A stretch of DNA of 64,000 nt, taken from Chitinophaga vietnamensis. GTDB taxonomy: Bacteria > Bacteroidota > Bacteroidia > Chitinophagales > Chitinophagaceae. Every line of letters begins with the position of its first letter. Position 1 is the first letter of the stretch. Positions 1 to 64,000 of this stretch are shown in pieces. Both the position numbers and the translations under genes were made by a program. The DNA lies in NCBI RefSeq assembly GCF_902167635.1, contig NZ_CABHMS010000002.1, positions 682,001-746,000 of the forward strand, in the 5' to 3' direction. Under the pieces are notes generated by a model. The model worked only from the letters and a program-made list of their open reading frames with translations. It was not told the origin of the DNA and did no database searches.

Positions 1-48
1 GCCAATGCCCTGATCTATCAGCCCATGCGCGGCCCCTGGACCATTTAA
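1..48 (+). CDS. C-terminal end of an upstream gene (partial)
   Basis: An open frame enters from the left edge and stops with TAA at 46-48, giving a tail that ends in ...MRGPWTI. Only 15 residues are visible, so the product cannot be identified. The stop lies 20 bp before the next start, so the two genes probably share a transcript. Short tails of the type ...R-PW-I are common at the end of Bacteroidota Gfo/Idh/MocA oxidoreductases, which often sit next to DUF1080 genes. That is only a weak guess. Confidence 0.4.
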   Translation, partial: ANALIYQPMRGPWTI

Positions 49-68
49 AAACTATTGAACAGTCAATT

Positions 69-3000
69 ATGAAAAAGATATTATACCTGATCATCGCGGC
101 GCTGCTGGCCACGCCCGCCTTCCTGTATGCACAGGGGCCTGCGGACCAGCGCGCATTTCATACGAAGGTCGCGGATGTGCTGGCACTGATGCCTGCGAAC
201 AACCAGTCGCAGCTCAATACCAACATGGAAACGATTGCCGGTCTCGGCGAAGATGGCCTGGTGGCCATCGCTGGCATGCTGGCGGCTCCCGGCAAAGGCG
301 ATAACACCCAGCTGCAATATGCGCTCGCGGGTTATGCCTTCTATGTTACGCAACCCGGAAAAGAAAAACTGCGCCAAACCGCTGTGGCCGCGCTTTGCAA
401 GGCACTGCCCAAAGCGACGGATGTGGTAAACAAAACTTTCCTCATTACCCTCCTGCAAACTGTTGGCGATAACAACGCTGTGAGCACGCTGCAACCTTAT
501 CTTTCCGATGAACAACTCTGCGATCCCGCAGCGCGTGCGCTCGTGAAGATCAATACGCCGGCTGCCCGGCAGGCTTTACTGCAGGCGCTTTCCGCCGCTA
601 GTGGTAACAGGCGGCTCACATTAGTGGAAGCGTTAGGGGATAGCAAAACCACGGAAGCTGCTGCCGCCATCGCAGCGCTGGCAGTCAATGCCGATCCCAA
701 AGTGGCCAAGGTAGCCTTGTATGCGCTGGCGCACATCGGCCAGCCGGCATCGGCCACGATCCTGTCGAACGCCGCTGCCAAAGCGGGTTTCAAATATGAC
801 GTTACTAACGCGTCAGCTGTCTATCTCACTTATATCTCCGAATTAAATAATAACGGCAACAAAGCGCTGGCCGATAAACTGGCTGCTGCATTGTTACAAC
901 AATGCAAGCAGGAAAACCAGCTGCATACCCGCACCGCCGCGCTCGCGCTGCTCTCTGATATCCGCGGAGATAAAAGCGCGCCGCTGCTGATGCAGGCCGC
1001 TGCCAACCCGCAGGCACAGTACCGCGATGCTGCGTTGAAACTGTTGGGCAAGTACATCAACAACCTGGATGTAACACAGCTTAACCAGGCGCAGGAAGTG
1101 CTGCGCAAGGCGGACAACGGCGGCAAAGCCGCTATGCTGGCCATGTTGGGCGATAATAAAGTATTATCGGCCCTGCCTGCGATGTATGTGTATATGAAAG
1201 ATAAAGATGAAGCAGTGAGAACAGCTGCCATCGCCGCTGCCGGCAAAACCGGCGGCGTTGCCGCTTTGCCGGAATTGCTGAAAGCCATGAAAACGGGCGA
1301 TCAGCACACCATAGCCGCAGTGAAAAATGCTTTGCTCATCATGCCCGGCGGAGAAGTGACCGAGCAGGCGGGCGCTTCGCTGGCGGCCATGCCGCCTGCT
1401 GCGCAGGCTGCTCTGATAACGGTGCTGGCTGCACGAAAAGCAGATACCCGCATACAGGATGTGTTGCCGCTGACCGGCAGTAAGGATGCCGCGGTACATG
1501 ACGCCGCTATGGCCGCATTACCGGAAATGGCCACCAGGGCTAATCTTCCGCAGCTCTTTACTTTGCTTAACAGCGCCAACGATGCTACGGATATTCGTCA
1601 TCTGCAATCCGCTATCATCAATACCCATGTAGCTACTCCCGATGTGCTCGCGCAGATGCAGGCTACGCCGGCGGATAAGCAATACCGCTTCTTCGCGGTG
1701 CTGGCCGGCCTGGGCGATAAATCCGCGCTTGCGCCGGTTGTAAATGCCTTCGATAACGGTGACGTACAAACGAAAACGGCGGCGATCAGGGCGCTGTCAG
1801 ACTGGAAAGATGCCAGCGCTGCACCGGCGCTCTTACAAATCGCCCGCAACAAAAATAACAGCAGCTACCTCGAATCGGCGCTGCTGGGCTATACAGGTCT
1901 TGCCACGCATTCCGGTTATCCCGCCGATCAGCGGCTGCTGATGCTTCGCGATGCCATGGAACTGGCCACCACGGCCAATGTACAGCAACAGATACTGAAA
2001 GCGGTAGAGAAATGCAAAACATTTCCCGCCCTGCTTTTCGCAGGTAACTACCTCGATAATACCGCCCTGCAACAGGATGCTGCCATGGCAGTGATGAACA
2101 TTGCGCTGGCAGATAAATCTTACAATGGGGCGCAGGTGCGTGCGCTGCTGGAGAAAGCAGCACAGGCGCTCAAAGGCGGCGATGCCGATTACCAACGCCA
2201 GTCTATCCGCAAATACCTCGCGGAAATGCCTGCCGGTGAAGGTTTCGTGTCGCTCTTCAATGGCAAGGACCTCAGCGGCTGGAAAGGCCTGGTGGCCAAT
2301 CCCATCGAGCGCGCCAAGATGGATGCCAAAGCCATGGCCAAAGCACAAGCCAAAGCCGATGAGATCATGCGCAAAGGCTGGTCCGTAAAAGATGGCCTGC
2401 TCATCTTCAACGGCGAAGGCGATAACCTCTGCACGGAGAAGAAATATGGTGATTTCGAGATGCTGGTAGATTGGAAGATACAGAACAAAGGCGATGCAGG
2501 CATCTACCTCCGCGGCTCGCCACAGGTGCAGATTTGGGACACTTCCCGCGTGGATGTAGGCGCACAGGTAGGCTCCGGTGGCCTCTATAATAACCAGCAA
2601 CATGAAAGCAAGCCCCTGGTGCTGGCGGATAACGCGATCGGTGAATGGAACCATTTCCATATCATCATGAAAGGCGATCACGTTACCGTTTATCTCAATG
2701 GTAAACTGGTAACAGATAACACGATCCTCGAAAACTACTGGAACCGCAACCTGCCGATCTTCCCTGAAGAACAGATCGAATTGCAGGCGCATGGCTCCTA
2801 TGTAGCCTATCGCGATCTGATGGTGAAGGAACTGACCAGCGTGAAGCCTTATGATATCAGTGAGGAAGAGAAGAAAGCGGGCTACCGCGTGCTCTTCGAC
2901 GGCACCAATATGCATAACTGGACCGGCAACACCAAAGACTATGTAATCGATAATGGCGACCTGGTGATCATTCCAACAAATGGTGGTCACGGTAACCTAT

Positions 3001-3452
3001 ATACGAAAGAGGAGTTCAAAAATTTCTCTTTCCGTTTCGATTTCATGCTTACTCCCGGCGCCAACAATGGCCTGGGCGTACGTGCGCCACTGGAAGGCGA
3101 TGCCGCTTATGTAGGGATGGAGTTGCAGATACTGGATAACGAAGCAGATATCTACAAGAACCTGAACGCATACCAATACCACGGCTCTGTATACGGTGTG
3201 ATACCCGCTAAACGCGGTTACCTGAAACCGGTAGGAGAGTGGAATACGGAAGAGGCGATCGTGGACGGTACCCATATCAAAGTGATCCTGAATGGCACAG
3301 TGATACTGGATGGCGATATTGCGGAGGCGAGAAAGAATGGCGCGATGGACCACAAAGAACATCCGGGCCTGAAGAATGAAACCGGTCATATCGGTTTCCT
3401 GGGACATGGATCACTGGTGCGTTTCCGCCATATGCGCGTAAAGACTTTATAA
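69..3452 (+). CDS. Secreted HEAT-repeat protein with two DUF1080 (3-keto-disaccharide hydrolase-like) domains
   Basis: The 1127-residue protein begins with a clear signal peptide (about residues 1-22, ending LYAQG), so it is exported. Residues about 30-715 form alternating Ala/Leu-rich helices of HEAT type (for example AVRTAAIAAAGKTGG). They are followed by two LamG-like DUF1080 domains, whose first strands read GFVSLFNGKDLSGW near residue 723 and YRVLFDGTNMHNW near 938. DUF1080 proteins include hydrolases of 3-keto-glycosides and related sugars. The large helical part suggests a scaffold or partner-binding role. Two DUF1080 copies in one chain make it unusually long, since single-domain forms are about 200-250 residues. 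The substrate is unknown. The gene ends at tandem palindromes that separate it from a convergent gene. Confidence 0.85.
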   Translation: MKKILYLIIAALLATPAFLYAQGPADQRAFHTKVADVLALMPANNQSQLNTNMETIAGLGEDGLVAIAGMLAAPGKGDNTQLQYALAGYAFYVTQPGKEKLRQTAVAALCKALPKATDVVNKTFLITLLQTVGDNNAVSTLQPYLSDEQLCDPAARALVKINTPAARQALLQALSAASGNRRLTLVEALGDSKTTEAAAAIAALAVNADPKVAKVALYALAHIGQPASATILSNAAAKAGFKYDVTNASAVYLTYISELNNNGNKALADKLAAALLQQCKQENQLHTRTAALALLSDIRGDKSAPLLMQAAANPQAQYRDAALKLLGKYINNLDVTQLNQAQEVLRKADNGGKAAMLAMLGDNKVLSALPAMYVYMKDKDEAVRTAAIAAAGKTGGVAALPELLKAMKTGDQHTIAAVKNALLIMPGGEVTEQAGASLAAMPPAAQAALITVLAARKADTRIQDVLPLTGSKDAAVHDAAMAALPEMATRANLPQLFTLLNSANDATDIRHLQSAIINTHVATPDVLAQMQATPADKQYRFFAVLAGLGDKSALAPVVNAFDNGDVQTKTAAIRALSDWKDASAAPALLQIARNKNNSSYLESALLGYTGLATHSGYPADQRLLMLRDAMELATTANVQQQILKAVEKCKTFPALLFAGNYLDNTALQQDAAMAVMNIALADKSYNGAQVRALLEKAAQALKGGDADYQRQSIRKYLAEMPAGEGFVSLFNGKDLSGWKGLVANPIERAKMDAKAMAKAQAKADEIMRKGWSVKDGLLIFNGEGDNLCTEKKYGDFEMLVDWKIQNKGDAGIYLRGSPQVQIWDTSRVDVGAQVGSGGLYNNQQHESKPLVLADNAIGEWNHFHIIMKGDHVTVYLNGKLVTDNTILENYWNRNLPIFPEEQIELQAHGSYVAYRDLMVKELTSVKPYDISEEEKKAGYRVLFDGTNMHNWTGNTKDYVIDNGDLVIIPTNGGHGNLYTKEEFKNFSFRFDFMLTPGANNGLGVRAPLEGDAAYVGMELQILDNEADIYKNLNAYQYHGSVYGVIPAKRGYLKPVGEWNTEEAIVDGTHIKVILNGTVILDGDIAEARKNGAMDHKEHPGLKNETGHIGFLGHGSLVRFRHMRVKTL

Positions 3453-3472
3453 GTAGCGGAATAAGAAGTAGA

Positions 3473-3503
3473 GCCCTTGAAGCGCTTTGAGCGCTTCAAG
3501 GGC
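3473..3503. repeat. 31-bp palindrome, copy 1
   Basis: A perfect inverted repeat with 14-bp arms (GCCCTTGAAGCGCT and its complement) around the loop TTG, followed by a T/C-rich stretch. It lies just after the DUF1080 gene, between convergent genes, and probably works as a transcription terminator. The same arms recur at 3560, 18007, 33469 and 58863. Confidence 0.85.
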
Positions 3504-3559
3504 TTCTTCGCTTTGGTACGTTTCTATAAAATTTAATGGGCAGCAAATTAAGGAGTAGA

Positions 3560-3590
3560 GCCCTTGAAGCGCTCAAAGCGCTTCAAGGGC
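3560..3590. repeat. 31-bp palindrome, copy 2
   Basis: It has the same 14-bp arms as copy 1, with loop CAA instead of TTG, so it is the exact reverse complement of copy 1. The outside flanks (AGTAGA before, TTCTTCG after) are nevertheless shared in direct orientation. It lies directly beyond the stop of the minus-strand peptidase gene, so the pair could terminate both convergent transcripts. Confidence 0.85.
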
Positions 3591-3599
3591 TTCTTCGTT

Positions 3600-4382
3600 T
3601 TAATGCGTTTTATTAGCAGGATCTTGTTGGAATATTTTCGTGAGCATCGCATATAATTCAGGGTGCTTCTCCTGCAACAGGTCTGGCCTTTCAAAAAAGT
3701 ATTCCGATATCACGGCAAAGAATTCGGCTTCGTTGGTAGCGCCGTAAGGATTGATATCCGTATGCCCTTCAGACATCTGCTGGATGGTTTGGTGCACGAG
3801 CTTCATCCAGGGGATGCTGTAGCTGTGTTCCAGCAGGTTGCGGGGCATGCCGTCCACGATGCCGTCGGATTTGTCGAGCAGGTGTACAAATTCGTGTATG
3901 GCGGTATTGCTTTTGTCGCCCGTGTTGGCGAAGCCTTCCCGCAGTGCATGGCGGGAGAGGATCATCTGGCCATTGAGCGGGCCGCTGCCTACCATGCCGA
4001 GGATGTTACGGCGATTGCCTTCGTACTGGTAAGTTTCATCAAACGTATCCGGATAGAGGATCACGTTGGTGAGATTGAAATATTCCCAGTCTTTGAACCC
4101 GAAAATGGGGATGATGGCGCTGGCCGCCACCAGCACGCGGTCCAGCGGCTCTACGGCGGTGCCTACGCCTTCGATATGGGTGCGCCGGAGGAAACGTTGC
4201 ACCTTTTCTTCAAAGCGGCGTTTATCCGTTTCCGTTAGTTGCTGATAATAACGTACATGTTCCTGTAGCAGCGGTTGGTAATCGTCCGGTACTGCGCTCT
4301 TCTTCAACTTTCTGCGGGTGTACAGGTTCCTGAAGTACAGGAACAGTATCAACCCGATCATCATCAATCCAAATAAAACCAT
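3600..4382 (-). CDS. mtfA: MtfA-like zinc metallopeptidase (M90 family)
   Basis: The 260-residue protein has an N-terminal membrane segment (VLFGLMMIGLILFLYF) followed by a soluble domain with the zinc-peptidase motif HEFVHLLDKSDG. H153, E154 and H157 are the expected HExxH ligands and catalytic Glu. This motif and the order of conserved blocks match MtfA, known in E. coli as an aminopeptidase that binds the glucose regulator Mlc. Many Bacteroidota homologues carry the extra membrane anchor, and no Mlc partner is visible here. I chose the ATG at 4382. A TTG nine codons upstream (4409) is possible but lies inside the arm of a long hairpin. Confidence 0.85.
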   Translation of the reverse strand: MVLFGLMMIGLILFLYFRNLYTRRKLKKSAVPDDYQPLLQEHVRYYQQLTETDKRRFEEKVQRFLRRTHIEGVGTAVEPLDRVLVAASAIIPIFGFKDWEYFNLTNVILYPDTFDETYQYEGNRRNILGMVGSGPLNGQMILSRHALREGFANTGDKSNTAIHEFVHLLDKSDGIVDGMPRNLLEHSYSIPWMKLVHQTIQQMSEGHTDINPYGATNEAEFFAVISEYFFERPDLLQEKHPELYAMLTKIFQQDPANKTH

Positions 4383-4400
4383 TACATCGATTATTTTTTG

Positions 4401-4492
4401 TTCACGCAAAGCGGCATAAGCAGCAAAGCAGCAAAGGCATTTTTTGCGCGAAGCGCCCTTTGCGCCTTTGCTGCTTTGCGCCTTTGCGTGAA
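4401..4492. repeat. Long imperfect inverted repeat between mtfA and the M28 peptidase gene
   Basis: The outer arms TTCACGCAAAG (4401-4411) and CTTTGCGTGAA (4482-4492) pair. Inside them lie AGCAAAGCAGCAAAGGC and its near complement GCCTTTGCTGCTTTGCG. The element starts right after the stop of the minus-strand M28 gene and ends just upstream of mtfA. It probably terminates the M28 transcript. The arms are built from a degenerate (G)CAAAG(C/G) unit. Confidence 0.7.
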
Positions 4493-4493
4493 A

Positions 4494-6164
4494 CTATTTC
4501 GCGCGTAGCGCTTTAAATTCCGATCCGGGCTTCCAGGCAGGGAAGCTGCTTTCATTGCTGAGGGTATAGCCTACGTCGAACAGGAAGCGGAGGTCTTCCA
4601 CGGTACCGTCGAGCACCCAGGTATTGGGGTCGAACTCATCTTTCGGTGAGTGGTAACGGAGACGGTTATACGCAGCGATCTGTTCTTTGCCCCATCCTGC
4701 TTCGTGGCCGATGGCATCGGTGCCAGGGCCGATGTACAGGCCGGGAACGCCTTTCTTGGCAAAGTTGAAATGGTCGGAACGGAAGAACCATCCGCCTTCG
4801 GGATTAGCTTCCCTTACGGTGATACGGCCTTGTTTGGCAGCTGCGCGTTTGGCGTAGTCGTCCAGTTCCGACTGGCCATAGCCGATGACGGTGATATCAC
4901 GCGTTCTCCCGAAAGAATTCAATACATCGAGGTTGATATCCGCTACGGTTTTGTTCATCGGGAAAACGGGATGGGCGGCGTAATATTCAGAGCCGAGCAG
5001 GCCTTGCTCTTCGCCGGTTACCGACAGGAAGAGGACAGAGCGTGCCGGCCGCTGTTTCAGTTTAGTGAAGGCTGTGGCCAGCTCCAGGAGGCCAGCGCAG
5101 CCACTGGCATTGTCCACCGCGCCATTGTAGATAGAGTCGCCGTTGATGGCTTCTCCAATACCGAAGTGATCCCAATGAGCCGAATATACCACGCATTCCT
5201 GCGGCCTTTTGGCGCCGGGCAGTATGGCGAGCACATTATGCGAAGTGGATCTTTTGATCGTATTATTCAGCACCACGGAGGCTTGCAAATGCAATGGCAC
5301 CGGCTTGAAACCTTTTCTCCTGGCCTTGTCCATCACATCGGGCGACAAGCCGGCGAGCGCAAACATTTTTTTGGCGGCATCGAGGGTGATCCATCCTTCC
5401 ATCGCAGTCCTGGACTGGCCATTGTCGGCCGTTTGCAGGTGCAGTTTAGAGCCGGACCAGCTGCTGCGTACCACTTTCCAGGGATAGCTTGCCGGGGCTG
5501 TTTCGTGGATGATGATCACACCGGCAGCGCCCTGGCGGGAAGCCTCTTCGAATTTGTAGGTCCAGCGGCCGTAGTAGGTCATCACATGACCTTTGAAAAG
5601 GGAGCTGTCGGCAAAGCCGGGATCATTGATCAGCACCACTACTGTCTTGCCCTTTACATTCAGGCCGGCATAGTCATTCCAGCCATATTCCGGCGCTACG
5701 ATGCCATAGCCCACAAATACCATATCGGAGTTATTGACGCTCACCTGTTCTTGTATGTGGCGGGTGGCGGCCACGAAATCATCGAGGTATTGCAGCGCCA
5801 GTTCGCCTTTGGCGCCTTTGAAAACGAGCTTGCCGGCAGGTTTGCTGGCGATGTTCACCATGGGCACATCCTGGAAATAGCTGTTGCCATTGCCGGGTTG
5901 CAGCCCCAGTTGTTTGAACTGTGCCGCCAGGTATTGAATGGCGCTGTCTTCGCCGCGTGTGAAAGGTTTCCGGCCCTCAAAGGCATCGGAGGCGAGCCGG
6001 CTGATATGACGGGTATAGTCATCGGCATTGATCGCCTTGACAGCGCTGGAATCCTGTGCCTGCAAGCCTTGCAGGGATAGCGCGCCCGCCAGTGATAATA
6101 ATAGATATGTTCTCAAAGCAAAACGTTTTGCGCAAAAATTAACAGAGTTAAGGAATATTTCCAA
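4494..6164 (-). CDS. Exported M28 family zinc aminopeptidase with PA-type insert
   Basis: The 556-residue protein carries a signal peptide (LRTYLLLSLAGALSLQG) and should be periplasmic or surface exposed. Residues about 100-290 resemble the protease-associated domain of this family. The C-terminal half has the M28 co-catalytic zinc site: H330 in SAHWDHFG, D351 in GAVDNASG, E385/E386 in VTGEEQGLLG, D413 in NLDVLN and H505 in YHSPKDEFD. All five ligands and the catalytic Glu are present, so it is expected to be active, releasing N-terminal amino acids from peptides. The start is TTG at 6164. A second in-frame TTG at 6116 would place the signal peptide directly at the N-terminus and is equally plausible. 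No ATG is available nearby. The gene is divergent from the hydroxyproline operon, and a supply role for it is only inferred. Confidence 0.88.
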   Translation of the reverse strand: MEIFLNSVNFCAKRFALRTYLLLSLAGALSLQGLQAQDSSAVKAINADDYTRHISRLASDAFEGRKPFTRGEDSAIQYLAAQFKQLGLQPGNGNSYFQDVPMVNIASKPAGKLVFKGAKGELALQYLDDFVAATRHIQEQVSVNNSDMVFVGYGIVAPEYGWNDYAGLNVKGKTVVVLINDPGFADSSLFKGHVMTYYGRWTYKFEEASRQGAAGVIIIHETAPASYPWKVVRSSWSGSKLHLQTADNGQSRTAMEGWITLDAAKKMFALAGLSPDVMDKARRKGFKPVPLHLQASVVLNNTIKRSTSHNVLAILPGAKRPQECVVYSAHWDHFGIGEAINGDSIYNGAVDNASGCAGLLELATAFTKLKQRPARSVLFLSVTGEEQGLLGSEYYAAHPVFPMNKTVADINLDVLNSFGRTRDITVIGYGQSELDDYAKRAAAKQGRITVREANPEGGWFFRSDHFNFAKKGVPGLYIGPGTDAIGHEAGWGKEQIAAYNRLRYHSPKDEFDPNTWVLDGTVEDLRFLFDVGYTLSNESSFPAWKPGSEFKALRAK

Positions 6165-6274
6165 ATCGGGTTTTGTGCAGATTTTTTTAGAATGAAGATA
6201 GAGAGATACCGGTTTGGGTTAATATCTGCGCATTATTGATCAATTCCGGCAGCGAAGCTGCGGGGCCGGCCGGT

Positions 6275-6282
6275 TATTTTTG
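6275..6282 (+). promoter_or_regulatory. Candidate -7 promoter element of the hydroxyproline operon
   Basis: TATTTTTG matches the Bacteroidota -7 consensus TAnnTTTG and lies 22 bp before the ATG at 6305. No clear TTTG is seen at the expected -33 distance. If used, transcription would start near 6288, which excludes the upstream in-frame start at 6236. Confidence 0.4.
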
Positions 6283-6304
6283 TAGTATAAAAAATGACCG
6301 GACA

Positions 6305-7228
6305 ATGGCACAAATAAACTGGCAAGGCGTATTTCCTGCATTGCTGACACCTTTTACCAATGATGATCGTATCGATTATGATCTGTTCGACAAAAACTTG
6401 CAGGCACAGGAAGCTGCCGGCGTGAATGGTATTATCCTTGGCGGATCGCTGGGAGAGGCCAGCAGTTTACAGAACGACGAAAAGTATGCACTGGTGCGTC
6501 ACGCGGTGAGCCGCCTGGATGGCCGCATCCCGGTGATCATGAACATCGCCGAGCAAACTACCAGCGCCGCTATCGAAGTAGCGCAGGAAGGCAAGAAGGC
6601 CGGCGCCGCCGGACTGATGCTGCTGCCGCCCATGCGCTACAAAGCGGATGATGCAGAAACAGTAGCCTACTTCCTTGCGGTAGCCAAAGCCGTAGATCTG
6701 CCCATCCTCATCTACAACAACCCGGTAGATTACAAGATCATGGTAACCCTGGAGATGTTTGAACAGCTTGCCGCTGCGCCCAATATCCAGGCCGTGAAAG
6801 AATCCACCCGCGATACCACCAATGTGATCCGCATGACCAATCGCTTCGGCGACCGTTTCAAGATACTCTGCGGCGTAGATACGTTAGCGTTAGAGAGCCT
6901 GGCGATCGGCGCCCATGGCTGGGTAGCAGGACTGGTAGACGCCTTCCCGCGTGAGACCGTAGCCATCTACCGTCTCGCGAAAGCAGGCCGCATCGCAGAA
7001 GCGCTGACCATCTACCGCTGGTTCATGCCACTGCTCGAACTCGATATCCATCCCAAGCTGGTACAATACATCAAACTGGCTGCTACTGCCACCGGCATCG
7101 GCAGCACGCATGTACGTGCGCCGCGCCTGCCGCTGCAAGGCAGCGAGCTGGCCAGCGTACAGGCTATCATCGATCGTGCACTGGCGGCAAGACCAGTGTT
7201 ACCCGAATATCTAAACCTGCCTTCATGA
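6305..7228 (+). CDS. DapA-family lyase, probable 1-pyrroline-4-hydroxy-2-carboxylate deaminase
   Basis: The 307-residue protein is a class I aldolase-like TIM barrel of the DapA/NanA family. The Schiff-base lysine is in AVKESTRD, the conserved Tyr in LIYNNP, and GGSLGEASS replaces the GTTGE loop of true DapA. The loop change and the genomic position argue against lysine synthesis. In bacterial trans-4-hydroxyproline breakdown, a DapA-like enzyme (LhpC/HypD type) deaminates and dehydrates pyrroline-4-hydroxy-2-carboxylate to 2-oxoglutarate semialdehyde, and the next three genes encode the other steps. The start is the ATG at 6305, downstream of a TAnnTTTG motif. The stop overlaps the next start (ATGA). 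The family call is certain; the substrate is inferred from context. Confidence 0.85.
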   Translation: MAQINWQGVFPALLTPFTNDDRIDYDLFDKNLQAQEAAGVNGIILGGSLGEASSLQNDEKYALVRHAVSRLDGRIPVIMNIAEQTTSAAIEVAQEGKKAGAAGLMLLPPMRYKADDAETVAYFLAVAKAVDLPILIYNNPVDYKIMVTLEMFEQLAAAPNIQAVKESTRDTTNVIRMTNRFGDRFKILCGVDTLALESLAIGAHGWVAGLVDAFPRETVAIYRLAKAGRIAEALTIYRWFMPLLELDIHPKLVQYIKLAATATGIGSTHVRAPRLPLQGSELASVQAIIDRALAARPVLPEYLNLPS

Positions 7229-8811
7229 GTATTACCGGACAAAATATTATCGGTTACCAATATGCCGCAACAGGCAGTGAACAATTACGTGCATACGATC
7301 CCGTTAGTAACACACAACTGCCCGAGGCCTTTTCCATTGCCACTTCCGAAGAAGTGAACCTGGCGGTGGAAAAGGCCGCGCAGGCATTTCCGGCTTACAG
7401 CGCCACTACGCCGGAGCAGCGGGCTGTATTCCTGGAAACGATCGCATCAGAGATCATGGCCATCGGAGAGCCGCTGCTGCAAAGGGCTGTAGCGGAATCA
7501 GGATTGCCGCTGGCGCGCATCACCGGCGAGCGAGGGCGCACTACCGGCCAGCTGCAACTCTTCGCCAGCGTGCTGCGCGAAGGGTCGTGGGTAGATGCCG
7601 TGATAGATACCGCGCTACCACAAAGAGAACCACTACCGCGACCGGATATACGAAAAATGCTGGTACCCTTAGGGCCTGTGCTGGTATTCCCCGCAAGCAA
7701 TTTCCCGCTGGCCTTTTCCACTGCCGGCGGCGATACCGCCTCCGCGCTGGCAGCCGGCAACCCTGTGATCGTGAAAGCGCACGAGTCGCATCCCGGCACC
7801 AATGAGCTGATCGCAAAAGCGATCCGCAATGCCGCTGAGAAATGCGGCATGCCCGACGGCGTATTTTCCAGCATCAATGGCAAAGGGCCTGTTACCGGTC
7901 AGCAGCTGGTGAAACATCCGGGTATCAAAGCGATCGGATTCACCGGCTCTTATAAAGCCGGCATGGCTATCTTCGATGCGGTGAACCAACGCGCAGCGCC
8001 CGTACCGGTGTATGCCGAGATGGGCAGCATCAATCCTGTATTGCTGCTTCCCGCCAAACTGGCCACTGCGGCCGAACAGCTGGCAGGCCAGTTAGCGGCG
8101 TCTGTTACACTGGGTACCGGGCAGTTCTGTACCAATCCTGGTCTCCTCATCGCATTGGACAATACCGACACGGAAACGTTTGCGCAACATCTGCAAACGC
8201 AGCTCTCAAACACTGCGGCAGGTACCATGCTCAATCCGGGCGTCTGTTATCACTATTATGAGAACAGGTCGCAGCTCTCCCGCAAAACGGGTGTGGAAAC
8301 ATTGCTCAGCGGCGAGAAGCTCGTGGCGCAAACGAAAGGCTCTGCCGCCCTGTACCGCGTGAGTGGGCGCCATTTCCTGGCTGATCCCGAAATGCAACAG
8401 GAAGTATTCGGGCCTGCCACCTTGCTGGTAGTATGCCGCGATGCTACAGAACTGAACGCCGTATTGCAGTCCCTGCACGGACAGCTCACCGGCACGATCA
8501 TGGCAGAAGCTGCCGATCTGCAAGCGTTCGCACCAGCCCTTGGGTTGCTCGCCGAAAAAGTAGGCAGGATCATTTACAATAATGTGCCTACCGGCGTGGA
8601 GGTATCGTATGCGATGCACCATGGCGGCCCCTTCCCGGCCACTACGGATGTACGCAGCACCTCGGTGGGCGCAGCGGCCATCCTCCGTTTTGTACGGCCG
8701 CGTTGTTATCAGAACTGGCCCGAAACCTTGCTGCCAGCGGCTTTGCAGGATAGCAACCCGCTGGGCATATGGCGGAGGGTTAACGGTCAGCTTAGCCGGG
8801 AGAGCATTTAG
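7225..8811 (+). CDS. Aldehyde dehydrogenase (NADP+), probable 2-oxoglutarate semialdehyde (2,5-dioxopentanoate) dehydrogenase
   Basis: The 528-residue protein has the ALDH catalytic cysteine C302 in GTGQFCTNPG, the general base E265 in YAEMGSINPV, the KAHESHPGT cofactor-site block and the GFTGSYKAG turn. The length and the FCTNPG signature fit the type III alpha-ketoglutarate semialdehyde dehydrogenases, which prefer NADP+ and perform the last step of hydroxyproline, glucarate and arabinose oxidation. The start overlaps the stop of the deaminase gene by 4 bp, so the two are probably translationally coupled. The product, 2-oxoglutarate, enters the TCA cycle. Confidence 0.9.
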   Translation: MSITGQNIIGYQYAATGSEQLRAYDPVSNTQLPEAFSIATSEEVNLAVEKAAQAFPAYSATTPEQRAVFLETIASEIMAIGEPLLQRAVAESGLPLARITGERGRTTGQLQLFASVLREGSWVDAVIDTALPQREPLPRPDIRKMLVPLGPVLVFPASNFPLAFSTAGGDTASALAAGNPVIVKAHESHPGTNELIAKAIRNAAEKCGMPDGVFSSINGKGPVTGQQLVKHPGIKAIGFTGSYKAGMAIFDAVNQRAAPVPVYAEMGSINPVLLLPAKLATAAEQLAGQLAASVTLGTGQFCTNPGLLIALDNTDTETFAQHLQTQLSNTAAGTMLNPGVCYHYYENRSQLSRKTGVETLLSGEKLVAQTKGSAALYRVSGRHFLADPEMQQEVFGPATLLVVCRDATELNAVLQSLHGQLTGTIMAEAADLQAFAPALGLLAEKVGRIIYNNVPTGVEVSYAMHHGGPFPATTDVRSTSVGAAAILRFVRPRCYQNWPETLLPAALQDSNPLGIWRRVNGQLSRESI

Positions 8812-8858
8812 TTATTTGATGATTTTATTATTGGGTTATTTAATTATTTTCTGGGGAG

Positions 8859-9860
8859 ATGTCAACCAAAACATTCTTTTGTATAGATGCCCACACTTGC
8901 GGCAACCCCGTACGGCTTGTTGCCGGCGGGGGCCCTGTGCTGGTGGGCAATACCATGATGGAGAAACGTTTGCACTTTTTACGGGAGTACGACTGGATCC
9001 GCAAGGGGCTGATGTTTGAGCCGAGAGGTCATGATATGATGAGCGGCAGCATTCTCTATCCGCCCTGCGATCCTGCAAACGATACCGGCGTGCTGTACAT
9101 CGAAACCAGCGGCTGCCTGCCTATGTGCGGCCATGGTACTATTGGTACGGTTACTATCGCTATCGAACAGGGGCTGGTGATACCGAAAGTGCCCGGCCAG
9201 CTGCGGCTGGAAACGCCGGCAGGACTGGTGCTCGTGAGCTATGTACAGGAAGGGCAGAAAGTGAAATCGGTGAAGCTCACCAACGTAAAATCATTCCTCG
9301 CTGCCGAAAACCTGGAAGTGGAATGCCCAGGCCTCGGTATCCTGCATGTGGATGTGGCCTATGGGGGCAACTTCTACGCCATCGTAGATCCACAGCCCAA
9401 TTTCGCAGGACTGGAGCACTTCACCGCCGATCAGCTGATCTCCTTTAGCCGCATATGCCGTCAACGGCTAAACGAAAAATATACATTCGTACATCCCGAA
9501 AATGAGCACATCAAGGGATTGAGTCATATGCTGTGGACCGGCGCCACGATTAGTCCGCATGCCACTGCACGCAATGCCGTATTTTATGGCGACAAAGCCA
9601 TCGACCGCTCGCCTTGCGGTACCGGCACTTCCGCGCGCATGGCGCAATGGCATGCCAAAGGAAAGCTCCGCAAAGGCGACACCTTTATACATGAAAGTAT
9701 CATCGGATCAGTATTCAACGGCACCATCGAAGAAGAGACCACTATTGCCGGCAAACCCGCCATCATCCCCGGTATTGAAGGATGGGCAAAAGTAACCGGC
9801 TATAATACCATCTTCCTGGACGATGACGATCCTTATGTGCATGGCTTCCAGGTGATCTGA
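8859..9860 (+). CDS. 4-hydroxyproline 2-epimerase (proline racemase family)
   Basis: This 333-residue protein has both catalytic cysteines of the family: C90 in MCGHGTIG and C253 in SPCGTGTSAR. Two cysteines distinguish epimerases/racemases from trans-3-hydroxyproline dehydratases, in which one position is Thr. It should convert trans-4-hydroxy-L-proline to cis-4-hydroxy-D-proline, the first step of the pathway encoded by this operon. A GGGGAG stretch sits directly before the ATG. Such a purine-rich site is unusual for this phylum, where Shine-Dalgarno motifs are weak. The gene is 47 bp downstream of the dehydrogenase. Proline racemase activity is the alternative but does not fit the neighbours. 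Confidence 0.92.
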   Translation: MSTKTFFCIDAHTCGNPVRLVAGGGPVLVGNTMMEKRLHFLREYDWIRKGLMFEPRGHDMMSGSILYPPCDPANDTGVLYIETSGCLPMCGHGTIGTVTIAIEQGLVIPKVPGQLRLETPAGLVLVSYVQEGQKVKSVKLTNVKSFLAAENLEVECPGLGILHVDVAYGGNFYAIVDPQPNFAGLEHFTADQLISFSRICRQRLNEKYTFVHPENEHIKGLSHMLWTGATISPHATARNAVFYGDKAIDRSPCGTGTSARMAQWHAKGKLRKGDTFIHESIIGSVFNGTIEEETTIAGKPAIIPGIEGWAKVTGYNTIFLDDDDPYVHGFQVI

Positions 9861-9887
9861 GCCCTGCACATCTCACAAAAAAATAAC

Positions 9888-11135
9888 ATGAAAGCAATCA
9901 TCATCGGAGGAGGTATCATAGGATTATGCACTGCCCACTACCTGCGCGACAGCGGGTGGGAGGTAACGGTCATGGATAAACGTGATTTCAGGGATAACTG
10001 TTCTTACGGCAATCTGGGCATGATCGTGCCCAGTCACTTTGTGCCGCTGGCGGCGCCGGGCATCGTATCACAGGGCATCCGCTGGATGTTCAGCAGCAAA
10101 AGCCCTTTCTATGTAAAACCGGCCCTGAACAAAGACCTGGTGTCCTGGGGCCTGCAATTTATAAAACACGCCAAAGCGAATCATGTGGCGGCATCAGCAA
10201 TCCCCTTGCGGGATATCAACCTCCTGAGCCGTCAGCTCTATGATGAGCTGGCACAGCAGCCCGGCTTTGATTTCGGTTTGCAACACAAGGGTATCATCAT
10301 GTACTATAAAACGGCGGCTGTGCAGGAAGAAGAAGCGCACCTGGCGGAACAGGCGCGCGCCATGGGCCTCGATGCCGCTGTGCTGGATAAAGCCGCCATA
10401 CAAGCGCTGGAACCGCAATTGCAGCTTGATGTGTTAGGTGGCGTGCACTATCGCTGTGATGCCCATCTCTATCCCAATCAACTCATGCAACAACTGTTAT
10501 CATCCCTCAAAAATAAAGGTGTTCATTTCCTGCCACACACAGAGGTTACGCAAGTGGAAACCACGCAGGGGAAGGTCACTGCTGTTATCAGCGGCGACCA
10601 ACGCTATGATGCAGATATGTTCGTGATGGCCGGCGGCTCCTGGGCCCCGGCGCTGGCGCGGCTTGCAGGCGAACGCCTGTTGCTGATGCCGGGCAAAGGT
10701 TACTCTGTTACTTTGGATGCGCCATCTGTCAATCTCAATATCCCCGCAATCCTTTGCGAAGCCAGGGTGGCGCTTACGCCGATGCGCGATAAACTGCGTT
10801 TCGGCGGTACGATGGAAGTAGCCGCAGTGAACGACCAGGTGAACATGAACAGGGTAGCGGGTATCGTGGAATCGGTGCAGCGTTATTTCGGTAACCTGCC
10901 TGTTCACATGCCGAAAAAAGAAGACGTATGGTTCGGGTTCCGTCCCTGCTCACCAGATGGATTACCATTCATTGGATTTTCAAAACGATACCGTAATTTG
11001 CTGCTCGCCGGCGGCCACTCCATGATGGGCCTCAGCCTGGGACCCGCCACCGGCAAGCTGTTGACGCAACTGGCCAACGGAGAGGAAACAAGTATGGATA
11101 TTTCGCCTTTCAGTCCGCAACGCAACGGCGCTTAA
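9888..11135 (+). CDS. FAD-dependent D-amino-acid oxidoreductase, probable cis-4-hydroxy-D-proline dehydrogenase
   Basis: The 415-residue protein starts with a Rossmann FAD motif (IIGGGIIGLCTAHYL) and ends with the GGHSMMGLSLGPATG block typical of DadA/glycine-oxidase-like flavoproteins. It should oxidise cis-4-hydroxy-D-proline to 1-pyrroline-4-hydroxy-2-carboxylate, between the epimerase and deaminase steps. It is a single-subunit type, unlike the three-subunit Pseudomonas dehydrogenases. It sits 27 bp after the epimerase and only 24 bp before the ECF sigma gene, suggesting that catabolic and regulatory genes share a transcript. The electron acceptor is unknown. Confidence 0.85.
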   Translation: MKAIIIGGGIIGLCTAHYLRDSGWEVTVMDKRDFRDNCSYGNLGMIVPSHFVPLAAPGIVSQGIRWMFSSKSPFYVKPALNKDLVSWGLQFIKHAKANHVAASAIPLRDINLLSRQLYDELAQQPGFDFGLQHKGIIMYYKTAAVQEEEAHLAEQARAMGLDAAVLDKAAIQALEPQLQLDVLGGVHYRCDAHLYPNQLMQQLLSSLKNKGVHFLPHTEVTQVETTQGKVTAVISGDQRYDADMFVMAGGSWAPALARLAGERLLLMPGKGYSVTLDAPSVNLNIPAILCEARVALTPMRDKLRFGGTMEVAAVNDQVNMNRVAGIVESVQRYFGNLPVHMPKKEDVWFGFRPCSPDGLPFIGFSKRYRNLLLAGGHSMMGLSLGPATGKLLTQLANGEETSMDISPFSPQRNGA

Positions 11136-11159
11136 TTGATCAACGCAAAATCACAGCGA

Positions 11160-11786
11160 ATGCTAAAAGCCAACAGCTACCCGGCTACAAACAGTGACAA
11201 GGAATGTGAACAGGCGTTTGCCGGTTTCTGGCATGAAATGCAGCAGAACAATGAACAGGGCTTATACAAGATCTATCATGAGATCTATGATAATCTCTAT
11301 CATTACGGTGTGGCTGTTGTGCTGGACAAGTCGATGGTAAAGGAAGCCATCAACGATATTTTTGTAGAGATATGGCAGAAGCGCCACCAGCTGGATATGC
11401 CGGGCAATATCAAAGGTTATCTCTTCATCTGCTTCAAACGCAGGCTGTACAAGATACTCAGCAAAGCGCATAAAGAAGCCCTGCGCGAAGACAGTTTGCT
11501 CTTCCGCGAACCAGAGGAAAGCCCATACGAAGAAGTGCTGATCCGCCAGGAAACCGACCATCAGGTAAAAGAAAAGCTCGAACGCATGCTAGGCCTGCTC
11601 ACTGCCCGCCAGCGGGAATTTATCAAACTACGTTTTTACGACAACCTGAGCATCGAAGAAATCGCCGCCCGCACCGACGCCACGCCGCGCACCATCTACA
11701 ACACCATCCACAACGCCCTGGTGCGCATCCGCGAAGTGTATACCGATGCTACACTCATCGGATTATTTTTACTCATGATTAAATGA
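11160..11786 (+). CDS. ECF RNA polymerase sigma factor (SusCD-associated type)
   Basis: The 208-residue protein has sigma-70 region 2 (about residues 25-100, with INDIFVEIWQKR) and region 4 with a helix-turn-helix (LTARQREFIKLRFYDNLSIEEIA). It is paired with the FecR-like gene downstream, as in Bacteroidota trans-envelope systems where a SusC receptor signals through FecR. I prefer the ATG at 11160; an in-frame TTG at 11136 adds eight residues. The last codons (about GLFLLMIK) lie inside a 67-bp inverted repeat arm, so the repeat element has supplied the C-terminus. It probably directs transcription of the downstream sus-like genes, and possibly of its own operon. Confidence 0.88.
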   Translation: MLKANSYPATNSDKECEQAFAGFWHEMQQNNEQGLYKIYHEIYDNLYHYGVAVVLDKSMVKEAINDIFVEIWQKRHQLDMPGNIKGYLFICFKRRLYKILSKAHKEALREDSLLFREPEESPYEEVLIRQETDHQVKEKLERMLGLLTARQREFIKLRFYDNLSIEEIAARTDATPRTIYNTIHNALVRIREVYTDATLIGLFLLMIK

Positions 11787-11925
11787 TTAGAAGGATTAGC
11801 AGGATTTTTTTTACAGGATTTTAAAGGATTCGGGGAGATCAACCCGAAATGATCTTCGCGAATCCTTTAAAATCCTGTAAAAAAAATCCTGCTAATCCTT
11901 CTAATCATTTAATCATGAGTAAAAA
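11766..11925. repeat. Perfect 67-bp inverted repeat overlapping the sigma gene 3-prime end
   Basis: The left arm at 11766-11832 and right arm at 11859-11925 are perfectly complementary, with a 26-bp spacer. The left arm contains the last codons and stop of the ECF sigma gene. The arms contain GGATTAGCAGGATT and CAGGATTTTAAAGGATT units, related to those of the composite elements at 33360 and 58754. The RNA would form a very stable hairpin between the sigma gene and the FecR gene, likely terminating or attenuating transcription. Confidence 0.9.
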
Positions 11926-11977
11926 AATCTCCATAATCCTTGGTAAAAATCCTCCGGCTTCTCCCTCTTTATAGAAA

Positions 11978-13027
11978 ATGCCCGGTATGGACCTACAGCA
12001 GTATAAGGCGGAAGACTTTATCCTCAACGATTCTTTTGTGCGTTATTGCCTGCGCAGTAACGATTCTGATGTGCAGTTCTGGGAAAGCTGGCTACAGCGC
12101 TACCCGCATAAGCGTGAGGAGGCGGAGAAGGCCCGTGAATGGCTGTTCCGGCTGGGTTTGAAGCTTACGCCTGAAGAGAAAGAAGCGGAATTTGGCAAGT
12201 TGCAGCTGGCTATTGCGGCTGCTAATGACACAACCGCGCCGGCGCAGGAGCGGCCATCGCCGGCGGCGCGCCGCTACTGGCGTATAGCGGCGGCTGTGTT
12301 GTTGCCGCTGGCGGCAATAGCCTGGTGGATGAAAGCCGGGCAGCATAAGCCGGTAATAGCGGACAATAACGCTAACGCCTATACGGTATATGTAGCGGGC
12401 GACAGCGCCCGCCGCCCCCTGGTGCTGGCCGATGGCAGCCGGGTGATCCTCAACCGCCACAGCACCCTCCGCGTACCGGAAAACTATAACAAAGGCAGCC
12501 GCCACCTCGAACTGCAAGGAGAAGCCCTCTTTGAAGTGGCCCCCGCTCCTGAACAACCCTTCACTGTAAGTAGTCAGGGCGCGGAAGTACGCGCCCTCGG
12601 TACCGCCTTCAAAGTGCGCGCCTATGGCTTCGATACCGCCATGGCCGTATCCCTGCTGGAAGGACGTGTACGCGTAGCCGTTAGATCATCCGCCACCGAA
12701 CTGCAACCCGGCGAGCAGGTGCTGCTCAAAGCAGATGCCTCCCTGTTTGATAAACATGGTTTTGATATGGCCCGCGAAGCCGCCTGGCGCAAAGGTTTGC
12801 TCGCCTTCAACAATGCATCCATCCGGGAAATTACCGAACAACTGCAATACTGGTACGGGATCAAAGTGCAACTGATGCCCGGAAAATATAAACCGATACG
12901 CTTCAATGGCGCCTTCCGGAATAAGCCGCTCAACGAGGTACTGGCAGCCATCTGCTTTGTGAACGGACTAACATCCACCATTAAAAATGATACGTTACTG
13001 ATATCTCCTGCCAGCGCGTCACACTAG
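11978..13027 (+). CDS. FecR-type anti-sigma factor
   Basis: The 349-residue inner-membrane protein has a cytoplasmic N-terminal sigma-binding region (about 1-90), one transmembrane helix (WRIAAAVLLPLAAIAWW, near residue 95-112), a periplasmic FecR domain (LADGSRVILN ... GEALFEVAP ... ALGTAFKVRAY) and a C-terminal DUF4974-like domain that contacts the receptor plug/STN domain. It should hold the ECF sigma factor until SusC senses its ligand. The start is ATG 11978, and an alternative ATG lies three codons later. The gene is separated from its sigma gene by the 160-bp hairpin element rather than being tightly coupled. Confidence 0.9.
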   Translation: MPGMDLQQYKAEDFILNDSFVRYCLRSNDSDVQFWESWLQRYPHKREEAEKAREWLFRLGLKLTPEEKEAEFGKLQLAIAAANDTTAPAQERPSPAARRYWRIAAAVLLPLAAIAWWMKAGQHKPVIADNNANAYTVYVAGDSARRPLVLADGSRVILNRHSTLRVPENYNKGSRHLELQGEALFEVAPAPEQPFTVSSQGAEVRALGTAFKVRAYGFDTAMAVSLLEGRVRVAVRSSATELQPGEQVLLKADASLFDKHGFDMAREAAWRKGLLAFNNASIREITEQLQYWYGIKVQLMPGKYKPIRFNGAFRNKPLNEVLAAICFVNGLTSTIKNDTLLISPASASH

Positions 13028-13063
13028 CCGGAGCTTACTATACCATTACAACCAAAATACGTT

Positions 13064-16000
13064 ATGACTAAAACTTCCATTCAACGGGCGTGCATAGGCA
13101 TGCTCCTGTGGCTGATGCTGCTTAGCTGGGTGCAAGCGGCCGAAGGCCTGAAAGACAAGATCGACGTAGGTTTCAGGCAAACAAAGGTATTGCAGGTATT
13201 ACAATACCTCGAAAAAAATACCCGGCTGAAATTCTCTTATAATCTCGACGATCTCGAAAAATTAAAACCGCTGACGCTCGATAAAAAAGAACGTACAGTG
13301 GAAGGCCTGCTCCATGAGATCAGCCATGTTACTGCTTTAGAGTTCAAAGTAACAGATGATATCATCCTCGTGAAAGTAGGGAACAATAACAGCGTAGTAA
13401 AGAATGACGCTGCCCCGCAGCAACAGCCGCCGGTAAAAGGAAAGATCACTTCCAATACCGGCGAGGCATTGCCCGGAGTTAGCGTCAGGCTGAAAGGCAC
13501 GACCAAAGGCGTACTCACAGATGTGAAGGGCGCCTTTGAACTGCGCGATCTGCCCCCAGGCGCCGTGCTGGAAATATCCTTCATCGGTTACGAAAGCGCG
13601 GAAGTGCCGGTAAATGGCCAGCAGGAACTGACCATCACCCTCAATACCTCTACGAAAGTGCTCGACCAGGTAGTAGTAGTGGGCTATGGCACCCAAAGCA
13701 AACGTAATGTCAGCAGCGCCATCACTTCCGTAAAAGGCAGCGAGATTGCAAACGTTCCCACCAATAACCCCGTTAATGCCCTGCAAGGTAAAGTGGCCGG
13801 TTTGACCGTAGTGAATACCGGCGGCGCTCCCGGCAACATGGCCGATATCAAACTGCGCGGCATCAGCACCTATGGCTCACACCAGCCGCTGTTCATCATC
13901 GATGGCAGCCCCGGCGATCCCTATTATCTCAACAACAACGATATTGCTTCTATTGAAGTGCTCAAAGATGGCGCAGCCGCTTCTATCTATGGCTCCCTCA
14001 GCGCTAACGGCGTGATCCTCGTCACCACCAAGAAAGGAAAGAAAGGCCCGCCAAAACTGGAATTTAACGGCTACTACAGCATCGTGAATCCTACGGGTAA
14101 AATGCATCTTCTTGATGCCGACGGCTATCTCAAAGTGCATCGCATGATGTATGATAATGCCGGTATCCCCGACGATCGCAAGCCCGCCTATCTCTCCAAA
14201 GGCGTTACCGCCAATACCAACTGGCAGGACGAGATCACACAACAGGCCACTGCACAGAATTATAGCTTGAGCCTCACCGGCGGCGGCGATTACTTCAACT
14301 ATGGCCTCAGCGGCAACATCACCCGCGAAACCGGTACCTTCATCGGCACCGATTTTAAAAAGAAATCCATCCGCTCCCGCAACGAATACAAGAAAGGACG
14401 TTTGACTGCTGAAGTGAACCTCGTGTACGCTGAAACAGATCGCAGTGACCTGAACTACAGCACCAAAGATGCTTACTTCCAGTCGCCATTGCTGCCGGTT
14501 TACGACAAGAACGAAAAGTACGGCTATGCTTTACAGATCAACCAGCTGCCGAAATATGAAAATGCACTGGCCATGAATCACTACATGAGCAATTCCAATC
14601 GCGCGCAGTACTTCAGCGGAAACGCCCGCCTGTCGCTGGAGTTGATCAAAGGCATGAAATTCGTGACCAACCTTGGGCTGGTAAGCACCAACTTCCTCAA
14701 CTATGCTTATCACCCGCCATTCCGCGGCAATGCCAACGATCCGCTGATACCTTATGCACAACTCACCGATGGCCGCTCCAACGACCGCCAACGTTTGATG
14801 GAGAACCTGTTGTATTACGATCGCAGCTTTGGTAAGCATAGCATCAACCTGCTCGCAGGTTATACGGCACAGGAGATATCCAGTAATAACATCACTACCA
14901 TTGCAGATGGCAAGACCACCGTATATACTGTGGTAGACGGACAGATATCACCCAATATCCTGCCCGGCGGATTCCTGGATCCCGGCTTCAGCACCATGAA
15001 TGGCGCAGCCGGCGGCTCTTTCAGCGCTACCGGTACCCGTCCGCAATATGACCGTTTGTCTACATTAGGGCGTATCAACTACGCCTATGACGGTAAATAT
15101 CTTTTGCAGGTATCCGTGCGCCGCGATGGTTCTTCCAAGTTTGGTGAAAACCGCCGCTATGGCGTGTTTCCGTCCGTATCAGTGGGTTGGAACCTGCAAA
15201 GCGAATCTTTCATGCAAAGGTATGCATGGCTGAATCTCCTGAAGCTGCGCGCCAGCTATGGCGAGCTGGGTAATGAAAATGCGCTCGGTGAATATGATCA
15301 CCAGGCTTTGATGACAATCTCCAACCGCCGCGGTGGTGGCTATGTACAGGGGAGTGGCGCCGCCGCCTGGCCGGGAGCCGCTGCCTGGGAGCTGAAAAAT
15401 AAAGACCTGCGATGGGAGACCAGCATCTCCAAAAATATCGGCTTCGATTTTGGCGTGCTCAATAAACTCACTGGTTCCTTTAACTTCTTCAACAATGTTA
15501 CCAGAGACCTGCTGATCCGGAAAGAACTGGCTGCCAGCGCAGGTTTGAATAATCCCGTGATGAACGTAGGCCGCATCGGCAACAAAGGCTGGGAACTGGA
15601 ACTGACCTGGGCAGATAAAAAGAAAGACTGGAATTATAGTATAACCGGTACCCTTAGTCAGGTGAAAAATAAAGTGCTCGCCCTTGCCAACGAAAACCAG
15701 AAACTTGCCGGCACCGGCCTGAAATACGGCACTGGCCCCGTTCCCAACATGACGGTAGTAGGCAGCGAGATCGGCGCCTTCTATCTCTATGAGGCAGATG
15801 GCATCTTCCAATCCGATGCTGAAGTAGCCGCCTATAAAAACAAGAAAGGGGACCTCCTGCAACCCGATGCCAAAGCCGGCGATATCCGCTTCCGCGATAC
15901 CAATGGCGACGGCGTGATCGATGAAAACGACAAAACCTACCAGGGTAGCGGCTTTCCGAAAGTGGAGTATGGCTTCAACTTCACCCTTGGTTACAAAGGT

Positions 16001-16450
16001 TTCGATCTGCAATTATTCTGGCAGGGCGTAGGCGGCAACAAGATCTTCAACGGCAATAAATACGAGCTGCAAGGCATGGATGCCGGCCGTAACTTCGATG
16101 TAAGCACCCTCAACGCCTGGACGCCGCAGAACAGGAACACCGATGTGCCCCGTGCTGTGCTGGGAGATCCGAACAACAACAACCGCGAATCTACGCGCTT
16201 CCTCGAAAGAGGCGATTACCTCCGCCTGAAAACCTTACAGCTGGGTTATGCTTTCTCCACCTCGCTGCTGCAACGCGCGAAGATATCACGCTTACGCATA
16301 TACGTAAGTGCGCAGAACCTGCTCACCTTTACGAAATATACTGGCCCCGACCCGGAGATCGGCCGCGCCGACGTGCTCAACACAGGCCTCGACCGCTGGA
16401 TGTATCCACAGAACAAAACATTTATGACTGGCCTGCAACTGGAGTTCTAA
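13064..16450 (+). CDS. SusC/RagA-family TonB-dependent transporter with STN signalling domain
   Basis: This 1128-residue outer-membrane receptor carries a signal peptide (about 1-25), an N-terminal STN domain (about 30-105, with FRQTKVLQVLQYLEKNT), a carboxypeptidase-like beta domain (GKITSNTGEALPGVSV), a plug (VVVGYGTQSKRNVSSA ... RGISTYGSHQPLFIIDG) and a C-terminal beta-barrel ending in LQLEF. The STN domain is the part that contacts a FecR anti-sigma factor, so this is a transducing SusC that senses and imports a ligand. It lies 36 bp after fecR and 18 bp before susD. The cargo is not readable from sequence. From the neighbours, a collagen-type glycopeptide or glycosyl-hydroxylysine is my proposal. 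Confidence 0.95.
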   Translation: MTKTSIQRACIGMLLWLMLLSWVQAAEGLKDKIDVGFRQTKVLQVLQYLEKNTRLKFSYNLDDLEKLKPLTLDKKERTVEGLLHEISHVTALEFKVTDDIILVKVGNNNSVVKNDAAPQQQPPVKGKITSNTGEALPGVSVRLKGTTKGVLTDVKGAFELRDLPPGAVLEISFIGYESAEVPVNGQQELTITLNTSTKVLDQVVVVGYGTQSKRNVSSAITSVKGSEIANVPTNNPVNALQGKVAGLTVVNTGGAPGNMADIKLRGISTYGSHQPLFIIDGSPGDPYYLNNNDIASIEVLKDGAAASIYGSLSANGVILVTTKKGKKGPPKLEFNGYYSIVNPTGKMHLLDADGYLKVHRMMYDNAGIPDDRKPAYLSKGVTANTNWQDEITQQATAQNYSLSLTGGGDYFNYGLSGNITRETGTFIGTDFKKKSIRSRNEYKKGRLTAEVNLVYAETDRSDLNYSTKDAYFQSPLLPVYDKNEKYGYALQINQLPKYENALAMNHYMSNSNRAQYFSGNARLSLELIKGMKFVTNLGLVSTNFLNYAYHPPFRGNANDPLIPYAQLTDGRSNDRQRLMENLLYYDRSFGKHSINLLAGYTAQEISSNNITTIADGKTTVYTVVDGQISPNILPGGFLDPGFSTMNGAAGGSFSATGTRPQYDRLSTLGRINYAYDGKYLLQVSVRRDGSSKFGENRRYGVFPSVSVGWNLQSESFMQRYAWLNLLKLRASYGELGNENALGEYDHQALMTISNRRGGGYVQGSGAAAWPGAAAWELKNKDLRWETSISKNIGFDFGVLNKLTGSFNFFNNVTRDLLIRKELAASAGLNNPVMNVGRIGNKGWELELTWADKKKDWNYSITGTLSQVKNKVLALANENQKLAGTGLKYGTGPVPNMTVVGSEIGAFYLYEADGIFQSDAEVAAYKNKKGDLLQPDAKAGDIRFRDTNGDGVIDENDKTYQGSGFPKVEYGFNFTLGYKGFDLQLFWQGVGGNKIFNGNKYELQGMDAGRNFDVSTLNAWTPQNRNTDVPRAVLGDPNNNNRESTRFLERGDYLRLKTLQLGYAFSTSLLQRAKISRLRIYVSAQNLLTFTKYTGPDPEIGRADVLNTGLDRWMYPQNKTFMTGLQLEF

Positions 16451-16468
16451 CATTTTAATCATTCGGTT

Positions 16469-17998
16469 ATGAAAAAATATTTGCGCTATACATCTTTGCT
16501 GGGAGTGGCTGTTGGCATGCTGATGACTGCCAGCTGTAATAAAGATTTGCTGAACCAGGTGTCGCCCGACAAGCTCACTACCGACAACTACTGGACCTCG
16601 AAAGACCGCGCGCTCACCGGCCTGGCATCTGCCTACTCACAACTGGAGAGCTTCACCGGCTGGGATAACTACGTGGAAGCGCGCTCCTGTCGCGAGTTCT
16701 ACCGGGAAGATTATGTAATACCCGGCAGCGATGCCTATAACTATAGCTGGTGGATGGAGATCTATAACTTCAACTACAACTCCGGCAACTATGCTATCGA
16801 CTTGCTGTGGCGCGACAATTACCGTGGTATCAATTTCAGCAACCAGGTGCTCACGAATGTAGCGGCGATGACCACTGCACAGATCGACGATTCCAGCCGT
16901 AATGTGATCCTGGCGGAAGCCCACTTCCTGCGTGCTTACTACTATTTCAAGCTGCTGAATAATTTTGAGAAGGTGATCATCCGCGACAAAGTACCGGAAG
17001 GAGAAGCGGACCTGCCCAAGGCGCCGGCAACGCGCGCTGAAGTATGGGACTTTATCATCGCCGACCTCAAAGCCGCGGAGCCTATGCTGCCGCTGCGCAG
17101 CGCACGCCCCGGCGCTGAACTGGGCCGCGTTACCAAAGGCGCTGCACAAGCCTATCTCGGCAAAGTAATGATCTACCGCGCTTCAGAAGACAAGGCCAAC
17201 GCCACTGCCTTGTACACCGAAGCGGCCAGTTGGCTCGACAAAGTGATCAAATCCAACCAGTACTCGCTGGTGGATAACTACCTCGGCATGTTCAACGGCA
17301 CGCTCACTAATTCCAATGAATCGATCTTCGAGCTGCAACAAACCAATGATGAAAACAACGGCGCGTTCTACAAATCACAGTTGAGCGATTGGGTAGCAGC
17401 GTCTGAACTGGGCGGCTATGGCGAGATCTATGGCACGCCGCGCCTGCTCGCCGAAATGTTGAAAGAAGGCAGGACTGCCAAAGATGGGCTTTACGATCAT
17501 CGTGTATACAATACCGTATTTTTCCGCGATCCTTATTTTAATGATCCTGCGAATCCGCGTGTATACGGTAACGTATACGACTCTTTGTTCACCGGCAATA
17601 CCATCGCCTTCCGCAAATGGATACCTTCCAAGCTGGACCTGCTGGGCAATCCGGTAGCCATTAACGCGCCGTTGATGCGCCTCGCTGATGTGATGCTGCT
17701 TTATGCGGAAGCAGAAAACGCACTGGGCGCTAACGACCTGGCCATGGCGCAGATCAATGCAGTACGCGCCCGCGCCGCCATGCCGCCATTGAACCTCAGC
17801 GCTACCCCCGATGTATTTGCCGAAATTGTACACGAACGTACCATGGAGCTTACACTGGAATGCAGCCGCTTCTATGACCTTCGCCGCTGGGGCCTGCTGG
17901 CGCAGAACATGCAGGCGGCCGGCCGCCAGTTTTCAGCAGATAGAGGGTTCTATCCACTGCCATTGAAAGAAACACTGAACAACCCTTTAGCAAAATAA
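16469..17998 (+). CDS. SusD/RagB-family surface glycan-binding lipoprotein
   Basis: The 509-residue protein has a lipoprotein signal peptide with the acylated cysteine at C23 (MTASCNKD) and helical SusD/TPR-type repeats. The N-terminus (SPDKLTTDNYWTSKDRA) and C-terminus (LTLECSRFYDLRRWG) are both typical of the family. It caps the SusC barrel on the cell surface and delivers the ligand. It follows susC by 18 bp. The 31-bp palindrome directly behind its stop may lower expression of the downstream enzymes relative to the SusCD pair. Confidence 0.95.
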   Translation: MKKYLRYTSLLGVAVGMLMTASCNKDLLNQVSPDKLTTDNYWTSKDRALTGLASAYSQLESFTGWDNYVEARSCREFYREDYVIPGSDAYNYSWWMEIYNFNYNSGNYAIDLLWRDNYRGINFSNQVLTNVAAMTTAQIDDSSRNVILAEAHFLRAYYYFKLLNNFEKVIIRDKVPEGEADLPKAPATRAEVWDFIIADLKAAEPMLPLRSARPGAELGRVTKGAAQAYLGKVMIYRASEDKANATALYTEAASWLDKVIKSNQYSLVDNYLGMFNGTLTNSNESIFELQQTNDENNGAFYKSQLSDWVAASELGGYGEIYGTPRLLAEMLKEGRTAKDGLYDHRVYNTVFFRDPYFNDPANPRVYGNVYDSLFTGNTIAFRKWIPSKLDLLGNPVAINAPLMRLADVMLLYAEAENALGANDLAMAQINAVRARAAMPPLNLSATPDVFAEIVHERTMELTLECSRFYDLRRWGLLAQNMQAAGRQFSADRGFYPLPLKETLNNPLAK

Positions 17999-18006
17999 GG
18001 CCAGGA

Positions 18007-23127
<5,121 letters not shown>

Positions 23128-23144
23128 CATTGAATGTTTGATAT

Positions 23145-25439
23145 ATGGAGAAGCTATTTACTGTTGCAGAGATAGAATCGCTGGTAGCGCAGCATTACGG
23201 TATGACTGCTACCGCAAAGGAATTGGAAGGCTACGATGAAAGTAACTTCCTGCTGAAAGATGATCAAGGGCATGCTTACATCTGCAAGGTGGCCGGCCCC
23301 GGCCACGATCCTTATTTCCTGGATGCACAGGTAAAGATACTCGAACATCTTGCGGCCAGTAAGGTACAACAACAGGTGCAGCGCGTACTGCGTAACAAAG
23401 CCGCAGAGGCGCTTACATCCTTGCCCGGCCAGCATTACATGCGTATCCTCACCTGGCTCGAAGGCGAGCCATTGGTAACAGTAACGCATATACGCCCATT
23501 GCAGCAAAGCATCGGCGCTTTCCTCGGCAATATGGATCAGGCCCTGCAAACCTTTGCGCATCCGGCTATGCACCGTCACATCAGCTGGGATATCTCGCAG
23601 GCGCTCGAAGCCAGGCAACATTTAATGCATATCAAAGACCCGGAGAAGAAACGCCTCGCCGCCTACTTCCTGCTGCAATTTGAAACAGAAGTAGCGCCAG
23701 CGCTGCCTTTCCTCCGCAAGGCTTATATCCATAACGACGCCAATGATTACAATATACTCGTGCAGGGACAGCAGATCGCCGGCCTGATCGATTTCGGCGA
23801 TATGGTGCATACCGCCCTGATTAACAACCTCGCTATCGCCTGCACTTACCTGATGCTCGATGCGGCCGATCCGCTGGAAGCCGCCACCGCCGCGGTAGCG
23901 GGCTATCATGCCAGTTATGCGCTGACCCCGCAGGAAACAGACCTGCTGTACTATCTCATCGCAGCACGTTTATGCATCAGCGTTAGTACCTCGGCCAAAC
24001 ATGCGGCCAACAACAGTAACAACGACTTTCACTTCATCACCGAAAAAGCCGCCTGGAAACTGTTGTTCAAGCTCATCACCATTAACCCCATCGCCGCGCA
24101 GGACGCATTCCGCCAGGCATGCGGGTTCCCGTCTCTCATCCGCCAGGAAGAAAATTACCAGCACCTGCTCACGGAACGAAAAGCCCATGTAGGCCGCAAC
24201 CTCAGCATCAGCTACAAGGCGCCGCTGAAGATCGTGAAAGGCGCCCTGCAATATCTCTACGATGATAAAGGCCGTACTTTCATCGACTGTGTGAACAATC
24301 CCAGTCATGTAGGCCACTGTCATCCCGATGTGGTAAAAGCCATGCAGCAGCAGATCGCGCGGCTCAATACCAATACCCGCTACCTGCATGATAACCTTGT
24401 GGAATACGCAGCCCTGCTCACTTCCACGCTGCCGTCCTCTTTGCAGGTATGCTATTTTACCAATTCCGGCAGCGAGGCCAACGACCTCGCTATCCGCATG
24501 AGCCGCCACTATACGCGCCAGCAGGATGTGATCGTACTGGATCATGCCTATCACGGCACTTCCACTGTAGCGATGGAATTAAGTCCTTATAAATTCGATG
24601 GTAAAGGCGGCTTCGGCAAGCCGCCGCATACGCATAAAGCGCTCAATCCTGATATGTACCGCGGCCCTTACCGCTATGATGATCCGGCCGCAGGCAGCAA
24701 ATACGCTGCTGATGTACAGGCCATCATCAAAGGTTTGCAGGCATCCGGCAAAGGCCTTGCTGCTTATATCTGCGAAACTTTGCTGGGCGTAGGCGGACAA
24801 ATACCCTTACCTCCCGGCTACCTCAAAGAAGTGTATGCCGCCGTGCGCGCGGCCGGTGGCGTATGTATCGCCGATGAAGTGCAGGTAGGTTTCGGAAGGG
24901 TAGGCGATGCCTTCTGGGGATTTGAATTGCAGGAAGTAACGCCCGATATCGTGGTGCTCGGCAAACCTATTGGTAACGGGCATCCGCTGGCGGCGGTAGT
25001 CACTACCAATGCTATCGCCGATGCTTTCAATAATGGCATGGAATACTTCAATACTTTCGGTGGTAACCCCGTATCTATGGCCACCGGCCTCGCCGTACTG
25101 AAAGTGATCCGCGACGAAGGCATGCAGGAACACGCACGCGTTACCGGCAATTACTTCATGGAAGGGCTCGAAAAGCTCAAGGCTAAACATGCCATCATCG
25201 GCGATGTTCGCGGTCATGGCCTGTTCATCGGGGCCGAGCTGGTACGCAATCGCGAAACCCTCGAACCTGCCGTGCCTGAAATCGACCAGATCGTAGAAGC
25301 CATGAAAGCCCGCGGCTTCCTCCTCAGCACTGACGGCCCGCTGCACAACGTACTGAAAATAAAACCGCCATTGGTATTTAATAAAATCAACACCGATGAT
25401 CTGCTCTTCCATCTCGATGAGGTGCTAAGCGCGATGTAA
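23145..25439 (+). CDS. Fused APH-type kinase and class III PLP phospho-lyase, candidate hydroxylysine kinase/5-phosphohydroxylysine phospho-lyase
   Basis: This 764-residue protein joins two enzymes. Residues about 1-330 form an aminoglycoside-phosphotransferase-like kinase with the catalytic loop [11 protein letters not shown] (H196, D198, N200) and the metal-binding D216 in LIDFGDM. Its blocks align by eye with human hydroxylysine kinase. Residues about 345-764 form a class III aminotransferase-fold enzyme ([41 protein letters not shown]) with PLP lysine K607 in [10 protein letters not shown]. These blocks closely match the AGXT2L phospho-lyases for phosphoethanolamine and 5-phosphohydroxylysine. 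Together the halves would phosphorylate an amino alcohol, then eliminate phosphate and ammonia to an aldehyde. Hydroxylysine is favoured by the nearby hydroxyproline operon; ethanolamine is the main alternative. There is no signal peptide, so it is cytoplasmic. It starts 18 bp after the GH63 gene. Confidence 0.88.
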
Positions 25440-25451
25440 TGTGGATTTTCA

Positions 25452-25501
25452 ATAAGGCTGATTTTATTTATGCCCCCGGGCATAAATAAAATCAGCCTTA
25501 T
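25452..25501. terminator. 24-bp-arm hairpin ending the catabolic operon
   Basis: Perfect arms ATAAGGCTGATTTTATTTATGCCC and complement surround a 2-bp centre (CC). The hairpin follows the fusion gene stop by 12 bp. Its right end overlaps the candidate rpiA -7 element, so termination and rpiA initiation share sequence. Confidence 0.75.
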
Positions 25502-25506
25502 ATTTG
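25499..25506 (+). promoter_or_regulatory. Candidate -7 element for rpiA
   Basis: TATATTTG fits TAnnTTTG and ends only 4 bp before the rpiA ATG at 25511. A start site at the usual distance would fall on or next to the ATG, giving a leaderless or nearly leaderless mRNA. No good -33 TTTG is seen. Confidence 0.4.
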
Positions 25507-25510
25507 CGCT

Positions 25511-26188
25511 ATGCAAATCAATCCAGCAAAAAAAGCCGCTGCCGAGAAAGCAGTCACTTTCATTCAGCCAGGCATGACCATCGGCCTGGGAACCGGCAGC
25601 ACGGCCTATTACGCCATTCTTCGTATAGGCGAACTCGTTAGAGAAGGCATGCCGCTGCGGGCAGTCGCCACTTCTGTGCAATCGGAAGACCTCGCACGTG
25701 AACAGGGCATCCCCCTGATAGATTTCGCCGCTGTTGACAAGCTGGATATTGACATTGATGGGGCGGATGAGGCAGATGCACAACTGCAACTGATCAAAGG
25801 CGGTGGTGGCGCATTGTTAAGAGAGAAGATCATTGCGGCCGCTTCCAGTCAGATGATCGTGGTGATCGATGAAAGCAAATTGGTAAAGCAGCTGGGGCAT
25901 TTCCCGTTGCCGGTAGAGATCATCCCCTTTGCCTGGGAACTGACCTTCAAAAAACTGCAAACCCTGAAAGCCGCACCTGTACTGCGTAAGAAGGATGGGC
26001 AACTGTTCGTCACCGACAATGGCAACTATATCGCTGATTGTCATTTCGGGCAAATAGCGGATGCAAGTAGTTTGCATGCGCAGCTAAACGATATCCCTGG
26101 CGTGGTAGAGAATGGCCTGTTCATCGGCTATGCGAGCCGTATCATCATTGGCTGTGATAATGGAGCGCTGAAGGAGATCAGCCGCTAG
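25511..26188 (+). CDS. rpiA: Ribose-5-phosphate isomerase A
   Basis: The 225-residue protein carries the RpiA signatures GLGTGSTAYYAI (phosphate loop), DIDGADEAD and LIKGGGGALLREKI, which hold the catalytic Asp, Glu and Lys residues. It interconverts ribose 5-phosphate and ribulose 5-phosphate in the pentose phosphate pathway. Length is normal for the family. The stop overlaps the stop region of the convergent transporter gene by 11 bp. It appears metabolically independent of the preceding locus. Confidence 0.95.
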   Translation: MQINPAKKAAAEKAVTFIQPGMTIGLGTGSTAYYAILRIGELVREGMPLRAVATSVQSEDLAREQGIPLIDFAAVDKLDIDIDGADEADAQLQLIKGGGGALLREKIIAAASSQMIVVIDESKLVKQLGHFPLPVEIIPFAWELTFKKLQTLKAAPVLRKKDGQLFVTDNGNYIADCHFGQIADASSLHAQLNDIPGVVENGLFIGYASRIIIGCDNGALKEISR

Positions 26189-27470
26189 TTTCATCTTTAT
26201 CGAGATAGGAACTATGTTTGGTATCTCTTGAAAAAATATATACCAGCAAAGAGATAAAGATGCACAGCGTCACATACCAGTAATACCAGGGCTCATGGCC
26301 TATTTTCTTGCAATATAGCGCGATGGGTTCGGCCGTGCCGCCGAAGAGCGCCACCGTTACTGCATAGGGGAAGCCCACACCCAGCGCCCGCACTTCAGCA
26401 GGGAACATTTCCGCTTTTACCACCGCATTGATAGACGTATAGCCGCTGACGATCACCAGCGCTGAGAGGATGAGCCAGAAGGCCGTCCATTCCGAACTTG
26501 TTTGACTGATAGCCGTAAGTACAGGCACGGTGAGCAAGGTGCCGAATATGCCGAAGCCGATCAGCAGCGGCTTGCGGCCCCAGGAGTCCGATAGCCAGCC
26601 GAACAGGGGTTGCAGGCAGGCATAGATAAGCAGGAGGAAGAAAGTGAGGGTGGTGGCGCGCTCTATGCTGAGGTGCACTGTATTCACCAGGAATTTTTGC
26701 ATGTAGGTAGTGTAGGTATAAAAGGCCAATGTGCCGCCCATTGTGAGGCCTACAACGGTCATCACCGCGCGTGGGTGCTGTTGGAAGAGCGCTTTGAGCG
26801 AGCCGCGTTCGCGGGTTTTTTTCTCTTGTTCAAAGGCTTGCGATTCCTGCATATTGCGGCGCAGGTATAATACGAAGAATGCCAGCAAAGCCCCGATCAC
26901 AAAGGGGATGCGCCATCCCCAGTCGTGCAGTTGCGCCGGCGTGAGAAATACTTTTTGCAGCAACATTTGTACGCCGAGGGCCACCAGCTGGCCACCGATC
27001 AGCGTTACGTACTGGAAGCTGGAATAGAAGCCGCGGAGGCCGGATGTGGCTACTTCGCTGAGGTAGGTGGCGGAGGTGCCGTATTCGCCGCCTACGCTGA
27101 GGCCTTGCAGCAGGCGCGCCAGCAGCAGGAGCGCCGGGGCCATCACACCGATGCTGGCATGCGAAGGCGTGAAAGCGATGAGCACCGAGCCGAAAGACAT
27201 GAGCAGTACCGACAGCGTCATGGCGGCTTTACGCCCGCTGCGGTCCGCGATGCGGCCAAACATCCATCCGCCGATAGGCCGCATCAGGAAGCCCACCGCG
27301 AAAATAGCCGCTGTATTGAGCAATTGCGCAGTGTAATTTCCTTTGGGAAAAAATACCGGCGCAAAATATAATGAGAAAGTAGTGTAGATATACCAGTCGT
27401 ACCATTCTACCAGGTTACCCGCAGAACCCGTAAGGATGGCTTTAATGCGCCAGGACTCAGGATGTTTCAT
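26178..27470 (-). CDS. kgtP: MFS metabolite:H+ symporter, KgtP-like 2-oxoglutarate permease
   Basis: The 430-residue membrane protein has about twelve transmembrane segments and the MHS-family signature GNLVEWYDWYIY at the N-terminus. RPIGGWMFGRIADRSGRK follows, and then RLLQGLSVGGEYGTSATYLSE. Conserved blocks match E. coli KgtP (2-oxoglutarate:H+ symporter) from end to end by eye, including KAEMFPAEVRALGVG. Related members transport proline/betaine or shikimate, so the substrate is likely but not certain. Since hydroxyproline breakdown yields 2-oxoglutarate, a C5 or C6 dicarboxylate carrier nearby is notable. The gene overlaps rpiA tail to tail by 11 bp. Confidence 0.85.
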   Translation of the reverse strand: MKHPESWRIKAILTGSAGNLVEWYDWYIYTTFSLYFAPVFFPKGNYTAQLLNTAAIFAVGFLMRPIGGWMFGRIADRSGRKAAMTLSVLLMSFGSVLIAFTPSHASIGVMAPALLLLARLLQGLSVGGEYGTSATYLSEVATSGLRGFYSSFQYVTLIGGQLVALGVQMLLQKVFLTPAQLHDWGWRIPFVIGALLAFFVLYLRRNMQESQAFEQEKKTRERGSLKALFQQHPRAVMTVVGLTMGGTLAFYTYTTYMQKFLVNTVHLSIERATTLTFFLLLIYACLQPLFGWLSDSWGRKPLLIGFGIFGTLLTVPVLTAISQTSSEWTAFWLILSALVIVSGYTSINAVVKAEMFPAEVRALGVGFPYAVTVALFGGTAEPIALYCKKIGHEPWYYWYVTLCIFISLLVYIFSRDTKHSSYLDKDETSG

Positions 27471-27696
27471 ATAAAATTATCTATATATTTTATCGATTGT
27501 TAAAGTTAAAGTAAAAAAATTAGGAGAATATAACATTAAAGCCTATCTTCGTCCCGCTTCTTAAGAATATTGTATTTCAATTCTGTTAGTAATTACCTCT
27601 TACATTCAGCTTTTTCTTACATTTTTTCTTCTAGTCGCCCAGGTAGCCGCCTGTCTAATAATGGCGAGAACACGTTCACAATTAAATATTAAATAA

Positions 27697-27888
27697 ATGC
27701 AAACAGGTGTAGTAAAATTTTTTAATGAAACTAAAGGTTTTGGATTCATTAAAATCGAAGGTACCGGTCAGGAAATTTTTGTTCACGTATCCGGTATTAA
27801 AGAAAGCATCGGCGAAAATGACCGCGTTGTATTCGACGTGGAAGAAGGTAGAAAAGGTCCGAATGCTGTTAACGTAAGACTGGCATAA
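27697..27888 (+). CDS. Cold-shock domain protein (CspA family)
   Basis: The 63-residue protein is a single cold-shock domain with RNP1 KGFGFIK and RNP2 IFVHVS. It binds single-stranded nucleic acid as an RNA chaperone. The 226-bp upstream gap is AT-rich and includes a likely untranslated leader, as is common for csp genes, though I could not define a promoter there. A strong terminator follows. Confidence 0.93.
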   Translation: MQTGVVKFFNETKGFGFIKIEGTGQEIFVHVSGIKESIGENDRVVFDVEEGRKGPNAVNVRLA

Positions 27889-27913
27889 CTTATTGGATAA
27901 TAGTTTTGTTAAT

Positions 27914-27957
27914 GGGTCGATCAAAAATAATATTTTGATCGGCCCTTTTTCTTTTTA
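27914..27957 (+). terminator. Rho-independent terminator after the csp gene
   Basis: The stem GGGTCGATCAAAA pairs with TTTTGATCGGCCC (one G-T wobble) around a short AT loop at 27914-27945, followed by a run of T residues. Confidence 0.85.
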
Positions 27958-27997
27958 GGAAAGAAAGCTATCTTTCCTGTCACAAAGATTTCCAGAC

Positions 27998-28711
27998 ATG
28001 AAATCACTGAACTGTGTTGTGATCGAAGATTCCAGGATAGACAGGGCTTTATTGGAGGAATATCTGGGTAACTACGACTTCATCAGGATCGCCGGAAGTT
28101 TTACCAATCCCTTGGAGAGCTTGCCCTTACTGAAAAATACACAGGTGGACCTCATCATCACAGACGTGGGTATGCCCCTGATCAACGGTGTTGATTTTAT
28201 CCGCTCGCTGCAAAAAGCCCCTGACTTCATCTTCGTAACAATACACCCCGAATATGCGATCGATGCATTTGAATTGCAGGCGGTCGATTATCTCCTGAAA
28301 CCTGTACGGCCGGAAAGGCTGGACCGTGCCCTGAAACGCCTGCTGGAACTGCGCGAGATCCGCGAAAAAGCCCTGCAATACGATGTGCAGTTCGAGAAAG
28401 ATTATATGATGATCAAAGAAGGCAACAGTATCAACCGTGTCAACCTGCAGGATATCGTTTACCTCGAAGCCCTTACCAATTACACCCGCATCATCTCTAC
28501 ACAAAAAAAATATATCACCCTTACGAACCTCAAAAACTTTATGGACTACCTGCCCGGCAACAAGTTCCTGCGTATACACCGGAGCTATGCCGTGTCGCTC
28601 GACAAAGTCAAAGGACTGGACGGCAACGAAGTACTGATCAGCGAAGAAAGGTTGCCACTGGGCAAAACATACCGGCAGGAAGTCAAGAAGCGTATCAGGG
28701 AAATAGGTTGA
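27998..28711 (+). CDS. LytTR-family response regulator
   Basis: The 237-residue protein has a receiver domain (about 1-120) with acidic pocket E10/D11, phospho-acceptor D56 in ITDVGMP and the switch Lys in YLLKPVRPER. A C-terminal LytTR DNA-binding domain follows (about 135-235, with IVYLEALTNYTRI and KFLRIHRSYAV). It should control transcription in response to the kinase encoded directly downstream, whose upstream TTG frame overlaps this stop. No target genes can be named; the small-peptide genes next door are candidates. Confidence 0.93.
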   Translation: MKSLNCVVIEDSRIDRALLEEYLGNYDFIRIAGSFTNPLESLPLLKNTQVDLIITDVGMPLINGVDFIRSLQKAPDFIFVTIHPEYAIDAFELQAVDYLLKPVRPERLDRALKRLLELREIREKALQYDVQFEKDYMMIKEGNSINRVNLQDIVYLEALTNYTRIISTQKKYITLTNLKNFMDYLPGNKFLRIHRSYAVSLDKVKGLDGNEVLISEERLPLGKTYRQEVKKRIREIG

Positions 28712-28725
28712 TCGCATGCTTTTTT

Positions 28726-30546
28726 ATGAAGGCAAATCGCTGCTTGCTGAATATTATACTCCTATGTACCCTCACAGGCATCCTGATGGCGCAGGCGCCT
28801 GTGAAAGAGGCCTACATGGCCAAAGTGAACCGCCTGCGTAATGCCGGCGCATTCGATAGCGCCTTGATCGTATTACAGGAATATCTTGATACCTCGCTGG
28901 CGCATCACGATTCACTGGGCATAGGCAACGCCTATAATGGAATGGGCATCGTCAAAGACCGCCAGGGCAAACTGGAAGAGGCGCTGAAATACTATTTCAA
29001 AGGGCTGGGCATCTATGAAAAAACGCATAACGATGCTAAAACGGGCGGGGCACTGAAGAATATTGGTAATGTTTATCGCTCTCTGCATGATTATTCACAG
29101 GCGCTCGCATTTCTCAGTCATGCACTCGAATTACAAAAGCAACGTCACGATTCTGCCAGCATTGGTAACGTGCTGAATGATATCGGACTAGTATACATGG
29201 ATAAGAACAGCAACGACAGCGCCCTCTGGTATTTTGATCATGTGATACATGAATACAACTCCTATATCAGGGATGAAGTAAAAGCCCTGGCGCTAAACAA
29301 TGCCGCTACTGCTAATACAGCGCTGAAGCACTATGATCAGGCTATATCGCTTTATCAAGCTAGTCTTGCGCTCATGCAGAAAAGAGAGGACCAATATGGA
29401 ATTGCACTTGTATATGACAATATGGGCTTGTTGTATTTTAGATCCGATCGCCCACAGGAAGCTGTCAAGCACTATGAGCTGTGTGTAAAAATAGCAAGAG
29501 AGATTGCTGCCAACCATTTGTTGCAAGATGCATATGTTAACCTGGGAAATATCTATGCATCACTGCATAACTACGGTAAGGCCTATACGTATATTGACAA
29601 GGCCTACGCGATGAAGGATACCATCTACCAGGAGCAGTTGACAAAGAGTTACGCAGAGATGGAAACCCGCTACCAGAACGAAAAGAAGCAACGCGAGATT
29701 ATCCAGCTGCAACAGGATAACCGGATCAATAGCCTGCGATTGGAATCACAACGGAGAACAAGATATTTTTTACTCGGAGGAATAGCGCTGCTGGCGATTA
29801 TAGCAGTTACATTGTACCGAAGTTATCGCATCAAGCGTAACGCCAACGATGAACTGAATTTGTTAAACCGTCAGCTGAAAGAAGCCAACGCTTCTAAAAC
29901 GAAATTGTTCAGTATTATCAGCCATGATCTGAGAAGCCCTGTCAGCAGCCTTTTCAGCTTCCTGGCGCTGAAACGCAGACAGAAAGAACAACTGCTGCCC
30001 GCCGATCAGGATACCTTCGACAAAGAGCTGACCCAATCGGCTGAACGTTTGCTGGATGCCATGGAAGATCTGCTCATTTGGTCAAAAAGCCAGATGGATA
30101 CCTTTAAACCAGCGCCCGTATTGCTGAATGCCGCGGAACTATTAGAGGAGATCGTCACGCTGCACCATCACATGGCCACTGCTCGTCATGTCCGGCTCAG
30201 CGCTGCTGCCAGCCCGGGGATGGAAGTAATGACTGATGAAAATTTTCTCAAGATCATACTCCGTAACCTGGTGTCTAATGCAATTAAATTTACGCCGGAA
30301 GAAGGCACTGTCCGGCTCAGCGCGAGACAAGAAGCAGGCAAGAATATCTTCATAGTGCAAGATAGCGGACTAGGTATAGCCGAGGAGGAGCTGGCGCATA
30401 TATTTGACTGGAACAGCATCCGCAGCGACTCTTCCGGGCTTGGACTCAAACTGGCGAAGGAGTTTACAGAAAAACTGGGGGGCGTTATTGTGGTATCATC
30501 TGCCTTGCACGCAGGTACTACTTTTACCATCACATTACCGGCGTAG
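28726..30546 (+). CDS. TPR-containing sensor histidine kinase
   Basis: The 606-residue protein has a signal peptide (about 1-23), periplasmic tetratricopeptide repeats (about 40-325), one transmembrane helix (YFLLGGIALLAIIAVTLY) and a coiled linker. A HisKA domain follows with H400 in IISHDLRSPV, and then an ATPase with N box NLVSNAIKF, G1 DSGLGIAEE and G2 SSGLGLKLAKEF. It is the likely partner of the LytTR regulator 14 bp upstream. LytTR regulators are more often paired with LytS-type (HPK7) kinases, so the HisKA type is slightly unusual, though TPR kinases of this kind occur widely in Bacteroidota. ATG 28726 is preferred to TTG 28708 because it begins the signal peptide. Confidence 0.9.
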   Translation: MKANRCLLNIILLCTLTGILMAQAPVKEAYMAKVNRLRNAGAFDSALIVLQEYLDTSLAHHDSLGIGNAYNGMGIVKDRQGKLEEALKYYFKGLGIYEKTHNDAKTGGALKNIGNVYRSLHDYSQALAFLSHALELQKQRHDSASIGNVLNDIGLVYMDKNSNDSALWYFDHVIHEYNSYIRDEVKALALNNAATANTALKHYDQAISLYQASLALMQKREDQYGIALVYDNMGLLYFRSDRPQEAVKHYELCVKIAREIAANHLLQDAYVNLGNIYASLHNYGKAYTYIDKAYAMKDTIYQEQLTKSYAEMETRYQNEKKQREIIQLQQDNRINSLRLESQRRTRYFLLGGIALLAIIAVTLYRSYRIKRNANDELNLLNRQLKEANASKTKLFSIISHDLRSPVSSLFSFLALKRRQKEQLLPADQDTFDKELTQSAERLLDAMEDLLIWSKSQMDTFKPAPVLLNAAELLEEIVTLHHHMATARHVRLSAAASPGMEVMTDENFLKIILRNLVSNAIKFTPEEGTVRLSARQEAGKNIFIVQDSGLGIAEEELAHIFDWNSIRSDSSGLGLKLAKEFTEKLGGVIVVSSALHAGTTFTITLPA

Positions 30547-30574
30547 ATTTTCTCACTATATAAACCTCAATTTT

Positions 30575-30802
30575 ATGACAACCAGAAAAAAAACTTCGTT
30601 TATCCTTGCAGCAGGCCTGATATCCAGCTTTTGCCTTGCGATCGCCTGCCAGCCCCAACAGTCCCAACAGCCCAAAGGCGGCTATGGTGGTTCTGCCCCT
30701 GACACCACAACTGCAAGTACCACTGCCACATCCAAGGCTACTACGCATGCCACTACTGTAGTGAAAGATTCTTTGATCAAAGACTCCTTGCGTAAACACT
30801 AG
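30575..30802 (+). CDS. Small Thr/Ser-rich exported protein, possibly a lipoprotein
   Basis: The 75-residue product from ATG 30575 has a basic N-terminus and hydrophobic segment ending in a cysteine (FCLAIACQ), so it is a secreted or lipid-anchored peptide. The lipobox is imperfect. The rest is Gln/Pro-rich and then a run of Thr, Ser and Ala, ending KDSLIKDSLRKH. I do not recognise a family. It starts 28 bp after the histidine kinase gene and may be in the same transcript. Confidence 0.6.
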   Translation: MTTRKKTSFILAAGLISSFCLAIACQPQQSQQPKGGYGGSAPDTTTASTTATSKATTHATTVVKDSLIKDSLRKH

Positions 30803-30834
30803 GAGCGGATTGTTTCACCCAAATAATAAAGAAT

Positions 30835-31017
30835 ATGGAAAAAAGAAAACTGCATCTCGGAAAAAAGATACTTGCCGATCTGGGAAGGTCAGAAAGTGCA
30901 GGCCCCGCACGTGGCAGGACTATGCCAGGTATCCTACTGGATATTATGTTGTCAGCAGATGGTCCTGGCAATGGAGCTTCATCACCAGAAACAACGGGAC
31001 CCAAACCCCGGTCTTAA
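30835..31017 (+). CDS. Small peptide with RiPP-precursor-like leader
   Basis: The 60-residue product begins MEKRKLHLGKKILADLG, which resembles the Lys/Leu-rich leader (K-L-x-L-x-K-x-x-I-A-x-L) of Bacteroidota natural-product precursors such as class I lanthipeptide-type peptides. The rest is Gly/Pro/Ser-rich with no cysteine, ending in TGPKPRS. An A-rich stretch precedes the ATG, and a strong terminator begins 3 bp after the stop, which supports a real gene. No modification enzyme gene is in this window. It could also be an unmodified small protein. Confidence 0.5.
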   Translation: MEKRKLHLGKKILADLGRSESAGPARGRTMPGILLDIMLSADGPGNGASSPETTGPKPRS

Positions 31018-31020
31018 ATT

Positions 31021-31051
31021 AAGAAGAGCGTCCCCCAAGGACGCTCTTCTT
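31021..31051 (+). terminator. Terminator after the small-peptide gene
   Basis: A perfect 13-bp stem (AAGAAGAGCGTCC and complement) surrounds the loop CCCAA, followed by a short T/A-rich stretch. It closes the regulator-kinase-peptide unit before the helicase gene. Confidence 0.85.
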
Positions 31052-31137
31052 ATTATCATCCGAAATGAACACCATGATACTGCACATTTCTCTTTTAGCC
31101 GTTTTGCGTATATTCGCAGTTTCAATTTTCAAGCGCA

Positions 31138-33357
31138 ATGCCCCAACCGGACAATACAAATATGATCTTTCACCTGGCGGCAGATTTCATTAACCAGACA
31201 CACCGCCACATCTTCCTGACCGGTAAGGCAGGGACGGGGAAGACCACATTTCTGAAATATATCAAAGAACACACCCGCAAAAATACCGTGGTAGTAGCGC
31301 CTACGGGCGTAGCTGCGATCAATGCGGGCGGCGTTACCATGCACTCATTTTTCCAGCTGCCCTTCGGGCCTTTCATCCCCGGCACCAAGCGGGGCTTCGC
31401 AGATGATGGACTGAGCGCGGCCGATAAACACACCCTTTTCCGGAACATCCGTTTTACCAACGATAAAAAAGTGATGCTACAGGAAATGGAGCTGCTGGTG
31501 ATCGATGAGGTGAGCATGGTGAGATGTGATATGCTGGACGCCATCGACACCATCCTGCGTCACTTCCGCAATAAGCCTTTGCTGCCCTTCGGAGGCGTGC
31601 AGGTGCTCTTCATCGGCGATCTGTACCAGCTGCCGCCGGTAGTGCCGGATGCAGAATGGCAACTCTTGCAGGAATACTACGAGAGCTCCTTTTTCTTCCA
31701 TGCCAAAGCCGTAGAACAGGCGCCACCGCTGTATATCGAGCTGAAAAAGATCTACCGCCAGAATGAACAGGCGTTCATAGATGTACTTAACCGCGTACGC
31801 AATAATGAAGTGTTGCCGGAAGATCTTCAACTGCTCAATCAACATTATCGCCCTGATTTCAAGGGCGACGACGAAGAATATATCGTGCTCACCACGCACA
31901 ACCGCAAGGCGGATGATATCAACGCAGCCCGCCTCGCGGCGATGCCGGGAAAGATACATCGCTTTGAAGGCAAGATAGAAGGGGACTTCAGCGATAAAGC
32001 CCTGCCCACCGATCTGGTCATGCAACTGAAAATAGGCGCACAGGTAATGTTCCTCAAAAATGATGTGGCACAACCCCGCCGCTACTATAATGGCAAGATC
32101 GCGACCGTGAAGGAGATTGACGAGGAGGAGATCACACTGGTGTTGTCAGGATCGCATGAAGAGATGAAGCTGGGTAAAGAAACCTGGCGCAACATCCGCT
32201 ATACCTGGAACCAGGAAGAAGGGCATATTGATGAAGAAGAGATCGGCAGCTTCACACAGTTCCCGATACGGCTGGCATGGGCCATCACCATCCACAAGAG
32301 CCAGGGGCTTACCTTTGAGCGGGCTATCATCGATGCGGGTTATGCCTTCGCACCCGGACAGGTATACGTAGCGCTCAGTCGCTGTACCTCCCTGGAAGGA
32401 CTGGTACTCCATTCCCGCATCGGCTATGGCAGCATCAAAACCGATCCGCAGGTGATCGCCTTTGCCGAAAAAGAAAGCGAAGCCAATGAACTGGTAGTGC
32501 TGCTGGAAATTGAACGCAAAAAATTCCAGGCCACCTCACTGCTGGCATTATTCGATTGGTACCGCATGCAGGCATTGATGCGCAGTCATGCCGTATGGAT
32601 CGAAGATAAAAAGATACCCGACTTCGACGCCGCCATCAAGTTGAGCCGCGCGCTCTCCGCCAAGGTGGCCCAGCAGCAAGAAGTGGCCGCCAGGTTCGTG
32701 GTACAGCTGCACCAGCTGCTCGACACTGCCGCACAAACCGGCGAAACGGGCACGCTGGAAGAGCGTATCACCAAAGCGGTAGGCTACTTCACCCAAAGCA
32801 TATACGAAGATCTCATACAGCCCCTACAGGCGCATATCGCCGACGTAAAAAAGGCGAAAGCAAAAAAATACCACTTGCAGCTGCTTGGCGTGGAATCCGA
32901 CTGCTGGCATAAGCTGCAACAGGTATGGGAAGCCAGCTACGGTGAGCTCCGTTTCAACAAAGGCCTGAAAGATTACCTGGCATTACGCCACGAAGCGGAT
33001 AAAGCCGCTTTGCCGCCGCCAGCCAAAGGTAAAGTAGAAAAGGGCAGCAGCCGCAGAGGCACGCTGGAACTCTATCTCGGCGGCAAAACCATCGCCGAGA
33101 TCGCCACCGAAAGGCTGCTGGCCGTAGGCACCATCGAGGGCCATCTCGCACAATGCGTAGAAGCCGGAGAGCTCGACCTCGAACGCTTTGTACCCGAAGC
33201 CACCATCAAACTCATCGTATCACATATCAAAGAACTCGGCGCCACCGCCGCAGGCCCCATCAAAGAAAGAGTAGGCGATGCCGCCAGCTTCGCCGAAATC
33301 CGCGCCGTACAATGGTTCCTGAAAAAGCAACAGGAAGAACAGATTATGAAGGATTGA
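31138..33357 (+). CDS. PIF1/RecD-like DNA helicase with C-terminal helix-turn-helix region
   Basis: The 739-residue protein is a superfamily 1 helicase. Walker A is GKAGTGKTT (residues 29-37), followed by VVAPTGVAAINAGG, Walker B LLVIDEVSMV, the FIGDLYQLPPV motif and, near residue 380-420, the C-terminal motif AITIHKSQGLTFERA ... YVALSRC. These are the PIF1/AAA_30 signatures. Residues about 640-690 (LELYLGGKTIAEIATERLL) look like the helix-turn-helix domain found at the C-terminus of RecQ-like and related helicases. It probably unwinds DNA or RNA:DNA structures during replication or repair. Such fused PIF1-like helicases are common in Bacteroidota. It ends just before a nested inverted-repeat element. 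Confidence 0.9.
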   Translation: MPQPDNTNMIFHLAADFINQTHRHIFLTGKAGTGKTTFLKYIKEHTRKNTVVVAPTGVAAINAGGVTMHSFFQLPFGPFIPGTKRGFADDGLSAADKHTLFRNIRFTNDKKVMLQEMELLVIDEVSMVRCDMLDAIDTILRHFRNKPLLPFGGVQVLFIGDLYQLPPVVPDAEWQLLQEYYESSFFFHAKAVEQAPPLYIELKKIYRQNEQAFIDVLNRVRNNEVLPEDLQLLNQHYRPDFKGDDEEYIVLTTHNRKADDINAARLAAMPGKIHRFEGKIEGDFSDKALPTDLVMQLKIGAQVMFLKNDVAQPRRYYNGKIATVKEIDEEEITLVLSGSHEEMKLGKETWRNIRYTWNQEEGHIDEEEIGSFTQFPIRLAWAITIHKSQGLTFERAIIDAGYAFAPGQVYVALSRCTSLEGLVLHSRIGYGSIKTDPQVIAFAEKESEANELVVLLEIERKKFQATSLLALFDWYRMQALMRSHAVWIEDKKIPDFDAAIKLSRALSAKVAQQQEVAARFVVQLHQLLDTAAQTGETGTLEERITKAVGYFTQSIYEDLIQPLQAHIADVKKAKAKKYHLQLLGVESDCWHKLQQVWEASYGELRFNKGLKDYLALRHEADKAALPPPAKGKVEKGSSRRGTLELYLGGKTIAEIATERLLAVGTIEGHLAQCVEAGELDLERFVPEATIKLIVSHIKELGATAAGPIKERVGDAASFAEIRAVQWFLKKQQEEQIMKD

Positions 33358-33359
33358 TA

Positions 33360-33609
33360 GCGGATGTTGTCTTACTCAGGATTATAATGATTGAAAGGAT
33401 TACCAGGATTTTTTTTACAGGATTAAAAAAGATTAAAGGAGATTGATAAGGAGATCAACGAGGTTCCAGCCCTTGAAGCGCTCAAAGCGCTTCAAGGGCT
33501 ACCATCGCGAATATCTCCCCATCAATCTCCTTTAATCTTTTTTAATCCTGATAAAAAAAATCCTGTTAATCCTTTCAATCATCATAATCCTGAGTAAGAC
33601 AACATCCGC
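33360..33609. repeat. Composite nested inverted-repeat element, copy B
   Basis: Outer arms of about 88 bp at 33360-33447 and 33521-33609 are nearly perfect inverted repeats made of GGATTACCAGGATT- and GATTAAAGGAGATT-like units. Between them sits a core with GGAGATCAACGAGGTTCCA, then the 31-bp palindrome (33469-33499, loop CAA). The element begins 2 bp after the helicase stop and fills most of the 349-bp gap before lutA. There is no coding potential. Copy C at 58754 has the same core and layout. Confidence 0.9.
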
Positions 33610-33671
33610 GCCGGGTAAAATCTAACCGCTAATAGGTAAAAAACTGTCAGTATTCTTACTATGCCGACCGT

Positions 33672-33679
33672 TAAATTTG
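33672..33679 (+). promoter_or_regulatory. Candidate -7 element for lutABC
   Basis: TAAATTTG fits TAnnTTTG and lies 27 bp before the TTG start of lutA. A clear -33 TTTG is not visible. Confidence 0.4.
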
Positions 33680-33706
33680 CAAGTGATCATCTTAAATTAC
33701 TGACAC

Positions 33707-34450
33707 TTGAAAATAGGTCTATTTATTCCGTGCTATATCGACCAGTTCTACCCGCAGGTAGGTATAGCCACGCTGCAGCTGTTGCAGAAACTGGGCTGCG
33801 AGGTCCACTACCCGCAAGGCCAGACCTGCTGCGGCCAACCCATGGCCAACTCCGGCTTTGAGCACCTCACATATGATTGTAATAACCTGTTCATAAAAAA
33901 TTTCAGCGGATACGATTACATCGTAGCTCCTTCCGGCAGCTGTGTGCTGCATATCAAAGAACATCTTCATGATCCGGCAAAGGAGGCTGCCGCGGCTCAG
34001 ATACGGGAACGGATATACGAACTCACCGAGTTCCTGACAGACGTATTGCAGGTCGCTTCCCTGCCCGGCCGCTTCCCGCACCGCGTGGGGCTGCACCAGA
34101 GCTGCCACGGCCAGCGTGGCCTGCACCTGGCGCAGATGAGCGAGCTGGTAGCCGCACCCTTCTCCAAGCCGCAGCAGCTGCTGCAGATGATGGAAGGGCT
34201 GGAATTGATACCGCTCGACCGTACCGATGAATGCTGCGGCTTCGGCGGCACCTTCTGCGTGGCAGAGGAAGCCGTATCCGTGAAGATGGGCGTAGATCGT
34301 ATAGCCGATCACGTTAAGCACCAGGCGGAAGTGATCACCGGTACTGATGTGAGCTGCCTGATGCACCTGGAAGGCATCATCCGCCGCCGGCAACAGCCGC
34401 TGAAAGTGATGCATATTGCTGAAATCCTTAACTATGATGCCCATGAGTAA
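33707..34450 (+). CDS. lutA: Lactate utilization protein LutA (Fe-S oxidoreductase subunit)
   Basis: The 247-residue protein has two CCG-type cysteine clusters, CYIDQFYP ... TCCGQP in the N-terminal half and HQSCHGQRG ... DECCGFGG in the C-terminal half, as in LutA/YkgE. With LutB and LutC it oxidises L-lactate to pyruvate independently of the flavin LldD enzyme. The start is TTG at 33707, since the resulting MKIGLFIPCYI matches the family N-terminus and no ATG is nearby. The next gene overlaps its end by 8 bp. No lactate permease is found in the window. Confidence 0.93.
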   Translation: MKIGLFIPCYIDQFYPQVGIATLQLLQKLGCEVHYPQGQTCCGQPMANSGFEHLTYDCNNLFIKNFSGYDYIVAPSGSCVLHIKEHLHDPAKEAAAAQIRERIYELTEFLTDVLQVASLPGRFPHRVGLHQSCHGQRGLHLAQMSELVAAPFSKPQQLLQMMEGLELIPLDRTDECCGFGGTFCVAEEAVSVKMGVDRIADHVKHQAEVITGTDVSCLMHLEGIIRRRQQPLKVMHIAEILNYDAHE

Positions 34451-35834
34451 GCAAACCGGCGACCATGCCGCACTCGCAGCAAAGTTCAACGAAAATGAAC
34501 CGCGTGTGAACTGGCACGATGAAACCCTGTGGTGGGTGCGCCAGAAGCGCGATCGCATGGCATGGAGCATCCCGGAATGGGAACAGCTCCGAGATACCGC
34601 CTCACAGATCAAGCGGCATGTGCTTGGCAACCTGCACGATTACCTCCTGCAATTCGAGCAACAGGCCACGCAAAACGGCGCTATCGTGCATTGGGCCGCG
34701 GATGCGGAAGAGCATAATCGCATTGTTACTACAATATTGCAACGCCATAAAGTTCAGCGCATGGTCAAGAGTAAGTCCATGCTCACGGAAGAATGCCATC
34801 TCAACCCGCACCTGGCGGCCCATGGCATCGAAGTGATCGATACGGACCTGGGCGAACGCATTGTACAACTTGCCAAAGAACCTCCCAGTCATATTGTATT
34901 GCCTTGTATCCACAAAAAGAAAGAGGAGATAGGAGAACTGTTTCACGAGCATCTTGGCACGCCCGCAGGCAATGCTGATCCGCAGTTCCTGACGGCGGCC
35001 GCCAGGCAGCATCTGCGTCAGGAATTCTTGCAGTCGCAGGCGGCTATTACCGGCGTTAACTTTGCCGTGGCCGAAACCGGCGAGATGGTAGTATGCACCA
35101 ATGAAGGCAATGCCGATATGGGCGCGCACCTGGCGAAGGTGCACATCGCTTGTATGGGCATTGAGAAGATCATCCCGCGGCGCGCGCATCTGGGCGTGTT
35201 CCTGCGCCTGCTGGCGCGTAGTGCAACAGGGCAGCCGATCACTACTTATTCCAGCCATTTCCGCCAGCCGCGGGAAGGGCAGGAGCTGCACATCGTGTTG
35301 GTGGACAATGGCCGCTCACGGCAGCTGGGGCGTGAAGATTTTCTGAATTCACTCAAGTGTATCCGTTGTGGCGCCTGCATGAATACCTGCCCGGTGTATC
35401 GCCGCAGCGGCGGCCATAGCTATCATACAGCAGTAGCCGGGCCTATCGGCGCGATACTGGCGCCCAACCTCGATATGAAGGAGTATGCCGATCTGCCTTT
35501 TGCCTCCACGCTCTGCGGATCTTGCTCGAATGTCTGTCCGGTGAAGATCGATATACATCAACAATTATATAAATGGCGACAGGTGCTCGTGCAGGACGGA
35601 CATGCAGGTGCAGGGAAGAAGATAAGTATGAAGATGATGAGCGCTACCTTATCCTCTCCCGGAAACTACCGCCGGGCGGGCAAGATGGGCCGTTGGGTGC
35701 TGCGTGCATTTCCAAAGATGGTCAATAACAAACTGAACCCATGGTACAAGCAGCGTGAGATGCCTGCTCCGCCGGCCATGTCGTTCTCGGAATGGTATGC
35801 AAAAAATAAACGATCAGATGAACAGCAGGGATAA
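34443..35834 (+). CDS. lutB: Lactate utilization protein LutB (4Fe-4S protein)
   Basis: The 463-residue protein has the LutB/YkgF layout: a DUF162 (LUD) domain in the first 300 residues, then two ferredoxin-type clusters (CIRCGACMNTCP and CGSCSNVCPVK). It is the electron-transfer core of the LutABC complex. I chose ATG 34443, which overlaps the lutA stop by 8 bp. An upstream ATG at 34434 is equally in frame. Its end overlaps lutC by 17 bp. Confidence 0.93.
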   Translation: MSKQTGDHAALAAKFNENEPRVNWHDETLWWVRQKRDRMAWSIPEWEQLRDTASQIKRHVLGNLHDYLLQFEQQATQNGAIVHWAADAEEHNRIVTTILQRHKVQRMVKSKSMLTEECHLNPHLAAHGIEVIDTDLGERIVQLAKEPPSHIVLPCIHKKKEEIGELFHEHLGTPAGNADPQFLTAAARQHLRQEFLQSQAAITGVNFAVAETGEMVVCTNEGNADMGAHLAKVHIACMGIEKIIPRRAHLGVFLRLLARSATGQPITTYSSHFRQPREGQELHIVLVDNGRSRQLGREDFLNSLKCIRCGACMNTCPVYRRSGGHSYHTAVAGPIGAILAPNLDMKEYADLPFASTLCGSCSNVCPVKIDIHQQLYKWRQVLVQDGHAGAGKKISMKMMSATLSSPGNYRRAGKMGRWVLRAFPKMVNNKLNPWYKQREMPAPPAMSFSEWYAKNKRSDEQQG

Positions 35835-36390
35835 GATATTGGCCGCATTGAAACAAAATCAGCCGGAGGCAAGCGTATTGCCTTCGCTGGAAGGGCTGCG
35901 CGGCGCTATGCCAAACGATGTGGCGGCATACAGGAAGGTGCTGGAAAGTCTTGGTGGCAGCCTGTTTGAGGTGAATAGCGCTGAGGAGATAAGGCCGCTG
36001 TTACAACAACAGTATCCCGGATTGAAAAGGGTAGTGGATGCCACCGCGCCTGAACAACGGGAATGGATAAACGAAGATCCGCATGCTTTGGAAGATGTAG
36101 ATATGGCGATCGTACCCGGTCAATGGGCAGTGGCTGAGAACGGCGCCATCTGGCTTACGGAAGCGGATATGCGGGTGCGTGTATTGCCATTTATCTGCCA
36201 GCATCTCGCGATCGCGATCTCTAAAAGCCGTATCCTGTCTACGATGCATGATGCTTATGAAAAAATTGGCGCACCGCAAACGGGCTTTGGCGTATTTATT
36301 GCCGGCCCCTCTAAAACAGCAGATATTGAGCAATCATTAGTGCTGGGAGCGCATGGTGCAAAAAGCTTGAGTGTCTTTTTATTGCCATGA
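35818..36390 (+). CDS. lutC: Lactate utilization protein LutC
   Basis: The 190-residue protein is a LUD-domain (LutC/YkgG) member, with the block VPGQWAVAENGAIWL and the C-terminal GPSKTADIEQSLVLGAHG, which is highly typical of the family. It is the third component of the lactate oxidation complex. The start is ATG 35818 (MNSRDKIL), inside the end of lutB. A terminator follows. Confidence 0.93.
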   Translation: MNSRDKILAALKQNQPEASVLPSLEGLRGAMPNDVAAYRKVLESLGGSLFEVNSAEEIRPLLQQQYPGLKRVVDATAPEQREWINEDPHALEDVDMAIVPGQWAVAENGAIWLTEADMRVRVLPFICQHLAIAISKSRILSTMHDAYEKIGAPQTGFGVFIAGPSKTADIEQSLVLGAHGAKSLSVFLLP

Positions 36391-36431
36391 TTTATTGCCG
36401 ATCATTTTGCAGTTAATAATTATTTAAAGAG

Positions 36432-36470
36432 AAAGAGATGAACGTTGACTGTTCATCTCTTTTCTTTTTG
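36432..36470 (+). terminator. Terminator after lutC
   Basis: The stem AAAGAGATGAAC pairs with GTTCATCTCTTT (36432-36462) around a 7-bp loop, followed by TTCTTTTTG. It closes the lut operon 42 bp after the lutC stop. Confidence 0.85.
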
Positions 36471-37238
36471 ATGCGATGGAATGCGCTACAGTATTGGCTT
36501 TTGAAAGATAGTTTGCTAAACTAACGAGATCGTTATCATATCATTTTCGTACTTGAAAAATTTTCAATTTTTTTTCGCTTTATTAATTACTTGACTAACT
36601 TTGCGCTCAGTTTAATGTAATTTTAATCAGGTTGGTATGGTGTTTGTTCCAGTAACGTCCTTTGAAAATCAATCTGTCCAATAAGTATAATAACCATATC
36701 GCAAGAACATCTTAGCTAACCAGAAAAAATTGAAAGACCATGTATTGTATTGAAACTTCGGAAGTACCGGTAGCATGTAAATTCTCAAGAGCGGTACGCT
36801 CGCCAAAACGAACTTGTTTTCCGGTTGAAAATTATTGTGTTGTCCTATCTGTGTGTAGTAATCGTTGCTGTTGCTGATTCCTGTACTACTTCGTTTAACC
36901 GTCCACGTTATTGTCTGTGAATAAAGCCACAGTGGCTGATCTTTGCTGATAATAACCCTTGACGGGATTGGTCATAGTCGCTCCTTTGAGCCGGCGCGGG
37001 AATGCTTTGTTCATAGTCACAAAAAAGTGGATAAATTTTTTCGCAAGTTCATGCTTTCGCAGTAGAACTTTTGAAATTAAATATTTACTTTGCAGTAACT
37101 TTGAAAACCGTAAGGATTGCAAACCTATTTCTAATAACCGGAAAATGCACTGGAGCTACTATGAAAACCGATAACAAGCGCAGTAGTCATTAGCCAGATA
37201 GAATAGAAACACATTAACCATATCTTATTATTGAACCT
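36471..37238 (+). promoter_or_regulatory. Gene-free leader/promoter region of the exopolysaccharide operon
   Basis: About 770 bp without a convincing gene. It holds two TAnnTTTG-type motifs. TAACTTTG at 36596-36603 would give a leader of over 600 nt. TAACTTTG at 37096-37103 has a TTTG at 37070-37073, 22 bp upstream, close to the usual -33 spacing. Short open frames on both strands around 36895-37174 have no family features. The region is AT-rich and may host antitermination or other leader control, but I see no named RNA motif. Confidence 0.5.
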
Positions 37239-39176
37239 ATGGTGCGTAAAACATCATGGATCACCCCTTCGTGGCTTATCCTGCTGCTCGATCTTGGGTG
37301 CTCTGTTATTGCCATCAATCTGGCCTTCCTGCTCAGACTGAACTTCGATTTTGCGGATATTGCGCCCTACCCCATGGAGCGCATCTCCCTGGCGGTACTG
37401 GGAATCAATCTCGTGTTGTCGTTACTGTTACGTACCTATCGCGGTATCGTCAGGTATACCGGCATGGCTGATATCGGCCGTATTGCCTGTATGAACATCT
37501 TCAGCAGTGCGTTTTTGCTAACCATGGGCCTCGCACATCTATTAAACGATGCACTCAACGTATTCCCCCTATCCGTTATCCTGATTTATTTTTTTATCAG
37601 CTCTTTTTTGTTGTTATCCTATCGTCTGCTGGTAAAATGGACTTTTAAATATTATAACAATTTCCGCGCAGTGAACAAAACGCGTGCAGCCATTTATCAC
37701 ACCGGCCATACCAGCCTGATGTTGCGCAAAGCCATCAGCGACGACCCCGCAGCGGATATCCGCATCGTGGCCTTCCTGGCCAATTCCAGCGCACATGCAG
37801 GTAAATCGCTCGAAGGACTGCCCATCTACTCGGGGCGCAAAGACCAGCTCTACAAACTGGTAAAACAGGAACGCGTGGAACTGCTGCTCATCCCCGAAGA
37901 TCATCTGCATGTATCACAGCTTAACCAGCTCGTGGAAGAATGTATGAACCTCAACATCCGCGTACAAAAGATCATCCCCGTCAATCAATGGGTAGGCGGT
38001 TCTTTTAACAACAGTGTACAATTGAAAGATATTAATATTGAAGACCTGCTGGAACGTGCAGAGATAAAGATCCGCAACCAGCAGCTGAACAAAGAACTGA
38101 GCGGCAAAAGCGTACTGGTAACCGGCGCCGCCGGCTCCATCGGCAGCGAGATCGTAAGACAGCTTGTAAAGTACGAGCCTTCTGTGATCGTACTCTGCGA
38201 CACTGCCGAATCGCCGTTGCATGAACTCGAACTCGATATCGCCGAACAAGGTACCACCGTACCCGTGATACCCTACATCGGCAATGTAGGCGACCGTGTG
38301 CGCATGCAGCAATTATTTGAAGTATATGCCCCCGCCATTGTTTATCACGCCGCGGCCTACAAGCATGTGCCGATGATGGAGAAAAACCCTTCGATTGCGG
38401 TGATGAACAATGTGCTGGGCACCAAGATAGTGGCAGAACTGGCCGCCGAATACCGCGCAGAGAAATTCGTGATGGTATCCACTGATAAAGCAGTGAACCC
38501 CACCAATGTGATGGGCGCCTCCAAACGCATCGCAGAAATTTTCTCGCAATCATTCAACAATCATCTCAACGAACAATACCTGCGAATGGGCCCTGTGTAT
38601 GGCGCGCCGCCTACTCGATTTATCACCACCCGCTTCGGCAATGTGCTCGGCTCCAACGGCTCCGTGATACCGCGCTTCAAGCAGCAGCTGGAAAAAGGCG
38701 GTCCGCTTACCGTTACCCATCCCGAAATCACCCGCTATTTCATGACCATCCCCGAAGCCTGCCAGCTCGTGCTGGAAGCCGGCGCCATGGGACAAGGCGG
38801 CGAAATATTCGTGTTCGATATGGGCAAGCCGATGAAGATCGCCGAACTCGCCCGCAAGATGATACGCATGAGCGGCAAAGAACCGGGAAAAGATATACAG
38901 ATCGTATATACCGGCCTTCGCCCCGGAGAAAAACTGTACGAAGAATTGCTTAATAACGCAGAAAATACCCTGCCCACCTATCACGAAAAAATTATGATCG
39001 CGAAGGTGAGGTCCTACGATTTTGTTACTGTCAATGATCAGGTAGACCAACTGATTGATTCCGCCCGCAAGCATTACCTGATGCCTACCGTGGCGCTCAT
39101 GAAAGAACTGGTGCCGGAATTCATCAGCAAGAATTCCTCCTATGAAGAACTCGATAGAGGAAAAATTACGACCTAA
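37239..39176 (+). CDS. Membrane-bound nucleotide-sugar 4,6-dehydratase (CapD/WbpM family)
   Basis: The 645-residue protein has four N-terminal transmembrane segments (first LLLDLGCSVIAINLAFLL), a CoA-binding-like domain, and a C-terminal SDR domain with Rossmann motif TGAAGSIGSE near residue 294 and active-site block VSTDKAVNPTNVMGASKR. In this family the usual YxxxK Tyr is replaced by Met, as here. It makes UDP-4-keto-6-deoxy-GlcNAc from UDP-GlcNAc. With the WbpV-like reductase/epimerase at 54743 and the WecA-like transferase at 55687 it could supply the first sugar (QuiNAc or FucNAc) of the repeat unit. It is the first gene of the exopolysaccharide operon. Confidence 0.9.
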   Translation: MVRKTSWITPSWLILLLDLGCSVIAINLAFLLRLNFDFADIAPYPMERISLAVLGINLVLSLLLRTYRGIVRYTGMADIGRIACMNIFSSAFLLTMGLAHLLNDALNVFPLSVILIYFFISSFLLLSYRLLVKWTFKYYNNFRAVNKTRAAIYHTGHTSLMLRKAISDDPAADIRIVAFLANSSAHAGKSLEGLPIYSGRKDQLYKLVKQERVELLLIPEDHLHVSQLNQLVEECMNLNIRVQKIIPVNQWVGGSFNNSVQLKDINIEDLLERAEIKIRNQQLNKELSGKSVLVTGAAGSIGSEIVRQLVKYEPSVIVLCDTAESPLHELELDIAEQGTTVPVIPYIGNVGDRVRMQQLFEVYAPAIVYHAAAYKHVPMMEKNPSIAVMNNVLGTKIVAELAAEYRAEKFVMVSTDKAVNPTNVMGASKRIAEIFSQSFNNHLNEQYLRMGPVYGAPPTRFITTRFGNVLGSNGSVIPRFKQQLEKGGPLTVTHPEITRYFMTIPEACQLVLEAGAMGQGGEIFVFDMGKPMKIAELARKMIRMSGKEPGKDIQIVYTGLRPGEKLYEELLNNAENTLPTYHEKIMIAKVRSYDFVTVNDQVDQLIDSARKHYLMPTVALMKELVPEFISKNSSYEELDRGKITT

Positions 39177-39227
39177 CCAGGCGGCGCCGGTATAACGGTA
39201 AGGCCTATATTAAAATTGACAAGGACA

Positions 39228-40064
39228 ATGACGACGCTTATCAACAGGGAGCACCACACGCCAACAAGAGTTTTCAGCAGCCGGCGATGGCTGGTGAAAT
39301 GCATGACAGGGATACTACTGATCATGGGATTGTTCTCCTGCTCTACGCAAAAGAACATCACCTATTTCAAAGACATCCCCGACACCCTGCGCAACGCAGC
39401 AGTAGCGCAGGCCATCTACAAAACGCCCTCCATCCAGGTGGACGACATTTTGCAGGTGACGATCCAGACGATGGATCCCAACGCCACCGCGCTGTTCAAC
39501 CAGCAAGGCGTAGCCATCTCCCAGCAACAGCAAAGCATCAGCACCGCTGTGAATGGCTACCTGGTAGATAAAGACGGCAACATCGCACTGCCCATGATCG
39601 GCAAGGTGAACGTAAGCGGAAAATCTACCGACGCGGTACGCGACGAGATACAGGCCAAAGCCGCCACGCTCTATAAAGACCCTGTGGTGAACGTGCGCTT
39701 TGCCAATTTTAAAATCACCGTACTGGGCGAGGTGGCGCACCCATCCTCCTACATCATGCCCAACGAAAAAGTAACGCTGCTCGACGCACTGGGCATGGCC
39801 GGCGATCTCACCATCTACGGCAAACGTGAAAACGTACTGCTCATCAGGGAAAGCGGCGGCAAAAAAGAATTTGTACGATTCAATCTGAATAACAGCAACC
39901 TGTTCAGCTCTCCTTACTACTATCTCCGCCAGGGCGATGTAGTGTATGTAGAGCCTAACAAGAACAAGGTCGCCTCTACAGATATGCAGCAGGTGAAACG
40001 TATTTCCATTATTGCTTCAGTATTATCATTGCTGGTAGTGATTGCATCCAGAATAAACTTTTAA
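39228..40064 (+). CDS. Outer-membrane polysaccharide export lipoprotein (Wza type)
   Basis: The 278-residue protein has a lipoprotein signal (MGLFSCS, cysteine 38 from ATG 39228), the Poly_export domain (ILQVTIQTMDPNA ... NGYLVDKDGNIALPMIGKV) and an SLBB-type domain (ITVLGEVAHPSSYIMPNEKVTLLDAL). A hydrophobic segment at the C-terminus resembles the membrane-spanning helix of Wza. It forms the export channel for the polysaccharide with the Wzc protein encoded 11 bp downstream. An in-frame TTG at 39216 is an alternative start. Confidence 0.92.
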   Translation: MTTLINREHHTPTRVFSSRRWLVKCMTGILLIMGLFSCSTQKNITYFKDIPDTLRNAAVAQAIYKTPSIQVDDILQVTIQTMDPNATALFNQQGVAISQQQQSISTAVNGYLVDKDGNIALPMIGKVNVSGKSTDAVRDEIQAKAATLYKDPVVNVRFANFKITVLGEVAHPSSYIMPNEKVTLLDALGMAGDLTIYGKRENVLLIRESGGKKEFVRFNLNNSNLFSSPYYYLRQGDVVYVEPNKNKVASTDMQQVKRISIIASVLSLLVVIASRINF

Positions 40065-40075
40065 TTTTTAAGCTT

Positions 40076-42448
40076 ATGCAGGAGAATTTATATCAACAGA
40101 TAAACGGCAAGCATATGGGAAACAATTCCCAGGAAGCTACTTTCGATCTGAGGAAACTGCTGGACCGCCTCATGCGCTCCTGGTACTGGTTCCTGCTCAG
40201 CGTAGTGCTCACCTGCACCCTGGGATGGATCTACCTCCGGTATGCCACGCCAAGCTATAAGATCAACGCGAAGATATTGGTGGAAGATAAACAGAAAGGC
40301 GTAGATATTCCCGGCGCAGAGATACTGCAACAGATGGAAGCGTTCAACAGCAAAAGCAGCGTAGATAATGAACTCGAGATCGTGAACTCCCGCTCTCTCA
40401 TGGAGAAAGTAGTGAGAGATCAACAGCTCAATATCCGCTACCTGGTAGATGGCCGCCTCAAAAAAACAGAACTGTATGGCAAAGTGCCTTTCACGATGAA
40501 ATGGCTCATGCAGGCCGACAGTCTCAAAATGATGAACTATGTGCTCAAGCCCGCAGGCGCCGACAGCTTCCTGCTCAGCAACCAGGACTGGAGCCGCAAA
40601 GCCGCCTGGAATGATACGCTGCAATTGCATGAAGGCCTGGTGCAGATGATCCGCAACACAGCTTACCCGATGGAAAGCAACGATTATACGATCGAAGTGA
40701 ATTCCATTGATAAAACGGTAGTAGACTATCAACGCCAGCTCGATGCCGGTATTCCTAATAAACTGGTGAGCACCATCGATCTTACCTTGTCGGCAGATAT
40801 TCCCCGCAAAGGTGAAACAGTGCTCAACAAGCTCATTGAAGCCTACCTGCGTGCCAGCGTGGAAGACAAGAACCGTATTGCCGACAGCACCATCGCATTC
40901 ATCGACAACCGCCTCGTGATCGTGACCAGTGAGCTGTCGGGCGTGGAAAAGAATATTCAGCGCTTCAAGGAAGCCAATGAGCTGGCCGATCTTGGCGAAC
41001 AGTCGAAACTATTGGTATCCGGTACCGGCGACTTCCGCAAGCAGCTGATAGACCAGCAGGTGAAGCTCAATGTGGTGCAATCGCTGGAGCAATATGTGAA
41101 AGATGAGAAGAATAACAAACGGGTGGTGCCTTCCGCTATCGTGGTGCAGGACCCGACCTTTGTGAGCATCGTAGAAAAATACAACACCTTGCAGCTGGAA
41201 CGTGAGCGCCTGCTCATGTCAAGCACAGAAAACAACCCGGCGGTACGCAATATCGACGGGCAGCTGGCGGGCCTGCGCAATGACCTGATCAGTAACCTGG
41301 GCACCTTCAAAAGAGGGATCGAGGTGAGCATCCAGGAGCTGGAACGCAATGCCGGCACGCTTACGCAGAAGATCAGGCAGGTGCCTTCTACGGAACGTGT
41401 ATTCCTCGATTTCTCCCGCCAGCAGGCCATCAAGCAGGAACTGTATCTCTACCTGCTGAAAAAGCGCGAGGAATCAGCGATCTCCAAATCTTCCAACCTG
41501 GCTATCGCCCGGGTAATAGATGCAGCGAAAAGTGATCCCAAACCGTTTAAACCCAAGGGTTTGTTTATCTATCTGATCGCCTTTATCTTTGGCATGGGGA
41601 TACCGGCAGGTATCTTCTACCTGGGCGATGTGCTCAACAGAAGGATCAACAGGAAGGAAGATATCACCGGTCTTACGCCGGTACCCGTATTGGCAGAGAT
41701 CGGGCATAAGCAGGACGACGATATCCTGGTGGTGAGAAAGGACGTACGAAGCCCCATAGTAGAGCAGTTCAGGGCCTTGCGCACCAACCTGCAATTCATT
41801 ATGACCAGTCAACAGGAAAAGGTAATAGTACTTACTTCCAGCATGAGCGGTGAAGGTAAGTCCTTTGTGGCCACCAACCTGGCCGCTGTACTGGCCCTGT
41901 CGGGCAAGAAAGTGCTGCTGATGGAAATGGACCTTCGCAAACCGAAAATATCGGAGAAGCTGGGACTGAGCAACCACACGGGTTTCAGCACCTATGCGAT
42001 CGGCAAATCACCGCTCGAAACAGTGATCAAACCCTCAGGCATACACGAAAACTGCTGGCTGCTCTCGTCCGGGCCTATACCACCCAATCCGGCGGAACTG
42101 CTGCTCCTCGAAAATACCGGCCTGCTCTTTGCTGAACTCCGCAAACAATTTGATTACATCATCGTGGATACCGCGCCGGTAGGACTGGTAACAGATGCGC
42201 AGTTGCTCGGCAGGTTCGCAGATGCCACCCTCTATCTCATGCGCCAGAACTACACCTTCAAGGAACAGGTGAAACTTACCAGGGAACTGTTCCTCCACAA
42301 GAAGATGCCGCGCATGAACCTCGTGATCAACGACGTGAAAATGGGCGCCAATGGCTACGGTTACGGATATGGCGGCTACGGTTACGGCTATACGGAAGAT
42401 GAAGAAGTAAAAGGGATCAGGAAATTGAAAAAAGTATTCAGTAAATAA
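40076..42448 (+). CDS. Polysaccharide co-polymerase and BY-tyrosine kinase (Wzc type)
   Basis: The 790-residue inner-membrane protein combines a Wzz domain (transmembrane helix near 40-58, coiled periplasmic part, GNVR-like region and second helix LIAFIFGMGIPAGIFYL) with a cytoplasmic BY-kinase: Walker A SSMSGEGKS (K595), Walker A-prime LLMEMDLRKPK and Walker B DYIIVDTAP. The tail at about 760-773 is a run of Gly-Tyr repeats with six tyrosines, the expected autophosphorylation cluster. It controls chain length and export together with Wza. The CpsB-type phosphatase at 59004 is the likely counterpart. An inner ATG 13 codons on is possible. Confidence 0.93.
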   Translation: MQENLYQQINGKHMGNNSQEATFDLRKLLDRLMRSWYWFLLSVVLTCTLGWIYLRYATPSYKINAKILVEDKQKGVDIPGAEILQQMEAFNSKSSVDNELEIVNSRSLMEKVVRDQQLNIRYLVDGRLKKTELYGKVPFTMKWLMQADSLKMMNYVLKPAGADSFLLSNQDWSRKAAWNDTLQLHEGLVQMIRNTAYPMESNDYTIEVNSIDKTVVDYQRQLDAGIPNKLVSTIDLTLSADIPRKGETVLNKLIEAYLRASVEDKNRIADSTIAFIDNRLVIVTSELSGVEKNIQRFKEANELADLGEQSKLLVSGTGDFRKQLIDQQVKLNVVQSLEQYVKDEKNNKRVVPSAIVVQDPTFVSIVEKYNTLQLERERLLMSSTENNPAVRNIDGQLAGLRNDLISNLGTFKRGIEVSIQELERNAGTLTQKIRQVPSTERVFLDFSRQQAIKQELYLYLLKKREESAISKSSNLAIARVIDAAKSDPKPFKPKGLFIYLIAFIFGMGIPAGIFYLGDVLNRRINRKEDITGLTPVPVLAEIGHKQDDDILVVRKDVRSPIVEQFRALRTNLQFIMTSQQEKVIVLTSSMSGEGKSFVATNLAAVLALSGKKVLLMEMDLRKPKISEKLGLSNHTGFSTYAIGKSPLETVIKPSGIHENCWLLSSGPIPPNPAELLLLENTGLLFAELRKQFDYIIVDTAPVGLVTDAQLLGRFADATLYLMRQNYTFKEQVKLTRELFLHKKMPRMNLVINDVKMGANGYGYGYGGYGYGYTEDEEVKGIRKLKKVFSK

Positions 42449-42469
42449 TTATCTATAAAAGAAAACACT

Positions 42470-43759
42470 ATGAACCAGGATATCAGAATCGGCGTTATCG
42501 GTCTGGGTTATGTGGGATTGCCACTGGCAGTGGAATTTGCCAAAAAGTACAAGGTGATCGGCTTTGATATTAATGCAGCAAGGGTACAGGAACTCAATGC
42601 CGGCAATGACCATACCCTTGAGGTGGCGCCGGCAGACCTGCAGGCCGTGCTCACGCCCGATTGTACCACTCCCACAGGATTGTTTTGTACCAACGAACTG
42701 GAGAAAATCGCATCCTGCACTTATTACATCGTTACAGTGCCTACGCCGGTAGACAAGAACAACCGTCCCGACCTCACGCCGCTGTTCAAGGCCAGCGAAA
42801 CAGTAGGTAAAGTGCTGAAGAAAGGAGATATCGTGATCTACGAATCCACCGTATATCCCGGTGTAACAGAAGATGAGTGCGTGCCTGTACTGGAGCGCGT
42901 TTCAGGCCTGGTGTTCAATAAAGATTTTTTTGCCGGCTATTCTCCCGAACGTATCAATCCGGGCGACAAGGAGCATACGGTAGCCAAAATATTGAAAGTG
43001 ACTTCCGGTTCCACACCGGCTGTAGCAGAAAAGGTGGACCAGTTGTACCGCGCTGTGATCACTGCCGGCACGCATAAAGCCACCTCTATCAAGGTAGCGG
43101 AAGCTGCAAAGGTGATCGAGAATGCACAGCGTGATATCAACATCGCATTTGTAAATGAGCTCGCAAAAATATTCAACCGCCTCGGTATCGACACCGATGA
43201 AGTGTTGCAGGCAGCAGGCACCAAATGGAACTTCCTGAAGTTCAGGCCGGGGCTCGTTGGCGGCCACTGCATCGGCGTGGACCCTTACTACCTCGCGCAA
43301 AAGGCACAGGAAGCCGGCTATCATCCCGAGATCATTCTGGCAGGAAGAAGGCTGAACGATGGCATGGGCGCTTATATCGCGCAGGAAGTGATCAAGCTGA
43401 TGGTGAAGAAGGATATCCCCGTGAAAGGCGCGAAAATACTGGTGCTGGGCATCACCTTCAAAGAAAATTGCCCCGATGTGCGCAACACCAAAGTAGTAGA
43501 TATCCTCAACACGCTCAAAGATTACGACACCAATATCACCGTATACGATCCATGGGCGGCGCCGGAAGAAGTAGCGCACGAATATGGCTGGAAGTCGCAG
43601 CAGGAGCTCAACACCGTTTGTGATTTTGATGCGGTGATACTGGCAGTATCCCACCGCGAGTTCGCGGAGTTGAACATCAACAAGCTGTGTAAGAACCGTG
43701 CAGTGATATACGACGTGAAAGGCTTGCTGCCCAAGGAACTGGCAGATGCGCGCCTGTAA
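42470..43759 (+). CDS. tviB: UDP-N-acetylglucosamine 6-dehydrogenase (TviB/WbpO type)
   Basis: The 429-residue protein has the NAD Rossmann motif [12 protein letters not shown] (residues 7-18), the central [17 protein letters not shown] block with catalytic C267, and the C-terminal [12 protein letters not shown] domain. It matches Salmonella TviB block by block rather than UDP-glucose dehydrogenase, so it should oxidise UDP-GlcNAc (or UDP-GalNAc) to the uronic acid. The next gene is TviC-like, as in the Vi antigen cluster. Confidence 0.9.
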
Positions 43760-43787
43760 AATTTTTTCTGATCTATCAAAAGTGTTT

Positions 43788-44792
43788 ATGTACGAAAAAC
43801 CATATCATATCGAAAACACCCTCAGCCAGTCTGCCTTCCTCATTACGGGAGGCGCTGGCTTTATCGGGTCCAATATCGTGGAGTACCTGCTGAAGTATGG
43901 TGCGCGCAAAGTGCGTGTGCTGGACAATTTCAGCACTGGCAGCCAGGAGAACCTGTTGCCTTTCGCCGAGCACCCTGCCTTTGAGCTGATGACCGGCGAT
44001 ATCCGCAACCTGGACGATTGCCGCAAGGCGGTGGAGGGGATGGACTACGTATCACACCAGGCCGCACTCGGCTCGGTGCCGCGCTCCATCAACGATCCTA
44101 TCACCAGCAACGATGTGAATGTAAGTGGTCATCTGAATATGCTGGTAGCCGCCAGGGATGCGGGCGTGAAACGCTTCGTATATGCGGCCAGCTCCAGCAC
44201 CTATGGCGATCATCCGGGACTGCCGAAAGTGGAAGACAAGATCGGCAATCCTTTGTCGCCCTACGCTATCACCAAGTTTGTGAACGAACTGTATGGCAGC
44301 GTGTTTTCACGCACCTATGGTTTCCATACGATCGGGCTGCGTTATTTCAACGTGTTCGGCCCGCGCCAGAACCCGCGCGGCCCTTATGCAGCGGTGATCC
44401 CGCTGTTCATCGAATCTGCATTGAAAGGAGAGGCGCCCTTCATCAATGGCGACGGCGAAACCAGCCGCGATTTCACCTTCGTGGAGAATGCCGTGCAGGC
44501 CAATATCCGTGCGATGCTGGCCGCAGGTATCAGCCAACATGAAGTGATCAATATCGCCTTCGGCGAACGTACCACGCTGAACCAGCTGTGGCAGCGCATT
44601 TCGGAGCTGGCCGGCATCAGCCTGCCGCCGAATTACCGCGAAGAACGCGCCGGCGATGTGCGGCACAGCCTCGCTGATATCAGCAAGGCCCACGCACTCA
44701 TCGCATATACACCTGAATTTTCTGTATTGGCAGGACTCAAAGTAACAGTGGCCTGGTACGCGGCCAACCAGCCGCATAGCAAAGCAATATGA
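43788..44792 (+). CDS. tviC: UDP-N-acetylglucosaminuronate 4-epimerase (TviC/WbpP type)
   Basis: The 334-residue SDR protein has the Rossmann motif [11 protein letters not shown] near residue 18, the Ser in [10 protein letters not shown] and the catalytic pair Y159/K163 in [18 protein letters not shown] and [12 protein letters not shown] are typical of TviC/WbpP. It should make UDP-GalNAcA for the repeat unit. I chose ATG 43788 because the upstream codons (from 43746) overlap the tviB end and lack similarity. Confidence 0.9.
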
Positions 44793-44823
44793 CCCGGTAG
44801 CAGCAGCTATTGAAAAACCTTTT

Positions 44824-45417
44824 ATGAGCATCACCATATCAAAGCTACGACGCAAGTGGATAGACACTGCCGTGAAATACCGGCTGCGCGCCAGAAAAGA
44901 CATACAGGTCCTTCTCGGCGAAAATATCCGCTTTGTAGACCGCCCCATCATTAAACTGGTGAAGGGCACCCGGCTGCATATCGGCAAAAATGTGGTCATC
45001 AACTCCGACCGTATCGGCTACCACCTCAACATGAACGCTCCCTGCAAACTCTTGCTGGACAGGGCCGGCGGCGAAATACATATCGGCGATAATACCCGCA
45101 TACACGGTTCCTGCCTGCATGCTTTTCAAAAGATCACCATCGGCAGGAACTGCCTCATCGCGGCCAACTCACAGATCATGGACGGCAACGGCCATGACCT
45201 TTCCTTCCCGGATGTGAGCCAGCGCATACATACCCGCGGTAGCGTGAAACCCGTTACCATCGCGGATAACGTATGGATCGGCACCAACGTGGTCGTGCTC
45301 CCCGGCGTCACCATCGGCGAAGGCAGCGTGATCTCCGCCAACAGTGTAGTACATAAAGACATCCCACCAATGTGCGTTGCCGGCGGCAACCCCGCAAAGG
45401 TGATCAAACAATATTGA
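44824..45417 (+). CDS. Hexapeptide-repeat acyltransferase
   Basis: The 197-residue protein is a left-handed beta-helix O-acetyltransferase, with repeats such as ITIGRNCLIAAN and VTIADNVWIGTNVVVLPGVTIGEGS and the C-terminal CVAGGNPAKVIK cap. It probably acetylates a sugar of the exopolysaccharide. The position between sugar-precursor genes and the flippase fits that role. The acceptor is unknown. Confidence 0.88.
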   Translation: MSITISKLRRKWIDTAVKYRLRARKDIQVLLGENIRFVDRPIIKLVKGTRLHIGKNVVINSDRIGYHLNMNAPCKLLLDRAGGEIHIGDNTRIHGSCLHAFQKITIGRNCLIAANSQIMDGNGHDLSFPDVSQRIHTRGSVKPVTIADNVWIGTNVVVLPGVTIGEGSVISANSVVHKDIPPMCVAGGNPAKVIKQY

Positions 45418-45419
45418 CC

Positions 45420-46640
45420 GTGAAGCGATTTTCGAAAGAACAAACTACATTGATCAGGAACTTCGGCGCGCTCTCCGTGCTGCAGGGGCTCAACATGGTG
45501 CTGCCACTGGTAACGCTGCCCTATGTGCTGCGCGTATTCGGCGCGGAGAAGTATGGCATCATCGTGCTGGCAAACTCCCTGCTGGCTTACTTCCAGAGCT
45601 TTACGGATTTCAGCTTCAATATCACCGCCACAAGGGATGTGGCCGTACACCGCCACAGTAACCGCGCGCTGAGCCTCATCTACAGCCGCGTGCTCTCCAC
45701 CAAAGGAGTGCTGGTACTGGCGTCGCTGTTGCTGTTCCTGCCGGTAGTGATACTGGTGCCGCAGTTTGCAGATAACAAGATCGTGTTCCTGCTCACGTTT
45801 CCGGCACTGGCAGGTTATGCGTTGTTCCCGGAATGGTTTTTCCAGGGAATGGAAGAGATGAAATACATCACCATCCTCTCTGCCTGTATCAAGATCTTCT
45901 TTACCATTTGCATATTCGTTTTTATCCGCCACCAGCAAGACTTTTACTGGTACCCGCTGTTCAATGCGCTGGGCTATATCGGCGCAGGATTGTTTGCACA
46001 ATACCTGCTCATCAGCCGTTACGGCCTGCGTTTTTCGTTCATCGGCTTCAAACGTATATGGCGGGTGCTGAAAGCCAATTTCAACATCTTTATCAACCAA
46101 TTTCTTCCCAATCTGTACAACAACACCACTACTTTCCTGCTGGGCATTCTTACCGGCAATGCGGTAGTAGGGGTGTACGGCGCGGCCAAGAGCCTGATAG
46201 AGGCGGCCAACACTTTTATCAGTATCCTTTCCCGCGTCTTCTTTCCCTTTCTCAATAGGAATGGCGGGGCTTTCGACAAGTTCAAGAAACTGATGCTCAG
46301 CACCGGCTTCGTGCTGTTTGTGGGCATCTGTGCACTGTCGAAGCCCATCACCATCATCTTCCACCTGAAAGGGGAGCACGCGGTGTGGATGCTCTGCATC
46401 ATGGCGCTGAGCGTGCCTTTCATGGCGATGTACTATTGCTATGGCACCAATTATTTTATTGTAAAACGGCAAGACAGGCTGGTGATGAAGAACACCATCT
46501 ATTCGTCCATCGCGGGCTTTGTGATGGCCTTCCCGCTGATCCTGCTGTCGGCCGGCGTAGGCGCCGCGCTTAACCTCGCCACCGCAAGGGGCATGATGGG
46601 CGTAGGGCTATGGTGGAAATATAAAACACAGCAACGATGA
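45420..46640 (+). CDS. Wzx-type polysaccharide flippase
   Basis: The 406-residue membrane protein has about twelve hydrophobic helices and the MATE/Wzx-like N-terminus (NFGALSVLQGLNMVLPLVTLPYVLRVFG), typical of O-unit translocases. It should flip the lipid-linked repeat unit. GTG at 45420 is the best start. A TTG at 45414 would overlap the preceding stop. It overlaps the next gene by 4 bp. Confidence 0.9.
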   Translation: MKRFSKEQTTLIRNFGALSVLQGLNMVLPLVTLPYVLRVFGAEKYGIIVLANSLLAYFQSFTDFSFNITATRDVAVHRHSNRALSLIYSRVLSTKGVLVLASLLLFLPVVILVPQFADNKIVFLLTFPALAGYALFPEWFFQGMEEMKYITILSACIKIFFTICIFVFIRHQQDFYWYPLFNALGYIGAGLFAQYLLISRYGLRFSFIGFKRIWRVLKANFNIFINQFLPNLYNNTTTFLLGILTGNAVVGVYGAAKSLIEAANTFISILSRVFFPFLNRNGGAFDKFKKLMLSTGFVLFVGICALSKPITIIFHLKGEHAVWMLCIMALSVPFMAMYYCYGTNYFIVKRQDRLVMKNTIYSSIAGFVMAFPLILLSAGVGAALNLATARGMMGVGLWWKYKTQQR

Positions 46641-47680
46641 AACTAGGCATACATCACACTCCCGGCTCTTTCAGCGAACGCTGGATCGCTTATTGCGAGG
46701 CCAACGGTGTCGCCTATACGAAAGTAGACTGCTACCGTTCGGATATTTTGCAGCAGCTGACCGACTGTGACGCGCTGCTCTGGCATTGGCATCATGCTGA
46801 TCCCAAAGCCATCCTGTTTGCCCGCCAGCTCATCTATTCGCTGGAAGCGGCAGGCAAGAAGGTATTCCCCGACAGCCGCACCTGCTGGCATTTCGACGAT
46901 AAGGTAGGGCAGAAGTATCTCGCCGAAGCGCTCGGCGCACCACTGGTGCCTTCCTTCGTTTTCTACGATCGTCGCGAAGCGCTGCAATGGATCGATACGG
47001 CTACTTTCCCTAAAGTATTCAAACTGCGCGGCGGCGCCGGCTCTTCCAATGTGAAGCTGGTACGCTCCGCAGCGGCGGCGCGCAAGCTGGCCAGAAAAGC
47101 CTTCGGACGCGGATTTGCGGCCCACGACCGTTTCAACCGTTTCAAAGATGCGGTTTGGCGGCTGAAACGTGATAAAAGTGCGGCCGCCGTCCTCGGCCTC
47201 TTCAAAGGCATCGGGCGTATCCTGATGCCCACGGCCTACGAAAAAATGCATGGCCGCGAAAAAGGATACCTCTATTTCCAGGAATTTATGAAGGCCAACG
47301 ATTACGATACGCGTATCATCGCCATCAACGGCAAAGCCTTTGCCATCCGGCGTTACAACCGGGAAGGCGATTTCCGCGCATCCGGCAGCGGCCTTATAAA
47401 ATATGAAAAAGAACTGTTCGATGAACGTTGCCTGCGCATCACCTTCGACCTCGCCGCAAAGTTGCAGTCGCAATGCCTCGCGCTCGATTTCATCTACAAC
47501 GAACAACAGGAACCGCTCATCGTGGAAATGAGCTATGGCTTCGCCATCAAAGTGTATGATGCCTGTCCGGGCTACTGGGATACTGACCTGCACTGGCATG
47601 AAGGCCCCTTCGTGCCCCAGCACTTTATGCTGGAAGCCCTGCTGGAAGAAAAATCTGTGAATAAAATGATTGCTGTATGA
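46637..47680 (+). CDS. ATP-grasp family enzyme in the exopolysaccharide operon
   Basis: The 347-residue protein shows an ATP-grasp fold: a pre-ATP-grasp part (about 1-95), then FPKVFKLRGGAGSSNVKLV as the nucleotide-binding strand-loop, KGYLYFQEFM and a C-terminal metal-binding stretch (LALDFIYNEQQEPLIVEMSYGF). It resembles RimK-like amide ligases. Its start overlaps wzx and its end overlaps the wzy-like gene by 4 bp each, so it is an integral part of the operon. A role in linking an amino acid to a uronic acid carboxyl group of the polysaccharide is possible but unproven. Confidence 0.8.
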   Translation: MKLGIHHTPGSFSERWIAYCEANGVAYTKVDCYRSDILQQLTDCDALLWHWHHADPKAILFARQLIYSLEAAGKKVFPDSRTCWHFDDKVGQKYLAEALGAPLVPSFVFYDRREALQWIDTATFPKVFKLRGGAGSSNVKLVRSAAAARKLARKAFGRGFAAHDRFNRFKDAVWRLKRDKSAAAVLGLFKGIGRILMPTAYEKMHGREKGYLYFQEFMKANDYDTRIIAINGKAFAIRRYNREGDFRASGSGLIKYEKELFDERCLRITFDLAAKLQSQCLALDFIYNEQQEPLIVEMSYGFAIKVYDACPGYWDTDLHWHEGPFVPQHFMLEALLEEKSVNKMIAV

Positions 47681-48888
47681 AACCATTACCGGTAAAGATA
47701 TTGGTGTCGATGTTCATCCTCAGCCTGCTCTTCCTCAACAAAGAGTGGCTGGTGATCTATGGTTGGGGTATCTCCGTGCTGATGTATTTCGCCTTCTTCC
47801 TCGACTTGCATAAACTGAAACATTTTGATTTCAGTGCAGACGTGCATGCTTACCGTCTCTTCTTCCTGGCCATGCTGGCCCTGTTGTCGGTGATATGGTC
47901 GCCGGATGGAGAGGCTACCCTGCAGCACACACTCGTGCTTTTCATTACCGTGATCAATAGTTTTGTCCTGTACTATTTCATTGTGCGTTACCAGCTCTTT
48001 AAGCTGGTGGTGGCATTGGTGCTGGTGTATTCGTTCATCAACTATTCACTGGCGGTAGGATTGCCTTTCTTCGGCTTCCTGGAAAACCACGACGAAGAGG
48101 TGACCCGCTTTATCGGCACGGAATTGAATCCGAACTATCTCGCTATCATGCTCATCTTTTCCATTTTCCTCAGCTTGCTAGAATTTCAGCACAAGCGCCT
48201 GAAAAGTGGATGGGCAAAGGGTTTGCACGTAGTCAATATCTTGCTGGCATTATATACCATCTTCCTCACCGCCTCCCGTAAAGGAATTGCTTTTGGTTTG
48301 CTGCTGATCGTGTTTTACTTCCTCTTCAATTTCAAACGGCTGATGGGCTCTTTTAAAACGGTGTTGCTGGTAGCGGCAGGCGTGCTGCTGGTATTGTTAT
48401 TTGTGAAGATCGATTTCATCACCGATAACATAGCGCCGGCCTTTGAGCGCATCGGCAGGATGTTTTCGACGATTGGCGGTAAAGACAGCGAAGGCAGTAC
48501 GGAAGAACGTGTGAAATTTATCCGTGAAGGATGGGAGCATTTCACCGCCAGCCCTTTGATCGGCTATGGCGCCGCGAGCTTCAAATACTACTATCATTTC
48601 TATGCGCATAATAATTATATAGAACTCTTGTTCGGCGTGGGTTTCCTCGGGCCGATCATCTATTACAGCATTCATCTTTCTATCCTCCGGAAATTGTGGA
48701 AGTACCGCACAGGTATCTTCCTCAGCGCTTTCCTTTTTATCCTCATGCTCATGGATATGGGGCTGGTGGCCTATTACGACAAACGCATCATGCTCATGCT
48801 ACTGGTGATCATCATCATGGCAGAGCAGAAGATCAGGGAGAAACAACTGGCAGAAAGTTTTGAGATGTTCCCGGTAAGCATGAACTAA
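47677..48888 (+). CDS. Wzy-like O-antigen polymerase/ligase family protein
   Basis: The 403-residue protein has ten or more transmembrane helices and a large periplasmic loop (about 260-310, with EGWEHFTASPLIGYGAASFKYY) typical of the Wzy_C/O-antigen ligase domain. The loop Arg/His-type residues and the H in HNNYIELLFGVG fit the family. It should polymerise the repeat units in the periplasm. Start overlaps the ATP-grasp gene. Confidence 0.88.
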   Translation: MKPLPVKILVSMFILSLLFLNKEWLVIYGWGISVLMYFAFFLDLHKLKHFDFSADVHAYRLFFLAMLALLSVIWSPDGEATLQHTLVLFITVINSFVLYYFIVRYQLFKLVVALVLVYSFINYSLAVGLPFFGFLENHDEEVTRFIGTELNPNYLAIMLIFSIFLSLLEFQHKRLKSGWAKGLHVVNILLALYTIFLTASRKGIAFGLLLIVFYFLFNFKRLMGSFKTVLLVAAGVLLVLLFVKIDFITDNIAPAFERIGRMFSTIGGKDSEGSTEERVKFIREGWEHFTASPLIGYGAASFKYYYHFYAHNNYIELLFGVGFLGPIIYYSIHLSILRKLWKYRTGIFLSAFLFILMLMDMGLVAYYDKRIMLMLLVIIIMAEQKIREKQLAESFEMFPVSMN

Positions 48889-48900
48889 ACACCATCAAAC

Positions 48901-49965
48901 ATGAAGAAGAAGATCGTTTTTATATTACCCAGTTTAAAAGGGGGAGGAGCGGAGAAGGTGGTGATGAACATCATCAATTCGCTGGATGAGCAGCGCTTTG
49001 AGATCATCGTGGTGGTGATCTGCCCGGCGTATGATTACCTTGAGCTGATCACCAACAAGATCAAACTGGTGAAGCTGAACAAGCCCAATACGCGCTCGGG
49101 CACGCGTGATATTTACAAAGTGCTCAAAGAGATACAACCTGATATTGTTTTCACCACCCTTAATCATATCAGCATCATTACCATCCTGGTGCGCAAGCTG
49201 AGTGGCGGCAAATACACGAGCATCGTGCGTTTGCCGACCCTGCCCAGCAACAATCTCGGAGCCGGTATGAAAGGCAGGATCGAACGTTTCCTGAACAGGC
49301 ATGTGCTCAAGCATGCGCATCATGTGATCGCACAAACCTCCCGGATGAAATCGGAAGCGGAGCTATACTACAATATCCCCGCGAAGAAAGTGCGACATAT
49401 CCCGAATGTGATCAACCAGCAGCAGGTGGAAACACTGAGCCGTGAGCTGATCAATGTATTCGATCATGAACATTTCAATATTGTGGCGGCAGGCACGCTG
49501 TATTCGATGAAAGGTTTCGACATCCTGATCACCGCAATGGCCCGCGTGGTCAAAGCCATGCCCCTGGCGCGTTTGCATATATTAGGCAAAGAGAATATGG
49601 AACAGGGCTATGCGGCTGTATTACGTAACCTGGTTGCGCAGCATCAGCTCGGGGATCATGTATTGTTCCATGGCTTCAAAGCTAATCCATATCCTTATTT
49701 CAGGGAGGCGGATCTTTTTGTACTGCCTTCGCGCAAGGAGGGGTTCCCGAATGTAGTGCTGGAAGCGCTGCTGCTGGGCACGCCGGTAGTGGCGACAGAT
49801 TGCGTGGATTTTAAAGGCGTGATCAACGAAGGGGTGAACGGTCATGTGGTGCCGGTGGAAGATGAACATGCGCTGGCCACCGCCATCCTGAAAGCGCGGC
49901 ATTTATCGCGCGAGAAATTGGCCGTAGAGAATTTCGATTATTCATCATTTTTTATGTCAGTGTGA
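48901..49965 (+). CDS. GT4 family glycosyltransferase
   Basis: The 354-residue protein is a GT-B glycosyltransferase with the N-terminal PSLKGGGAEKVVMNI loop and the GT4 nucleotide-sugar motif FVLPSRKEGFPNVVLEAL (the E-x7-E pair). It adds one sugar to the lipid-linked unit in the cytoplasm. The donor cannot be read from sequence. It is 3 bp from the next GT4 gene. Confidence 0.9.
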   Translation: MKKKIVFILPSLKGGGAEKVVMNIINSLDEQRFEIIVVVICPAYDYLELITNKIKLVKLNKPNTRSGTRDIYKVLKEIQPDIVFTTLNHISIITILVRKLSGGKYTSIVRLPTLPSNNLGAGMKGRIERFLNRHVLKHAHHVIAQTSRMKSEAELYYNIPAKKVRHIPNVINQQQVETLSRELINVFDHEHFNIVAAGTLYSMKGFDILITAMARVVKAMPLARLHILGKENMEQGYAAVLRNLVAQHQLGDHVLFHGFKANPYPYFREADLFVLPSRKEGFPNVVLEALLLGTPVVATDCVDFKGVINEGVNGHVVPVEDEHALATAILKARHLSREKLAVENFDYSSFFMSV

Positions 49966-49968
49966 GGT

Positions 49969-51063
49969 ATGAACAACCGTAAGATATTATTTGTGATCAA
50001 CAGTTTGGGATACGGTGGCGCAGAAAGCCAGCTGCTGGGCATCATGCCCGCTTTCCTGGAGCAGGGCTACCAGGTGTCGCTGGTAACGATTACGCGGGAG
50101 CTGAGCCTGGCGGGCCGTATCGACCCGCGGGTGAAACATTTCAACCTGGCGGCCGGCGGACTGACCTCCATCGTGAAAGTGTTTCGCCGCTTGTTGAAGA
50201 TTGTGAGAACGGAAGCGCCGGATATTGTGCATAGCCACCTGTTCCAGGCCAACCTGCTGAGCCGGGTGATCAAGCTGCGCTTCCCGAAAGTGCGGGTGAT
50301 CAATACCACGCATTGCAATTATAACCTGGCTACCCGCCGTTACAATCCATATCTCATCTATCGCCTCACGCAGCGCTGGGTGGATTTTCATACAGCCGTG
50401 TCCGTGCCCGCACTGGAAGCCTTGAACAAACAACACAGTATCGGCGCCGCACGTTCCGCCATTGTATACAATGCGATTGATATCAGCCAGTTTGCGCCGC
50501 CGGCCCAAAAGCCCGCCGGTGAAGTGTTCCGCTGGATAGCGGTAGGCCGCCTCATCGAGCTGAAAGACTACAAAAACCTGTTCGATGCCCTGCAATTGCT
50601 GTTGCCTCTGAACGTGAATTTTACGGTCGATATCGCCGGCGATGGAGAACTGAAGCATGAATTGAAAGCACAGGTAGAACTGGCCGGCCTGAGCCGCCAT
50701 GTTAATTTCCTGGGCATCGTGAAAAATATTCCCGGCTTGCTGACTAACTATCACGCCTATGTGATTTCGTCGCGCAGCGAAGGCCTGCCGATGGCCTTGC
50801 TGGAAGCCATGTCTGCCGCATTGCCGGTAACCGGCACTGATGTTGGGGAGATCAGGTATATCGTGGAAGATGCCGGCGGCGGCAACATCGTGCCCGCCCG
50901 CGACCCGGTGGCGCTGTCTGCCGCCATGCTGCAAATGATGAAAATGGACAAAGGCCAGCTGGCCGCCCTGGGCCAGCGCAACGCGGACTTTGTACGTAAT
51001 AATTTCGAGAAATCCATGATCGTAAAAACATGGGAAGCTATCTATGAAAATAACATGTCATGA
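49969..51063 (+). CDS. GT4 family glycosyltransferase
   Basis: The 364-residue GT-B protein has NSLGYGGAESQLLGI at the N-terminus and the E-x7-E motif in ISSRSEGLPMALLEAM. The acceptor-side region HSHLFQANLLSRV is also typical of GT4. It is the second transferase in a row and overlaps the downstream gene by 4 bp (ATGA). Donor and linkage are unknown. Confidence 0.9.
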   Translation: MNNRKILFVINSLGYGGAESQLLGIMPAFLEQGYQVSLVTITRELSLAGRIDPRVKHFNLAAGGLTSIVKVFRRLLKIVRTEAPDIVHSHLFQANLLSRVIKLRFPKVRVINTTHCNYNLATRRYNPYLIYRLTQRWVDFHTAVSVPALEALNKQHSIGAARSAIVYNAIDISQFAPPAQKPAGEVFRWIAVGRLIELKDYKNLFDALQLLLPLNVNFTVDIAGDGELKHELKAQVELAGLSRHVNFLGIVKNIPGLLTNYHAYVISSRSEGLPMALLEAMSAALPVTGTDVGEIRYIVEDAGGGNIVPARDPVALSAAMLQMMKMDKGQLAALGQRNADFVRNNFEKSMIVKTWEAIYENNMS

Positions 51064-52427
51064 GTAAACAGGAAAACATCTATAAGGCCTTGCCCAATTT
51101 CCTGCAAAACGGATTGGTCACCTTATTCGATTACCTCCAATACCGCAAGCGGCATGGTGGTAATTACAAGAAATGGTATGCCTGGTATTTTCATGCGAGG
51201 GGCCTGTCGCCCGAAGCGCTGAAAGCCCGCCAGTGGAAGCTCTTGCAGGAAACCGTGCAGGATGCGCGCGAAAAATCTCCCTATTATAAAAAAATATTGC
51301 AAGGCATCCCCGAGAAATTTTCTCTTGAAGAATTTAAACAGATACCCATACAATCTAAAGAAGATATCCGGTCAAACATAGATGATATTTATACCATTCC
51401 CGCCGCAGGCGCGATCCTTTCCAAAACAGGCGGCACCACGGGAAAGTCGCTACAGGTAAGGTATACGCATGATGATATGCAACATCGCTTCGCCCTGCTC
51501 GATTTTTTCCGTGCGGATTATGGCTATGCGCTGGGCGATAAAGTCGCCTGGTTCAGCGGTAAGTCCTTGCTCACCCCGCGCGATGAAGCAAAGCACCGCT
51601 ACTGGAAATACGACTGGCTCTACAAGATCCGGTATTATTCTACCATGCACATCAGTCATCATACCATCAAGCACTATATCGATGACCTGAATCGTTTCCG
51701 GCCTTTGTTTGCCGTAGGCTTTCCTTCGTGTATGTACGAGATCGCCAAATGGGGACTGGCCAATAACTATCCGCTGAAATACCGCATGCGCGCCATTTTC
51801 CCGACGGCGGAAACTATCGTGGAAAGTGAAAAGCAAGTGATAGAAGCCTACTTCGGCGCTTTCACGGTGAATCAATATGCATCTTCCGAAGGGGCGCCCT
51901 TTATCCTCGAATGCAAAAATGGCAACCTGCACATGGAGCTGCTCAGCGGTTATTTTGAAGTGCTCGATGCCGATGGTAAAGATGCGCAGGAAGGCGAACT
52001 GGTAGTCACTTCTTTTACCACGCATGGCACGCCTTTGATACGCTATGCTATCAAAGACCGCATCCGCCTGTCGGATGCCGTATGCGGCTGCGGCAACCAC
52101 AACCCGCTGGTAGCGCAGATCCAGGGCCGCATCAACGATTTCGTGTATTCGGAAGAGAGAGGAAAGATCAACCTCGGCAATCTCTCCAATTGCGTGAAGA
52201 AAGTGCAGGGCGTGGTGAAATTCCAGGTGATACAGGATACCAAAGAGGCCATCCTCGTGAAAGTGGTGAAAGACAAGATATATGCGGAGAAAGATGAACA
52301 ATATTTCCGGCATGAACTGCGGGAAAGACTGGGAGAGCGGATCAGGATTGATTTTAGTTATGTAGAAGATATACCGCGCGAGAACAGCGGTAAATACAGG
52401 ATCGTAAAGCAGAATATCGTTTTATAA
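51060..52427 (+). CDS. PaaK/CapK-family adenylate-forming protein
   Basis: The 455-residue protein belongs to the phenylacetate-CoA ligase group of the ANL superfamily. The AMP-binding loop is TGGTTGKSLQV, and YASSEGAPFILEC and the C-terminal RINDFVYSEERGKINLGNL follow in the expected order. Members called CapK occur in many capsule loci without a proven reaction. It might activate an acyl group or amino acid for decoration of the polysaccharide, perhaps with the ATP-grasp protein. That link is inferred. Confidence 0.85.
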   Translation: MSKQENIYKALPNFLQNGLVTLFDYLQYRKRHGGNYKKWYAWYFHARGLSPEALKARQWKLLQETVQDAREKSPYYKKILQGIPEKFSLEEFKQIPIQSKEDIRSNIDDIYTIPAAGAILSKTGGTTGKSLQVRYTHDDMQHRFALLDFFRADYGYALGDKVAWFSGKSLLTPRDEAKHRYWKYDWLYKIRYYSTMHISHHTIKHYIDDLNRFRPLFAVGFPSCMYEIAKWGLANNYPLKYRMRAIFPTAETIVESEKQVIEAYFGAFTVNQYASSEGAPFILECKNGNLHMELLSGYFEVLDADGKDAQEGELVVTSFTTHGTPLIRYAIKDRIRLSDAVCGCGNHNPLVAQIQGRINDFVYSEERGKINLGNLSNCVKKVQGVVKFQVIQDTKEAILVKVVKDKIYAEKDEQYFRHELRERLGERIRIDFSYVEDIPRENSGKYRIVKQNIVL

Positions 52428-52436
52428 CATTTTAAA

Positions 52437-53588
52437 ATGAATGATATGTACAGGCAATTCTGGATCAGCGCAGTGCTGACATGTGCAGTGTATATCGGCT
52501 GCGAAGCGCAGCAGGCATTCAACTACAGGAAAATACCTGCGGGCTATATCAGTAAATCCGGGCTGGACGCTTATCGCAAGGAGGCCGACGGGATCGCAGC
52601 TACGGCTTTCGACCTCACCAGCGCCTTGCCGCAAGGCTATGTGAAAGATGGCAGCGTGGACTATACCGATCAGCTGCAAACGGCATTGAGCGCGCATACC
52701 AACGTAGTGATGCCCGATTTTCCGGTGATGGTGAACGACAAAGGCCTGCAACTGAAAAGCAATAGCAACGTGGTGTTTCGGCCACACTCAGCCATCATAT
52801 TACAGCCCACTGATAAAAAGAAATACGCCATCCTCAGCATCCGCGAAGCCGATAATGTGAAGGTTTATTTTCCGGTAATCACCGGCGACCGCGACCAACA
52901 CAAGGGCAGCGAAGGCGAGTGGGGCATGGGCATCGATATTCGTTCAGCCAACAACGTTACCCTTGTAAACCCGGTGGTATCCAAATGTTGGGGCGATGGT
53001 ATCTGCATCGGGCAGTCGGTGAAAACAAAGGTACCCAACAATATCAGCATCTATAATGCTGTAGTGGATTACAACCGCCGCAACGGTATCACCGTGGGCT
53101 GCGTGAAAGGACTGAAGATCGTGAAACCAGTAGTGGCCAACACTTCCGGCACCTTGCCCATGAGCGGCATCGACATAGAGCCGAATGGCAGTTGGGAGAT
53201 GATCGATGATGTGCTGATCGATCAGCCGCTCACTTTCAACAATGCCAAATGCGGGATCGTGATTGGCCTGAGCCGCCTGCCCGGCGCGCAACCCAAGGAT
53301 GTGAACATTACCATCAACAAGCATATGGATGACGGATCCAATGTAGGCTTCTGGATGGGCGGTACGGATGCTTCCTATGCGCAGGGCCTCGTGCCGCTGA
53401 AAGGCAGCATACAGGTGATCGATCCTGTCTGGAAAAATAATGCCACTCCATTCAGGGGAGCTAAAACATATGATTTTGCGCCGGTGAGCAAGTTTAAGAA
53501 CATATCCATCATGAAAGCCGGTAGCAACAACGAAGTAGAAAAACTGAAACGGCAGCAATCGAACAAGAAGAATCTGGAGATCGAATAG
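52437..53588 (+). CDS. Exported right-handed beta-helix protein in the exopolysaccharide operon
   Basis: The 383-residue protein has a signal peptide (about 1-24, AVYIGCEAQQ; possibly a lipoprotein via the Cys) followed by parallel beta-helix rungs (SANNVTLVNPVVSKCWGDGICIG, NNISIYNAVVDYNRRNGITVG). Such folds are used by polysaccharide lyases, hydrolases and epimerases. It starts 10 bp after the capK-like gene and is followed by a glycosyltransferase, so it probably acts on the nascent or exported polymer. I do not recognise a CAZy family. ATG 52446 is an alternative start. Confidence 0.8.
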   Translation: MNDMYRQFWISAVLTCAVYIGCEAQQAFNYRKIPAGYISKSGLDAYRKEADGIAATAFDLTSALPQGYVKDGSVDYTDQLQTALSAHTNVVMPDFPVMVNDKGLQLKSNSNVVFRPHSAIILQPTDKKKYAILSIREADNVKVYFPVITGDRDQHKGSEGEWGMGIDIRSANNVTLVNPVVSKCWGDGICIGQSVKTKVPNNISIYNAVVDYNRRNGITVGCVKGLKIVKPVVANTSGTLPMSGIDIEPNGSWEMIDDVLIDQPLTFNNAKCGIVIGLSRLPGAQPKDVNITINKHMDDGSNVGFWMGGTDASYAQGLVPLKGSIQVIDPVWKNNATPFRGAKTYDFAPVSKFKNISIMKAGSNNEVEKLKRQQSNKKNLEIE

Positions 53589-53614
53589 CCGGGATAAATT
53601 TTAACCATATCTGT

Positions 53615-54742
53615 ATGAAACTGTTTATTGTAGTGAACGTGGACTGGTTCTTCCTGTCGCACCGCCTCCCTGTGGCGTTAGCGGCGAAAGCGGCCGGCTA
53701 CGATGTGACCATTGTTACCTGTGATACCGGCAGGGCCGATGATATCCGGCGGCATGGCCTGGGCTTTATTCATGTGCCCTTTGAACGCTCTGGTACCAAC
53801 ATGAAACACGAAATGCGCTGTTTGCGTATCTTGTACCGGCTTTACAAGCGCCATCAGCCGGATGTGCTGCATCATGTCACCATCAAGGTGGCTTTATATG
53901 GCAGCATCGCTGCGCGGCTCACCCGCATGAAAGGCATTGTGAATGCGATCAGCGGCCTGGGATATAATTTCACCGGCGGCCGGAAAGGCATCACACAGAA
54001 AGTGTTGATGTCTATGATGCGCTTCGGGTTCAAGGGAGGCAACCGTCATTTTATTTTTCAGAATGAAGATGATGTGAATGTGTTCAAATCTTTGCGTATT
54101 GTTCGGGATGAAGATGTAACGCTGATCAAAGGCTCGGGCGTGGACTTACAGGAATTTACCTTCGACGGCAAACCTGTTCCCAACGGGCGTATCAAGGTAG
54201 TGTTGCCGGCGCGTATGCTGCGCGACAAAGGCGTGATGGAATTTATCAATGCCGCCAAGCTGCTGAAGCCGGAGCTGATTGGCAAGGCGGTGTTCATTCT
54301 CGCCGGCGATGTTGATCATGAGAACCTGGCAGCGATATCTGCACAGGAGCTGGGAGAGCTTACAGACGGCGACTATATCAAGTGGATCGGCTATCAGAAA
54401 AATGTGCAAGCCCTGCTCAAAGAATGCGATCTGGTGGTATTGCCATCCTATCGTGAAGGGCTGCCCAAATCATTGATAGAAGCCGCTGCTGTGGGGCGCC
54501 CGATCGTTACCACCGATGTGCCGGGCTGCCGCGAATGCGTAGTGCCGGAATATAATGGCCTGCTGGTGCCGGCCCGCGATGAGCAAGCTCTTGCGGATGC
54601 CATGTACCGCCTCATCAGCAATGAAGGGATGCGCGTGGCCATGGGCGCCAATTCCCGCAAATTGGCGGAACGTGAGTTCGGGGTAGACCAGGTGATCGCT
54701 AAAACTTTACATATCTATAAATCACTGGCAAAAGTATCATAA
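53615..54742 (+). CDS. GT4 family glycosyltransferase
   Basis: The 375-residue GT-B protein has the N-terminal VDWFFLSHRLPVALAA stretch and the HHVTIKVALYGSIAAR block typical of PglA/WbpX-like GT4 enzymes. The E-x7-E motif lies in PSYREGLPKSLIEAA. It is the third GT4 enzyme of the locus and probably adds the second or third sugar of the unit. It abuts the next gene without a gap. Confidence 0.9.
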   Translation: MKLFIVVNVDWFFLSHRLPVALAAKAAGYDVTIVTCDTGRADDIRRHGLGFIHVPFERSGTNMKHEMRCLRILYRLYKRHQPDVLHHVTIKVALYGSIAARLTRMKGIVNAISGLGYNFTGGRKGITQKVLMSMMRFGFKGGNRHFIFQNEDDVNVFKSLRIVRDEDVTLIKGSGVDLQEFTFDGKPVPNGRIKVVLPARMLRDKGVMEFINAAKLLKPELIGKAVFILAGDVDHENLAAISAQELGELTDGDYIKWIGYQKNVQALLKECDLVVLPSYREGLPKSLIEAAAVGRPIVTTDVPGCRECVVPEYNGLLVPARDEQALADAMYRLISNEGMRVAMGANSRKLAEREFGVDQVIAKTLHIYKSLAKVS

Positions 54743-55684
54743 ATGAAAGTACTCATCAGCGGATATAGCGGCTTCGTAGGAAGCAACCTGCTGCGTTATA
54801 TGCAGGACAAATGGGAAGTGCATGGCCTTTCCCGTAATGGCAATGGCACAGCGGGCCTGCATGCACAGGTAAGCTGGGAGCGGCTGTTGCCCGATGACCT
54901 GCAATCCGTAGATGCCGTAATACATCTCGCGGGCAAAGCGCATGATGTGAAAAACGCCAGCGACCCCGCGGCTTATTTTGAGACCAATACCAAACTCAGT
55001 CAGCGCCTCTTCGATCTCTTTCTCGAAAGCCCGGCGAAATGCTTCATTTACTTCAGCAGTGTGAAAGCCGCGGCAGACAGGGTAAGCGGCGAACTCACAG
55101 AAGAGGTGAAGCCGGATCCGCAAACGCCATATGGGCAATCAAAGCAACTCGCAGAAGCGTATATGCTTGGCCGTGAGTTGCCTCCCGGGAAAGCGCTGTA
55201 TATCATCCGGCCCTGTATGATCCATGGGCCGGGTAATAAAGGCAACCTCAACCTGCTGTACCAGTTTGTAAACAAAGGCATCCCGTATCCCTTGGCGGCC
55301 TTCGATAACAAACGGTCTTTTCTCTCGGTAGATAACCTCTGCTTCGTGATCGCGCAATTGCTGGAAGCTAATGGCAGCGTGCCTTCCGGCATCTACAATG
55401 TTGCCGACGATGACAGCGTGGCCACCAATGAACTGATCAATATCATCGCCGGCACTACGGGGAAGGGCATACGAAAATGGAACATTCCCCGTGGCATGGT
55501 AAAAGGCCTCGCTAAAATGGGAGATGTGCTGCGCCTGCCGCTCAATAGCAGCCGCCTGCAAAAGCTTACGGAAGACTATGTGGTTTCTAACCGGAAAATC
55601 AAACAAGCGCTGAAGATCGACCGGCTGCCGCTGGCCACTGCCGCGGGGCTGGCGCAAACGATCCGCAGCTTTCAACAGAAATAA
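54743..55684 (+). CDS. NAD-dependent nucleotide-sugar epimerase/reductase (WbpV-like)
   Basis: The 313-residue SDR protein has the motif ISGYSGFVGSNL at the N-terminus, AGKAHDVKN, and the catalytic FSSVKAAAD ... YGQSKQLAE (Ser, Tyr, Lys). The combination of this gene directly before a WecA-like transferase mirrors the WbpV-WbpL pair of O-antigen loci. There WbpV acts on the product of the 4,6-dehydratase WbpM to give UDP-QuiNAc or UDP-FucNAc. The exact reaction (4-keto reduction versus epimerisation) cannot be told here. Confidence 0.85.
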   Translation: MKVLISGYSGFVGSNLLRYMQDKWEVHGLSRNGNGTAGLHAQVSWERLLPDDLQSVDAVIHLAGKAHDVKNASDPAAYFETNTKLSQRLFDLFLESPAKCFIYFSSVKAAADRVSGELTEEVKPDPQTPYGQSKQLAEAYMLGRELPPGKALYIIRPCMIHGPGNKGNLNLLYQFVNKGIPYPLAAFDNKRSFLSVDNLCFVIAQLLEANGSVPSGIYNVADDDSVATNELINIIAGTTGKGIRKWNIPRGMVKGLAKMGDVLRLPLNSSRLQKLTEDYVVSNRKIKQALKIDRLPLATAAGLAQTIRSFQQK

Positions 55685-55686
55685 TT

Positions 55687-56640
55687 ATGCTCTATCTGAT
55701 CATTACATTGATACTGTTTGCGGGCCTGCAAGTGTATTTCAGGCTGGCCGATCGTTATAACATTATTGACAAACCCAATCAACGCAGCTCGCACACGGAG
55801 ATCACCATCCGTGGCGGAGGCATCGTATTCCCGCTGTCGGCGCTGCTCTACGGCATCTTCTTTCACCAGGTTTCTATCTACATTATCATCGCTATCCTCC
55901 TCATCAGTTTGATCAGTTTGATAGATGATATCCGCAGCTTATCCAACAAAGTGCGTTTGCTGGTGCACCTCAGCGCCGTATTGCTGGTGCTGTACGGCCT
56001 CGGCGCCCTGCAACACTGGCCACTGTGGATGATTGCCGCAAGTTGTGTGCTCATCATCGGCGTGATCAATGCCTATAATTTTATGGATGGTATCAATGGC
56101 ATCACCGGCGTTTATAGCCTGGTAGCACTGCTTAGTTTGTGGTACACTACTGTTTTCGTATATCCGTTCACGGATGTGAATTTCCTGATCTGTCCCGCCA
56201 TTGCATCGATCATCTTTCTATACTATAATTTCAGGAAGAAGGCCAGGTGTTTCGCCGGAGATGTAGGCAGCGTAAGCCTCGGCTGCTGGATCGCCACTTT
56301 GATACTGATGCTGGTATGGCAAAGCGGCGATGTCAAATACCTGTTATTCCTCGCGGTATATGGGGTGGATACGGTGCTTACCATCCTGCACCGCCTCTTG
56401 CTGGGCCAGAATATTTTTGAGGCGCACCGCCTGCATTTCTACCAGATACTTGCCAACGAGCGCAAGACGCCGCATCGCTGGATCAGCGTGGGTTACGGCC
56501 TCCTGCAACTCTTTATCAACCTGCTGGTGATCTATGCGGGCTGGAATACGGTTGTCACTTTTGTGGTGATCTGCCTGCCGCTGGCTATCATCTATGCAGG
56601 TATGAAAAACAGGCTGATGACAAAAACAGTTGCATTATGA
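55687..56640 (+). CDS. Undecaprenyl-phosphate sugar-1-phosphate transferase (WecA/WbpL family)
   Basis: The 317-residue membrane protein has about ten helices and the MraY/WecA motifs: DDIRSLSNKVR, NAYNFMDGINGI and CFAGDVGSVSLG, and the C-terminal HRLHFY block. It starts synthesis by moving an N-acetylhexosamine-1-phosphate from UDP to undecaprenyl phosphate. The donor is probably the product of the upstream CapD/WbpV-like pair or UDP-GlcNAc. Its end overlaps the acetyltransferase gene by 4 bp. Confidence 0.92.
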   Translation: MLYLIITLILFAGLQVYFRLADRYNIIDKPNQRSSHTEITIRGGGIVFPLSALLYGIFFHQVSIYIIIAILLISLISLIDDIRSLSNKVRLLVHLSAVLLVLYGLGALQHWPLWMIAASCVLIIGVINAYNFMDGINGITGVYSLVALLSLWYTTVFVYPFTDVNFLICPAIASIIFLYYNFRKKARCFAGDVGSVSLGCWIATLILMLVWQSGDVKYLLFLAVYGVDTVLTILHRLLLGQNIFEAHRLHFYQILANERKTPHRWISVGYGLLQLFINLLVIYAGWNTVVTFVVICLPLAIIYAGMKNRLMTKTVAL

Positions 56641-57164
56641 AGCAAGTAGTGATATATGGCGCGGGTGGCCACGCCAATGTGTTGGCCACTATGATCAAGG
56701 AGCAGGAAGGAGAGGTATGTTGTTTTTTTGATGATCAGGCGGGAGAAGGGGAGACGATGAAACCCTACGACCGGAGCATTTTCCCGCAGGCGGCCATGCT
56801 GATCGGGATTGGCAACAATACTGCGCGGCAGCGGCTGGCGGGGCATGTAGGACATGCCTTCGGTACGCTGATCGATAAGGATGCCAGTGTAGCCGTTGAC
56901 GTGAGTCCGGGCGAAGGCACGGTGATCCTCGCCCGGGCTGTGGTGCAGGCCAATGTGAAACTGGGCCGCCATGTGATCATCAATGCAGGCGCCGTGGTAG
57001 ACCATGACGTGGTGATAGAAGATTTTGTACACATTTCGCCCAACGCTTACATCGGCGGTGGCGCGCATATAGAAAAGGGAGTTGTTATCGGCGCAGGCGC
57101 GGTGGTGTCGCGGTTTGCAAGGGTGAAGGCCAATACGGTGGTGCCGCCGCTGACAGTGGTGTGA
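56637..57164 (+). CDS. NeuD/PglD-like sugar O- or N-acetyltransferase
   Basis: The 175-residue protein has the NeuD-type N-terminal domain (VVIYGAGGHANVLATMI) and a hexapeptide beta-helix (NVKLGRHVIINAGAVVDHDVVIEDFVHISP). The His in VDHD is the family base. It acetylates a sugar or sugar nucleotide. With the second hexapeptide enzyme at 44824, the polymer may carry two acyl groups. Confidence 0.88.
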   Translation: MKQVVIYGAGGHANVLATMIKEQEGEVCCFFDDQAGEGETMKPYDRSIFPQAAMLIGIGNNTARQRLAGHVGHAFGTLIDKDASVAVDVSPGEGTVILARAVVQANVKLGRHVIINAGAVVDHDVVIEDFVHISPNAYIGGGAHIEKGVVIGAGAVVSRFARVKANTVVPPLTVV

Positions 57165-57196
57165 TGACGGGAATTATTCAGATGTAATCTATTACA

Positions 57197-58753
57197 ATGC
57201 ATTTAACACATTGGGTGGTGGCATTGGGCTTGAGTTTTACCATGTCTTTCCTGAAAACCTATCCCGCAGCAGCGCAAGATATTCCATTGCAGAATCCTTC
57301 TATTGAAGGCTCGCCGAGGGCTGGTAATGTGCCGCCACCGTGGATCAGGGCGTATAAATCGCCCGATACGCAGCCCGGCTACTATGGTGTTACTTTGCCT
57401 GCATCCGAGGGCAGAACCTACGCAGGAGCCATCCATGGCCCTACCTGGCAGGAGGGCATCTCCCAGCAATTGTCTGTTCCCCTGAAGGCGGGTGTCAGTT
57501 ACCAGCTTTCTTTTGATCTTGCTTTTCCCGCCAGGTACGATACACTGGCGATGTGCGCCGGTTCTATGGCCATCTACGGCAGTAACAGCCCTACGGAAAG
57601 AGGGGAGTTGCTGTGGCAGTCGGGCGCCTTCACGCATGAGCAATGGCAACGTTATACCGTTACGCTTCGTCCGGCTGCTACCTGGTCGTATATCCACTTC
57701 CAGCCTTATCTCGACGGGACTTGCGGTTACAGCCGCTACACGGCTTGTTTGCTGGATCATATTTCTCCTGTGATATCCGTGGCGCCTACCGTACAATTGC
57801 AGGTGCAGCTTACCTGTCGGGGCCGCAGCACCGGCAAAGTGCTGGCGGTGGCCAGCGGCGGACAGCCGCCCTATACCTATCAATGGTCGTATAACAAGGC
57901 CACCACGGCGGGTATCGACCAGCTTCCGGAAGGAGACTACACCGTTACCGTAACGACTGCTACCGGCGCCAGCGCCACCGTCGCCACTCACGTTAACGGT
58001 TACACGCTACAGGTAAGCACTGCTAACAAACCGCCATCCTGCCATGGCGATCAGGACGGCAGCATCACGCTAACGCCGATCAACGGTGTAGCGCCCTATC
58101 TGTATAAACAGGAGAAAGACCAGGTGTTTCAGTCCAGCCCCGTATTCAGCGCACTACGGGCAGGCGCCTACGAATTTCAGGTCCGCGATGCAGCGGCCTG
58201 TGAGAACCGTACTGGCAGCACCTTACAGGAACCTGATCGGCTATTGATACAACAGGTATTCACAAAAGATATCAGCTGCTCCGAATCCATCGACGGGAAA
58301 ATTGCGGTGCAATTAACCGGCGGCACGCCGCCATACGCCTATAGCCTGGAACCAGGGCCCTGGCAGCCAGATAGTATATTCCAGCATCTCGAAAGCGGCA
58401 ACTACCGCTTCCGTGTGAAAGATGTTAACAGCTGCAGTACAACAGGCAGCGCTTCCATTCAGCGCATCGGGCGGCAATGCGCCGTATACGTGCCCACGGC
58501 CTTCACACCCAACAATGATGGCCGCAATGACCTCTTCCGCGCAAAAGTAAACGATGATGTTACCGGTTATCGCCTCGCGGTGTATAGCCGCTGGGGACAA
58601 CTCATATTCCAGACCAACAGCCCCGAACGCGGTTGGGACGGCACTTTCAAAGGAAGTCCCGCCGCCGCCGGCGCCTACGTATGGGTGCTCACCTACACCG
58701 ACAGCCGGCAGCAGGCGCGCAAGCAAACGGGGAGTGTGGTGTTGTTGCGGTAA
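57197..58753 (+). CDS. T9SS-exported protein with SprB-like repeats and type B (CHU_C) sorting domain
   Basis: The 518-residue protein has a signal peptide (about 1-27, AAAQD) and an N-terminal beta-sandwich (about 30-195, NPSIEGSPRAGNVPPPW). Three SprB-type repeats start near 204, 278 and 358 (each with a C-x-G/S-x3-G/D block and PPYTY or PPYAY). A C-terminal gliding-associated domain follows (from about 428: VPTAFTPNNDGRNDLF ... RWGQLIF ... GWDG). It should be secreted by type IX and held on the surface. It begins 32 bp after the last exopolysaccharide gene, so it may serve as a surface carrier or adhesin for that polymer. No catalytic site was recognised. Confidence 0.88.
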   Translation: MHLTHWVVALGLSFTMSFLKTYPAAAQDIPLQNPSIEGSPRAGNVPPPWIRAYKSPDTQPGYYGVTLPASEGRTYAGAIHGPTWQEGISQQLSVPLKAGVSYQLSFDLAFPARYDTLAMCAGSMAIYGSNSPTERGELLWQSGAFTHEQWQRYTVTLRPAATWSYIHFQPYLDGTCGYSRYTACLLDHISPVISVAPTVQLQVQLTCRGRSTGKVLAVASGGQPPYTYQWSYNKATTAGIDQLPEGDYTVTVTTATGASATVATHVNGYTLQVSTANKPPSCHGDQDGSITLTPINGVAPYLYKQEKDQVFQSSPVFSALRAGAYEFQVRDAAACENRTGSTLQEPDRLLIQQVFTKDISCSESIDGKIAVQLTGGTPPYAYSLEPGPWQPDSIFQHLESGNYRFRVKDVNSCSTTGSASIQRIGRQCAVYVPTAFTPNNDGRNDLFRAKVNDDVTGYRLAVYSRWGQLIFQTNSPERGWDGTFKGSPAAAGAYVWVLTYTDSRQQARKQTGSVVLLR

Positions 58754-59003
58754 GCGAAGGTTGTCTGGCTCAGGATTATAAGGATTGAAAGGATTACCAG
58801 GATTTTTTTATCAGGATTAATAAGGATTAACGAAGATTAATGGGAAGATCAACGAGGTTCCAGCCCTTGAAGCGCTCAAAGCGCTTCAAGGGCCTCTTCG
58901 CTTGAATCATCTTCGCGTTAAATCAGGAAAATCTTTTTTAATCCTGTAAAAAAATCCTGGTAATCCTTTCAATCCTTATAATCCTGAGCCAAACAATATT
59001 CGC
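58754..59003. repeat. Composite nested inverted-repeat element, copy C
   Basis: The outer arms (58754 to about 58838 and about 58931-59003) are inverted repeats with GGATTATAAGGATT and GGATTACCAGGATT units. The core contains AAGATCAACGAGGTTCCA and the 31-bp palindrome at 58863-58893 (loop CAA), the same as in copy B. It fills the gap exactly between two convergent stop codons (58753 and 59004). Confidence 0.9.
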
Positions 59004-59744
59004 TCATAATATACTATTCTTAAAAGGATACCGCTCCAGTGTATTCCTTAACTTTTTATCATTAGCAATACCTGCGATAGCCCGCAGGTGTTTTTCGTGA
59101 TGGAGGTCGGTGCCGGTGAGATCGATCAGGCCTGCAGCTAGTAGCTTGTCGGCGGCTTGCTGGATATGCTTGCCATAGTAGCCGGTGGGGGATAGCAGGT
59201 TCATTTGCAGCAATACGCCGCGGTCTTTGATGGTGCGGTAGGCTTCAAAGTCTTTATGATAGTAGGCATAACGTTCAGGATGGGCCAGCACTGGCTGGTA
59301 GCCGGCGGCCTGTAATTCAAACAGCCATTGGAAAAATTGTGGAGGTGGTACCATAAAGGATATTTCCACTAACACATAGTTGCCGCTGATGGTGAGCAGC
59401 GGTGATTTCATCACCTGCTCGAAGGCTTCATCCATATAATATTCTGCGGCGTAGTGGAAGGGGAGATGTATGCCGGCAGCCACCAATGCCTGGCTAAGCG
59501 CGCGGTAGGGAGCTTCCAGGGTGTCGGTGGAGTTGGGATAGCGATCCATCATGATATGCGGCGTGGTGATGATCTTGCTGATGCCCATGGCTTGCAGTTG
59601 TGCAATATAGCCGATGGCGGTGTTGGTGTCGGGCACGCCATCATCCACGCCTGGTACCAGGTGCGAATGAATGTCTGTTGCCATAAAAGCAAGTAATGAT
59701 GCTGGTATTACTGATTCACTTCTTTTCTTTCTGAAAAAAAACAT
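59004..59744 (-). CDS. PHP-type protein-tyrosine phosphatase (CpsB/YwqE family)
   Basis: The 246-residue protein has the PHP metal motif TDIHSHLVPGVDDGV, then ITTPH, and HPERYAYY plus GTDLHHEK at the end. These signatures belong to the manganese-dependent phosphatases that dephosphorylate BY-kinases. It should counter the Wzc kinase at 40076 and so regulate polymer export. It lies at the end of the locus in convergent orientation. The start is ATG 59744 rather than a TTG at 59771. Confidence 0.92.
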   Translation of the reverse strand: MFFFRKKRSESVIPASLLAFMATDIHSHLVPGVDDGVPDTNTAIGYIAQLQAMGISKIITTPHIMMDRYPNSTDTLEAPYRALSQALVAAGIHLPFHYAAEYYMDEAFEQVMKSPLLTISGNYVLVEISFMVPPPQFFQWLFELQAAGYQPVLAHPERYAYYHKDFEAYRTIKDRGVLLQMNLLSPTGYYGKHIQQAADKLLAAGLIDLTGTDLHHEKHLRAIAGIANDKKLRNTLERYPFKNSIL

Positions 59745-59787
59745 AGCAGGCTTCTCAATAAAAATGAACAAATAATATCGTCCCGCT

Positions 59788-60261
59788 TTATATCAGAATT
59801 AGTGCCACAATTTCTTCCAGGAACTGTTGATCGGTGTGATCAAAATGATTCAGCAGCTCGCTGTCTACATCCAGTATGGCTTTCACTTCGCCGTTGCGTA
59901 TCAGGGGTACTACGATTTCGGAGCGAGAGAGGCTGCTGCACGCGATGTGACCGGGAAATGCTTCAACATCCGGTACAATGAGCGTGGCGGCTTGTTGCCA
60001 GCTGGCGCCGCATACGCCGCGTCCCTTACGGATACGGGTACACGCTACGGGGCCTTGGAAAGGGCCGAGCACCAGTTCCTCGCCCTTGACGAGGTAGAAG
60101 CCTGTCCACAGCCAATTGAATTGTTCTTTCAGCGCTGCGGTGATATTGGCCAGGTTGGCCACCAGATCAGGCTCTCCCTCGATCAGTCCTTTGATCTGCG
60201 GGATGAGGGAACGGTATTGCGTTGCTTTGTCGCCTTCGATGATTTGTAAGTCTTCTGCCAT
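59788..60261 (-). CDS. msrC: Free methionine-R-sulfoxide reductase (GAF-domain fRMsr)
   Basis: The 157-residue GAF-domain protein has the fRMsr signature: WTGFYLVKG and GPFQGPVACTRI, followed by GRGVCGASW and GHIACSSLSRSEIVVP. Cysteines 74, 84 and 108 have the same spacing as C84/C94/C118 of the E. coli enzyme. It reduces free methionine-(R)-sulfoxide using thioredoxin. It is a stand-alone gene; the 215 bp upstream holds nothing that I recognise other than the idi promoter. Confidence 0.93.
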   Translation of the reverse strand: MAEDLQIIEGDKATQYRSLIPQIKGLIEGEPDLVANLANITAALKEQFNWLWTGFYLVKGEELVLGPFQGPVACTRIRKGRGVCGASWQQAATLIVPDVEAFPGHIACSSLSRSEIVVPLIRNGEVKAILDVDSELLNHFDHTDQQFLEEIVALILI

Positions 60262-60462
60262 TTTACAAAAATCCGAAAATTCCTACATCCGAAAATCAGA
60301 AAATGAATAATAATTTCCTGATTTTTCAGTTATTATTGTATATTTATTCAGTGACCATTAAAGCATGGAGTAACCATTCAAACGTACAGCCGGTGTGTTT
60401 TTACTAGCCCTTTTCTTTCAACTGAAATGACAAACTGCTGATCGCTAACAGTTTTTAAAAAG

Positions 60463-60470
60463 TATCTTTG
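60463..60470 (+). promoter_or_regulatory. Candidate -7 element for idi
   Basis: TATCTTTG fits TAnnTTTG and ends 7 bp before the idi ATG at 60478, so the transcript could be nearly leaderless. A -33 TTTG at the usual distance is missing. Confidence 0.4.
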
Positions 60471-60477
60471 CTTTGCT

Positions 60478-61017
60478 ATGAAACATCCTGAAGTCATCCT
60501 GGTGAACGAATACGATGAGGAAGTGGGTACAATGGAAAAGATGGAAGCCCATTATAAGGGCATGCTCCATCGGGCATTTTCTGTTTTTATAATCAACGAT
60601 GCGGGCGATTGGCTGCTGCAACAGCGTGCGCTCGACAAATACCATTCCGGCGGATTATGGACCAATGCCTGCTGCAGTCATCCGCTTCCGGGTGAAACTA
60701 CTGTCGCAGGCGCTCACCGGCGCTTACACGAAGAGCTGGGTTTTGATTGTCAACTGGAAGAAATCTTTTCTTTTACTTACAAAACCGTATTCAATAATGG
60801 CCTCACCGAACACGAATATGATCACGTGTTCCTTGGTGTTTACAACGGAGCAATATTTCCCGATAAGGGAGAAGTTAATGATTACAGATATCTGTCTGCC
60901 AACCAGGTTCTGTCGTTAATAGAGCAGGAGCCGGACAGCTTTACCAGCTGGTTCCATCTGGCATTGCCAATGGTTTTGCAACATCTCAAAAGTTCCATGA
61001 GCGAAGCAAAAGTGTAA
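60478..61017 (+). CDS. idi: Isopentenyl-diphosphate delta-isomerase (type I)
   Basis: The 179-residue Nudix protein carries the IDI motifs WTNACCSHPLPGE (catalytic Cys and metal His) and AHRRLHEELGFD (Nudix box), and the second acidic site in TEHEYDHVFLG. It converts IPP to DMAPP. It is followed 243 bp later by a terpene synthase gene, suggesting precursor supply for a terpene. Confidence 0.94.
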   Translation: MKHPEVILVNEYDEEVGTMEKMEAHYKGMLHRAFSVFIINDAGDWLLQQRALDKYHSGGLWTNACCSHPLPGETTVAGAHRRLHEELGFDCQLEEIFSFTYKTVFNNGLTEHEYDHVFLGVYNGAIFPDKGEVNDYRYLSANQVLSLIEQEPDSFTSWFHLALPMVLQHLKSSMSEAKV

Positions 61018-61148
61018 CAGGTATTGTCTAATATCAGTTAGCCAGAAAGCACGCCACCGGCGTCCAGTATTGTTATGCCAACGTACTGCCTGCATAATTT
61101 TAGCTATATCGTTTTACTGTTAACCGGCTCACAACGGCCACCTTGAGG

Positions 61149-61205
61149 CTACAGGTCTTCCTATGCCTGTAGCAAACTATCCTAGCGGCCACGCCCAAGG
61201 GCGTG
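61149..61205 (+). other. Two short hairpins upstream of the terpene synthase gene
   Basis: CTACAGG (61149-61155) pairs with CCTGTAG (61166-61172), and CACGCCC (61190-61196) pairs with GGGCGTG (61199-61205). Both lie 55-110 bp before the terpene synthase ATG. They could fold in its leader or end the idi transcript, but there is no T run and no known riboswitch motif. Confidence 0.4.
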
Positions 61206-61260
61206 ATGGGCATCCTGTGCATTTTCTGAAACCCGAATAGTAAACGTAAAACACTGACAC

Positions 61261-62235
61261 ATGAACACTATCCAAATCCCCAGGATCAAGTATCCGTTTC
61301 CTTCCCGTCTGAACCTCCATGTAAGCGCCGCACAACAACACATCACCGCATGGGTACAGGAGTATGGCCTTATCACTGATGAAAGGGCGCTCGCCCGTTT
61401 CGAGAGGGGCCGCTTCGCCTGGCTGGCTGCCCGCGCATTCCCGGATGCGGCACTCGATGAACTATGCCTGATCGCCGACTTCAACACCTGGCTCTTCATC
61501 CTCGATGATCAATGTGATGAAGCCCCCACCGGCAAACAAGCAGCCTATCTGCGCAGTATTATGGCCGGCCTGATGGACATCCTCCATCAGAACAAAATCG
61601 TGACCCTTGCCAACGGCGGCCCGTTGCCAGCGGCCCTCAGCAGCATCTGGGAACGTATGCGCGCCATCAGCACACCCGCATGGCGGCTCCGTTTCATCAG
61701 AAGCATGCAGGACTATTTCGACTCCTGCCTCTGGGAGGCCGACAACCGCGAAGCCCGCATCATCCCGTCTGTAGCCGATTACGTACGCATGCGCCCCTAT
61801 ACCGGCGCACTCTTCGCTGATGTGGAAGCCATCGACATCATCGAAAAGATCTACCTGCCCGACTCTCTCCTTCAACATGCCCTGCTCAAACGCCTCATGC
61901 TCGCCTGTAATAATATCGTATGCTGGGCCAATGATATCTTCTCCTGCCAGAAAGAATCTGCACAAGGCGATGTACATAACCTCGTACTTGTATTGCAACA
62001 CGAGCAACAGCTGTCGCTGCAGGATGCGCTGTTTGAAGCCGCACGTATGCACAACGAAGAAGTAGCCATTTTCGCTGCGCTCGAAAAATTGCTGCCACTC
62101 ACCAACACCGAACTGGACTATGAAATGCTGAGATATGTTTCCGTACTTCGTTCATGGATCACCGGTAACTACGACTGGAGCGTGCTCGACACCGGCAGAT
62201 ATGGTATGATGGTTAAACAGCCTGCGGCCGTTTAA
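61261..62235 (+). CDS. Class I terpene synthase
   Basis: The 324-residue protein is a bacterial-type class I terpene cyclase. The aspartate-rich motif is DDQCDE (D82, D83, D86), and the NSE triad is NDIFSCQKE (N224, S228, E232). It matches the sesquiterpene/diterpene cyclase size and layout, with VWANDIFS-like context. It should use a prenyl diphosphate (C15 or C20) and three Mg2+ ions to form a cyclic hydrocarbon or alcohol; the product cannot be predicted. No P450 or prenyltransferase gene is adjacent in the window. Confidence 0.92.
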
Positions 62236-62240
62236 CGGCG

Positions 62241-62330
62241 AATTACGAATTACGAATTAAGAATTACGGATTTGTGGAGATCATTTGATCTCCGCACAAA
62301 TCCGTAATTCTTAATTCGTAATTCGTAATT
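62241..62330. terminator. Long inverted repeat between convergent genes
   Basis: Arms of about 43 bp built from AATTACGAATTACG-like units pair with almost no mismatch around a TT centre. The element lies between the terpene synthase stop and the minus-strand channel gene, so it is probably a bidirectional terminator. Confidence 0.85.
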
Positions 62331-62341
62331 TTTCAATAAAT

Positions 62342-63052
62342 TTAATGTGATTTGTCCCCCACATGTACCGCGCGAAGTGTGTTCCGTTTCTTGATCTTTA
62401 TCCTGAAATGGTTGATCACCGTCAACAATGGGATAGAGAAGTAGCTCAGGTACTGATATGTAATGTTGTCGGGAAAAAGAAAATAGACCATTGCTATACA
62501 GGTGAAACCCGTAGCCATTGTCATGAAACCATATTTATACTTCTGATACAGTAGTTCTTTTTCTGTATGATGACCCGCAATGGTCAGCGCCGGATTTTTC
62601 TGGAAGATATAGTAAGATATCCAGAAAAGCCCTGCCAGACAGCCACCCAGGTCAGACAGATAGATGAACAACGGTAAAATGAAATGCGGCGTAACGTGTA
62701 TAACGCCCGAAGCCGAAAAAGGAAAGGCAACGATAAAGAACAGAAAGAAGAGGTTGCGGTGTATCAACCCTTCATCATAGTGTTGCAGAAAACGACAAAT
62801 TTGCAGATGGCGTTTCCAGAAGTTGCCAATAAAAAAGAAGCTGGCCGCAAATGTGAAAAATTCAATCATAGTAGGCCGCAGATACGTCATATAATCTTTA
62901 ATAGGCGTATTGTCCGGGATGTGGGGCAGCTTGATTTCGATGATCAATAAGGTGATAGCAATAGCAAATACCGCATCACTGAAGAGGATTAACCGCTCCA
63001 GCTCAAATTCACGGTGTTCAGGTTTAGGTTCCTTGATAACAGACATTGACAT
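62342..63052 (-). CDS. TMEM175-like potassium channel family protein (DUF1211)
   Basis: The 236-residue protein has six hydrophobic segments and the signature RLILFSDAVFAIAITLL near residue 22, the FSD motif of TMEM175 channels. Bacterial members conduct K+ as tetramers of 6-helix subunits. The remaining helices (FFTFAASFFFIGNFW and others) fit the family. Confidence 0.9.
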   Translation of the reverse strand: MSMSVIKEPKPEHREFELERLILFSDAVFAIAITLLIIEIKLPHIPDNTPIKDYMTYLRPTMIEFFTFAASFFFIGNFWKRHLQICRFLQHYDEGLIHRNLFFLFFIVAFPFSASGVIHVTPHFILPLFIYLSDLGGCLAGLFWISYYIFQKNPALTIAGHHTEKELLYQKYKYGFMTMATGFTCIAMVYFLFPDNITYQYLSYFSIPLLTVINHFRIKIKKRNTLRAVHVGDKSH

Positions 63053-63197
63053 AATAGGCGTAATAGCGTTTTAGCAGATAGCAATATACGAACTAATAGG
63101 AAAAGCAGAAAGCTGATCATCCACAGCCATTTACAACTTTTTCCTTGATTTGTTGTTAAGTATCTGTCAATCATCATATACTTTCAAAGTAACAAGT

Positions 63198-64000
63198 ATG
63201 CGTTGTATCCATTTGCTGTTAAGTATGCTTTCTCTGTCAGGATTCCAGGCTGTTCACGCGCAGGCAGACACAACGCAGCAGGGGCCTTTTGCTTTCAACC
63301 TGAACGATTGTATCCAGTACGGCCTCGCCCATCATCATGATGTGGTAAACGCCCATCTCGATACCAGATTTTCGGAAGAACAAGTGAAAGAGGCCACTGG
63401 CAAGCTGTTGCCGCATGCCGTGATCACCGGCGGATTTAACGATAACCTGAAACTCGCCACCTCCCTGATCCCCGACATCGCCAGCGGCAACTATGATAAA
63501 AAGATCCCCGTGCAGTTTGGTACCCGTTTCTCTTCCAACGTATTGGGACAAGCCAATCAAACCATCTTCAACAGCGATTATTTCCTCGGCCTCAAAGCCG
63601 CCAGGGTATATACCGGCCTCGCCGAAAAATCGTATACCCGTACCGCTATCGATACCCGCGTAGCCATTACCAAGGCCTATTACGCCGTGCTCACCAGCCA
63701 GGAAAATATCCGCCTGTCGCAAGCCAATCTTGCCCAGCTCAGAAAAACACTGGAAGATACGAAGTCGCGCTACGATGCCGGCGTAGCCGAACGCGTGGAT
63801 GTAGACCGCATCACCGTCTCCTATAATAATATCCTTACCCAGACAGAAAACCAGATCCGCCTTCTCGTATATACGGTACAGTTACTCAAGTTCCAGATGG
63901 GCATGCCGCAGGAAAGCCAGCTTACGCTCCGCGAAACCGTAAAGGACATCCCCCTGGAATCCTTTGTCACAGACACTTCCAACTACCGCGTGGAAGACCG
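63198..64000 (+). CDS. TolC-family outer-membrane efflux protein (N-terminal part, partial)
   Basis: An open frame of 267 codons runs off the right edge without a stop. It starts with a signal peptide (about 1-22, AVHAQ), then FNLNDCIQYGLAHHHDV and long helical stretches (TRVAITKAYYAVLTSQENIRLSQANLAQLRKTLEDTKSRYDAG), typical of TolC/OprM proteins. It forms the outer-membrane channel of an efflux pump. The pump partners are presumably beyond the window. Confidence 0.9.
   Translation, partial: MRCIHLLLSMLSLSGFQAVHAQADTTQQGPFAFNLNDCIQYGLAHHHDVVNAHLDTRFSEEQVKEATGKLLPHAVITGGFNDNLKLATSLIPDIASGNYDKKIPVQFGTRFSSNVLGQANQTIFNSDYFLGLKAARVYTGLAEKSYTRTAIDTRVAITKAYYAVLTSQENIRLSQANLAQLRKTLEDTKSRYDAGVAERVDVDRITVSYNNILTQTENQIRLLVYTVQLLKFQMGMPQESQLTLRETVKDIPLESFVTDTSNYRVED

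What the first reader, a model, noticed from the sequence alone, without database searches (positions are those of the whole stretch)
6305..25439. Candidate collagen utilisation locus joining hydroxyproline, glycosyl-hydroxylysine and SusCD functions
Seen: a full trans-4-hydroxyproline pathway runs (24-bp gap) into ECF sigma, FecR, an STN-type SusC, SusD, beta-galactosidase, GH63 alpha-glucosidase and a kinase/phospho-lyase fusion, all on one strand. Known: collagen contains 4-hydroxyproline and hydroxylysine carrying Glc-alpha-1,2-Gal-beta-O. Inferred: GH63 removes Glc, GH2 removes Gal, the fusion degrades hydroxylysine, and the SusCD pair imports the glycopeptide or glycosyl amino acid. I know of no described PUL-like system for collagen glycans of this kind.
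Basis: partly seen in the sequence, partly recalled or inferred. Interest (0 to 1): 0.92.

Follow-up and report, generated by a model that had tools for sequence, protein, structure and literature searches.

The report
Bacterial operon for eating collagen's sugar-tags
This soil-type Bacteroidota genome carries an operon that looks built to take up the sugar-decorated hydroxylysine found in collagen, strip off glucose and galactose, and burn the amino acid, here joined to the genes for burning collagen's hydroxyproline; no enzyme has been tested yet.

Summary
Eighty named loci of the fusion give independent support for hydroxylysine. In several lineages the enzymes expected to process its product (L-piperidine-6-carboxylate dehydrogenase, HglS, a D-2-hydroxyglutarate-dehydrogenase-like gene) sit beside it (29 of 80 loci have at least one), and in Flavobacterium segetis also galK, galT and galE. 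A beta-galactosidase (GH2 or GH42, never both) is there in 55 of 80, an alpha-glucosidase in 46; 22 of 80 have none of these neighbours. Ethanolamine does not explain them. The hydroxyproline link is weaker: the epimerase lies within 30 kb in only 3 of 40 epimerase-bearing genomes (51 searched), and in 244 family genomes the two do not co-occur beyond chance. In this lineage a 14-kb glycan block sits between the hydroxyproline operon and rpiA, where five sister Chitinophaga have no insert. Best reading: a Glc-Gal-hydroxylysine utilisation locus placed behind a hydroxyproline operon. Every enzyme specificity is inferred. Ten searches of a limited paper library found nothing like it.

The parts
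6305..7228 (+). DHDPS/NAL-family enzyme, probable 1-pyrroline-4-hydroxy-2-carboxylate deaminase
   Evidence: Pfam PF00701 E 6.7e-59; specific role inferred from the operon
7225..8811 (+). Aldehyde dehydrogenase, probable 2-oxoglutarate-semialdehyde dehydrogenase
   Evidence: PF00171; nearest solved 3v4c/1eyy; no NCBIfam cut-off met among the 25 shown
8859..9860 (+). 4-hydroxyproline epimerase
   Evidence: NF010578 equivalog 598 bits, cut-off 376
9888..11135 (+). FAD-dependent D-amino-acid (probable D-hydroxyproline) dehydrogenase
   Evidence: PF01266; below NCBIfam cut-offs among the 25 shown
11160..11786 (+). ECF sigma factor (the ORF list gives an upstream TTG start at 11136)
11978..13027 (+). 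FecR anti-sigma
   Evidence: PF04773, PF16344
13064..16450 (+). SusC-type TonB-dependent transporter with about 90-aa N-terminal (STN-like by eye) extension
   Evidence: PF07715, PF13715; length goes with FecR in relatives
16469..17998 (+). SusD-type surface lipoprotein
   Evidence: PF07980, PF14322
18084..21194 (+). GH2 LacZ-type beta-galactosidase with an N-terminal signal-like sequence (by eye)
   Evidence: PF02836, PF02929; NF052611 973 bits against 999, just under cut-off; E466 and E529 kept in the two homologues aligned
21187..23127 (+). GH63 YgjK-type alpha-glucosidase
   Evidence: D425 and E616 invariant in 23 aligned
23145..25439 (+). Fusion: APH-family kinase (aa about 28-255, candidate hydroxylysine kinase) plus class-III PLP phospho-lyase (aa about 360-760)
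   Evidence: PF01636, PF00202; nearest solved 6tor human ethanolamine-phosphate phospho-lyase and 5g4i phospholyase; K607, D198, N203, D216 invariant in 25 aligned
25452..25501 (+). 23-bp perfect hairpin just after the fusion stop, probable transcript end
   Evidence: -33.8 kcal/mol, z -9.8; sequence; almost no T-run
25511..26188 (+). rpiA, right-hand neighbour of the ancestral hydroxyproline locus (boundary marker, not part of the pathway)
   Evidence: NF001924/TIGR00021 above cut-off; next to the hydroxyproline operon in five sister genomes
26178..27470 (-). KgtP-like MFS symporter, also part of that ancestral neighbourhood
   Evidence: NF007710 526 bits against 550, under cut-off

Best explanation
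A utilisation locus for collagen-type glycosyl-hydroxylysine (Glc-alpha-1,2-Gal-beta-O-Hyl, free or on short peptides), joined in this lineage to a trans-4-hydroxyproline operon. Proposed route: SusC/SusD import across the outer membrane; GH63 removes glucose and GH2 removes galactose in the periplasm; hydroxylysine enters by an unidentified transporter; the fusion phosphorylates it and eliminates ammonia and phosphate to give 2-aminoadipate semialdehyde (as piperideine-6-carboxylate). P6C dehydrogenase, an aminotransferase, HglS and a D-2-hydroxyglutarate dehydrogenase then give 2-oxoglutarate. In this genome candidates for the first, third and fourth of these are encoded elsewhere; the aminotransferase was not identified. 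Hydroxyproline is converted to the same end product by the upstream operon. ECF sigma, FecR and the extended SusC form a surface-signalling switch. Shown here: gene content, conserved order, conserved catalytic residues, linkage of the fusion to the downstream catabolic enzymes in relatives, and the insertion relative to a sister genome. Inferred: every substrate specificity, cellular location and induction.
For: HglS lies within 15 kb of the fusion in 22 of the 39 HglS-bearing genomes (51 searched), where 0.25 linked copies would be expected; P6C dehydrogenase in 14 of 51 (relatives are not independent). One example of each was identified by profile: PF07063 and NF050084, 838 bits against 730. 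All 24 HglS copies in hand, one of them the own genome's unlinked copy, keep H45 and R49 at the published spacing, and H178 and E250 (published residues from PMC7286885 passages; no direct alignment to that enzyme). A YdiJ-like gene is in 9 of 80 loci; at least one of the three in 29 of 80. In F. segetis galK, galT, galE and a sodium symporter sit upstream in the same array. Beta-galactosidase in 55 of 80 loci (38 GH2, 17 GH42, never both), alpha-glucosidase in 46 (45 GH63, 1 GH31), both in 45. In 244 family genomes this GH63 occurs in 9; 7 of these carry the fusion, the two matches 15-30 bp apart (Fisher p 1.6e-6). The own genome has P6C dehydrogenase, HglS and a saccharopine-dehydrogenase-like gene together, and a YdiJ-like gene. 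The fusion block is an insertion between the hydroxyproline operon and rpiA compared with C. eiseniae Ak56. Peptidases near the block elsewhere: M43 plus aminopeptidase P in L129, the same layout in L130 and L139; DPP-IV plus prolidase-type M24 in L083.
Against: No assay, and no structure model could be made. The nearest solved relative of the lyase is named for ethanolamine phosphate. 22 of 80 fusion loci have no glycosidase, SusC-SusD pair or lysine-pathway gene at my thresholds (8 of the 22 are stretches under 15 kb), and five further loci from the family sample (L034-L038, left out of the 80) show no glycosidase either. 18 of the 25 fusion-bearing family genomes lack this GH63 type at E<=1e-60. 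The 4-Hyp epimerase is within 30 kb in only 3 of 40 genomes, with no family-wide co-occurrence. Four close relatives keep the glycan block at this site but lack the hydroxyproline operon there. In this genome P6C dehydrogenase and HglS are not in the locus. No M9 collagenase hit, but that control rang nowhere.
Confidence: 0.78

Rival explanations
1. The hydroxylysine-glycoside locus is real, but its place behind the hydroxyproline operon is an accident of insertion with no shared control; there is no joint collagen programme.
For: The epimerase is within 30 kb in only 3 of 40 genomes; no family co-occurrence. Four close relatives have the block at the same site without the hydroxyproline operon. 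Five sister genomes keep the operon beside rpiA without the block.
Against: Same strand, 24-bp gap, no + strand terminator-like site in the gap. The joined state is kept in the window and in C. niastensis. Flavobacterium sp. ZT3R18 has hydroxyproline operon, aminopeptidase P, two M43 peptidases and GH63-GH42-fusion within about 38 kb on one contig, the fusion set on the opposite strand.
Confidence: 0.3
2. The fusion handles ethanolamine (kinase, then ethanolamine-phosphate phospho-lyase), and the locus uses some other amino-alcohol glycoconjugate.
For: Best solved-structure match is human ethanolamine-phosphate phospho-lyase, 482 bits.
Against: HglS, P6C dehydrogenase and YdiJ-like neighbours fit the C6 aldehyde expected from hydroxylysine and have no place in acetaldehyde metabolism. 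Among the neighbours that I annotated none was an ethanolamine gene, but many single neighbours were never annotated.
Confidence: 0.06
3. The sugar half targets a plant or microbial alpha-Glc/beta-Gal oligosaccharide, and the fusion is a passenger.
For: LacZ-type GH2 and SusCD are generic; some loci have GH2 but no GH63 in the stretch held (Flavihumibacter L052, L074, L093). Two of the 9 family genomes with this GH63 lack the fusion.
Against: Seven of those 9 have the fusion, 15-30 bp away. GH2/GH42 replacement around a constant fusion.
Confidence: 0.08

Closest known systems
SusCD polysaccharide utilisation loci of Bacteroidota
   Same: SusC/SusD pair, adjacent glycoside hydrolases, ECF-sigma/FecR signalling
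   Different: Also carries an enzyme for the aglycone amino acid and, in some relatives, most of its degradation route; predicted target is a glycosylated amino acid, not a polysaccharide
Mammalian hydroxylysine route (hydroxylysine kinase and 5-phosphohydroxylysine phospho-lyase; Veiga-da-Cunha 2012, seen only as a citation in PMC8154272)
   Same: Kinase plus class-III PLP phospho-lyase chemistry
   Different: The two are fused in one bacterial polypeptide inside a sugar-uptake operon
Mammalian PGGHG, GH65 glucosidase for Glc-Gal-Hyl (described in PMC8626586, passages only)
   Different: Here a GH63 (once GH31) enzyme would do it
E. coli YgjK (GH63; PDB 3w7s, 3w7x, 5gw7)
   Same: Same family (best solved match, 294 bits); the Asp and Glu that I recall as catalytic are conserved
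   Different: Distant, with long gaps between matched stretches; its natural role is not known to me. From memory only: its glycosynthase product was Glc-alpha-1,2-Gal
Bacterial trans-4-hydroxyproline operons
   Same: Epimerase, D-hydroxyproline dehydrogenase type, DHDPS-type deaminase, semialdehyde dehydrogenase
   Different: Runs directly into a SusCD glycan locus here and in C. niastensis

Membership tests
SusCD polysaccharide utilisation locus | Adjacent SusC and SusD homologues | tested here: met
SusCD polysaccharide utilisation locus | Carbohydrate-active enzymes in the same cluster | tested here: met
   GH2 and GH63; conserved in relatives
SusCD polysaccharide utilisation locus | Induction by the cognate glycan | not testable with these tools
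   needs expression data
trans-4-hydroxyproline degradation operon | 4-hydroxyproline epimerase | tested here: met
   NF010578 598 bits, cut-off 376
trans-4-hydroxyproline degradation operon | Deaminase, D-Hyp dehydrogenase and 2-oxoglutarate-semialdehyde dehydrogenase of that specificity | tested here: inconclusive
   right superfamilies, no cut-off met among the rows shown
Hydroxylysine kinase plus 5-phosphohydroxylysine phospho-lyase | APH-type kinase and class-III phospho-lyase homology | tested here: met
Hydroxylysine kinase plus 5-phosphohydroxylysine phospho-lyase | Specificity for hydroxylysine rather than ethanolamine | tested here: inconclusive
   sequence cannot tell; gene context favours hydroxylysine
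PRK06148 fusion family (NCBIfam NF004799) | Score over the curated cut-off | tested here: not met
   997 bits against 1128; the model is longer (1015 positions) than this protein
GH63 alpha-glucosidase (YgjK type) | Catalytic Asp and Glu | tested here: met
   D425 and E616 align with YgjK and are invariant in 23; their catalytic role is recalled
GH63 alpha-glucosidase (YgjK type) | Cleavage of Glc-alpha-1,2-Gal | not testable with these tools
   assay needed
GH2 LacZ beta-galactosidase | Domain layout and the two catalytic Glu motifs | tested here: met
   E466 and E529 in 3 aligned; motif identity recalled
HglS 2-oxoadipate hydroxylase/decarboxylase (neighbour in relatives) | His/His/Glu metal triad and the substrate arginine | tested here: met
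   H45, R49, H178, E250 in 24 of 24 copies; H45/R49 match the published spacing, the other two are assigned by order, without alignment to the published enzyme
M9 collagenase-based collagen degraders | Peptidase M9 in the genome | tested here: inconclusive
   no hit, but the control rang nowhere; three M43 hits over cut-off

The most novel reading that the evidence does not exclude
A Bacteroidota-wide but patchy system for collagen O-glycans: Glc-Gal-hydroxylysine is imported by a dedicated SusCD pair, deglycosylated, and its hydroxylysine carried to 2-oxoglutarate by a fused kinase/phospho-lyase, P6C dehydrogenase, HglS and D-2-hydroxyglutarate dehydrogenase. It would be a bacterial route for hydroxylysine carbon, and in one Chitinophaga lineage it is merged with hydroxyproline catabolism into one collagen-responsive operon.
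Probability: 0.6. Interest if true: 0.85.

Novelty: new variant of a known kind. Interest (0 to 1): 0.76.

Why it matters
From general knowledge: collagen is the most abundant animal protein and carries Glc-Gal on hydroxylysine. A defined bacterial route would explain how Bacteroidota could use that fraction, name enzymes for removing collagen glycans in the laboratory, and give a likely function to fusion proteins whose nearest NCBIfam model is labelled hypothetical (PRK06148, cut-off not met here). It links a sugar-uptake system to an amino-acid pathway, and each step can be tested with existing strains.

Tried and rejected
Ethanolamine as the substrate: rejected on gene context, not on assay. 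General co-inheritance of hydroxyproline and hydroxylysine genes: tested in 244 family genomes and not found. Literature: 10 searches over openly licensed PMC text; I saw listings and, for three papers, passages, and none listed describes a bacterial locus for collagen hydroxylysine glycans. The 2012 paper on hydroxylysine kinase and a 2013 YgjK paper are not held. Strict Bacteroidota promoter motif: two matches in the window, none in the region. The terminator scan found 39 sites against 23 expected in shuffles, so single small sites mean little. Rfam: no match. The kinase half alone found no informative solved relative. Structure prediction of GH63 failed and that of the fusion was never accepted, so no fold comparison is offered.

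Thresholds and dropped rows: neighbour counts use bit-score cut-offs I set, over the 80 named loci only (the best 80 of 479); L034-L038 were annotated but left out of the counts. 37 of the 80 were extended upstream, so counts are lower bounds. The tree left out one short fusion and is a quick one with a midpoint root. Probabilities treat genomes as independent, which relatives are not. One search's printed output was cut; I use only its first comparison (L168), in which a few short low-scoring matches also fall inside the gap. In one search hits covering only the lyase half are among the 24 of 395.
Full report
OBSERVATION. The hydroxyproline half is a DHDPS-family enzyme, an aldehyde dehydrogenase, a 4-hydroxyproline epimerase that passes its NCBIfam equivalog cut-off (598 bits against 376) and a FAD D-amino-acid dehydrogenase type. 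After a 24-bp gap come ECF sigma, FecR, SusC, SusD, GH2, GH63 and the APH kinase/class-III lyase fusion. A 23-bp perfect hairpin follows the fusion stop (25452-25501, z -9.8), and the terminator scan shows no + strand stem of that length inside the array. The block therefore looks like one transcription unit; that is inference.

WHAT THE FUSION SITS WITH ELSEWHERE. I scanned genome contigs for the fusion: 479 relatives, the best 80 kept with up to 10 kb of flank. I called ORFs and compared them with the window's proteins, then extended 37 of the 80 loci upstream. SusC-SusD-GH2-GH63-fusion is conserved in Chitinophaga, Pedobacter and Niabella. In Flavobacterium the common order is SusC-SusD-GH63-GH42-fusion. 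Over the 80 loci: GH2 38, GH42 17, never both; GH63 45, GH31 1; a beta-galactosidase with an alpha-glucosidase in 45; SusC with SusD in 45, of which 41 also have both kinds of glycosidase. 22 of 80 have no glycosidase, SusC-SusD pair or lysine-pathway gene, 8 of them on stretches under 15 kb. Five more loci from the family sample, not in the 80, show no glycosidase (L034-L038).

THE DOWNSTREAM PATHWAY. Three recurrent unknown neighbours proved decisive. Examples of them are PF07063, 2-oxoadipate dioxygenase/decarboxylase (HglS); L-piperidine-6-carboxylate dehydrogenase, 838 bits against a cut-off of 730; and a protein closest to D-2-hydroxyglutarate dehydrogenase YdiJ, though well below its cut-off (577 against 1350). 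Together they could convert 2-aminoadipate semialdehyde, the expected product of a phospho-lyase on 5-phosphohydroxylysine, to 2-oxoglutarate, apart from one aminotransferase. HglS lies within 15 kb of the fusion in 22 of the 39 genomes that have it, out of 51 searched; P6C dehydrogenase in 14 of 51. At least one of the three genes is in 29 of the 80 loci. All 24 HglS copies in hand keep H45, R49, H178 and E250; the first two have the spacing of His70 and Arg74 in the published enzyme, the other two I assign by order to its second His and Glu (PMC7286885, passages). In F. segetis the array reads galM-like-galK-galT-galE-symporter-TPR protein-HglS-P6C dehydrogenase-SusC-SusD-GH63-GH42-fusion-YdiJ-like, with galE, galT and galK passing equivalog cut-offs; galM was named by eye. 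Galactose and hydroxylysine are two products that such a set would need to handle.

THIS GENOME. The window's genome has one HglS and one P6C dehydrogenase at my thresholds, adjacent on another contig beside a saccharopine-dehydrogenase-like gene, and a YdiJ-like gene 61% identical to the Flavobacterium one. The lower pathway is thus plausibly encoded, except for an aminotransferase that I did not identify. In the 244-genome family sample the fusion is in 25 and this GH63 type in 9; 7 of those 9 have both, the two matches 15-30 bp apart (p 1.6e-6), while 18 fusion-bearing genomes lack this GH63. In a 395-genome phylum sample 24 match, 11 over the full length and 13 over the lyase half only.

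HOW THE TWO HALVES MET. In five sister Chitinophaga the locus is M90-M28-(about 900-aa gene)-hydroxyproline operon-rpiA-MFS, without the glycan block. In four relatives it is M90-M28-sigma-FecR-SusC...fusion-rpiA-MFS, without the hydroxyproline operon. The window and C. niastensis have both; the stretch fetched for C. niastensis did not reach M28. Compared with C. eiseniae Ak56 (L168), continuous similarity stops at window 11123 and resumes at 25496. The fusion tree puts the window as sister to the other five of this group (quick tree). The simplest history is insertion of the block behind the hydroxyproline operon, followed by loss of that operon in the four.

LIMITS OF THE COLLAGEN LINK. The 4-Hyp epimerase is within 30 kb of the fusion in 3 of the 40 genomes that have it (51 searched), two of them being this lineage. 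In the family sample the epimerase is in 12 of 25 fusion-bearing genomes and 105 of 219 others (p=1). Against that, Flavobacterium sp. ZT3R18 has on one contig, within about 40 kb, the hydroxyproline operon, aminopeptidase P, two M43 peptidases with secretion-sorting tails, a DPP-IV-like gene, then on the other strand GH63-GH42-fusion with a racemase-family gene closest to trans-3-hydroxyproline dehydratase (below cut-off) and a pyrroline-2-carboxylate reductase (above cut-off). Three Chitinophaga loci (L129, L130, L139) have the same pair of upstream genes; M43 was confirmed by Pfam in two (L129, L139) and aminopeptidase P in one (L129). L083 has DPP-IV, prolidase-type M24 and galactose-type genes beside the fusion. 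So a peptide link recurs, in different forms.

REGULATION. Of 35 loci examined, SusC is 1126-1140 aa in the 13 with FecR directly upstream and 1026-1070 aa in the 22 without. In two of the second group (L134, L157) a TPR-repeat gene upstream was identified by Pfam. The switch type differs between lineages while the enzymes stay.

MECHANISM AND RIVALS. I commit to Glc-Gal-hydroxylysine assimilation (0.78). Ethanolamine (0.06) is not excluded by the lyase sequence, whose nearest solved relative is ethanolamine-phosphate phospho-lyase, but it leaves HglS and P6C dehydrogenase unexplained. A generic glycan (0.08) leaves the fusion unexplained. The main open question is whether the hydroxyproline join is functional (rival 0.3). 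The inner-membrane hydroxylysine carrier was not found.

NOVELTY. Parts are known: SusCD loci, hydroxyproline operons, the mammalian kinase/phospho-lyase pair, mammalian GH65 PGGHG (PMC8626586, passages). I found no report of the combination in 10 searches of openly licensed papers; subscription papers are mostly not held. Hence a new variant of a known kind.

Noticed in passing
L177, L178, L179 (Flavobacterium hydroxyproline loci): Hydroxyproline genes beside aminopeptidase P and a SusC-like receptor; in L178 also a SusD-like_2 lipoprotein, an M43 peptidase with fn3 domains and sorting tail, and a second set with a P2C-reductase-like, a racemase-family and a prolidase-type M24 gene. Looks like a separate collagen-peptide locus.
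   Followed up: partly
L125-L162, upstream of SusC: ECF sigma/FecR with a longer SusC in 13 loci; a shorter SusC in 22, where the gene directly upstream is 535-590 aa in 15, P6C dehydrogenase in 4 and a 218-aa ORF in 3.
   Followed up: partly
L080, L081, L092: A second fusion type in Flavobacterium without SusCD or glycosidases nearby; F. gillisiae has both types (L050, L080).
   Followed up: no
L083 and L107: Fusion loci in MAGs labelled Limnohabitans and Alphaproteobacteria group with Bacteroidota in the tree; probably misbinned contigs (L107 is a long branch).
   Followed up: no
11 genomes with 1012-1042-aa ORFs: In other Bacteroidota families the lyase half matches inside about 1000-aa proteins, resembling the length of the PRK06148 model.
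   Followed up: no
window 25452-25501: Perfect 23-bp AT-rich hairpin between the fusion and rpiA, with almost no T-run.
   Followed up: partly
window 37239-58753: Exopolysaccharide/O-antigen type cluster (Wzz, flippase-type, Wzy_C ligase domain, UDP-glucose dehydrogenase), with a SprB-repeat type IX secreted protein at its end (part of its ORFs scanned).
   Followed up: no
window 69-3452: Protein with HEAT repeats and two 3-keto-disaccharide hydrolase domains.
   Followed up: no
window 61261-62235: Terpene synthase family 2.
   Followed up: no
window 33707-36390: CCG and LUD-domain genes resembling the lactate-utilisation set.
   Followed up: no
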